A DNA stretch of 34,808 nt from Candidatus Poribacteria bacterium (GTDB lineage Bacteria > Poribacteria > WGA-4E > WGA-3G): NCBI GenBank assembly GCA_009839745.1, contig VXPE01000090.1:1-34808 (forward strand), given 5' to 3'. Each line of letters opens with the position of its first letter. Within the stretch, counting starts at the first letter, position 1. The notes beneath the pieces were generated by a model that did not search any database, was not told the origin of the DNA, and worked only from the letters and a program-made list of their open reading frames with translations. Of this stretch, positions 1 to 34,808 are shown piece after piece. The position numbers were made by a program, and so were the translations under genes.

Positions 1-1
1 T

Positions 2-1060
2 CAACTGCTGGATATGGGACCAGATGTATTTGATGCTACCGTTGACACAAACATCCTGCTTTTTCAAAAGATTGTCTCCGATGTACCCACTGCCTTCGTA
101 GGTGTATCTCTCGGTGCCGATTTTAACAGACAAACCGGTAACATCGCCCAATATTTGAGTGATAATGGCGCGACTGTGGAGATGCTCGCTGAAGGGGAAC
201 CCTGGGCGATACTTTCGTCTGCTGAACTCGCTCTGAAACGTAAAATAGAGAATATCGGTAAACCGCTCAAAGATTGGGATATAAACATTTATCGTGGAAT
301 TGTAACAGGTTGTAATGAAGCATTCATCATAGATAAAACCAAACGTGAGCAACTCATAGCACAAGACCCGAAGTCAGCAGAAATCATCAAACCACTTTTG
401 CGTGGAAAAGACATTAAACGCTACTACACCAGACCATCAGGATTTTACATTCTGGCAACTGGTTACGACTTGAATATTCTGAACAACTATCCTTCTATTT
501 TCGGTCACCTTGAGGATATAGGAAAACAGATAGACTCCGGAAGAATAAAAGCGAAAGGTAAAGGAGTATTTGAAAGAGACGACCAAGGTGAAAATTGGTG
601 GAATCTCAGGGCTTGTGCTTACTATGCTGAATTTGATAAGGAGAAGATTGTTTGGCAAGAAATGGCGAAGGAAGGAACGTTTTTTATTGATAGAAACAAA
701 TTCTATTCGCTTGATACGACTCGGATATTAACAGGCGAACACCTTACCTACTTGCTTGGTATCTTAAATTCAACGTTTTTTCTGTTCGCATTCAAGAATT
801 ACTATGCGGGTGGTCATTTGGGTTCAAAAGGTGTCAGATTTAAGAGTGAATTTATGAAAAATTTCCCTATTCCACCTATCACAGATGTAAATCAAAATCT
901 TGTCGCAAAAATTGAAAACAAGGTTGATGCAATCCTTGCAGCAAAAGCCGTAACCCCAGACACCAACACCACAGACTTGGAAAATGAGATTGACAAACTG
1001 GTATACGCTTTATACGACCTAACCAACGATGAAATTGCGATTGTGGAGGGACAAGAGTGA
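2..1060 (+). CDS. Type IIG restriction-methylase, C-terminal part (5' end outside window)
   Basis: The frame is open to the left edge, so this is the tail of a longer gene and the ATG at 14 is internal. About 350 residues are visible. They resemble the TaqI-like specificity domain of Eco57I-type bifunctional restriction-methylation enzymes: a RGIVTGCNEAFIID stretch, then KPLLRGKDIKRY, then a LGILNST segment followed by FPIPP, the usual order in the DNA-recognition module that reads the target site. The methylase and nuclease domains would lie upstream and cannot be seen. The acidic end (TNDEIAIVEG) is typical of the family. The stop codon overlaps the GTG start of the TIR-TPR gene (GTGA), which suggests translational coupling. 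The assignment to the specificity region is fairly sure. Whether the upstream part is intact is unknown, and a BREX-type or stand-alone methylase is possible. Confidence 0.75.
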   Translation, partial: QLLDMGPDVFDATVDTNILLFQKIVSDVPTAFVGVSLGADFNRQTGNIAQYLSDNGATVEMLAEGEPWAILSSAELALKRKIENIGKPLKDWDINIYRGIVTGCNEAFIIDKTKREQLIAQDPKSAEIIKPLLRGKDIKRYYTRPSGFYILATGYDLNILNNYPSIFGHLEDIGKQIDSGRIKAKGKGVFERDDQGENWWNLRACAYYAEFDKEKIVWQEMAKEGTFFIDRNKFYSLDTTRILTGEHLTYLLGILNSTFFLFAFKNYYAGGHLGSKGVRFKSEFMKNFPIPPITDVNQNLVAKIENKVDAILAAKAVTPDTNTTDLENEIDKLVYALYDLTNDEIAIVEGQE

Positions 1061-2421
1061 ATAAAGGACTAAAAATTTTCATTACCTATGCACATAAAAA
1101 TTCAGAGGCAAAAGATAAATTGATAACCCACCTTGCCGTCATGAAGCAAAACGGATTAATTGATGTCTGGCATGACAACGAAATTCTACCCGGAGACAAG
1201 TGGCGGGATGCAATTTTCAACAACCTTGCCGATTCGGATATTTTACTCTATCTTACTTGCCCGTATAGTCTTGCTTCTGAAAATTGCAATAAAGAGTTGA
1301 CTGCTGCGTTAAATCCAAACATAAGAGTGATTCCGATTATCCTTGAACACTGCGATTGGCAAAATCACCAACTCAGCGAATTTCAAGCTCTTCCTGAAAA
1401 AGGCAAGCCAATTTATGATATTAGCGAATGGAATCCTGAGAGCAAAGGGTGGATGAGTGTGGTAGCGGGAATCCGAAAGGTTGTAAACGAAATGCAATCT
1501 CAAGCAAAGCCCTCACCCAGTGTAACACCTGAGGAAATAGAAACCCTTGCTTTCTTAGCGTTCCATCGGGGTAACTTCATGATGATGCTGGATCAAATAG
1601 ACGAAGCGTTAAAAGTCTACTCACGTGTAATCGAACTCAGCCCGAATAATGCTGAAGCCTATAACAACCGTGGATGTGCCTTTCAAATGAAAGGTGAGTA
1701 TAACCGTGCTACAGCAGATTATAGTAAAGCAATTGAAATATCGCCTGATTGTCCTATATTTTACAATAACCGTGGTGCTGCTTACAGTGCAAAAGGCGAG
1801 TATGACCGTGCTATAGAGGAACATAATAAAGCCATTGAAATAAATCCGAATCGTGCTAAACCCTATAACAATCTTGCTACTGCTTACAGTGCAAAAGGCG
1901 AGTATGACCGTGCTATAGCAGCATGCAATACAGCAATCAGAATTTCTCCTGATTATACCGATCCTTATGTTAATCGTGGAGTTGCTTATGGCGAAAAAGG
2001 TGAGTATGACCGTGCTATAGAGGAACATAATAAAGCCATTGAAATAAATCCGAATCATGCTACAGCCTATGCTAATAGAGGTAATACTTACAATAAAAAA
2101 GAGATGTATGACCATGCTATAGCAGATTGTAGTAAAGCGATTGAAATAGACTCTCACGATGCTTTTTCGTACAACAATCGCGGATTTGCTTATGGCGAAA
2201 AGGGTGAGTATAACCGTGCTATAACTGATTGTAATAAAGCGATTGAAATAGACCCTCATTATAGCAGTGCCTATAATACACGAGGTGTAGCTTACAGCGG
2301 AAAAGAGATGTATGAGCGTGCTATAGCAGATTTTGATAAATGTATTAGTCTAAATCCTTCCTATATGACTGCACGTAAAAATCGTAAAGATGCTTTTCTG
2401 TTGAGACGCCATGCAGAATAG
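1057..2421 (+). CDS. TIR domain-TPR repeat protein, probable defence effector
   Basis: 454 residues from a GTG start that overlaps the stop of the restriction-methylase gene by 4 bases. Residues 5-140 form a TIR domain: it opens with KIFITYAHKN, has the DNEILPGDKW loop, and continues to LASENCNKEL, where E80 sits at the position of the catalytic glutamate of NAD-cleaving TIR domains. From about residue 165 to the end there are roughly eight 34-residue TPR units (pattern AYNNRG..Y...GEYDRAI.D..KAIEI.P). In bacteria, TIR domains typically deplete NAD or make nucleotide signals when a sensor is triggered. I infer that the TPR array is the sensing or scaffolding part. Several TPR units are nearly identical at DNA level, a sign of recent repeat duplication. 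Activity and trigger are not shown by the sequence. Confidence 0.85.
   Translation: MNKGLKIFITYAHKNSEAKDKLITHLAVMKQNGLIDVWHDNEILPGDKWRDAIFNNLADSDILLYLTCPYSLASENCNKELTAALNPNIRVIPIILEHCDWQNHQLSEFQALPEKGKPIYDISEWNPESKGWMSVVAGIRKVVNEMQSQAKPSPSVTPEEIETLAFLAFHRGNFMMMLDQIDEALKVYSRVIELSPNNAEAYNNRGCAFQMKGEYNRATADYSKAIEISPDCPIFYNNRGAAYSAKGEYDRAIEEHNKAIEINPNRAKPYNNLATAYSAKGEYDRAIAACNTAIRISPDYTDPYVNRGVAYGEKGEYDRAIEEHNKAIEINPNHATAYANRGNTYNKKEMYDHAIADCSKAIEIDSHDAFSYNNRGFAYGEKGEYNRAITDCNKAIEIDPHYSSAYNTRGVAYSGKEMYERAIADFDKCISLNPSYMTARKNRKDAFLLRRHAE
1779..2056 (+). repeat. Near-identical DNA copies of TPR units
   Basis: Inside the TIR-TPR gene, the 55 bases at 1798-1852 recur exactly at 2002-2056, an offset of 204 bases (two 34-codon units). 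The 38 bases at 1779-1816 recur exactly at 1881-1918, an offset of 102 bases (one unit). Protein-level TPR conservation does not require identical codons, so these look like recent unequal-recombination duplicates. Confidence 0.8.
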
Positions 2422-2452
2422 TCAACATAAACCAAAATTTAAACGCAATAAG

Positions 2453-2473
2453 TGGTTAAAACGAATTTAACCA
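2453..2473. other. AT-rich 8-bp inverted repeat after the TIR-TPR gene
   Basis: TGGTTAAA (2453-2460) and TTTAACCA (2466-2473) form a perfect stem with a 5-base loop, 31 bases after the TIR-TPR stop. No T-tract follows, so it is a weak terminator candidate or an operator for the following FRG gene. Confidence 0.3.
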
Positions 2474-2521
2474 ATCCCAAAACTACTAATTGCGAAATTG
2501 TTTTCTTAACAGATAAATTGA

Positions 2522-2596
2522 TCAGGACTTACGCCCGAACAAATTAGTAAACTGCTTACACCGACAGTTCCAAATCCTCGGAGGGAAAGAAGATGA
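2522..2596 (+). pseudogene. Remnant of an FRG-TPR C-terminal tail
   Basis: The frame opens after a stop at 2519-2521 and reads SGLTPEQISKLLTPTV, then a short basic end, stopping at 2594-2596 across the ATG of the next gene. The PEQISKLLTPT core resembles the ends of the two FRG-TPR proteins in this window (PEDIAELLTPPTA and PEDLAALLTPP). No start codon is available, so I read it as the 3' stub of a lost paralogue. A chance match is possible because the peptide is short. Confidence 0.35.
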
Positions 2597-4245
2597 ACAA
2601 ACCCAGAGTTTTCGCAGACTTCCACAACACAGACGCAAAAGGCAGAGCGAGGTTGAACTGTGCCGGGACGATAGCGAATCTCGAACGTCAGGGAATTGCG
2701 CTGCAAGCTGGACAATCCCTTAGCATCTATAGCGAAGAGTTGGAGGTCGAAGGTGTTGTTCAATACTCGGAAGAAGAAAAATTGTGGACAGCAGTGATTG
2801 ATTGGAATGCTATTCAAGAGGTAGAACCTGTCACCTCTCAACTTACAATTCAGGACATCATCCGCGAGATAAAGAAAAAATCGAAAGGCGGCGGTTATAT
2901 CTATCGCGGTGAACGTAAATGTAATCCAAAAGTTTCCTCAAAACTCTATCGTGATTTTGAGATTGAAACTGGAAATTTTAATATAGACCTTGTCGAAAAA
3001 GAGATGCTGGCTGCTGCAAAAAAACATACAGGGGACCTCCCCCAGGACTTTCGCCTGGATGTCATGGCACCACCAAACGTGATAACGGCGTTAACAGAGG
3101 AAGCAAGAGATTTTGAAATTCTCACCGAAATCCAACACTACGGTGGTAAAACAAATCTAATTGACTTTACGACAGACTATTTCATTGCCCTTTTTTTTGC
3201 ATGTGATGGTCGTTATGACGAAGACGGTCGGGTTATCCTTCAAAAAAGAGATGAGATAAGCGACATGATCGCGCCCCCTCGGAATCCACGGCACCGTGTC
3301 ATTGTCAAAAAAAGTGTATTCATCAGACCGCCACGAGGCTTTATCGAGCCAGAGGAGAGTGATATAGTCACTATTCCGGCAAATCTCAAAGAACCGTTGC
3401 TCCAGCACCTGCGGGATTATCACGGCATATCCACAGAAGTTATCTACAATGACATCCATGGGTTTATTAGAAACCAAAATATTCATGGGGATGCGTATAC
3501 ACACTTTTATAGAGGTTTTGCCTGTCAAAATAGAGCAAATGAAGCACCAACACCTGAAGAAAAACAATGGCAATATGAAGAAGCTATTTCGCATTTTACC
3601 AAGGCAATAAAATTAAAACCCGATTCTGCCGAGGCCTACATCAATCGGGGTATTGCTTACTATAAGAAAAATGATTTTGATAACGCCATAAAAGATTTTG
3701 TCAAGGCGATACAACTGAAACCCGATTCTGCCGAGGCATATTTCAATCGGGGCAATGCTTATGATAAGAAAGCGCAGTTTGATAATGCCATCAGAGACTA
3801 TACAGAAGCAATAAGACTCAACCCAGACGACGTTAGGACCTATTACAATCGAGGCAATACTTACTACGAAAAAGGTGATTTTGATAACGCCATAAATGAC
3901 TATACAGAAGCAATAAGACTCAACCCCGATCTTGCCGAGGCGCATCACAATCGCGGTGTTTTTTACGTAAAAAAAGGCGAGTTTGATAACGCTATCAACG
4001 ACTATACCAAAGCGATAGAACTAAAATCTGACTATGCTGATGCTTATCATAACCGCGGTGAAGCACGGTTGCATCTGCAAGAATGGGAAAAAGCAAAATC
4101 AGACCTCATCACTGCCAAAGAGATGGATGTGTATATCATCGCTGCATTCCATAACGACTGCGAAAACGTTGAAGATTTTGAGCAGAAAACTGGTATTCAG
4201 TTGCCAGAGGACATTGCCGAACTGCTAACACCGCCGACAGCATAG
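2593..4245 (+). CDS. FRG domain-TPR repeat protein
   Basis: 550 residues, with a strong ribosome-binding site (GGAGGG at 2580-2585). Residues 1-80 are a small unnamed N-terminal module. Residues about 85-290 form an FRG domain: YRG at 104-106, then QHYGGKTNLIDFT at 181-193, followed by an ALFFACDG segment. FRG is a family of unknown biochemical function named after this F/Y-R-G motif, and it occurs often in defence neighbourhoods. From about residue 300 there are five or six TPR units (SAEAY.NRG..Y.....FDNAI.DY..AI.L.PD). The last 55 residues (LHLQEWEKAKSDL to PEDIAELLTPP) match the end of the second FRG-TPR protein at 7512-8759. It sits directly upstream of the Pycsar pair with a 35-base gap, so co-transcription is plausible. 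Its role is inferred only from context. Confidence 0.8.
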   Translation: MNKPRVFADFHNTDAKGRARLNCAGTIANLERQGIALQAGQSLSIYSEELEVEGVVQYSEEEKLWTAVIDWNAIQEVEPVTSQLTIQDIIREIKKKSKGGGYIYRGERKCNPKVSSKLYRDFEIETGNFNIDLVEKEMLAAAKKHTGDLPQDFRLDVMAPPNVITALTEEARDFEILTEIQHYGGKTNLIDFTTDYFIALFFACDGRYDEDGRVILQKRDEISDMIAPPRNPRHRVIVKKSVFIRPPRGFIEPEESDIVTIPANLKEPLLQHLRDYHGISTEVIYNDIHGFIRNQNIHGDAYTHFYRGFACQNRANEAPTPEEKQWQYEEAISHFTKAIKLKPDSAEAYINRGIAYYKKNDFDNAIKDFVKAIQLKPDSAEAYFNRGNAYDKKAQFDNAIRDYTEAIRLNPDDVRTYYNRGNTYYEKGDFDNAINDYTEAIRLNPDLAEAHHNRGVFYVKKGEFDNAINDYTKAIELKSDYADAYHNRGEARLHLQEWEKAKSDLITAKEMDVYIIAAFHNDCENVEDFEQKTGIQLPEDIAELLTPPTA

Positions 4246-4280
4246 CAAAAAACAAAAACTATCTTATTGGAAATTGATAA

Positions 4281-5198
4281 ATGATGGAAATGATTAACAG
4301 ATTTCGTGGAATGGAAAATTTCAATCGACTTATCTCAGCTTTACGTCAACAAACCATCATTCATGATAACGAAAATTTAACTATAGAATTGGCGAAGCAA
4401 GCTGAAATCCTTCAGTTTGAACCTAAGGGAGAACTAATCGCCCAAGATGGGACAGACGATGACCTCTATTTTATACTCGCCGGACGGCTTTCTATCGTTG
4501 TTAATGGGCGGGAAGTAGCAATCAGAAAATCCGGAGAACATGTCGGTGAAATGGCGTTAATTGATCCCTCTGCAAGGCGTTCTGCGTCCGTTATTGCCAT
4601 TGAACAAACAGTTGTTGCGAAAATCTCTGAGACAGCCTTCCGTCCATTGGCAGATGAATACCCCAGAGTATGGCAACTAATTGCCACAGAACTTGCTAAA
4701 AGGTTACAGCAAAGAAATAAGTTGGTACTTTCTACGAATCCACGCCCCGTTGTGTTTATAGGTTCCTCAACGGAATCACTCCCTGTTGCACGAGCAATTC
4801 GTTCCAATTTTGACCACGATGATTTTGTTGTAAATTTATGGACAGATAGAGTGTTCGGTCCTTCACGGTTTCCAATAACTGAACTTGAAAAACAGGTTCA
4901 AGAAGCCGATTTTGCGGTATTAGTACTTGGGACTGATGATTTTGTGAAAAGCCGTAACGAAGAATTTGATGCTCCTCGTGATAATGTAATTTTAGAGTTA
5001 GGACTATTCATCGGTGCCTTGTCACATGAGCGCACCTTTATGGTTGTCCCCCGCGGGGGCAATATTAAAATTCCTTCGGATTTGTTCGGACTCACTCCTT
5101 TGGATTATAGGTTAGAGAATTCCGATGACTTTATCTCCTTATTGGGTCCGGCATGCGATCTACTTCGGGATATTATTCACAAGATTGGTGTTAAGTAA
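4281..5198 (+). CDS. pycTIR: Pycsar effector PycTIR (cNMP-binding domain plus TIR-like domain)
   Basis: 305 residues. Residues about 35-150 form a cyclic-nucleotide-binding domain: the phosphate-binding cassette runs GEMALIDPSARRSASV, with E90 and R100 in the positions that hold the ribose and cyclic phosphate. Residues 155-300 are a TIR-like NAD-cleaving domain of the Cap12/PCTIR type (FIGSSTESLPVARAI, then APRDNVILELGLFIGAL), with E239 in the catalytic position. This is the architecture of the PycTIR effectors of Pycsar immunity, where cCMP or cUMP made upon phage infection activates NAD depletion and cell arrest. The cyclase gene starts 24 bases downstream. The start is an ATG-ATG pair without a clear ribosome-binding site, so translation may depend on upstream genes. 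Nucleotide specificity cannot be read from the sequence. Confidence 0.88.
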   Translation: MMEMINRFRGMENFNRLISALRQQTIIHDNENLTIELAKQAEILQFEPKGELIAQDGTDDDLYFILAGRLSIVVNGREVAIRKSGEHVGEMALIDPSARRSASVIAIEQTVVAKISETAFRPLADEYPRVWQLIATELAKRLQQRNKLVLSTNPRPVVFIGSSTESLPVARAIRSNFDHDDFVVNLWTDRVFGPSRFPITELEKQVQEADFAVLVLGTDDFVKSRNEEFDAPRDNVILELGLFIGALSHERTFMVVPRGGNIKIPSDLFGLTPLDYRLENSDDFISLLGPACDLLRDIIHKIGVK

Positions 5199-5222
5199 TT
5201 TCACACAAGGAGAATTGTTTTT

Positions 5223-5918
5223 ATGAGTTTAGTTAAGGATTATGCTGAAGCGGTAGAGAAAATATTTAAAGATACATGGACTACCCGGGACGGTCAAAAA
5301 GTTCCAGAGTCAGAAAATTTAGGGTTAGGTAACGATGCCGTAAAGTTAGATGGGACCGTACTATATGCAGATCTTGACGAATCTACAAATCTTGTGGACA
5401 ACTACTATCCTGAATTCGCGGCTGAAATATATAAGGCATACCTCAGTTGTGCTGCTAAGGTTATACGATCTGAGGGTGGTGAGATCACTTCTTACGATGG
5501 CGATCGTATCATGGCAGTATATATTGGTGAATCGAAAAATACTAAAGCCGCCCGTTCAGCATTGAAAATAAACTACACAGTCACCGAGATAATCAACCCT
5601 CTCATAAAAAAGCATTATCCTTCAACAAACTACCGTGTCAAACAAGTTGTAGGTATTGATACCAGCGATTTATTTGTAGCACGCACTGGTATACGGGGAT
5701 CAAATGATTTAGTTTGGGTTGGACGTTCAGCAAACTACGCAGCAAAACTATGTTCTCTTTCACCCGATTACCCATCACGACTGACTGAAACAGTGTACAA
5801 TCAATTATATGAGTCGCTTAAGTATTCAAATGATGGAAGGTCTATGTGGGAACTGGACGGTTGGGAAAATATAAATGGGATAAGGATTTATCGATCAACA
5901 TGGTGGTGGTCAATATAA
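5223..5918 (+). CDS. pycC: Pycsar class III nucleotidyl cyclase (PycC), pyrimidine cyclase
   Basis: 231 residues, with AAGGAG (5207-5212) 10 bases before the ATG. It is a single class III cyclase domain without membrane segments. The two metal-binding aspartates are present: D50 in TVLYADLDEST and D94 in SYDGDRIMAVYIG. The FAAEIYKAYL and GESKNTKAARSALKI stretches are, from memory, close to known PycC proteins rather than ordinary adenylate cyclases. PycC enzymes make cCMP or cUMP after phage infection and so switch on the partner effector, here the cNMP-binding TIR protein just upstream. Which pyrimidine is used cannot be decided here. The order effector-then-cyclase with a 24-base gap fits one operon. 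An ordinary purine cyclase is less likely given the partner. Confidence 0.87.
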   Translation: MSLVKDYAEAVEKIFKDTWTTRDGQKVPESENLGLGNDAVKLDGTVLYADLDESTNLVDNYYPEFAAEIYKAYLSCAAKVIRSEGGEITSYDGDRIMAVYIGESKNTKAARSALKINYTVTEIINPLIKKHYPSTNYRVKQVVGIDTSDLFVARTGIRGSNDLVWVGRSANYAAKLCSLSPDYPSRLTETVYNQLYESLKYSNDGRSMWELDGWENINGIRIYRSTWWWSI

Positions 5919-6048
5919 GTAGGCTGCCTCACCGGAGCAGTTAGGAATAGCCTAAATCACGAATTAAGTAAAAAATAGCGATTTTCTAATCCCCGTCCCC
6001 AGCCCATCTGTGATAATCTGCGATTTTGATTGCTTCGCAAAGTTGACG

Positions 6049-6077
6049 TTGACAAACGGATGCAAACATGGTATGAT
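6049..6077 (+). promoter_or_regulatory. Sigma70-type promoter of the stand-alone TIR gene
   Basis: TTGACA at 6049-6054 and TATGAT at 6072-6077 with a 17-base spacer. This lies in the 265-base gap after pycC and would leave a leader of about 100 bases before the ATG at 6184. It suggests the TIR gene is transcribed separately from the Pycsar operon. Confidence 0.6.
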
Positions 6078-6183
6078 TTAATAGTTAGAGGTATCCCGCA
6101 TTGTGGGCGGATGCAGTGGAATAAATTTATGAATCGCGGATTGCGCGGAAGATGGAGCTTGCAAGCATTTAAGAGGGTCAAAA

Positions 6184-7392
6184 ATGCAAAAATACGATGT
6201 TGCCCTATCATTTGCAGGAGAAGATCGAGAGTATGCTGAGACATTGAGAGATCTCCTAATAGCGGGGGGATATAAACCCTTTTATGATGAAGACGAGTTA
6301 GCAAGTCTTTGGGGCAAAAATCTCTATGACTACTTGTCAGAAGTTTACAAAGACCGAGCGCGCTATTGTGTGATGTTCCTGTCTAAGCACTACGAGCGAA
6401 AGTTATGGACAAATCATGAACGCCAGATGGTTCAAGCACGAGCATTTCAGGAAAACCGTGAGTATATTCTGCCAGTGCGTATTGATGATACAGAGATCCC
6501 AGGAATTCCACCGACGATTGGATACCTTGATTTACGTTTAATCACAATTGAAGAAGTATATGAGGCTTTAGATAAAAAGTTGTCGGGCACAACACCAAAA
6601 ACCGCTGCAACGGATCGAACGACTGCCAGTGTCGTTGAGCAAAACACAACTGAATATGTCTTGTTAGTCTCTGAAGATGGAAAGTCGTACTTCGTTCCAG
6701 TTCAAAAGGCACATTGGGATTCAATAGAAATTTCGCTTGAACTGCTTCCAGAATCTCCCGAAGAAACCGCTTTTCTGCGCACATTAAGAAGGCATATCAC
6801 TGATGCATTTGCAAGGGATGTTCATATTGCACTTGCACTCAGAGAAGATGCCGCGTGGGTGAAGCCCCAGGAAATTGTAGAAACCACATCCGATTCTCAA
6901 ATCGTTTGGAAAGTTGTTTTCAACAAAGAAAGACGCAGACAAAATGCAAATCCCCTTGGCGAAATGACATTTGGCAGTCTTTCACCGGACGAGATGGCTG
7001 AAATGCGGGCAAGGCGTATCTTACTTGACGAAAAATTAGGCGAACTCCCAGCAGATTTCCAGAACCGAACAGGCCCTACGGGTTTATTCAATGAAGTTAC
7101 ATTGGAAATGTTCATTCGTGGAGGGAACGGATTTCAAATTTCTGCCTCACCCATCCCATCCTTATATCGCTTTATTGGGAAAAGCCAAGGTCAATTTGAG
7201 AAGTTTGCCCGTTTAACCTCTGTCCTTTACCTGAAACTTTCACACACAGTTGAGGAGATACTTCAATTTGATTTGAAACTTTTGAATTCTGAACAGGTAG
7301 AAGTCAAATTTAAAGGACGTCGACGCAAACGGGCTGCGAACGAGCCTCCTCATATTTTTCAAGTTAATGGTACCTGCCAACTCTCTGAATAA
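6184..7392 (+). CDS. TIR domain protein with unrecognised C-terminal domain
   Basis: 402 residues, GAGGG a few bases before the ATG. Residues 1-135 are a TIR domain: YDVALSFAGEDREYAETLRD, then YDEDELASLWGKNL, then KLWTNHERQMVQARA, with E79 in the place of the catalytic glutamate of NAD-cleaving TIRs. Residues about 155-400 form a region I cannot assign. It has no membrane segment, TPR or obvious nucleotide-binding motif. It begins with a beta-rich stretch (YVLLVSEDGKSYFVPV), has a charged helical middle (DEMAEMRARRILLDEKLGEL), and ends in alternating strands with a basic patch (KFKGRRRKRAA). By analogy with other TIR effectors it is probably the sensor or regulatory half. A long hairpin follows the gene. 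Its role in defence is inferred from position and the TIR domain. Confidence 0.82.
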   Translation: MQKYDVALSFAGEDREYAETLRDLLIAGGYKPFYDEDELASLWGKNLYDYLSEVYKDRARYCVMFLSKHYERKLWTNHERQMVQARAFQENREYILPVRIDDTEIPGIPPTIGYLDLRLITIEEVYEALDKKLSGTTPKTAATDRTTASVVEQNTTEYVLLVSEDGKSYFVPVQKAHWDSIEISLELLPESPEETAFLRTLRRHITDAFARDVHIALALREDAAWVKPQEIVETTSDSQIVWKVVFNKERRRQNANPLGEMTFGSLSPDEMAEMRARRILLDEKLGELPADFQNRTGPTGLFNEVTLEMFIRGGNGFQISASPIPSLYRFIGKSQGQFEKFARLTSVLYLKLSHTVEEILQFDLKLLNSEQVEVKFKGRRRKRAANEPPHIFQVNGTCQLSE

Positions 7393-7405
7393 TCCACTTG
7401 TTGAA

Positions 7406-7444
7406 AGCTCAATATGCACCACTGTTGTAGTGGGATATTGAGCT
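7406..7444 (+). terminator. Long hairpin after the TIR gene
   Basis: Outer stem AGCTCAATAT (7406-7415) with ATATTGAGCT (7435-7444), then a small bulge, then inner stem CCACT (7419-7423) with AGTGG (7429-7433) and a 5-base loop. It starts 14 bases after the TIR stop codon. There is only a weak T-rich stretch further down (CCTTTT), so it may be a terminator, an mRNA 3'-end stabiliser or an operator for the next gene. Confidence 0.5.
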
Positions 7445-7511
7445 GCATCCACTGATCCTTTTCATCTAAATTCAAACAAAATCAAAACCCGAACGGGAAG
7501 AAATAATCATT

Positions 7512-8759
7512 TTGGAAGATCAGAATAACATCACTGCTAAAGCCATAAACAAATTCATAGAATGGGCGGCACAATTTAGCGATGGGCAATACCTGTTTCG
7601 TGGCGTTTCAACGGAAAGTTACAAAATAGAAGCATCTGCTTACCGCCGCCTGCCGGAAATTGACAGAAATAATCCGAGTCAATTACTCAAAATCAACAAG
7701 GATTTGATAGAAAAAGCGCGAAGCTTCGGACACGATCAGAGGAATGGACAGCAATTGTTCGATCTGGAACTCCTTGCCGAACTTCAGCACTTCGGGGCAG
7801 CCACTTGTCTGATAGACTTTACACGTAGTGCATTGGTCGCGCTCTGGTTTGCCTGCCAGCAAAGCACCAAAGGAGACACAAACGGTAAAGTCTTCGCTGT
7901 CCGCCACGATGATATGGTCCGGCTGAAAACGGTCAATCCTGAATTAATAAAAGAGGACATTGACTATTTTCTGAAACCGGACAAAAACGGTAGATACTTA
8001 CTATACCAATGGCAACCCAAACTTCAGAACAACCGTATTATCGCTCAACAATCTGTTTTTGTGTTCAGTGGTGCCCAAATTGAAGCTGAGGCTGAGTATA
8101 TCATCAAAAAAAGCAGTAAACAAGATATCTTAATATCTCTGGATAAAATATCAGGTATCACCGAAGCCAATATTTATCCTGATTTTGATGGGTTTGCTCG
8201 TCTGCATGCCCACGATGAACCGTACATTGAACCCGATCCCCAAGACTATTTACAGCGAGGTATTGAAGCTCACCAAAATGACAATCCGGATGATGCCATT
8301 GCATACTACACCGAAGTCATACGGTTAGATCCGACGGACATCTCTATTGTTTCCATAGCCTATTACAGTCGCGGCCTTGCTTACGGCGAAAAAGGCGAGG
8401 TTGACTCCGCTATTGAAAATTATAACGAAAGCATACAACTAAATCCAGATTTTGCCGATGCTTATAACTATCGTGGCATCGCTTACAAAAATAAAGGTAA
8501 GATTGACCGCGCTATTGAAGACTATGACCAAGCTATACAGCTCAAACCGGATAACGTTTCGTTTTATAACAATCGCGGCATAGCACTATTACACCTACAA
8601 GAGTGGGAAAAAGCCAAATCGGACTTGACAATTGCCAAGAACATGGGGGTAGATATTATTGCGTTATTTCAGAACTCATATTCAAGCGTTGCAGATTTTG
8701 AGCAAAGGTATAATGTCGAGATACCGGAAGACCTCGCCGCACTGCTAACACCTCCGTAG
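7512..8759 (+). CDS. FRG domain-TPR repeat protein (second copy)
   Basis: 415 residues from a TTG start; GGGAAG about 12 bases upstream is the only plausible ribosome-binding site. Residues 15-230 are an FRG domain: LFRG at 28-31, QHFGAATCLIDFT at 92-104, then a LVALWFACQ helix. Residues about 245-375 hold three or four TPR units (AYYSRGLAYGEKGEVDSAIENY). The last 55 residues (LHLQEWEKAKSDL to PEDLAALLTPP) closely follow the end of the FRG-TPR protein at 2593-4245, but the N-terminal 80-residue module of that protein is missing. The two are therefore diverged paralogues with a conserved TPR-plus-tail section. The function of FRG is unknown; a defence role is inferred from the surrounding TIR and Pycsar genes. 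Confidence 0.8.
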   Translation: MEDQNNITAKAINKFIEWAAQFSDGQYLFRGVSTESYKIEASAYRRLPEIDRNNPSQLLKINKDLIEKARSFGHDQRNGQQLFDLELLAELQHFGAATCLIDFTRSALVALWFACQQSTKGDTNGKVFAVRHDDMVRLKTVNPELIKEDIDYFLKPDKNGRYLLYQWQPKLQNNRIIAQQSVFVFSGAQIEAEAEYIIKKSSKQDILISLDKISGITEANIYPDFDGFARLHAHDEPYIEPDPQDYLQRGIEAHQNDNPDDAIAYYTEVIRLDPTDISIVSIAYYSRGLAYGEKGEVDSAIENYNESIQLNPDFADAYNYRGIAYKNKGKIDRAIEDYDQAIQLKPDNVSFYNNRGIALLHLQEWEKAKSDLTIAKNMGVDIIALFQNSYSSVADFEQRYNVEIPEDLAALLTPP

Positions 8760-9178
8760 GTATGATAGTGTAATGAAAAACGCCCATCTTAGTGGATTAT
8801 CTGATGTTACAGGTTTCAACCCGCGAAATCTGCGCCCTCCGTGTAATCCGCTATTCAGACAATTAACACCAATACCATCCAACCACCGCTTACTCCTCAT
8901 AAAACCTCGCTACTAAGACAATTCACCTTTCCCTTGATTTTCCCTCTTAAATTCTGGTATCCTGTTATAGGAACTTGTTGCGATGCAACGCCGCGCTGGC
9001 ATGCCTCAGAAAAGCGAGGTTTTTTAATCTATGATTCCTTGGACTGCTTTCCATTACATGGGTTCTAACCCAGTCACGGATTAACCAAGAACCCGCTCGT
9101 AATGAAATTATGCCTCAAATGGCATAATTTGTCTTAGCTTTACATTTGGAGAGCGGATCGAAGGCCATAGTTAAAAAA
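8760..9178. other. Gene-free boundary between defence island and metabolic genes
   Basis: No convincing gene in about 420 bases. It holds several short palindromes: GTTGC-GAT-GCAAC (8977-8989), CCTC/GAGG followed by six T (about 9004-9025, a weak terminator), TGGGTT-CT-AACCCA (9059-9072), and the 10-bp hairpin listed separately. A weak promoter-like pair, TTGATT (8934-8939) and TATCCT (8958-8963) with an 18-base spacer, points to the dehydrogenase gene. Base composition becomes more GC-rich beyond this point. Confidence 0.5.
9105..9130. promoter_or_regulatory. Perfect 10-bp inverted repeat upstream of the dehydrogenase
   Basis: AAATTATGCC (9105-9114) and GGCATAATTT (9121-9130) with a 6-base loop, 48 bases before the preferred ATG at 9179. 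The symmetry and position fit a repressor operator or a leader hairpin. It lacks the T-tract of a terminator on the plus strand. Confidence 0.5.
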
Positions 9179-10300
9179 ATGGAAACTTTTGACTGTGAAC
9201 TGAACCAACAGGTTATCTTCGGTAATAACACAATCGAGAGACTCGGTGAGTTGACCCACAAACGCGGGGGTAGCCGCGCCCTCGTTGTGACAGATGCCGG
9301 TATCGAAAAGGCAGGTATCCTCGCGAGAGCCGTCTCAGCACTGCAAAGCGAAAGGATCGCCGCTTACGTTTTTGCTGATACGACACCCAATCCGACGACA
9401 GAAGATGTTGACGCTGCGCTCGCAGTCGCCAAGACCAACGCGCCGATAGATCTCATCATCGGACTCGGCGGCGGCAGTTCAATGGATTGTGCGAAAGGCG
9501 TAAACTTCCTGCTCACAAACGGCGGAAAGATGGAGGACTACTGGGGCACAGATAAGGCAACACAACCGATGCTCCCCTCTATCGGTATTCCGACCACGAT
9601 CGGCACCGGCAGCGAGGCACAGTCCTATGCACTCATCGCACAGGCGGATACACACATCAAGATGGCGTGTGGCGATAAAAAAGCACGGTTCGGAACTGTA
9701 ATTTTGGATGCGACACTCACGGAAACCTTGCCCAGATCCGTGGCAGCAGTAACAGGTATAGATGCAATTGCCCATGCGATCGAAAGTTTCGTTTCCACTC
9801 GACACACCCTGATGTCTCAGATGTTCGCACAACACGCGTGGGAGTTGCTAAACACGCACTTTGCGGCATGTCTTGAACCTGAAAATGCTACAGCCCGAAG
9901 TAAGATGCTGTTCGGTGCTTATCTCGCGGGACTTGCGATTGAAAACTCGATGCTGGGTGCCGCACACGCCTGCGCCAACCCTCTGACGGCAAGATATGGG
10001 GTTACACACGGTGTTGCTGTCGCCTTGATGTTACCGCACGTCATCCGATTCAATAGCACCGTCGCAGGAGATGCCTATCGTGAACTGCATCCTGATGGAG
10101 ACTTAGCGGACAGAATTACAACGCTGAAACAGATGGGAAATTTGCCGGGTAGGCTCCGGGATTATCCCGTTCAACACACCATAGGAACAGCAGACATACC
10201 AACATTGGCAGAGGAAGCGGCAACACAGTGGACAGCACAGTTCAACCCGCGTTCTTTGAATATTAGAGATTTTATGAGACTTTATGAACAGATTTATTAA
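9179..10300 (+). CDS. Iron-containing (group III) alcohol dehydrogenase
   Basis: 373 residues from ATG 9179. An in-frame TTG at 9146 would add 11 residues, but METFDCELNQQVIFGNNTIERLGEL is a normal family start and the metal ligands then fall at D195, H199, H263 and H277, almost exactly the numbering of E. coli FucO. The NAD-binding loop GGGSSMDCAKG and the metal motifs TGIDAIAHAIES and GAAHACANPLTARYGVTHG are all present. The enzyme interconverts an alcohol and an aldehyde or ketone using NAD(P) in the cytoplasm. The substrate cannot be told. Its end overlaps the next gene's start by 17 bases, indicating an operon with the beta-propeller gene. Confidence 0.88.
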   Translation: METFDCELNQQVIFGNNTIERLGELTHKRGGSRALVVTDAGIEKAGILARAVSALQSERIAAYVFADTTPNPTTEDVDAALAVAKTNAPIDLIIGLGGGSSMDCAKGVNFLLTNGGKMEDYWGTDKATQPMLPSIGIPTTIGTGSEAQSYALIAQADTHIKMACGDKKARFGTVILDATLTETLPRSVAAVTGIDAIAHAIESFVSTRHTLMSQMFAQHAWELLNTHFAACLEPENATARSKMLFGAYLAGLAIENSMLGAAHACANPLTARYGVTHGVAVALMLPHVIRFNSTVAGDAYRELHPDGDLADRITTLKQMGNLPGRLRDYPVQHTIGTADIPTLAEEAATQWTAQFNPRSLNIRDFMRLYEQIY

Positions 10301-11486
10301 GACCCAAATGGATAATCGGAATCGGACATATCTTAAAAAGTCAAAAGCGACGGCACAACGGCGTGTGCCTGCTATCCTGCTAATTTTCCTATTGCTCTTC
10401 ACGTCACACGTATCTTTCGGCGATTGGGCAAGTTTCCGTGGGAATCCACAACTCACCGGTCTCGCCGATTCCCAACTTCCCGAAAATCCGCAATTGCTCT
10501 GGACTTTCCAAGCGGGAGATATGATTGAATCCACCGCCGCAGTCGTCGATGGCATCGTCTACGTTGGGGCATTAAACGGAACTCTCTACGCAATCGACGC
10601 ACAAACCGGCGAACAGAAGTGGACGCATCAGGTAGAGGGAGCCATCAAAGCCTCGCCCTCTGTTCACAATGATGTCGTCTATTTCGGGGATGGGGATGGA
10701 GTTTTTCATGCAGTGGACATCAACACCCAAGAGACGCAATGGCAGTTCACGACGGAAGGCGAAATCATATCATCGGCAAATGTTGTTGGTGACCGTGTGC
10801 TGTTCGGATCGTATGACGGATTCCTCTACTGTTTGAACCGAGGGAGCGGAGAACTGGTCTGGAAATTAGAGACGGAAGGCTACGTCCACGGCACGCCTGG
10901 GATCTGGACGCAAGTCTCAAGCGGTTCTGATAAGGCAGACAACTTTGCAATTGTTACCGGATGCGACAGTTATCTCCGCGTTATCAATATTAACGACGGC
11001 ACGCAGACACAACAGATAGATCTCGGGGCGTATGTCGGGGCGAGTCCTGCGATTTCACAAGACCGCGTCTATTGTGGCACGTATGGCACTGAAATATTGG
11101 GGGTTGCGTTAGATACTGGGGAGATTGCTTGGCGATATCGGCATCCAAAACGCAGATTTCCATTCTTCGCTTCCGCCGCTCTCACGGAAGACAGCGTTAT
11201 CATCGGAGGACGCGATAAGATGGTGCATGCGCTCTCACAGGCGACGGGTGAGTCGCTATGGACGTATACCGCTAAATCCCGTATTGAGTCTTCTGCCGTC
11301 ATCGTCGGGAGGCGCGCCTTTGTGGGGACAACCCGTGGGGTGTTTATCGCTTTAGATATTACGACGGGTGAATCGGTATGGGAATTCGCAACGGGTTCCT
11401 CTATCGTCGCCTCACCCAGTGTCTCCGAGGGTAGAATCTACATCGGGACTGAGGACGGGATCCTCTACTGCTTTGGGTCAACGTAG
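10284..11486 (+). CDS. Exported PQQ-like beta-propeller repeat protein
   Basis: 400 residues starting inside the end of the dehydrogenase gene; an in-frame ATG at 10308 is an alternative. Residues about 26-46 form a signal peptide (basic RR, then VPAILLIFLLLFTSHVSFG), so the protein is exported. The rest consists of seven or eight blades of the PQQ-enzyme/BamB type, each with a pattern like DGTLYAIDAQTGEQKW. There is no catalytic quinoprotein motif that I recognise, so it is more likely a binding or scaffold propeller than an active dehydrogenase. Coupling to the dehydrogenase is by gene overlap only; a cytoplasmic NAD enzyme and an exported propeller need not act together. Confidence 0.8.
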   Translation: MNRFIKTQMDNRNRTYLKKSKATAQRRVPAILLIFLLLFTSHVSFGDWASFRGNPQLTGLADSQLPENPQLLWTFQAGDMIESTAAVVDGIVYVGALNGTLYAIDAQTGEQKWTHQVEGAIKASPSVHNDVVYFGDGDGVFHAVDINTQETQWQFTTEGEIISSANVVGDRVLFGSYDGFLYCLNRGSGELVWKLETEGYVHGTPGIWTQVSSGSDKADNFAIVTGCDSYLRVININDGTQTQQIDLGAYVGASPAISQDRVYCGTYGTEILGVALDTGEIAWRYRHPKRRFPFFASAALTEDSVIIGGRDKMVHALSQATGESLWTYTAKSRIESSAVIVGRRAFVGTTRGVFIALDITTGESVWEFATGSSIVASPSVSEGRIYIGTEDGILYCFGST

Positions 11487-11644
11487 ATTGGCACGGTTTG
11501 CCGTTTCGTGTTATAATATTGCGAACTTATTCAATCGTGAGTTTGACTAAAAACCAGAAGAAACGGACATAATATATCTATTATACGCCCACTCAGCAAA
11601 ATCGTGAAGAGGTCGATGCCATTTAAGATTAAGGAGCACCCATA

Positions 11645-12985
11645 ATGCCTGAAACAAAACCGGAACCTGCGACAGCAGGCATAGACTCAAAAGATACAAC
11701 CGTAGGGAGCGTCTTCGTCTCCAACTACCCGCCGTATTCCGTATGGGGCGAGTCCGATGTGCCAGAAGTGGAACGCGCCCTCAGTGAACACCCGCGTCCA
11801 GAGGCCACGCTGGGGCTTTACCTTCATATCCCGTTCTGTCGCAAGCGGTGCAAATTCTGCTATTTCCGTGTTTATACCGATAAAAACAGCGCAGAAATCG
11901 ACACGTATCTGAACGCTCTCGCGAAAGAGGTGGAACTTTACAGCGCACAACCCGCAATTGCTGACAGACCGCTGAAATTCGTCTATTTCGGTGGCGGGAC
12001 CCCTTCCTATATCAGCGTCAAACACCTGACGGCTCTCGTTGATCGGGTAAAACGGGTAATGCCGTGGGATGCCGCTGAAGAGGTCGCTTTTGAATGTGAA
12101 CCCGGCACCTTGACAGAAAAGAAAGTAGAGGCGATCAAAGGGATCGGTGTAACCCGATTGAGCCTCGGCGTTGAGAATCTGAACGACGAGATCCTCGCTG
12201 AAAACGGTAGGGCACATCTTACCAAAGAGGTGTATCGCATCGTCCCCTGGATAAAGCGTTTGGCGTTCGATCAGGTCAACATTGATCTCATCTCAGGTAT
12301 GATAGGTGAAACGTGGGAGAGTTGGCGAGAAACCGTCAAAAAGACTATTGAACTTGACCCCGATAGTGTTACCGTCTATCAGCTGGAATTGCCGTTCAAC
12401 ACCGTTTACTCTAAAGACATCCTCGGCGGCGATACACTCCCGGTCGCAGACTGGAAACTGAAACGCGAATGGCATCAATACGCCTTTGAACAGTTTGAGC
12501 ACGCCGGTTACAAACAATCCAGCGCGTATACAGTGCTAAAAAGAGATAAACACTGCCAGTTTGTCTATCGCGATGCCGTGTGGCAGGGGAGCGATATGAT
12601 AGGCACAGGTGTAGCGTCCTTCTCGCACCTCAGCGGGATTCATTTCCAAAATGCACCTTCATGGAGCGACTACCTCAGTCACCTTGAAGAGGATAGAATT
12701 CCGGTCTACCGAGCACTGAAACCCACAGAATCGGAACGGTTGACGCGGGAGATGATCCTGCAACTCAAACTCGGCAAGATCAGACCTTCCTATTTCAAAG
12801 CGAAATTCGACGCGGACATCCTCGATACTTTTGCTGAACCCTTCGCGAAACTGCAAAACGACGGCATGTTACGTGTCAACGCCGCATCGGACGAAATTCA
12901 ACTGACGCAACGCGGATTGCTCCAAGTGGATAGCCTGCTTCCGGCGTTCTATGCCCCCGAATACCAGAACACGCGATATACGTAA
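11645..12985 (+). CDS. HemW/HemN-like radical SAM protein
   Basis: 446 residues, AAGGAG shortly before the ATG. The radical SAM iron-sulfur motif is C65, C69 and C72 in HIPFCRKRCKFC, and the SAM-binding GGGTPS lies at 116-121 (VYFGGGTPS), both in the arrangement of the coproporphyrinogen III oxidase-like family. The central TRLSLGVENLNDEIL and QVNIDLISGMIGET segments and the C-terminal helical domain also fit. True HemN and HemW usually have an aspartate after the third cysteine (CDF), whereas this protein has CYF, and it begins with about 50 extra residues. It may therefore be a heme chaperone, a heme-ring enzyme or a specialised relative. The next gene, a PaaK-like ligase, starts 3 bases after its stop, so the two probably work in one pathway. 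Confidence 0.8.
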   Translation: MPETKPEPATAGIDSKDTTVGSVFVSNYPPYSVWGESDVPEVERALSEHPRPEATLGLYLHIPFCRKRCKFCYFRVYTDKNSAEIDTYLNALAKEVELYSAQPAIADRPLKFVYFGGGTPSYISVKHLTALVDRVKRVMPWDAAEEVAFECEPGTLTEKKVEAIKGIGVTRLSLGVENLNDEILAENGRAHLTKEVYRIVPWIKRLAFDQVNIDLISGMIGETWESWRETVKKTIELDPDSVTVYQLELPFNTVYSKDILGGDTLPVADWKLKREWHQYAFEQFEHAGYKQSSAYTVLKRDKHCQFVYRDAVWQGSDMIGTGVASFSHLSGIHFQNAPSWSDYLSHLEEDRIPVYRALKPTESERLTREMILQLKLGKIRPSYFKAKFDADILDTFAEPFAKLQNDGMLRVNAASDEIQLTQRGLLQVDSLLPAFYAPEYQNTRYT

Positions 12986-12988
12986 TAT

Positions 12989-14236
12989 ATGGATACAAAA
13001 ACGCAACTACACCGCCTCCGTGAGATGCTTGCTCCGGTGTTAGAAACAAACGCTTTCTACAAACAAAAACTCACCGAAGCTGGGATCACGCATCCAAACG
13101 ATGTCCAATCTTTCACAGACTACCGGCAACTCCCATTTACCACCAAGGAAGAGCTCAGCACCGATCAAGTATCGCATCCCCCTTACGGCACGAATCTCAC
13201 CTTTCCGTTGGAGCGATATACCTGTCTCCATCGCACCTCAGGCACAACGGGTTCACCCCTGCGCTGGTTAGATACAGCAGAATCGTGGGATTGGTGGGGA
13301 AAATGTTGGGGCGAAATCTATCGCGCTGCTGGCGTAACCGCAGCTGACCGACTCATGATCGCCTTTTCGTTCGGTCCCTTTATCGGTTTCTGGAGTGCAT
13401 ATCACGGTGCGCAGCAGTTGGGCGCGCTCACGATTCCAAATGGGGGTATGACCTCCGATCAGCGGATACGTGCGATTCTCAGCAACGATGTGACAGTCCT
13501 AATTGCTACACCGACGTATGCATTGCGGCTCGCTGAAGTCGCAGAACAGGATGGTATTAATCTATCTGAAGAATCCTCAATTCGGGTGACACTCCATGCG
13601 GGTGAACCGGGGGCGAGTCTACCTGCTACGAAACATCGGATTGAGAGCCGTTGGGGGGCGCGTGCCTACGATCATGCCGGGGCAACGGAAGTCGGTGCCT
13701 GGGGTGTTATGTGCGAACCGCAAGCGGGTGTCCATCTCAACGAAGATGAATTTATCTGTGAAGTCCTCGATCCAGAAACGGGAAACGCCGCAGATGAAGG
13801 CGAGTTAGTCATCACGAATTTAGGACGCGTTGGTATGCCCGTCATCCGTTATCGGACGGGAGACTACGTTAAGCTTAAACCAGCACTGTGCGAATGCGGT
13901 CGGGCGAGTCGTGTTCTTGACGGCGGTGTTATCGGACGATTAGACAAAGCCGTTATCATTCGCGGTCTGAACGTGTATCCTGCTACACTCGAAAACATTG
14001 TTCTCAAGTTTTCGGATGTCCGTGAGTTCGCGGGACGTGTCTATGGAACAGGAACACTCGACGAACTCGAAATCCAGATAGAATCTACACATCCAAATCC
14101 TGCTGAAACCGCTACTGCCGTCGCCGCTGCGATCCGAGACGAGTTAGGTTTGCGCGCTGTCGTGAAATCAGTCCCACTCGGAACGCTACCGAGATACGAG
14201 CTTAAATCAAACCGATTCACCGATGAACGGCTATAG
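12989..14236 (+). CDS. PaaK-like adenylate-forming ligase (phenylacetate-CoA ligase family)
   Basis: 415 residues, starting 3 bases after the radical SAM gene. The AMP-forming motifs are complete: SGTTGSP at 84-90, YDHAGATE at 227-234, YRTGDYVKL, then GRLDKAVIIRGLNVYPATLENI, and the C-terminal catalytic lysine K406 in LPRYELKSNRF. A CECGR segment matches the structural cysteines of PaaK-type ligases. Such enzymes activate an aromatic or other carboxylic acid with ATP and pass it to CoA or a carrier protein. The acid is not predictable. No other phenylacetate catabolism genes are nearby, so ordinary phenylacetate breakdown is unlikely; a biosynthetic role together with the radical SAM partner is an inference. 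Confidence 0.85.
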   Translation: MDTKTQLHRLREMLAPVLETNAFYKQKLTEAGITHPNDVQSFTDYRQLPFTTKEELSTDQVSHPPYGTNLTFPLERYTCLHRTSGTTGSPLRWLDTAESWDWWGKCWGEIYRAAGVTAADRLMIAFSFGPFIGFWSAYHGAQQLGALTIPNGGMTSDQRIRAILSNDVTVLIATPTYALRLAEVAEQDGINLSEESSIRVTLHAGEPGASLPATKHRIESRWGARAYDHAGATEVGAWGVMCEPQAGVHLNEDEFICEVLDPETGNAADEGELVITNLGRVGMPVIRYRTGDYVKLKPALCECGRASRVLDGGVIGRLDKAVIIRGLNVYPATLENIVLKFSDVREFAGRVYGTGTLDELEIQIESTHPNPAETATAVAAAIRDELGLRAVVKSVPLGTLPRYELKSNRFTDERL

Positions 14237-14243
14237 AACACGC

Positions 14244-14330
14244 CGTCAACTATGTGTTGACGCGCCCTGCAATCTTAGGTTATAATTGTTGCAGGAAAAT
14301 TCTCTTGGTAGATACGCGATGCAATCGCGT
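14244..14330. repeat. Two hairpins between the ligase gene and the small protein
   Basis: CGTCAAC (14244-14250) pairs with GTTGACG (14256-14262), loop TATGT, 8 bases after the ligase stop; ACGCGAT (14314-14320) pairs with ATCGCGT (14324-14330), loop GCA. Neither has a strong T-tract. The first could end the ligase transcript; the second resembles a dispersed palindromic repeat. Confidence 0.45.
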
Positions 14331-14382
14331 CTTGCCTCTTTCAGCAGAAATAATTTGATTGCTAAATGTGAGGAGAACGACG

Positions 14383-14652
14383 ATGGTATATCCTGATAAC
14401 ACTTCTGAAGCCATTGCTGCTCGCGGCGAAGCACTTTATCAGCAAAACATACGTGACAAAGTTGAAACTACGCACAAAGGAAAGTTCTTGGCAATTGACA
14501 TCAAAACAGGTGACTATTCGATTGCTGACGAAGATTTGGCAGCCACAGACAGTCTTCTTGCCAAATGCCCCGATGCAACTGTTTACGGCTTACGAATCGG
14601 ATTTCCGGCTGCTTACCGGATCGGATTTAAGATTTCAGCACCAACGCAATGA
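14383..14652 (+). CDS. Small conserved protein coupled to an aspartic protease
   Basis: 89 residues from ATG 14383, with GAGGAG (about 14370-14375) at good spacing; an upstream TTG at 14359 has no ribosome-binding site. The protein has no signal peptide or membrane segment. It contains KGKFLAIDIKTGDYSIADED followed by a ...VYGLRIGFPAAYRIGFK end, features I remember from small uncharacterised proteins found beside retropepsin-like proteases in cyanobacteria and other bacteria. Its stop overlaps the start of the protease gene (ATGA), so the two are translated together. It could be a substrate, inhibitor or partner of the protease. A toxin-antitoxin-like role has no direct support. Confidence 0.7.
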   Translation: MVYPDNTSEAIAARGEALYQQNIRDKVETTHKGKFLAIDIKTGDYSIADEDLAATDSLLAKCPDATVYGLRIGFPAAYRIGFKISAPTQ

Positions 14653-15017
14653 TTGTCGGAAGAATTACAAATAATCAAGAAGCCATTATTGAATTGGAAA
14701 TTGTTGGCTTAAATCGGCGAGAGAAGATTGAAGTCGTCATTGATACAGGCTTTGATGGTTCCTTGACTCTGCCAGGTGATTTAATTAACCGTCTTGGTTT
14801 CCGACGAGCAGGTCGCCGATACGCAATTCTTGGCGATGGGAATACAGTAGCCCTTGAACTATATCGTGCGAAAGTGTTATGGCATGGCAAAGAACGCGAA
14901 GTTCCTGTTCTACGAACGGACGGTGGTCCCTTGGTCGGGATGGCATTGCTTGAGGGAAATCGTGTAATTTTAGACGTTGTGACAGATGGCGATGTCATGA
15001 TTGAGGTTTTGTCCTAA
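14649..15017 (+). CDS. Retropepsin-like clan AA aspartic protease
   Basis: 122 residues, starting in a 4-base overlap with the small protein gene. The active-site signature VIDTGFDGSLTLP sits near residue 31 and matches the D-T/S-G loop of retroviral-type aspartic proteases, which act as dimers of one-domain subunits. A LELYRAKVLWHGKEREVPVL segment and the second glycine-rich turn (GPLVGMALLEGNRVILD) complete the small beta-barrel fold. There is no signal peptide, so it is cytoplasmic. The target is unknown; the coupled small protein is the first candidate. The gene is followed by about 600 bases of repeats. Confidence 0.78.
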   Translation: MIVGRITNNQEAIIELEIVGLNRREKIEVVIDTGFDGSLTLPGDLINRLGFRRAGRRYAILGDGNTVALELYRAKVLWHGKEREVPVLRTDGGPLVGMALLEGNRVILDVVTDGDVMIEVLS

Positions 15018-15111
15018 TAGGAGGCAACCTAAAATGGCAGATTATGAACTTAACGGCTTGTGCTAATTAACGCATTGTTTTTGTTATTTTCACAGATATT
15101 GATATTATCCC

Positions 15112-15472
15112 ATAAACATACCGTCCCTACGGGACTCAAAACGGATGTTAATGCCGCATTTCTATAAACATATTGAAGAAATACCCAAGCAAATAAACCC
15201 TACGGGACTCAAATCATATCCATATATGAGAATTACGGACAAACCGTTATACGTATGTAAATCAATATAGGACTTACGCATATTGCTCTTTTGTAGCATA
15301 AACTTTTAGTGTGGGTTTCCACCTGAACACTGTGTTTTCCGAAAAATCTCATCTCACAGAACAGACGACAGTCAAAAGTGCGTAAGTCCTGAAATAAACA
15401 TATCGTCCCTACGGGACTGAAAGGGGGTGTATGCCGTTTTTCTATAAACATATCGTCCCTACGGGACTCAAG
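15112..15472. repeat. Palindromic repeat cluster (CGTCCCTACGGGACTCAA)
   Basis: Full units lie at about 15112-15140, 15392-15421 and 15442-15472, sharing ATAAACATATCGTCCC and TACGGGACTCAA with one or two changes. A part-copy at 15190-15213 keeps CCCTACGGGACTCAAA, and another at about 15161-15173 keeps only TCTATAAACATAT. The last two full units are 50 bases apart. GTCCC and GGGAC can form a 5-bp stem with a 3-base loop. Confidence 0.7.
15269..15390. mobile_element. MITE-like element with 12-bp terminal inverted repeats
   Basis: AGGACTTACGCA at 15269-15280 is exactly inverted at 15379-15390 (TGCGTAAGTCCT), bounding 122 bases without coding capacity. I see no clear target-site duplication. The same end sequence (AGGACTTACGC) also occurs alone at 2524-2534. 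Internally it shares GCTCTTTTGTAGCATA (15285-15300) with the element at 28346-28472, which has GCTCTTTGTAGCATA. Confidence 0.6.
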
Positions 15473-15612
15473 AGGGGCACAACTCGTGAGAAACACATAA
15501 AAAAATGGCACTTCTGTGAAGTTGTGTTTTACAAACAGTTATTTAGCACAAGGCGTCAATTTACTGCTTTAGCAGCACAATCAGAACGGATATGAAATAC
15601 AGCCCTAAATAA

Positions 15613-16875
15613 ATGAATACATATCATACCTACGACACCATCGTTATCGGAGGTGGACCCGCGGGAAGCACTGTTGCAACACTCGTCGCGGAACAGGGGC
15701 ATCGCGTCCTTCTCCTTGAACGGGAAGCCGAGCCGACATTCAAAATCGGGGAATCGCTGATTCCCGCTACCTACTGGACCTTCAAGCGACTCGGTATGCT
15801 CGAAAAACTACGGACGAGTCATTTTCCACAGAAATACAGCGTCCAGTTCTACTCACGCGCCGGTAAAGCCTCCACCCCCTTCTATTTCTTTCAAACCAAC
15901 CCGCACGAAAGTGCTGTCACATGGCAGGTCTTGCGGAGTGAGTTCGACCAGATGCTCTTGGAGAATGCGGAAGAAAAAGGTGTAGAGGTCCATAGGGGAA
16001 TCAGTGTGCGAGAAGTCCTCTTTGAAGGGGACACCGCAACCGGTGTTGTTACGCAGCGGACAGACGGCACCCGTGAAACCCTCCATGCCACTGTTATCGT
16101 GGATTCTACCGGACAGCGGTCCCTCATCGGAAGGCAACTGAACCTGAATACGATAGAACCGAACCTCAAAATGGCATCGCTCTTTACACACTATGAAGGC
16201 GGACACAGAGACGAAGGCATCGACGAGGGCGCGACGCTCATCCTACACACCGAAGAGAAGGATTCTTGGTTCTGGTCGATCCCACTCCCTTACAACCGCA
16301 CGAGTATTGGGGTTGTGGGCGAGTTGGACTATCTCCTTCAGGGTCGAAGGAATGCCGACGGCAAACTCAATGCCCAAAAAATCTTCACCGAAGAACTCGC
16401 GAAGTGTGCGCCATTGCAACAACGGCTCGAAGGCGCGAAGCAACTCCTCCCCATTCAAACCACAAAAGATTTCTCCTACCGTGCGAGTCGTATTGCGGGC
16501 AACAACTGGGTGCTCGTAGGCGACGCATTCGGATTCTTGGATCCCGTCTACTCAACAGGGCTGTTTCTTGCACTCAAATCTGGTGAGATGGCAGCGGATG
16601 TTATCATCGAAGCGTTCCGTAAGAACGACTTCTCCGGAACGCAACTTGGAAGTTTTGGACCCGAATTTGTAAAGGGGATGGAGGCATTTCGGAAACTCGT
16701 CTACGCTTTTTATACGAAGGAATTTAGTTTTGCACGATTCCTCTCAGAATACCCAGAGCATCAGGGCGGCATTGTTGACATTTTGAGTGGAGACGTGTTT
16801 AGAAAAGATGTAACGCACATCTTCCCAGCAATGGCGGAAATGTGTCCATTTCCACCCGAAGTGCCGCTCAATTGA
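15613..16875 (+). CDS. Flavin-dependent halogenase-like FAD monooxygenase
   Basis: 420 residues. The FAD-binding motif GGGPAGS lies at 13-19 and the second FAD motif GDAFGFLDP at 303-311. Three signatures of flavin-dependent halogenases are present: W219-F-W-S-I-P224 (WxWxIP), F308-L-D-P-V-Y-S-T-G316 (FxxPxxSxG), and a lysine at K74 in HFPQKYSVQF, near the usual catalytic lysine. The KIGESLIP stretch is also typical. Such enzymes oxidise chloride or bromide with reduced FAD and oxygen to halogenate aromatic substrates. Related monooxygenases and geranylgeranyl-reductase-like proteins share parts of these motifs, so halogenation is likely but not certain. No flavin reductase or carrier protein is adjacent. 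There is no strong ribosome-binding site at the ATG. Confidence 0.75.
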   Translation: MNTYHTYDTIVIGGGPAGSTVATLVAEQGHRVLLLEREAEPTFKIGESLIPATYWTFKRLGMLEKLRTSHFPQKYSVQFYSRAGKASTPFYFFQTNPHESAVTWQVLRSEFDQMLLENAEEKGVEVHRGISVREVLFEGDTATGVVTQRTDGTRETLHATVIVDSTGQRSLIGRQLNLNTIEPNLKMASLFTHYEGGHRDEGIDEGATLILHTEEKDSWFWSIPLPYNRTSIGVVGELDYLLQGRRNADGKLNAQKIFTEELAKCAPLQQRLEGAKQLLPIQTTKDFSYRASRIAGNNWVLVGDAFGFLDPVYSTGLFLALKSGEMAADVIIEAFRKNDFSGTQLGSFGPEFVKGMEAFRKLVYAFYTKEFSFARFLSEYPEHQGGIVDILSGDVFRKDVTHIFPAMAEMCPFPPEVPLN

Positions 16876-16930
16876 TATGGATGAGAGCACTTTGTCAGCC
16901 CGAAATAACCATAACCTATAGGAGCTCCTC

Positions 16931-17956
16931 ATGAAATCAATCCTGTCCTATCTATCGATTCTCTGCGTTATACTTGCCATCGGGTGCGACAACACCGCAA
17001 AACAAAACACTGCCCAAAATGAAAAGGGCAATACTCCCGCCGAGTTGGTGAACGATACTTCTACGAAACGCCGCTATATCAGTATCGGCACTGCCCCTGC
17101 GGGTGGCGCGTTCTTCGTCGTCGGTTCGGCAATTGCCGAGGTCGTTGACGGTAACGTTTCCGAGGCGAACTGGGAAGTGACCGCAGAAGCCACGAAAGGC
17201 ACACAGGAAAACATCCGACGCATCGTGAACGGTGAATTGGAATTCGCGCTCGCCAATGCCGCAATTTCCTATTTTGCCGTGCGCGGCGAAGGGGCCTGGG
17301 CAACCGAACACACCATCCAAACCGTCATGACGCTTGCTCCCAATGTTGGACTGTTCCTTACACCACAGTCCTCTGATGTCCGTAGTATCCGAGACTTCAC
17401 CGGTAAACGGATTGTCGTTGGACCCGCAGGAGCAGGCTTCGAGTACTTCCTTAAACCGATACTGGCGGCACACGGTATCACCTACGAGGATTTCACACCC
17501 ATTAATAGCACTTATATCGGGGCGGTAGATTTGTTAGCGGACGGTTCTGCTGCCGCTGCATTCGTCGGGGGTGCGGTCCCAACGCCAGCTGCTACACAAG
17601 CCAGCACGTCTCAAGACATCTTCTTCATTCCATTCGACGATGCCGCGAAACAGTCCCTCTTTGCAGATTATCCTTTCTTTAATGCAATAACTATCCCTGC
17701 CAATACCTATAAAGGACAGACGGAGCCGTTCGCGAGTATGAATGTGGGCGCGATGCACCTCATCACCGCTGAAAACGCAGATGAAAACATCGTCTATGAG
17801 TTCACGAAGACCTTGTATACATACCGGGCGGAAGTCGTGAAACGGCACGGTGCCGGCAAAGCCATTAATCCGAAAAACGTCGTCAAAGATACAGGCACGT
17901 CTTTTCACCCGGGTGCCGTCCGTTTCTACCGCGAAATCGGCATTTGGAACGAATAG
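16931..17956 (+). CDS. TAXI-family TRAP transporter substrate-binding lipoprotein
   Basis: 341 residues, with AGGAG about 7 bases before the ATG. The N-terminus is a lipoprotein signal ending LAIGC, with C19 as the lipidated residue, followed by a polar linker. The body is a periplasmic binding protein of the TAXI type: ISIGTAPAGGAFFVVGSAIAE, then GELEFALANAAIS, then FTGKRIVVGPAGAGFEYFLKPIL. TAXI proteins bind small organic acids such as glutamate or dicarboxylates for TRAP permeases. No TRAP membrane subunit is in the window, so it is an orphan or works with a permease elsewhere. Confidence 0.85.
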   Translation: MKSILSYLSILCVILAIGCDNTAKQNTAQNEKGNTPAELVNDTSTKRRYISIGTAPAGGAFFVVGSAIAEVVDGNVSEANWEVTAEATKGTQENIRRIVNGELEFALANAAISYFAVRGEGAWATEHTIQTVMTLAPNVGLFLTPQSSDVRSIRDFTGKRIVVGPAGAGFEYFLKPILAAHGITYEDFTPINSTYIGAVDLLADGSAAAAFVGGAVPTPAATQASTSQDIFFIPFDDAAKQSLFADYPFFNAITIPANTYKGQTEPFASMNVGAMHLITAENADENIVYEFTKTLYTYRAEVVKRHGAGKAINPKNVVKDTGTSFHPGAVRFYREIGIWNE

Positions 17957-18118
17957 AAACACCATCTTTCACTTGTTGCGATTTTTTACCAAATCATGCA
18001 CCCTTTTCGTCTCCAAACCGCGTCATTAACAATAAGAAAATAGAAATGTGCAACCTTTACATTCAGGTACCTCAGTCATAGCATCCCCCAAATTACTTAA
18101 CATAAGTTAAAAAAGTGC

Positions 18119-18147
18119 TTGACTTTAACGCGTTTTTTTAGTAAAAT
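18119..18147 (+). promoter_or_regulatory. Sigma70-type promoter of dnaN
   Basis: TTGACT at 18119-18124 and TAAAAT at 18142-18147 with a 17-base spacer. The predicted transcript would start about 20-25 bases before the dnaN ATG, leaving room for the AAGGAG site. Confidence 0.65.
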
Positions 18148-18176
18148 TGTAAAAATGCTTGTAAGGAGAACCGGAA

Positions 18177-19277
18177 ATGGAATTAACCTTTGAAAAACAT
18201 GATCTCTTGAATTCTCTGCAAGTGCTACAAGGCGTAGCGAGTGGACGCACAACCCTACCGATTCTTTCAAACGTTCTTATCCAAGCCGCAGATGGAAAAA
18301 TTGAATGTATCGCCACAGATTTGGAGGTCGGTATTAAGATCAAGGTGGAAGGTGCCATTCAAGAAGACGGGGCTATTACTGTCTCTGCGAAAAAGTTGGC
18401 AGACATCGTCAAAGAATTACCGGTAGACAAACCGATCCACTTCGCAACGACGGCAAATGACCGAGTTGAACTCACTTGTGGGAACGGTGTTTATAAAATT
18501 ATTGGACTTCCAGACGAAGAATTCCCACAATTGCCTGCTGTTGACGGAGATTCACTAACAATTGATGGCGATGTTCTGCGGGATCTACTTTACAAGACCG
18601 AATTTGCCGCCGCAACGGAGGATGTTCGCTATTTCCTAAATGGACTCTATTTTAATTTCCTGCCCGATAAAACGGAAGTCGTTGCCACCGATATGAGATG
18701 GCTCGCACTTGCACGCTGTGAACGGCTCACGTCAGAGGATGTAAAAGGGTTCATCATCCCACTCAAAGCCGTTAAAGAGATCGCTCGCACTTTCACTGAA
18801 TCTGGCACAGTGCAGATCTCAATTTTTGAAAATCAGATTCTCTTCGCTGATGAGAATGCGACCTTAACGACACGACTCGTAGAGGGCGATTACCCACCAT
18901 ACCAGAAAATCATCCCTGAAGCTGCGGAAGGCAGAGTGGTCGTCTCTAAAGAACAGATGCTGCATGCAGCACGGCGCGTTGCGTTGCTATCGGATCCGAA
19001 GAACTATGCGATTGCTTTGGAAATTGATACTGAGCAGCTCCAGATTTCAGCAAAGACTCCGGAATTAGGAGAGGCATACGAGCCTATTCTTGTGGAGTCT
19101 GGCACAGGACGCATACGGATTGGTATCGATGCGCGTTTGTTGATAGAGACTTTGGGACACGTTGAAACGGAGTCCATGGCAATAGAGTTTAAAAGCGAAG
19201 TGGAGCCTATCGTCTTTAAACCGGTCGGTGCGGAAAGTCACATCTGTCTTGTAATGCCGATGCGTTTGGAATCGTAG
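18177..19277 (+). CDS. dnaN: DNA polymerase III beta subunit (sliding clamp)
   Basis: 366 residues, the usual length, with AAGGAG about 10 bases before the ATG. The protein starts MELTFEKHDLLNSLQVLQGV and keeps the three-domain clamp pattern: LPILSNVLIQA and the ATDLEVGI loop in domain 1, a VATDMRWLALA loop in domain 2, and the family C-terminus CLVMPMRL that lines the protein-binding pocket. It forms a dimeric ring that tethers polymerase to DNA. No dnaA, recF or gyrB lies beside it and I found no DnaA-box cluster, so it is outside the common origin-linked cluster. A hairpin and two tRNA genes follow. Confidence 0.95.
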   Translation: MELTFEKHDLLNSLQVLQGVASGRTTLPILSNVLIQAADGKIECIATDLEVGIKIKVEGAIQEDGAITVSAKKLADIVKELPVDKPIHFATTANDRVELTCGNGVYKIIGLPDEEFPQLPAVDGDSLTIDGDVLRDLLYKTEFAAATEDVRYFLNGLYFNFLPDKTEVVATDMRWLALARCERLTSEDVKGFIIPLKAVKEIARTFTESGTVQISIFENQILFADENATLTTRLVEGDYPPYQKIIPEAAEGRVVVSKEQMLHAARRVALLSDPKNYAIALEIDTEQLQISAKTPELGEAYEPILVESGTGRIRIGIDARLLIETLGHVETESMAIEFKSEVEPIVFKPVGAESHICLVMPMRLES

Positions 19278-19302
19278 AGACAAATTTCGTATGCCATGTC
19301 CA

Positions 19303-19321
19303 GAGCGGTTAGAAACCGCTC
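19303..19321. repeat. Hairpin after dnaN
   Basis: GAGCGGTT (19303-19310) and AACCGCTC (19314-19321) with loop AGA, 26 bases after the dnaN stop. No T-tract follows. It may help end or protect the dnaN transcript, or be a copy of a dispersed palindrome. Confidence 0.5.
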
Positions 19322-19386
19322 CTACCGGGCCTGTGCCTCTAAAGTCCAGCGCAAAAATGAAAAACCAAATGGGCCTGTAAAAAAAC

Positions 19387-19415
19387 TTGACAACCCCTCC
19401 GTTTAATGGTATTAT
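19387..19415 (+). promoter_or_regulatory. Near-consensus promoter of tRNA-Phe
   Basis: TTGACA at 19387-19392 and TATTAT at 19410-19415, spacer 17 bases, ending 12 bases before the tRNA-Phe 5' end. The strength and position fit a tRNA promoter, and it probably drives both tRNA genes. Confidence 0.75.
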
Positions 19416-19427
19416 TATATACCTGAT

Positions 19428-19500
<73 letters not shown>

Positions 19501-19529
19501 CTTTCTTTCCAACCGTAATAGTGTGCTAA

Positions 19530-19601
19530 GCCGGTGTAGCTCAGTGGAAGAGCAACTGATTCGTAATCAGTAGGTCGGAGGTTCAAATCCTCTCATCGGC
19601 T
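19530..19601 (+). tRNA. tRNA-Thr (anticodon CGT)
   Basis: 72 bases with acceptor GCCGGTG/CATCGGC (one G-U pair), D-arm GCTC/GAGC, anticodon stem ACTGA/TCAGT with loop TTCGTAA (anticodon CGT, reading ACG), T-arm GGAGG/CCTCT with TTCAAAT, and discriminator T. CCA is not encoded. Its last nine bases overlap the stop end of the minus-strand TPR gene. Confidence 0.93.
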
Positions 19602-20699
19602 TTCTGTTTCAGCGGCGACATCTTCTTCAAGGGATTTGATATTTGCCAAGACAGTCGGGTGCGGTTCGATTTTATACACTGTGCGGTACACTTCTAAAGC
19701 CGCTGCTTTATCCCCAAGGAAACTTGCATAAATTTCACCCATCCGTTCCCACGCCCGAACCTCCTCGGGATCAAGATCGACAATCCGTTCATAGACTTGC
19801 AGCGCATCCACATACTGACGTGTTTCTATATCCTCTCGCTCAAGCGCAGATGCACGGGAAAAAAGCAGGCGAACGAGATCGTCAACAACCTCGTTCATTT
19901 CAGGCATCTTTTCATGCGCCTGCTCCAAGAGGGCAATCGATGCCGATTCCAGGCGTGTAACCTCAGCCAAATCCTCTTCGGTGAATTCCCTATCAAGGAA
20001 CTGATAGCTCTGTAGCATTCTGGCATACGTTCTCGATAACTGGAGGCGAGCAAGGATACCGATAGGTGCTTTTTCAGAGGGGATGTTTAAAAGCTCTGGA
20101 TCGTTTTCAATTGCTTTCGTGTAGTACTTAGCAGCTTGTTCAAACTGCTTACTTCCCTGATAGAGAACGCCGAGGAGATAGTGTGCTTCAGCATTGTTTG
20201 GAGCACTCTCGAGCACAGCAAGGAATTCTTGGGTAGCTTCCGCAAGCAAGCCTTCATCACGAAACAGTTTACCGCGTAAGAGACGGACACCCGCATGTTC
20301 AGGCTGAATGCGCGATGCATATTCTAAACGTGCCTTCGCATCTTTCAACCAATTACTCTGTGAATAGATCTCCGCAATGCGGAGATTGGCGTGCAAACGA
20401 ACTTCCGCCCTCGTCTGTGAGATGCCGTTTATGGGAATCTCACGGACTGTATCCTGCGTTTCCAAGGCTTGTAAGGCTTGCCAATAGTAAAGGGCAGCAT
20501 CGGCAAGATCCTGTTTCTTATAGAGGGTATCTGCTTGCTGAATAAAAGCACCTACCTGTGACAATGGTGGCGATTCGGATTCCGCAGTCCCACGCCGAAT
20601 ATAAAAAAACGCAAGTCCAACAAAACCGATGACTGCCACCACTTCCGCGTAAAAAAGCCAACTCCGCAAGGAGACTAAGGATTTTACATTAAAGGGCAT
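19593..20699 (-). CDS. Membrane-anchored TPR protein
   Basis: 368 residues, with GAGGAGG just before the ATG. Residues about 14-34 are a single membrane segment (WLFYAEVVAVIGFVGLAFFY) followed by RRG, so the body probably lies outside the cytoplasmic membrane or the protein is N-terminally anchored. TPR-like helical pairs follow from residue 48: ADTLYKKQDLADAALYYWQAL, then HLLRG-type units around 140-210 (NNAEAHYLLGVLYQGSKQFEQAAKYY), then units at 290-350. No enzymatic domain is visible. It is the last gene of the minus-strand run after dsbD, 73 bases away, and may share its transcript. Its C-terminal codons reach 9 bases into the tRNA-Thr gene on the other strand. Confidence 0.75.
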   Translation of the reverse strand: MPFNVKSLVSLRSWLFYAEVVAVIGFVGLAFFYIRRGTAESESPPLSQVGAFIQQADTLYKKQDLADAALYYWQALQALETQDTVREIPINGISQTRAEVRLHANLRIAEIYSQSNWLKDAKARLEYASRIQPEHAGVRLLRGKLFRDEGLLAEATQEFLAVLESAPNNAEAHYLLGVLYQGSKQFEQAAKYYTKAIENDPELLNIPSEKAPIGILARLQLSRTYARMLQSYQFLDREFTEEDLAEVTRLESASIALLEQAHEKMPEMNEVVDDLVRLLFSRASALEREDIETRQYVDALQVYERIVDLDPEEVRAWERMGEIYASFLGDKAAALEVYRTVYKIEPHPTVLANIKSLEEDVAAETESR

Positions 20700-20772
20700 A
20701 TTTCCTCCTCTGTTCCGCCCTGACGTATAAGGTAATAGGATGATTACTTCGGTAAACGCTCAAAACGACGCG

Positions 20773-22617
20773 CTACAGGGGACGTTTTTCAATGTCCTCA
20801 AGGATGTCAAGCATCTCCTCCGGTCCAACAAATCCGGTGAATCGCTTGAGAAGGGTCCCGTTAGCATCCATGAAAATGACGACAGGTAATCCGGGAATCT
20901 GATATTTCTCGGTGAGTGCCTGCGTCGTTTCGGAGCTTCGGGTGAAATCGAGTTTAACATTTACATAATCATCGAGTTTCGCAGCGACCGCGGGATCGGC
21001 ATAAGTCTTATGATCGAGTTCTTTACACGCGGCACACCAAGAGGCATAAAAATCAAGCATTACGAGTTTGTCTTCGCGCGTGGCGATTTCAAATCCTTCG
21101 GCTTCGTCGTAAACCCAATCCAAGTGGGGGCCGGCAGGCTGTTGGATACCTCCAACAAACATATAGGCACCGAATACCGCCAGCAAAAGACCACACGCCT
21201 TTTGGAATTGCATCCGTGGAGAGATACCGCTGAAACGTTGGGTTAACTTACCTAGCCACACGCCAATGAGCACGAAACCACCGGCAATAGCGAAAAATGG
21301 TAGTGAGTTCTGTAGAAAATCCTGCAATGGTGGAAATACATCTTTGAGAAAGTAGAGTGCCATCGTAATAATGGCAATGCCGAAGACGTTTTCCAAAACA
21401 TACATCCATCCACCGGAACGTGGGAGTGCGGAAAGCGATCCAGAGAACGTCCCGATACCGATAAAGAGGAGTCCCATGCCGAGGGCATAAGTAAACATGA
21501 GCCAGAATCCGAGGAAGAGACTTCCCGTGGTTGCGATATAGGTTAGCACGACTGCCAACGCCGGTCCTGTGCAAGGTGCAGCGATCACCCCTGCGACTGT
21601 CCCCATAGCGAACGCGCCTGCAAACCCGGCACCCCCGACGGTGTTAAGGCGGTTCTGCACAGTGTATGGCAACCGAATCTCAAAAACACCGAACATAGAC
21701 AAGCCCAAGGTTACAAGAATGAGGCTAATGAAACCGACGACCCACGGGTTTGCCATTATCTGTCCAAAAACCGCTCCTGTCGATGCGACCGCTACGCCTA
21801 AAATTGAATAGGTCACAACAATCCCGAGCACATACACAACAGAAAGCAGAAACGATTTGAATAAGCCAGCAGACTCATTGGCACCGAAGATGGAAACGGT
21901 GATCGGTATGAGTGGATAAACACAAGGGGTCAAACTGGTCAAAATTCCGCCCGCAAATACAAGTATTAAGGCAAGCCAGACCTGTCCCCCAGAGAGTGCA
22001 CGGGCGAGACCTCCTGCGTTATCACTCGGCGGGGCACCGAATTCGACATTGGCGAAAATCGCCTCATTCGTCCGCTGAATGGGGTCCTCAATGCCAACGA
22101 CTTCAATAGGGACGGCAAAGGTGAGAACTTCGGGTAATAGACACTGCTCATCGTTACACGCCTGATATCTGAGTTCCATATCCAGCATAATAGGGGCAAT
22201 TGGAGCGGTCTGATTTAAATCGGCTTGGATACCGATAGTAATCGTGTCGTGATAGACCGGGGCTTCTCCTATTGAACCGAGTGCCAATACCTCCCCCTTG
22301 GGATATACGGCTTCACCGAAAGTAAGATGTGGTGTATCGGGGAAAATGACCTCGGTGGCGATCAATCCTTCACCCGCTGGAGTGGCGTTCACATGCCATC
22401 CTTGGGCAATTTCAACGACAACAGCAATTTGGAATTGGCTGCCCGGTTGAACCTTGTCAAGCGAGAGGTACCCCTTTACTGAGAGTTTTTCAACAGGGGG
22501 AGGGGCACCAAATCCGAAATCTGCAAGCTGCGCTTGAACAGGAGCAGAAGTTACCATTATGACAAGCACTAACAGTCCACAGCGTAAATATTTATCAAGT
22601 CTGATGGTTTCTAACAT
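20773..22617 (-). CDS. dsbD: Thiol:disulfide interchange protein DsbD
   Basis: 614 residues from ATG 22617, chosen because GAGGAG lies about 10 bases upstream and a signal peptide follows at once (LLVLVIMVTSAPVQA); the frame extends 24 codons further without a good start. All three parts are present: a periplasmic N-terminal domain with C154 and C159 (ACNDEQC), an eight-helix membrane core with C232 (LTPCVYPLIPI) and C349 (APCTGPAL), and a C-terminal thioredoxin-like domain with C528-A-A-C531 (ASWCAACKELD). DsbD carries electrons from cytoplasmic thioredoxin to periplasmic proteins, for disulfide isomerisation and cytochrome c maturation. The gene lies 47 bases after the PorX-like gene. Confidence 0.92.
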   Translation of the reverse strand: MLETIRLDKYLRCGLLVLVIMVTSAPVQAQLADFGFGAPPPVEKLSVKGYLSLDKVQPGSQFQIAVVVEIAQGWHVNATPAGEGLIATEVIFPDTPHLTFGEAVYPKGEVLALGSIGEAPVYHDTITIGIQADLNQTAPIAPIMLDMELRYQACNDEQCLLPEVLTFAVPIEVVGIEDPIQRTNEAIFANVEFGAPPSDNAGGLARALSGGQVWLALILVFAGGILTSLTPCVYPLIPITVSIFGANESAGLFKSFLLSVVYVLGIVVTYSILGVAVASTGAVFGQIMANPWVVGFISLILVTLGLSMFGVFEIRLPYTVQNRLNTVGGAGFAGAFAMGTVAGVIAAPCTGPALAVVLTYIATTGSLFLGFWLMFTYALGMGLLFIGIGTFSGSLSALPRSGGWMYVLENVFGIAIITMALYFLKDVFPPLQDFLQNSLPFFAIAGGFVLIGVWLGKLTQRFSGISPRMQFQKACGLLLAVFGAYMFVGGIQQPAGPHLDWVYDEAEGFEIATREDKLVMLDFYASWCAACKELDHKTYADPAVAAKLDDYVNVKLDFTRSSETTQALTEKYQIPGLPVVIFMDANGTLLKRFTGFVGPEEMLDILEDIEKRPL

Positions 22618-22664
22618 CGGTTCATTCTCCTCAGCGGAAGTACGCCATCGCGTGGCTCCCGAAA

Positions 22665-24320
22665 TTACCTCGGCTCCAGCACAACGCAAGGCAGAATCAT
22701 CTCCTCAAGTGAGACACCACCGTGTTGGAAACTGCCTTGAAATATCTCTTTATAGACATCGAAGCGTCTTGCATAAACTAAGTAGTAGTCCTCTTTTGCG
22801 AGGACATAACTCTTTCGGGCTTCTTCACCAGGTAAGCGATACGCCCCTGGTTCCTTTATGACCCATCCGGCTTCCGGTGCACATGAGATGTTTTTCCCTT
22901 CTTTAAACCGAAGTCCGGTTGTGAGTCCCGCTTGACTTGACACCTTCGCTGCATTTTGACAAAGGACGGAACCGTGGTCAGACGTTAAGACGACCGTCAT
23001 ACCGCGTTCAGCCGCAACTCTGAATATTCTATAAAGATGTGAATGCTGAAACCATGCGTGCGCCAGCGTCCGAAACGCTGCTTCATCTGGGACCAGCTGC
23101 TGTAGTAAACCCATCTCGTGTCGTGTATGTGTCAGCATATCAAGGAAGTCAACAACAAGTGCCGTCAAACTAACCCTATCAGTAACGTTCAGCCAGTGCA
23201 GATATTGAATTTCGCCGCGTGTGTCAAAAATCTTGAAGTAATGGAGCGGCGGCTTGAGAAGTATGCCGTGCCGCTCAAGTTGTAAGCGCATCAACTCTTT
23301 CTCATAGCGGTTGATACTCGTCTGTGTTGGGTCGGGTTCTGCGTATAGGTCTGGGTGCCTCTCAGCAAATTCAAGCGGAAACAACCCGCTAAAAATGGCG
23401 TTCCGCGCATAACGGGTCGCAGTTGGCAGAATGGAATAATAGTAATCTGTGGTTATATGAAACAACGGATACAGCAACGGCTCAATTTTCAGCCAGTGGT
23501 CCAACCGCATACAATCCATAACAACAAAGAGGACCTGCTTCCCTGCCTGAACTTCGGGAATGACATATCGATAAACGACATCCACAGATAAAGTGGGCGA
23601 TGCTTTACCTGCAAGCCAATTGTGATAGTTGGCTTGAATATAGTCAGCGAATGCAGCATTTGCCTCGCGTTTCTCCATCTCATGGATGGATTTAATTTCA
23701 TCAACGTTATGAAGTGTATCCAGTCGTAAATCCCATTCAACGAGGCGAACGTAAGTATCGATCCAGGTCTGCCAATCGTCGGTGGAGCCGCGCCGCTGCG
23801 TCGTGCCACCCGAGATCTGTGACCTGTTAAAGTGCTGCGCGTAAGCCTGCGGTGTATATGTTTCTCTGTTCGTCTGTTTTTCGAGTATAAGAGCGAGGGA
23901 TGTCTCTAACTGCCGAGACGAGGTTTCATCTTGATCGTCTGCCGTGCCTATGAGAATATGCCCAACATCGTAAAGACTCGCCTGCTGCAGCACTTCTTGT
24001 TCCTTCTCATGTGTTAGGAGAATAATAGGAACATGTGCATTTACGCTCCGAATATGCGCAAGCGGATTCCCTTCTCGTGTCTCCCCATCATAATTCAACA
24101 GGACAGCATGAGAGTCTTCGTCTTGGAGTAACGTGATGCCTTCGGTAATCGTATTTGTTACAGAAATATCGTATCCTCGATATTCCAGAAAGCGGATATA
24201 GGGCTTGGATGTTATATGGGTCTGTTCATCCCGATGTCGATTCTTAAGTTGTGCCTCAGAGAGATCTACATCAGATATTTGGTTATCAATCCACAGAAGT
24301 CTCCATCTTTTTTCCTGCAT
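22665..24320 (-). CDS. PorX-like protein: degenerate receiver plus PglZ phosphatase domain
   Basis: 551 residues from ATG 24320, with AGGGG at good spacing; an ATG 13 codons upstream lacks one. Residues 5-140 resemble a response-regulator receiver (LLWIDNQ with D12, then IILLT), but the phospho-accepting aspartate is N76 in AVLLNYD and the usual lysine is absent. Residues about 255-551 are a PglZ/alkaline-phosphatase-type domain as in PorX: D269 in VVMDCMRLDHW, YYSILPTATRYARNAIFSGLFP, VVDFLDMLTHTR, D448-H449 in TSDHGS, and QHGGVSLEEMILPCVVLEP, so the metal site looks intact. PorX regulates type IX secretion in Bacteroidota. Here, dsbD follows; no T9SS gene is visible. Confidence 0.82.
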   Translation of the reverse strand: MQEKRWRLLWIDNQISDVDLSEAQLKNRHRDEQTHITSKPYIRFLEYRGYDISVTNTITEGITLLQDEDSHAVLLNYDGETREGNPLAHIRSVNAHVPIILLTHEKEQEVLQQASLYDVGHILIGTADDQDETSSRQLETSLALILEKQTNRETYTPQAYAQHFNRSQISGGTTQRRGSTDDWQTWIDTYVRLVEWDLRLDTLHNVDEIKSIHEMEKREANAAFADYIQANYHNWLAGKASPTLSVDVVYRYVIPEVQAGKQVLFVVMDCMRLDHWLKIEPLLYPLFHITTDYYYSILPTATRYARNAIFSGLFPLEFAERHPDLYAEPDPTQTSINRYEKELMRLQLERHGILLKPPLHYFKIFDTRGEIQYLHWLNVTDRVSLTALVVDFLDMLTHTRHEMGLLQQLVPDEAAFRTLAHAWFQHSHLYRIFRVAAERGMTVVLTSDHGSVLCQNAAKVSSQAGLTTGLRFKEGKNISCAPEAGWVIKEPGAYRLPGEEARKSYVLAKEDYYLVYARRFDVYKEIFQGSFQHGGVSLEEMILPCVVLEPR

Positions 24321-24365
24321 ATTATGCCCCTTTTTTGGAATGTAGGTATGCCAAAGCACCCTACA

Positions 24366-24397
24366 TCGTAATAAACGGGCAACCTCTTACGTGCCCG
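24366..24397 (-). terminator. Intrinsic terminator after glcE (minus strand)
   Basis: Read on the minus strand, CGGGCA (24397-24392) pairs with TGCCCG (24381-24376) around a 10-base loop and is followed at once by TTTATT. It lies about 50 bases after the glcE stop and about 55 bases before the PorX-like gene, so the two groups may be separate transcripts. Confidence 0.55.
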
Positions 24398-24446
24398 ATG
24401 TCTTCGGGGTGAGCAGTCGTGAATCCTCCAGCAAAAAACAAAAAAA

Positions 24447-25787
24447 CTAAATACTCGAAATGAACCGTCCTGGGTTCAACAAACCGGTCGGATCGAATTT
24501 CGCTTTAATCTGTTTCATTAAACTGAGCGTTCCTTCAACGGAACCCCAAACGTCAATATGCCGTTTAAGTTCGGGGGGTGCGATTTCTATGATGAGATTT
24601 CCCTGCTTCGACATGGCAGTTTGACGGAGTCGCGTCAGCGCATCCGCAAGCGATTGATAATCCGTGTCGGATGCTACAGGAATATTGACGGACACCACAC
24701 CACTCCCAAGCAACGCCATCATCTGGACATTCCGAGTCCAATTTGCCTCCACAATTTGCGTAGCAAATTCTGCAAGATCGGTGCGCTTCAGGTTCAATTT
24801 GGCAACGACGCTTTCGGTATTTTTGTCATCTGCTGAGAATTCCTGAACAGCCTCCTGAAGGTGCTGTACCGATTCGTCTTCTGCAATTGTCACACCTATC
24901 GCACCGTTTTGTTCCATAATTCCTTGACACTGCGTTAACTGCCACGCCACAGTCTCGGGATCCCCACCGAAACCAACCACCAGCATCGGCTTATTTTCAT
25001 CTGGGGGTGTCTCGGTTTTTGCACGTGTTGGATCCGAATTGACGAACAAGTTTACAAACATCGGCAATGTCTGTGAACCGACAATAGCCAAACCCGTGTC
25101 AGCTGCGTCCTGAACGTTCTGAAAATCTGCAGTAAGTATCGCTTCTTGGACGGGTATGGGAGACAACTTGAGGGTCACCTCGGTAATGATACCGAGTGTC
25201 CCGAACGCGCCAATATAGAGTTTGTTAAGATCGTAGCCTGCAACATTTTTTACCACTTTCCCGCCACTTTTGACAACCGTGCCGTTTGCCTGAACAACCC
25301 GCAACCCTAAGACCTGATTACGGGCGGTTCCGTGTCGTAAACGAAAAGAGCCACTCGCGTTTGTTGCTACTATTCCACCGATAGTGCAGCGGTCGGCGGA
25401 CGGTGGATTCAACACCAGATACTGACGATGCTTCGCCAACGCAGTCTGGAGGTCCTTTAAGCGGATACCTGCTTCTACGGTTACGGTTAAATCCGCAGGT
25501 TCATATTCCACCACGCTATTCAGGCGTGTTGTTGCGAGGACGATATCTACTTTTTGTGGCAAATTTCCGATACCAAGTTTCGTGCCGGCACCCGCTGGCA
25601 TAACCGACAAATTTTGGTTTACCGCAAATTGGAGGATCTCTTGTATCTCTTGAACAGAAGTCGGTAAAACGACCGCTTTTGGCACGTATCCATCAAAAGT
25701 GTAGGCTGCGACCTGTGCCTCCAGCAGGATTCCGGATTCGCCGACAATGCCCTGAAGTTCATCGTGCAATGCACGTGAATTTTCCAT
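24447..25787 (-). CDS. glcE: FAD-binding glycolate oxidase subunit (GlcE-like)
   Basis: 446 residues from ATG 25787, without a strong ribosome-binding site. It carries the PCMH-type FAD-binding fold: VLPTSVQEIQEILQFAVNQN, then MPAGAGTKLGIGNLP, then PPSADRCTIGGIVATNASGS and KNVAGYDLNKLYIGAFGTLG. The end, FDPTGLLNPGRF, is typical of this family. GlcE pairs with GlcD to form the flavin part of glycolate oxidase, which turns glycolate into glyoxylate and passes electrons to the membrane. glcD lies 128 bases upstream in the same direction. The iron-sulfur subunit GlcF is not in the window. At 446 residues it is longer than E. coli GlcE. Confidence 0.83.
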   Translation of the reverse strand: MENSRALHDELQGIVGESGILLEAQVAAYTFDGYVPKAVVLPTSVQEIQEILQFAVNQNLSVMPAGAGTKLGIGNLPQKVDIVLATTRLNSVVEYEPADLTVTVEAGIRLKDLQTALAKHRQYLVLNPPSADRCTIGGIVATNASGSFRLRHGTARNQVLGLRVVQANGTVVKSGGKVVKNVAGYDLNKLYIGAFGTLGIITEVTLKLSPIPVQEAILTADFQNVQDAADTGLAIVGSQTLPMFVNLFVNSDPTRAKTETPPDENKPMLVVGFGGDPETVAWQLTQCQGIMEQNGAIGVTIAEDESVQHLQEAVQEFSADDKNTESVVAKLNLKRTDLAEFATQIVEANWTRNVQMMALLGSGVVSVNIPVASDTDYQSLADALTRLRQTAMSKQGNLIIEIAPPELKRHIDVWGSVEGTLSLMKQIKAKFDPTGLLNPGRFISSI

Positions 25788-25915
25788 ATACTTTTCTTTC
25801 TCTATCGTTACAGTAAAATAATTTTCTGTGGAAACCCTTTAAAACCACGTCCAAAAAACTATGAATAAGTGGGATTATGCCTATCCCTCCACATTAATTT
25901 GGAATAGGTTTTCAT

Positions 25916-27349
25916 TTAAAAACTCCCGGCTGCGTCGTATGGCAAACCTAACTTCTCATAAGATTCGGCTGTGGGGAAAATCTTTCCGGGATTGCAGAGC
26001 CCTGTAGGATTAAAGACTTCTTTGACCGTCGCCATCACTCGCATATCAGCCGAACTGAAAATGAGAGGCATGTAATCCATCTTTTCAACGCCGATACCGT
26101 GTTCCCCGGTGATTGTGCCACCGACTTCTGCACATACCGTCAGGATCTCTTGGTTGACATGCTCTACACGTTCACACTGGTCCGCGTCTCGTTCGTTAAA
26201 GAGGACGATGGGGTGGATATTGCCGTCACCGGCGTGGAACACATTCGCGATGGGAATCTGATACTTTTCAGAGATTTCGGAGATCCGCCGTAGCACCTTC
26301 GGCAGCGTCGTCCGTGGCACGACCCCGTCCTGCGTAATGTAGTTCGGCGCAAGCCGCCCAAATGAACCGAACGCGCTTTTTCGTGCCTTCCAGAGTTGCT
26401 GTCGCTCCTCCTCATCTTTCGCGTAATCCACTTCCCGTGCGTTGTGCTCTTTAAAGATTTCCAAGATCTGATCGGTTTGGTTTTGCATACCTGCCTCAAT
26501 ACCATCGAGTTCCACAATCAGAATTGCCTCAGCATCAAGGGGGAACCCGAACTGGAAGGCTTCTTCTAAAGCACGAATGACGAGCGTGTCCATCATTTCA
26601 AGGGCAGCCGGAATAATACCTTCACCGATAATCGTTGAAACAGCGTTAGATGCATCGTCCATTGTCTCAAAGACAGCGAGCACCGTTTGGTACGCCTGTG
26701 GATTCCGGGTCAATCTGACGATTGCTTTCGTTACGATTCCAAATGTGCCTTCGGAGCCGATCATCACACCGCGCAGGTCGTAGCCGAGTGTTTCCTCAAC
26801 AGCGCCCCCCAATTCAACAATTTCACCATCCGGCAAAACCACTTCCAATCCGAGCACATGGTCGGAGGTAACACCGTATTTCAAGGTATGGGGTCCCCCC
26901 GAATTCTCGGCGATATTCCCGCCGATCGTGCATGCCTTCTGGCTTGAGGGATCCGGGGCGTAGTGATAGCCTTTGTTCTGCACCGCCTGTGTCAACAAGA
27001 GATTCACCACACCGGGCTCAATCACTGCGCGTTCATTTTCAAGATCTACTTCTAAGATGCGGTCCATCCGATTAAGGGCAATGATAATCCCACCTTGGAC
27101 AGAGAGCATCCCTCCACTCAAGCCGGTGCCGCCGCCACGGGCGATGAAGGGGGTATCGTATTTATTTGCCAACTTCACGATATCCGATACCTGCTGTGCC
27201 GTATCCGCGAAGACAACGACATCCGGCATCGCCTTAAAAGAAGGAGCCGCATCACATTCGTATACCGAGAGTGCAGTCGCATCCGTTAAGACATTTTTAG
27301 ACCCAAGGAGCGTAGAGAGGTCAGCAATGAGTTGTTCTTTCTGGTTCAT
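25916..27349 (-). CDS. glcD: Glycolate oxidase subunit GlcD (FAD-linked 2-hydroxyacid dehydrogenase)
   Basis: 477 residues from ATG 27349, which has AAGGA 8 bases upstream; an in-frame ATG at 27367 precedes that site. The FAD-binding part shows ARGGGTGLSGGMLS, then DPSSQKACTIGGNIAENSGGPHTLKYG and GSEGTFGIVTKAIVRL. The C-terminal substrate part has the metal-binding HAGDGNIHP and GEHGIGVEK motifs, and the NPTGLCNPGKIFP end. The enzyme oxidises glycolate or D-lactate-like 2-hydroxyacids. It is the first gene of a minus-strand pair with glcE. A D-lactate dehydrogenase role is possible, as the family members are hard to tell apart. Confidence 0.9.
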   Translation of the reverse strand: MNQKEQLIADLSTLLGSKNVLTDATALSVYECDAAPSFKAMPDVVVFADTAQQVSDIVKLANKYDTPFIARGGGTGLSGGMLSVQGGIIIALNRMDRILEVDLENERAVIEPGVVNLLLTQAVQNKGYHYAPDPSSQKACTIGGNIAENSGGPHTLKYGVTSDHVLGLEVVLPDGEIVELGGAVEETLGYDLRGVMIGSEGTFGIVTKAIVRLTRNPQAYQTVLAVFETMDDASNAVSTIIGEGIIPAALEMMDTLVIRALEEAFQFGFPLDAEAILIVELDGIEAGMQNQTDQILEIFKEHNAREVDYAKDEEERQQLWKARKSAFGSFGRLAPNYITQDGVVPRTTLPKVLRRISEISEKYQIPIANVFHAGDGNIHPIVLFNERDADQCERVEHVNQEILTVCAEVGGTITGEHGIGVEKMDYMPLIFSSADMRVMATVKEVFNPTGLCNPGKIFPTAESYEKLGLPYDAAGSF

Positions 27350-27393
27350 AGTCGATTCCTTCCGCATGGCAATTTCTGATTACGTTTGTATTT

Positions 27394-27423
27394 AGTGTAT
27401 CACAATTTTGGTTGCATGTCCAA
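27394..27423 (-). promoter_or_regulatory. Probable glcD promoter
   Basis: On the minus strand TTGGAC (27423-27418) and TACACT (27399-27394) with an 18-base spacer, the -10 preceded by TGA (extended -10 type). It lies about 45 bases before the glcD ATG. The -35 matches the consensus in only part. Confidence 0.4.
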
Positions 27424-27457
27424 TTAGAAATTTAGCGAATGTTTCCGGTATTTTCAT

Positions 27458-27487
27458 TTGTTATGGCGGCGGACAGCGTGTTATAAT
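27458..27487 (+). promoter_or_regulatory. Possible promoter of the LamG gene
   Basis: TATAAT at 27482-27487 with TTGTTA at 27458-27463, spacer 18 bases, about 78 bases before the ATG at 27565. The perfect -10 is the main support. Confidence 0.45.
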
Positions 27488-27564
27488 TATGAGACTGAAA
27501 GCAACTTACCAAAATTTGATTATTGAGGAATTTTCCCGAGATACAATGCGTGTAGGAGACAAAA

Positions 27565-28344
27565 ATGCGAAAATTGATATTGATTTTAGGCATTGCTTGT
27601 TTAATCGCTTGGACACTGCCACAGATCTGTTCTGCTGAAATCGATCCTGAAACAGCCGTTGGTGTGTGGCTCTTTGATGAAGGCGCGGGTAAAACAACCA
27701 AAGACGCTTCAGGACTCGGACACGACGGCACAATCAACGGTGCCAAGTGGAAAGATGGAAAGATCGGAAAAGCCCTTGAGTTTGATGGCGCACAGTGGGT
27801 ATCCATCGACTCGACACCGGAACTACAACTCGGTGAAGAACTCACTATGATGGCATGGTTTTTTGCCACAGATATTTCTACGTGGCGGCAACTCATTGCT
27901 AAAAGTAACGAATATCTTTTGCGTATCGATCCGCCACAGGAAGGCAATAAAATGTCAGCATTTGTCAAACCGGGTGGAAGCTGGGAACCGAGAGCCTCCG
28001 CGCACGTTCCTGATGAAAAAAAATGGATCCACTTCGCAGCGACTTATGACATCAACGAGAAAAATGAGCAACTCGTTGTGTACGTGAATGGTAAAAAAGC
28101 AGGCGTGAGCACACGTCCTGGAAAAACGGCTGTTACAGCGAATCCCGTTGAGATTGGTAAATGGGGGGGCGGTTCATACTTCGTCGGTATTATCGACGAA
28201 GCCGCCATTTTCAATACTGTTCTCAGTGAAGATGACCTATCGATCATTGTGGAACACGGATTAGCAAAAGCACTGGGTGGGTTAGATGTTGAACCGACAA
28301 GCAAATTGGCAACAACATGGGCAATCCTTAAAGCTAACCCATAA
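27565..28344 (+). CDS. Secreted LamG/concanavalin-like domain protein
   Basis: 259 residues, with AGGAG before the ATG. Residues 1-24 are a signal peptide (LILILGIACLIAWTLPQICSA). Residues 30-225 form a LamG-type jelly-roll: VGVWLFDEGAGKTTKDASGLGHDGTINGA, then GKALEFDG, then MMAWFFATD, WIHFAATYD, VYVNGKK and the closing FVGIIDEAAIFNTVLSEDDL. Such domains bind sugars or matrix proteins at the cell surface. The last 20 residues hold a KLATTWAILKA tail that recurs in the secreted protein at 30246-30983. No catalytic residues or anchor were found. Confidence 0.85.
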   Translation: MRKLILILGIACLIAWTLPQICSAEIDPETAVGVWLFDEGAGKTTKDASGLGHDGTINGAKWKDGKIGKALEFDGAQWVSIDSTPELQLGEELTMMAWFFATDISTWRQLIAKSNEYLLRIDPPQEGNKMSAFVKPGGSWEPRASAHVPDEKKWIHFAATYDINEKNEQLVVYVNGKKAGVSTRPGKTAVTANPVEIGKWGGGSYFVGIIDEAAIFNTVLSEDDLSIIVEHGLAKALGGLDVEPTSKLATTWAILKANP

Positions 28345-28397
28345 CCTAATACCATTTCTGATTGAAAATGCTTCAATAAACGAGCTCTTTGTAGCAT

Positions 28398-28416
28398 AGG
28401 AGACCGTTGGTCTCCT
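28398..28416. repeat. Hairpin inside the MITE-like element
   Basis: AGGAGACC (28398-28405) and GGTCTCCT (28409-28416) with loop GTT. It could act as a transcription barrier after the LamG gene, though no T-tract follows. Confidence 0.55.
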
Positions 28417-28425
28417 GTGCAGTCT

Positions 28426-28453
28426 TTGAGGCGATCTGTCAATGCGATATAAT
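28426..28453 (+). promoter_or_regulatory. Promoter-like sequence carried by the MITE
   Basis: TTGAGG (28426-28431) and TATAAT (28448-28453) with a 16-base spacer, inside the element and 38 bases before the GTG start of the efflux adaptor gene. The perfect -10 and the position suggest the mobile element supplies this promoter. Confidence 0.5.
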
Positions 28454-28490
28454 CTCTTAGAAATGGTATTAGTTAAAAGGAGGAAAGAAG

Positions 28491-30098
28491 GTGAAGAAAG
28501 TACTGATTGGTATACTCATAGTATTCGCGATAGCCGTGGTGATTAGCCTACCACGGTTTCTAAAACCAGAAAAACCTGAAATTCAACAGGCACAAACTAT
28601 AGTCCTGAAGCCGGTGGAAGTTACAAAAGCAGCACGTGGAGAGATTCGTTCGGAACTCGAATTGTCCGGCACTATTCAAGCCGAATCACAAATCAGCGTT
28701 TTTCCGAAAGTCGCAGGGCGGCTTGTTGCCCTAAACGTAGATGAGGGCGACAGTGTAAAAAAAGGCACATCTCTTGCGGTGGTAGAGCATGAGGAACTGC
28801 AACTCGCCGTGCAGCAAGCCGAAGCCACGCTGAAAGCCGCAGAAACGGCTCATGAACAAACAAAGCAGCTCGCCGAAGTGCGTGTAAACTCGCAGATTGC
28901 GCAGGCGAAAGCGCAGTTTCGCGCCGCAGAGATTGCGCTACAACAGGTGGTCGACCTCTCTGAAATCCGAACCGTCACGCAAATAGAGCAGGCAGAAGCC
29001 GCATTGGAATCTCTTGTTGCGAACCTTCAGAAAATCAAAAGCGGTGCGCGTGATGAAGACCGGCGACAAGCCGAGGCAGGATTGAGTCGAGCCGAGGCGA
29101 ACCTTGAGAACGCTAAAAGCACTCACGAACGCATGACGCAACTCTTTGAAAATGGCGCAATTAGTCAGCAATCCGTTGAAAGTGCGAAGACACAGTTAGA
29201 CGTTGCCGTCGCTCAACATAAAATCGCTTCTGAACAACTGCAACTGATCGATAACGGTGCGCGGACTGAGGATATTCAAGCCATGGCGGCACAAGTTGAG
29301 CAGGCAGAAGCCTCCTTACGACTCGCAGAGACCCAGGCAGCCACGAAGACATGGGAGAAAGACATTGAACTTGCGCGTTCCCAAGTCGAAACCGCCCGGG
29401 CTGGACTCATCTCTGCGGAGGCTTTAAAGACTGCGAAAAGTTGGGAAGCCGAGATAACATCAGCGAAAACCGCACGCACGCAAGCCGAGGTTGCGCTGAA
29501 GCTTGCTCAAAAACGTCTGAATGACGCTACGATTCGCGCCCCGATTTCCGGTGTGATCTCCAGACGCTCCTTGGATTTAGGCGGTATGGCACTTCCTGCG
29601 ACACCCCTTTTTGACATCGTTAATATTGATACCGTCAAAGCAACTATTGAGGTGATTGAAGTCCAGTTAAGCCAATTGGCACTCAATCAACAAGCCTCCA
29701 TAGAGATTGATGGTATAGATGCCCAGATGTCCGGTAGTATTACTTTTATTAGTCCAACGCTAACACCGGCGCGTCGGACGGCTACGGTTGAAGTCGATAT
29801 TGACAATCTGGACGGCACTCTTAAACCGGGAATGTTTGCCAAGGTGACCGTCCCGATCAAAGTGCATCCTGATACGATTCTCATCTCGCGTGCTGCGCTG
29901 ATTGAGGATGTGACTGCCACCACGCAGAGCGTCTTCGTCATTGAGAATGGGGTCAGTCAGCGTCGTGTTGTGGTGATAGGTCTTTTGCGTGCCGGTGAAG
30001 CTGAAGTCCTGAGTGGGCTTATCGAAGGTGAAGCGGTTGTCACTGCTGGACAACATTCTCTGAAGGATGGAGAGAGCGTTCGGGTTGTCAACCTATAG
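28491..30098 (+). CDS. RND efflux membrane fusion protein (HlyD/AcrA family adaptor)
   Basis: 535 residues from a GTG start with AAAGGAGG just upstream. Residues 4-24 are an N-terminal membrane anchor or signal (VLIGILIVFAIAVVISLP). The first lipoyl half is GRLVALNVDEGDSVKKGTSLAVVE near residue 80. Residues about 95-345 are an Ala- and Glu-rich coiled-coil region, much longer than in AcrA. The second lipoyl half (ATIRAPISGVISRRSLDLGG), the beta-barrel (VEVDIDNLDGTLKPGMFAKVTVPI) and the membrane-proximal domain follow. It would link the RND permease at 31148 to an outer-membrane channel. The permease lies downstream with a secreted protein in between. Confidence 0.9.
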   Translation: MKKVLIGILIVFAIAVVISLPRFLKPEKPEIQQAQTIVLKPVEVTKAARGEIRSELELSGTIQAESQISVFPKVAGRLVALNVDEGDSVKKGTSLAVVEHEELQLAVQQAEATLKAAETAHEQTKQLAEVRVNSQIAQAKAQFRAAEIALQQVVDLSEIRTVTQIEQAEAALESLVANLQKIKSGARDEDRRQAEAGLSRAEANLENAKSTHERMTQLFENGAISQQSVESAKTQLDVAVAQHKIASEQLQLIDNGARTEDIQAMAAQVEQAEASLRLAETQAATKTWEKDIELARSQVETARAGLISAEALKTAKSWEAEITSAKTARTQAEVALKLAQKRLNDATIRAPISGVISRRSLDLGGMALPATPLFDIVNIDTVKATIEVIEVQLSQLALNQQASIEIDGIDAQMSGSITFISPTLTPARRTATVEVDIDNLDGTLKPGMFAKVTVPIKVHPDTILISRAALIEDVTATTQSVFVIENGVSQRRVVVIGLLRAGEAEVLSGLIEGEAVVTAGQHSLKDGESVRVVNL

Positions 30099-30245
30099 AT
30101 GGTTATATCCAAGTTATTCAATCCTCCCGTAGTGTCATTTATGGTGGATTTTAGAATTACTTGGCCATCCTGTTATGCTGCGAAATCTCTGGAATAATGA
30201 ACTATTTTCCACTAAAATATGTCTTAAATCAAAAGGAGGATTGCT

Positions 30246-30983
30246 ATGCGAATCACAATTCTTGTATGCGGAATTTTGCTGTGTGGCACCGTCGGGATAG
30301 TCTCCGCTGGTGTATGGACCGACCCCTTTGACGGTAACGAACTCGTTGAGGGATGGGAATTCCGCGATTATCGCGATGAAGTTACGACTTTTGAGGTTAA
30401 AGATGGCTTCCTACAAATGACCAATCCAAAGGGTGGTTGGGGACATACAACCCCTGATAAACCGATGCTTGAACGGGAAATTCCGAAAAGTGCCGCGAAA
30501 AACATAACGGTGAGTGGAATTTTTTCGACCGAACCCGATAAACCTGCCGACTCATGGATCGGTATTTTCCTCTACAGCGATGAAGACTTGAACTACGCCT
30601 GTCTGCTATTCGGTGGCGAAGCCAATCAGCCACAAAAGACACTTATCGGCAGCATGGTTCAAGGGGGTTGGCAAGATAAAGGACACTTCCAGACCGGGTT
30701 TGATGTCCCGCTTCATCTTAAGATCGTTAAAGAGGACGATCTGTTTTCAGGCTACTACCGCGAAAGTGAAAAAGATGACTGGACCCTCTCTGGGAATAAA
30801 ACGTGGAATCACAAGTTTGATGTAGAGCGGGTCGGTATTGGGTTTATGAACAGTTGGGGCGGTCAAACAGTTACGTTCCTTGTAGACACACTCTCCATCG
30901 AAGGCGAAGGGATTGAACCTTTGGAAGTTGCTCCAAATGGCAAGTTAGCGACAACATGGAGCACCCTTAAAGCGAGTCGATAA
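30246..30983 (+). CDS. Secreted beta-sandwich protein with KLATTW tail
   Basis: 245 residues, AAAGGAGG before the ATG. Residues 1-21 are a signal peptide (ILVCGILLCGTVGIVSA). The rest looks like a concanavalin-type beta-sandwich related to glycan-binding or DUF1349-like domains: DPFDGNELVEGWEFRDYRDE, then FLQMTNPKGGWG, then DSWIGIFLYSDEDLNYACLLFG and the closing FLVDTLSIEGEG. No catalytic residue set is recognisable. The C-terminus, VAPNGKLATTWSTLKASR, repeats the tail of the LamG protein at 27565-28344. It lies between the efflux adaptor and permease genes but need not belong to the pump. Confidence 0.75.
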   Translation: MRITILVCGILLCGTVGIVSAGVWTDPFDGNELVEGWEFRDYRDEVTTFEVKDGFLQMTNPKGGWGHTTPDKPMLEREIPKSAAKNITVSGIFSTEPDKPADSWIGIFLYSDEDLNYACLLFGGEANQPQKTLIGSMVQGGWQDKGHFQTGFDVPLHLKIVKEDDLFSGYYRESEKDDWTLSGNKTWNHKFDVERVGIGFMNSWGGQTVTFLVDTLSIEGEGIEPLEVAPNGKLATTWSTLKASR

Positions 30984-31052
30984 TCTTCGGTAGACTGCGT
31001 TTTCCTGTAGTCAGAAAAGGAAATCCGTCCAGGGCACTCACAGATTTAAAAT

Positions 31053-31074
31053 GGGGTGGTGAACGCACTACCCC
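31053..31074. terminator. Hairpin between the secreted protein and RND permease genes
   Basis: GGGGTGGTG (31053-31061) pairs with CACTACCCC (31066-31074), one G-U pair, loop AACG. It is stable but followed by GATACC rather than a T-tract, so attenuation or transcript protection is as likely as termination. Confidence 0.45.
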
Positions 31075-31147
31075 GATACCACTTCTTAATCAAGATCGTA
31101 TCGTTTCAAAAGACAACGCTTAAAAGATAAGGAGAAATTCTACCGCC

Positions 31148-34100
31148 ATGTCCATCCCCAAAATGTCCGTGAACAATCCCGTCTTGGCGAATATGTTAAT
31201 GATTATCATCATCGCTTTCGGGGTGTATGCATGGATAAACCTACCCCGAGAACTGACCCCGGAAATCGCATTGCAGAGCGCGACTGTAACGACACTATAT
31301 CCGGGGGCTTCGCCGGAAGAAGTTGAAAAGCTCGTCACTGCCCCTATTGAAGAGGCAATTGAGGAAAATGTCAGTAAAATCAATCTGCTATTCTCTAACT
31401 CTTCTGAAGGTAGATCCGTTATCTCCATCGATTTTGAAGAGCTGAGTGACCGAGATTTCGACAAGGAACTCGAAAACCTCCGCACGGCTGTAGAACAGGT
31501 GAACGAACTGCCAGAAGAGATTTTGGACGAACCGAAAGTTGAGGAGTTAGACGTTTCCTCCGGCTTCCCGATGCTAACGATTGCTGTAGGCGGGAAAATT
31601 TCGGAAACGCAGATGCGAGACATTGCCGAAAATCTCAAAGACGAAATCCTGGACATCAAAAACGTTGCGTCTGTCCGGATAGCGGGGCTTCGTGAACGGG
31701 AAATTTGGATTGAGGTGAACCCCGATCGGTTGAAAGCGTATCAGATTCCGATTGCGATGGTTATCACTGCAGTCGGTGCGAGCAACTTAAACCTGCCCGC
31801 TGGCACCATGGAACTTGGGAATACAGAATTCATGGTCCGGACGATGGGCGAATTCGCCAATCCAGAAACGATCGGTGAAACCATCATCGCCGTTCAACCG
31901 ACAGGGACCCCGCTTCGTTTGAAGGATGTCGCGACTGTGTCGGATACCTACGAGAAGGCAAGAACCCTCTCCCGGATTAATGCGGAACCCTCTATCAGTC
32001 TAAGTGTTCAGAAAAAGACCGAGGGAAACACAATCGCGTTAGTCGCCCAACTCCGGGAATTGGTTGAAAAACGAAAAACAGACCTTCCTGAAGGTGCTGA
32101 ATTGACAGCGGTGAACGACTATTCGGTTATTCTCAAGGAACGGTTGGGGATCCTTGAAACAAATGCGTTCTTCGGTTTGCTCCTCGTTGTGTTTATGCTC
32201 TTCCTTTTTATCGGTTGGCGGAATGCCGTATTCGCGGCACTCGGCATACCGGTCGCGTTCATGGCAACCTTCTGGTTCATGTCTGTGGGGGGCTACTCAC
32301 TCAGCGGTGTTTCTCTGTTTGGATTGATTTTAGTCGTCGGGATTGTTGTTGACGATGCGATCGTCGTTATAGAGAACATCTACCGGCATATTGAAAGAGG
32401 CGAGCCTCCAAAAGTCGCTGCCATTCGCGGGGCAGAAGAGGTTGGATGGCCCGTCTTAGCCGCCAGTTTGACGACCATCTGCGCCTTTGGTCCGCTGATG
32501 TTTATGTCCGGTGTACCTGGACAGTTTATGCGAGTCGTTCCTATTATGGCGATTCTGGTATTGATTGCTTCTCTCTTTGAAGTATTCGTGATTTTACCGG
32601 CGCACGTTTCTGAGTGGGGAAAAGCGAGAACCCAGACAGGACGGAGCAGACTTGAGAACCTCCGGACCCGATCTCCGAATACCTTTGCCCTAAGTGCCTA
32701 CATCACAGGATTTTTCGCATCGTTCGGTCTGTTTTTTGACTTTATCAGGAACCGATATATCCGAATCTTGAAAATAACGATTCGACATCGGTATGCTTTT
32801 GTAGGCAGTGTCTTCTTTATCGGCTTGATCGCGTGTGTCGGTGCATTCTTGGTCCTCGACAGGGAACTCTTCCCAGGCGAAGATTTCCCACAATTCTATG
32901 TCAAAGCCGAAATGCCGCCCTCTTATGGCATGCAAGAAACAACCGCTGTAGTCGCACAGATTGAAGAAGCCGCTAAAACACTTCCATCGAGTGAAGTTGC
33001 GGCAATCGTTAGCAATATCGGTTTACATACGCCGACTGGCGCTTTGATGGAAGGTGTCACGTATGGATCCAATTTCGGTGAGGTTATTGTTGAACTCACA
33101 CCCAAACAGGAACGCACTCGCGGTGTAGATGACATCATCGCAGAACTGCGGACGAAAACCACAACCATTAGCGGAATTGAGGAACTGAATTTCATCACAC
33201 AGGAAGGCGGTCCTCCACAAGGTGAGGATGTTGAAGTCAAGGTAAAGGGACCGAGATTTGAGCAACTGACGGCACTCGCAGATACCCTTAAAGCATCGCT
33301 CATGGAAATGGACGGTGTCTACGACATTCGAGATGACTTTCGCACGGGTAAATCCGAACTCCGTATCTATCTGAAACCGGAGAAGGCACATCAGTATGGG
33401 TTAACCACATTCCAAGTCGCGCAAACGGTGCGCACTGCGATTGAGGGTGCTAAAGCAACAACGTATCGTGAAGCAGACGAGGCGATTGATGTCATCGTCA
33501 AATACGAGGAAGATACACTTGGAAATCTTGCTGAACTGAATAACTTGTTGATTGCAACACCGACTGGGGCTATCGTCCCGCTCAAGGATGTCGCCGATAT
33601 CACAGAGGAGAAAGGATACTCCGATATCCGTCGATTTGATGGTGAACGCTCGATTACAGTTTACGCTTCTGTAGATAGGGCAAAAACGACACCCTTCGAT
33701 GCGAATCAGGCGCTCATCAGTAAATTTGCTGATGTCGAATCCCTGTATCCGGGATACCAACTCGATTTTCGCGGGCTTTTCGATGAGATTATAGAGTCCT
33801 TTTCCGAGTTGTGGAAATTGTTTATCGTCGGGCTGTTGTTAATCTATGTTGTGTTAGGTGCACAGTTCAAATCGTTTATCCAACCGATTGTCATTATGCT
33901 TGCTGTTCCGTTCGGAATGATAGGAGCGATGGTCGGGTTACTCCTTGCCAATGCGACGCTTAGCATGGTCGCGATGTTTGGGATCGTTGCTCTCTCCGGC
34001 ATTGTCGTTAATGATTCAATTGTGCTTATCGACTTCATCAACAAATTCCGCGAACGCGGTTTCAATAAATGGTACGCAATCCTGAAGGGCGGGTATGTCC

Positions 34101-34375
34101 GATTACGTCCGATTGTTCTCACCACGGTGACGACAATTATCGGACTCATGCCGATGGCGATCGGTCTTGGGGGTAAATCACCGATCTGGATGCCGATGGC
34201 GTATACCATCATCTTCGGGCTCGCGCTCGCAACCACGATGACGCTATTTGTGATGCCTGCGCTTTACGCAATCACAACAGATATACGGGGTCTCGTCCTG
34301 AAAAATCCGGAAGAACGTTTTCGCACCGTTTCAGAGGAAGATCTGTTAGGTGTCGCTGTCCCGGCTGATGATTAA
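31148..34375 (+). CDS. RND efflux permease (AcrB/HAE1-like)
   Basis: 1075 residues, full length for the family; AAGGAG lies about 13 bases before the ATG. The N-terminus MSIPKMSVNNPVLANMLMIIII is the first membrane helix with its usual leading motif. D402 and D403 in GIVVDDAIVVIENIYRH are the proton-relay aspartates of helix 4. The second half repeats the layout, with GIVVNDSIVLIDFINKFRERG and a LRPIVLTTVTTIIGLMPMA helix. The pump would export drugs, lipids or other hydrophobic compounds with the adaptor at 28491. A second, closely similar permease starts 114 bases downstream. Confidence 0.93.
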   Translation: MSIPKMSVNNPVLANMLMIIIIAFGVYAWINLPRELTPEIALQSATVTTLYPGASPEEVEKLVTAPIEEAIEENVSKINLLFSNSSEGRSVISIDFEELSDRDFDKELENLRTAVEQVNELPEEILDEPKVEELDVSSGFPMLTIAVGGKISETQMRDIAENLKDEILDIKNVASVRIAGLREREIWIEVNPDRLKAYQIPIAMVITAVGASNLNLPAGTMELGNTEFMVRTMGEFANPETIGETIIAVQPTGTPLRLKDVATVSDTYEKARTLSRINAEPSISLSVQKKTEGNTIALVAQLRELVEKRKTDLPEGAELTAVNDYSVILKERLGILETNAFFGLLLVVFMLFLFIGWRNAVFAALGIPVAFMATFWFMSVGGYSLSGVSLFGLILVVGIVVDDAIVVIENIYRHIERGEPPKVAAIRGAEEVGWPVLAASLTTICAFGPLMFMSGVPGQFMRVVPIMAILVLIASLFEVFVILPAHVSEWGKARTQTGRSRLENLRTRSPNTFALSAYITGFFASFGLFFDFIRNRYIRILKITIRHRYAFVGSVFFIGLIACVGAFLVLDRELFPGEDFPQFYVKAEMPPSYGMQETTAVVAQIEEAAKTLPSSEVAAIVSNIGLHTPTGALMEGVTYGSNFGEVIVELTPKQERTRGVDDIIAELRTKTTTISGIEELNFITQEGGPPQGEDVEVKVKGPRFEQLTALADTLKASLMEMDGVYDIRDDFRTGKSELRIYLKPEKAHQYGLTTFQVAQTVRTAIEGAKATTYREADEAIDVIVKYEEDTLGNLAELNNLLIATPTGAIVPLKDVADITEEKGYSDIRRFDGERSITVYASVDRAKTTPFDANQALISKFADVESLYPGYQLDFRGLFDEIIESFSELWKLFIVGLLLIYVVLGAQFKSFIQPIVIMLAVPFGMIGAMVGLLLANATLSMVAMFGIVALSGIVVNDSIVLIDFINKFRERGFNKWYAILKGGYVRLRPIVLTTVTTIIGLMPMAIGLGGKSPIWMPMAYTIIFGLALATTMTLFVMPALYAITTDIRGLVLKNPEERFRTVSEEDLLGVAVPADD

Positions 34376-34385
34376 TGGGAATGAC

Positions 34386-34411
34386 AAGGCGAGGTTTGCT
34401 GACCTCGCCTT
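34386..34411 (+). terminator. Terminator-like hairpin after the first RND permease
   Basis: AAGGCGAGGT (34386-34395) pairs perfectly with ACCTCGCCTT (34402-34411), loop TTGCTG, and a five-T run follows 6 bases later. It lies 10 bases after the stop. Because a paralogous permease follows, it may only partly stop transcription. Confidence 0.65.
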
Positions 34412-34489
34412 ATACACTTTTTGACTTTACAGCCACAATATCTGTAGATTAATACCAAATTCCAATCTCACACAGTAAAATCCGACCCC

Positions 34490-34808
34490 ATGTCCATTCC
34501 CAAACTATCCGTAAACAACCCTGTTTTAGCGAATCTCCTGATGATTATCATCATCGTTTTCGGAGTGTACGCATGGATGAACCTGCCGCGGGAACTCACC
34601 CCAGAAGTCTCAGTACAGAGCGCAGTTGTGACAACGTTATATCCGGGCGCATCCCCAGAAGAAGTTGAAAAGCTTGTCACTGCACCTATTGAAGATGCTA
34701 TTCAGGAGAATGTCAACAAAGTTGAATTATTGTTTTCTACCTCTTCAGAGGGGCGTTCTGTTATCTTTGTCGATTTTGAGGAGATAAGCGATCGGGATTT
34801 TGACAAGG
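34490..34808 (+). CDS. Second RND efflux permease, N-terminal part (3' end outside window)
   Basis: The frame opens at ATG 34490 and runs to the right edge without a stop, so only about 106 residues are visible. They read MSIPKLSVNNPVLANLLMIIII and continue through LPRELTPEV, YPGASPEEVEKLVTAPIEDAI and SSEGRSVIFVDFEEISDRDFDK. By hand alignment about 89 of 106 residues equal those of the permease at 31148. It is a tandem paralogue. There is no clear ribosome-binding site before its ATG. Two different permeases with one adaptor occur in MdtABC-type pumps. Confidence 0.9.
   Translation, partial: MSIPKLSVNNPVLANLLMIIIIVFGVYAWMNLPRELTPEVSVQSAVVTTLYPGASPEEVEKLVTAPIEDAIQENVNKVELLFSTSSEGRSVIFVDFEEISDRDFDK

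Follow-up and report, generated by a model that had tools for sequence, protein, structure and literature searches.

A PorX paralogue of Candidatus Poribacteria with a degenerate, aspartate-less receiver and a conserved PglZ active site

A 34,808-nucleotide contig (the window) from a Candidatus Poribacteria genome of 5.04 Mb, 141 contigs and 96% completeness was analysed around an open reading frame on the minus strand at 22665..24320. The frame begins with ATG at 24320, ends at 22665 and encodes 551 amino acids; the same frame stays open up to a GTG at 24359. Pfam, NCBIfam (T9SS_RR_PorX) and PDB matches indicated that the product is a PorX paralogue, which we termed PorXb, with a receiver, a helical bundle and a PglZ domain in that order. 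The PglZ domain scored 60.4 bits in Pfam (cut-off 25), and the Response_reg match was sub-threshold at 19.5 bits (cut-off 30.2). The five best PDB matches by phmmer were PorX-type response regulators aligned over nearly the full length, with E values from 9.2e-88 to 8.4e-83 for the fifth. An AlphaFold model built on 18 sequences (mean pLDDT 73.2, pTM 0.67) contained a (ba)5 receiver, the helical bundle and the PglZ domain. When this model was searched with Foldseek, the top 17 matches were all PorX chains, and VIA-align matched it to 8TFF with Z 41.8 over 496 residues (rmsd 5.4), the receiver-only rows having Z of about 15-17. Named Candidatus Poribacteria assemblies carried porXb at 68-76% identity in a comparison confined to the 80 top-ranking relatives out of at least 591.

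The porXb locus is a conserved block, glcD-glcE-(NUDIX)-porXb-dsbD. In the window, genes for a glcD-like (25916..27367, minus strand) and a glcE-like (24447..25787, minus strand) FAD-linked oxidase subunit lie upstream, the latter being the conserved neighbour and separated from porXb by 126 bases. Downstream on the same strand are the conserved gene for a dsbD-like thiol-disulfide transmembrane protein (20773..22689, likely ATG 22617) and a TPR protein gene (19593..20699), the usual next gene; the open frame of dsbD overlaps porXb by 25 bases, and its probable start lies 47 bases beyond the porXb stop. A GlcE-type oxidase gene was present no more than two genes upstream, on the same strand, in all 36 porXb loci compared, and a DsbD gene followed on the same strand in 33 of them, two loci having none and one ending at a contig edge. 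A NUDIX hydrolase gene directly preceded porXb in all ten loci of the sister families f2 and f4 (L040-L049, gaps of -35 to 13 bases), and none was found in the 36 genomes of the window's own genus. NUDIX as a constant partner of PorXb was rejected on that absence and on its presence in 6 of the 14 genomes that have no PorXb (G037, G038, G040, G042, G054 and G059). Of the 24 loci with other PorX genes, 22 had a kinase cluster immediately upstream, and no kinase-cluster gene adjoined porXb in any of the 36 loci.

The same genome encodes a canonical PorX, PorXa (G000:C36:81874-83388), which is 44% identical to PorXb and has a complete receiver (Pfam 67.0 bits). Its upstream neighbour is a histidine kinase (HATPase_c 74.2 bits; HisKA 23.4 bits, below cut-off), and downstream are an RNase G gene (Pfam) and genes named by eye as those of ribosomal proteins L21 and L27. 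The two proteins are alike in domains and catalytic residues, whereas PorXa retains the receiver signature D-D-D-T-K and sits between the histidine kinase and RNase G genes. The original prediction had considered that the genome might hold an ordinary PorX-PorY pair unrelated to this protein; the genome does contain such a PorX, next to a histidine kinase gene, but PorXb is its paralogue.

Receiver columns were read from an alignment that comprised 149 PorX proteins, 143 of them distinct. The five key positions, D11, D12, D57, T85 and K107 in PorXa, correspond to D12, N13, N76, T103 and G125 in PorXb, and N76 was assigned to the phospho-aspartate column because it aligns with D57. Thus the acidic pair is reduced to D12-N13 by loss of its second acidic residue (24282..24287, minus strand; N13 encoded by AAC), asparagine occupies the phospho-aspartate position (24093..24095, minus strand; AAT) and glycine the switch-lysine position (23946..23948, minus strand; GGC). 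In the AlphaFold model N76 closes strand b3, T103 closes b4 and residue 125 follows b5, a CheY-fold-like arrangement. An insertion of residues ~17-38 between b1 and a1 (24207..24272, minus strand) is predicted to be disordered, with pLDDT under 50 for residues 16-38, and is present neither in canonical PorX nor in PorXb of f2 and f4. The original prediction was right about N76 and the missing lysine, and both hold on the full alignment; it had passed over N13, the insertion, a change at residue 391 described below and the existence of PorXa.

Receiver degeneration was a property of the whole lineage. Every one of the 46 distinct full-length PorXb was missing one or more of the five residues, while all five were kept in 96 of the 97 other distinct PorX proteins, the 97th (L154) being cut at its N-terminus. 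The phospho-aspartate was lost in 43 of the 46 PorXb, the second acidic residue in 39 and the lysine in 36, and this alignment excludes chance as the source of the losses. The extent of the damage was graded: the related protein L050, from genome G052 of another family of the class with the same kind of locus, has an intact receiver; PorXb of f2 and f4 have lost one residue; and those of the own genus have lost the second acid, the phospho-aspartate and the lysine and gained the 17-38 insertion, with the first acid gone as well in one member (L015). The second acid was the sole loss in family f2 and genus g8 (D-S/N-D-T-K), and the phospho-aspartate the sole loss in genera g5 and g7 (D-D-N/S-T-K). 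Three of the 46 (in f2 and g8) therefore retain the phospho-aspartate and lack only the second acid, and weak phosphorylation is conceivable in them. The receiver-dimer residue L113 of PorX of Flavobacterium johnsoniae (PorX-Fj), mapped by eye to T140 of PorXb, was set aside as uninformative because the position is already not leucine in PorXa.

With the phospho-aspartate absent, PorXb has the feature by which PMC12632262 delimits aspartate-less receivers. Judged by its residues, the PorXb receiver is a pseudo-receiver of the aspartate-less kind under that definition. Such domains are common, making up several percent of receivers, and their activation is described there as an unsolved problem. 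PorXb shares the missing aspartate with them and differs in its PglZ phosphodiesterase output; the words 'PglZ' and 'PorX' are absent from the main text of that paper, and no report of a pseudo-receiver PorX was found in the open-licence PMC literature. PorXb nevertheless exceeds the curated cut-off of the NCBIfam 'equivalog' family NF052313, T9SS_RR_PorX (430.9 bits against 300; PorXa scores 588.2), and it carries the two-zinc PglZ site of that family without the D-D-D-T-K receiver. The name 'T9SS PorX' thus covers a protein that, on this evidence, cannot be switched like PorX, so that automatic annotation will mislabel PorXb.

The catalytic half of the protein presented the opposite picture to the receiver. 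All seven zinc and catalytic residues were present in PorXb and identical in 143 of 143 distinct PorX proteins, upholding the earlier claim of intact PglZ metal-site motifs. Their roles were transferred by alignment from PorX-Fj (PMC10951265). On the minus strand, the zinc ligand D269 (PorX-Fj D237) lies at 23514..23516, the catalytic threonine T302 (T271) at 23415..23417, the zinc ligands D394 and H398 (D360 and H364) at 23127..23141, D448-H449 (D414 and H415) at 22974..22979 and H533 (H499) at 22722..22724.

Differences were concentrated beside this site. In PorX-Fj, R275, K329 and N357 of an auxiliary cleft hold a second sulfate, and N357 directly precedes segment 358-369, the zinc-dependent conformational switch (PMC11320123); residue numbers were transferred by hand from the phmmer alignment to PDB entries. 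The cleft arginine and lysine (R306 and K363 in PorXb) were retained in all 143 proteins, and the asparagine is replaced in PorXb by D391 (23148..23150, minus strand), in what would be the auxiliary phosphate-binding cleft by alignment to the site of PMC11320123. This column was asparagine in 26 of 26 PorXa, 66 of 66 proteins from other phyla (counted as distinct sequences, one of which is truncated, among the 80 top-ranking of at least 591 relatives) and all five proteins of family f5; in PorXb it was aspartate in 36 of 36 own-genus members and glycine (6) or aspartate (4) in the other 10. Two further residues, E370 and W376 just past strand 360-364 (23193..23213, minus strand), were specific to the lineage, occurring in 46 of 46 PorXb against 0 of 92 PorXa and other-phyla proteins. 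With the cleft altered, the substrate of PorXb could be of another kind, or the site could mainly bind zinc, which weighs against the enzymatic reading proposed below.

A PorX match was found in 58 of 60 related genomes and PorXb in 46, usually together with PorXa. Within the own genus, 35 of 36 genomes carried PorXb (one copy being a fragment at a contig end, and G018 having no match); beyond it, PorXb was present in 10 of the 14 remaining genomes of the order and in 1 of the 10 remaining ones of the class. PorXa was found in 35 of the 36 own-genus genomes. In an IQ-TREE analysis of 91 proteins (78 from Poribacteria and 13 of 65 complete outgroup proteins), the 46 PorXb formed one clade (support 100) with L050 as its sister (support 100), both with and without the receiver columns, and FastTree on 142 proteins gave the PorXb clade a support of 1.0. 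The receiver-free tree required a minimum of two changes each at the phospho-aspartate and the second acid and of one at the lysine, and the phospho-switch has, by this reconstruction, probably decayed at least twice in the PorXb lineage. Such repeated decay suggests that phosphorylation was already unnecessary by then. Furthermore, the basal L050 combines D391, E370 and W376 with an intact D-D-D-T-K receiver, which places the pocket change probably before the decay of the switch. The L050 gene (4505-6121) contains one in-frame TGA, reflecting either a recent pseudogene or an assembly error. Family f5 has one PorX per genome where the gene was found whole; L051, L052 and L074 have it next to the kinase cluster, and L054 does not. 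These proteins group with PorXb, not PorXa (support 100 in IQ-TREE, 0.935 in FastTree), so that an old duplication with loss and a transfer are both possible. Genome G024 holds two PorXb copies (C175 and C42) from different sub-lineages, 74% and 67% identical to the query, owing either to a mixed bin (contamination 6) or to transfer.

Both PorXb domains are, from the substitution pattern, under purifying selection, with the receiver less constrained than that of PorXa. For the receiver, dN/dS was 0.075-0.352 in 11 PorXb pairs against 0.048-0.065 in 5 PorXa pairs, and for the PglZ domain 0.031-0.099 against 0.013-0.042 in the same numbers of pairs; dS exceeds 1 in some pairs, for which the ratio is rough. 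Consistently, mean identity was 63% for the receiver and 85% for the PglZ domain among 36 PorXb, compared with 86% and 88% among 14 PorXa.

How might such a protein act? PorX of Porphyromonas gingivalis and F. johnsoniae (7PV7, 7PVK, 8TED, 8TFF and 8P6F) shares with PorXb the three-domain order, all zinc ligands and the catalytic threonine. Unlike these proteins, PorXb has no phospho-aspartate, second acid or lysine, carries the insertion after b1 and an aspartate in place of Asn-357, and has no adjoining kinase. The PglZ protein of BREX shares the fold and metal site (9zn5, Z 19.6), and PorXb was rejected as a BREX PglZ, scoring 81.7 bits with NF033449, far below the cut-off of 250; no match to other BREX proteins was found among the window ORFs run through Pfam or PADLOC. 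Short cyclic and linear oligonucleotides are substrates of PorX and of a BREX PglZ (PMC12205998 and PMC11320123). In PorX-Fj, the D54A mutant and a receiver-deleted form kept phosphodiesterase activity and zinc-driven dimerisation and lost phosphate-driven dimerisation (PMC11320123); by analogy, a PorX without the aspartate should be an active, zinc-gated enzyme. The proposal that PorXb is controlled by something other than aspartate phosphorylation is thus the most likely one and fits the D54A mutant.

We propose, with a probability of roughly 0.6 and on comparative sequence evidence, that PorXb, a PorX paralogue with an aspartate-less pseudo-receiver, acts as a zinc-dependent phosphodiesterase with a shifted substrate and without aspartate phosphorylation. 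Such an enzyme would cleave short cyclic or linear oligonucleotides in a zinc-dependent manner, with a preference shifted from that of canonical PorX. Zinc occupancy, a partner gripping the degenerate receiver, or both, would set its dimerisation and activity with no kinase involved, and its role probably belongs to the physiology of the surrounding glcDE/dsbD redox block, as the gene neighbourhood suggests. More tentatively, a fuller history can be imagined, in which a duplicated PorX re-tooled its pocket first, lost phosphorylation at least twice and became a stand-alone oligonucleotide phosphodiesterase that is gated by zinc or by a partner, linked to a glycolate-oxidase-like/DsbD redox block and coupled to NUDIX in the sister families; taken as a whole, we regard this history as possible and somewhat doubtful.

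PorX of the type IX secretion system (T9SS) controls that system through phosphorylation by PorY and binding to PorL/SigP. The search for T9SS genes suggested by the original prediction was answered in part. The own genome had 32 matches to the C-terminal sorting tails, as well as SprA-like and sortase-like proteins below cut-off, but no match to the GldL and GldM profiles. Remote SprA-like proteins occurred in 60 of 60 genomes (E <= 0.001) and exceeded the cut-off in one of them, the window's own genome being among those below it. Its likely equipment is a divergent T9SS whose motor these profiles did not pick up; another motor was also considered for the own genome. The combination of remote SprA-like proteins of about 2,200 residues with many sorting tails in Poribacteria was noted at G000:C42:96390-99860 and at the sorting-tail loci.

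Since PorXa and PorXb co-occur in most PorXb genomes, PorXb could instead be a partner or antagonist of PorXa, forming heterodimers that tune T9SS control, with a PglZ site that mostly holds zinc. PorX is an intertwined dimer, and in P. gingivalis, as PMC11320123 concludes, the T9SS can function without the enzymatic activity but zinc binding matters, so that zinc outweighs catalysis in vivo there; heterodimers of atypical regulators are also described, as for BldM-WhiI. However, the two proteins have diverged to 44% identity, PorXb has acquired residues of its own and the catalytic threonine is retained in every member, which together make this explanation unlikely. That porXb is a decaying duplicate without function is very unlikely. 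Its receiver does evolve faster than that of PorXa, no match was found in G018 and the basal copy, L050, contains the in-frame TGA, but PorXb is kept in 35 of 36 genus genomes, once at a contig end, dN/dS is well under 1 in both domains, the seven catalytic residues are invariant and the neighbourhood is fixed; a pseudogene was rejected on selection and retention.

Phosphorylation on D78 or another residue is highly improbable. The original prediction had named D78 as a residue that might fill the phospho-site, and residue 78 is acidic in 34 of 36 genus-level PorXb. This position, though, lies two residues past the site and varies (D in 29, E in 5 and N in 2), and both the second acid and the lysine are lost in all 36, on which grounds D78 was rejected as the phospho-site. 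Scarcely credible, finally, is a role in degrading the cyclic pyrimidine nucleotides of the Pycsar system that shares the window, a link the original prediction had drawn. The Pycsar pair at 4281-5918 is convincing, but it lies about 17 kb from porXb, and 21 of the 46 PorXb-carrying genomes have no member of PF10137, the effector family. The family occurred in 25 of those 46 genomes and in 2 of the 14 without PorXb, a difference confounded by kinship; within the own genus, PorXb occurs in 35 of 36 genomes irrespective of PF10137, which 21 of them carry. In addition, the PglZ enzyme tested in PMC12205998 cut neither cCMP, cUMP nor other cyclic mononucleotides. The link was not sustained, and PorXb was rejected as a Pycsar component for want of co-travel with PF10137 and of cCMP or cUMP cleavage by that enzyme.

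If the fuller history outlined above holds, the PglZ output of PorX would have a cellular role apart from both T9SS and two-component signalling, and Poribacteria would possess a new branch of nucleotide-signal control. Roles outside T9SS have been suggested for the PorX phosphodiesterase (PMC11320123). PorXb would serve as a natural experiment on this question, selection having apparently kept the enzyme and dropped the phospho-switch, and it would add to the pseudo-receivers one with an assayable enzymatic output.

Elsewhere in the window, the Pycsar pair (plus strand) looked complete by PADLOC (PycTIR, E 3.3e-105; PycC, E 2.3e-102), its PycTIR effector combining cNMP-binding and TIR domains and its PycC cyclase having no Pfam match. 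The pair is surrounded by a defence-like cluster (14-8759, plus strand) comprising a C-terminal piece of a type IIG restriction-methylase, a TIR-TPR protein, two FRG-TPR proteins and a second TIR protein. The carriers of PorXb form a group of sponge-linked Poribacteria.
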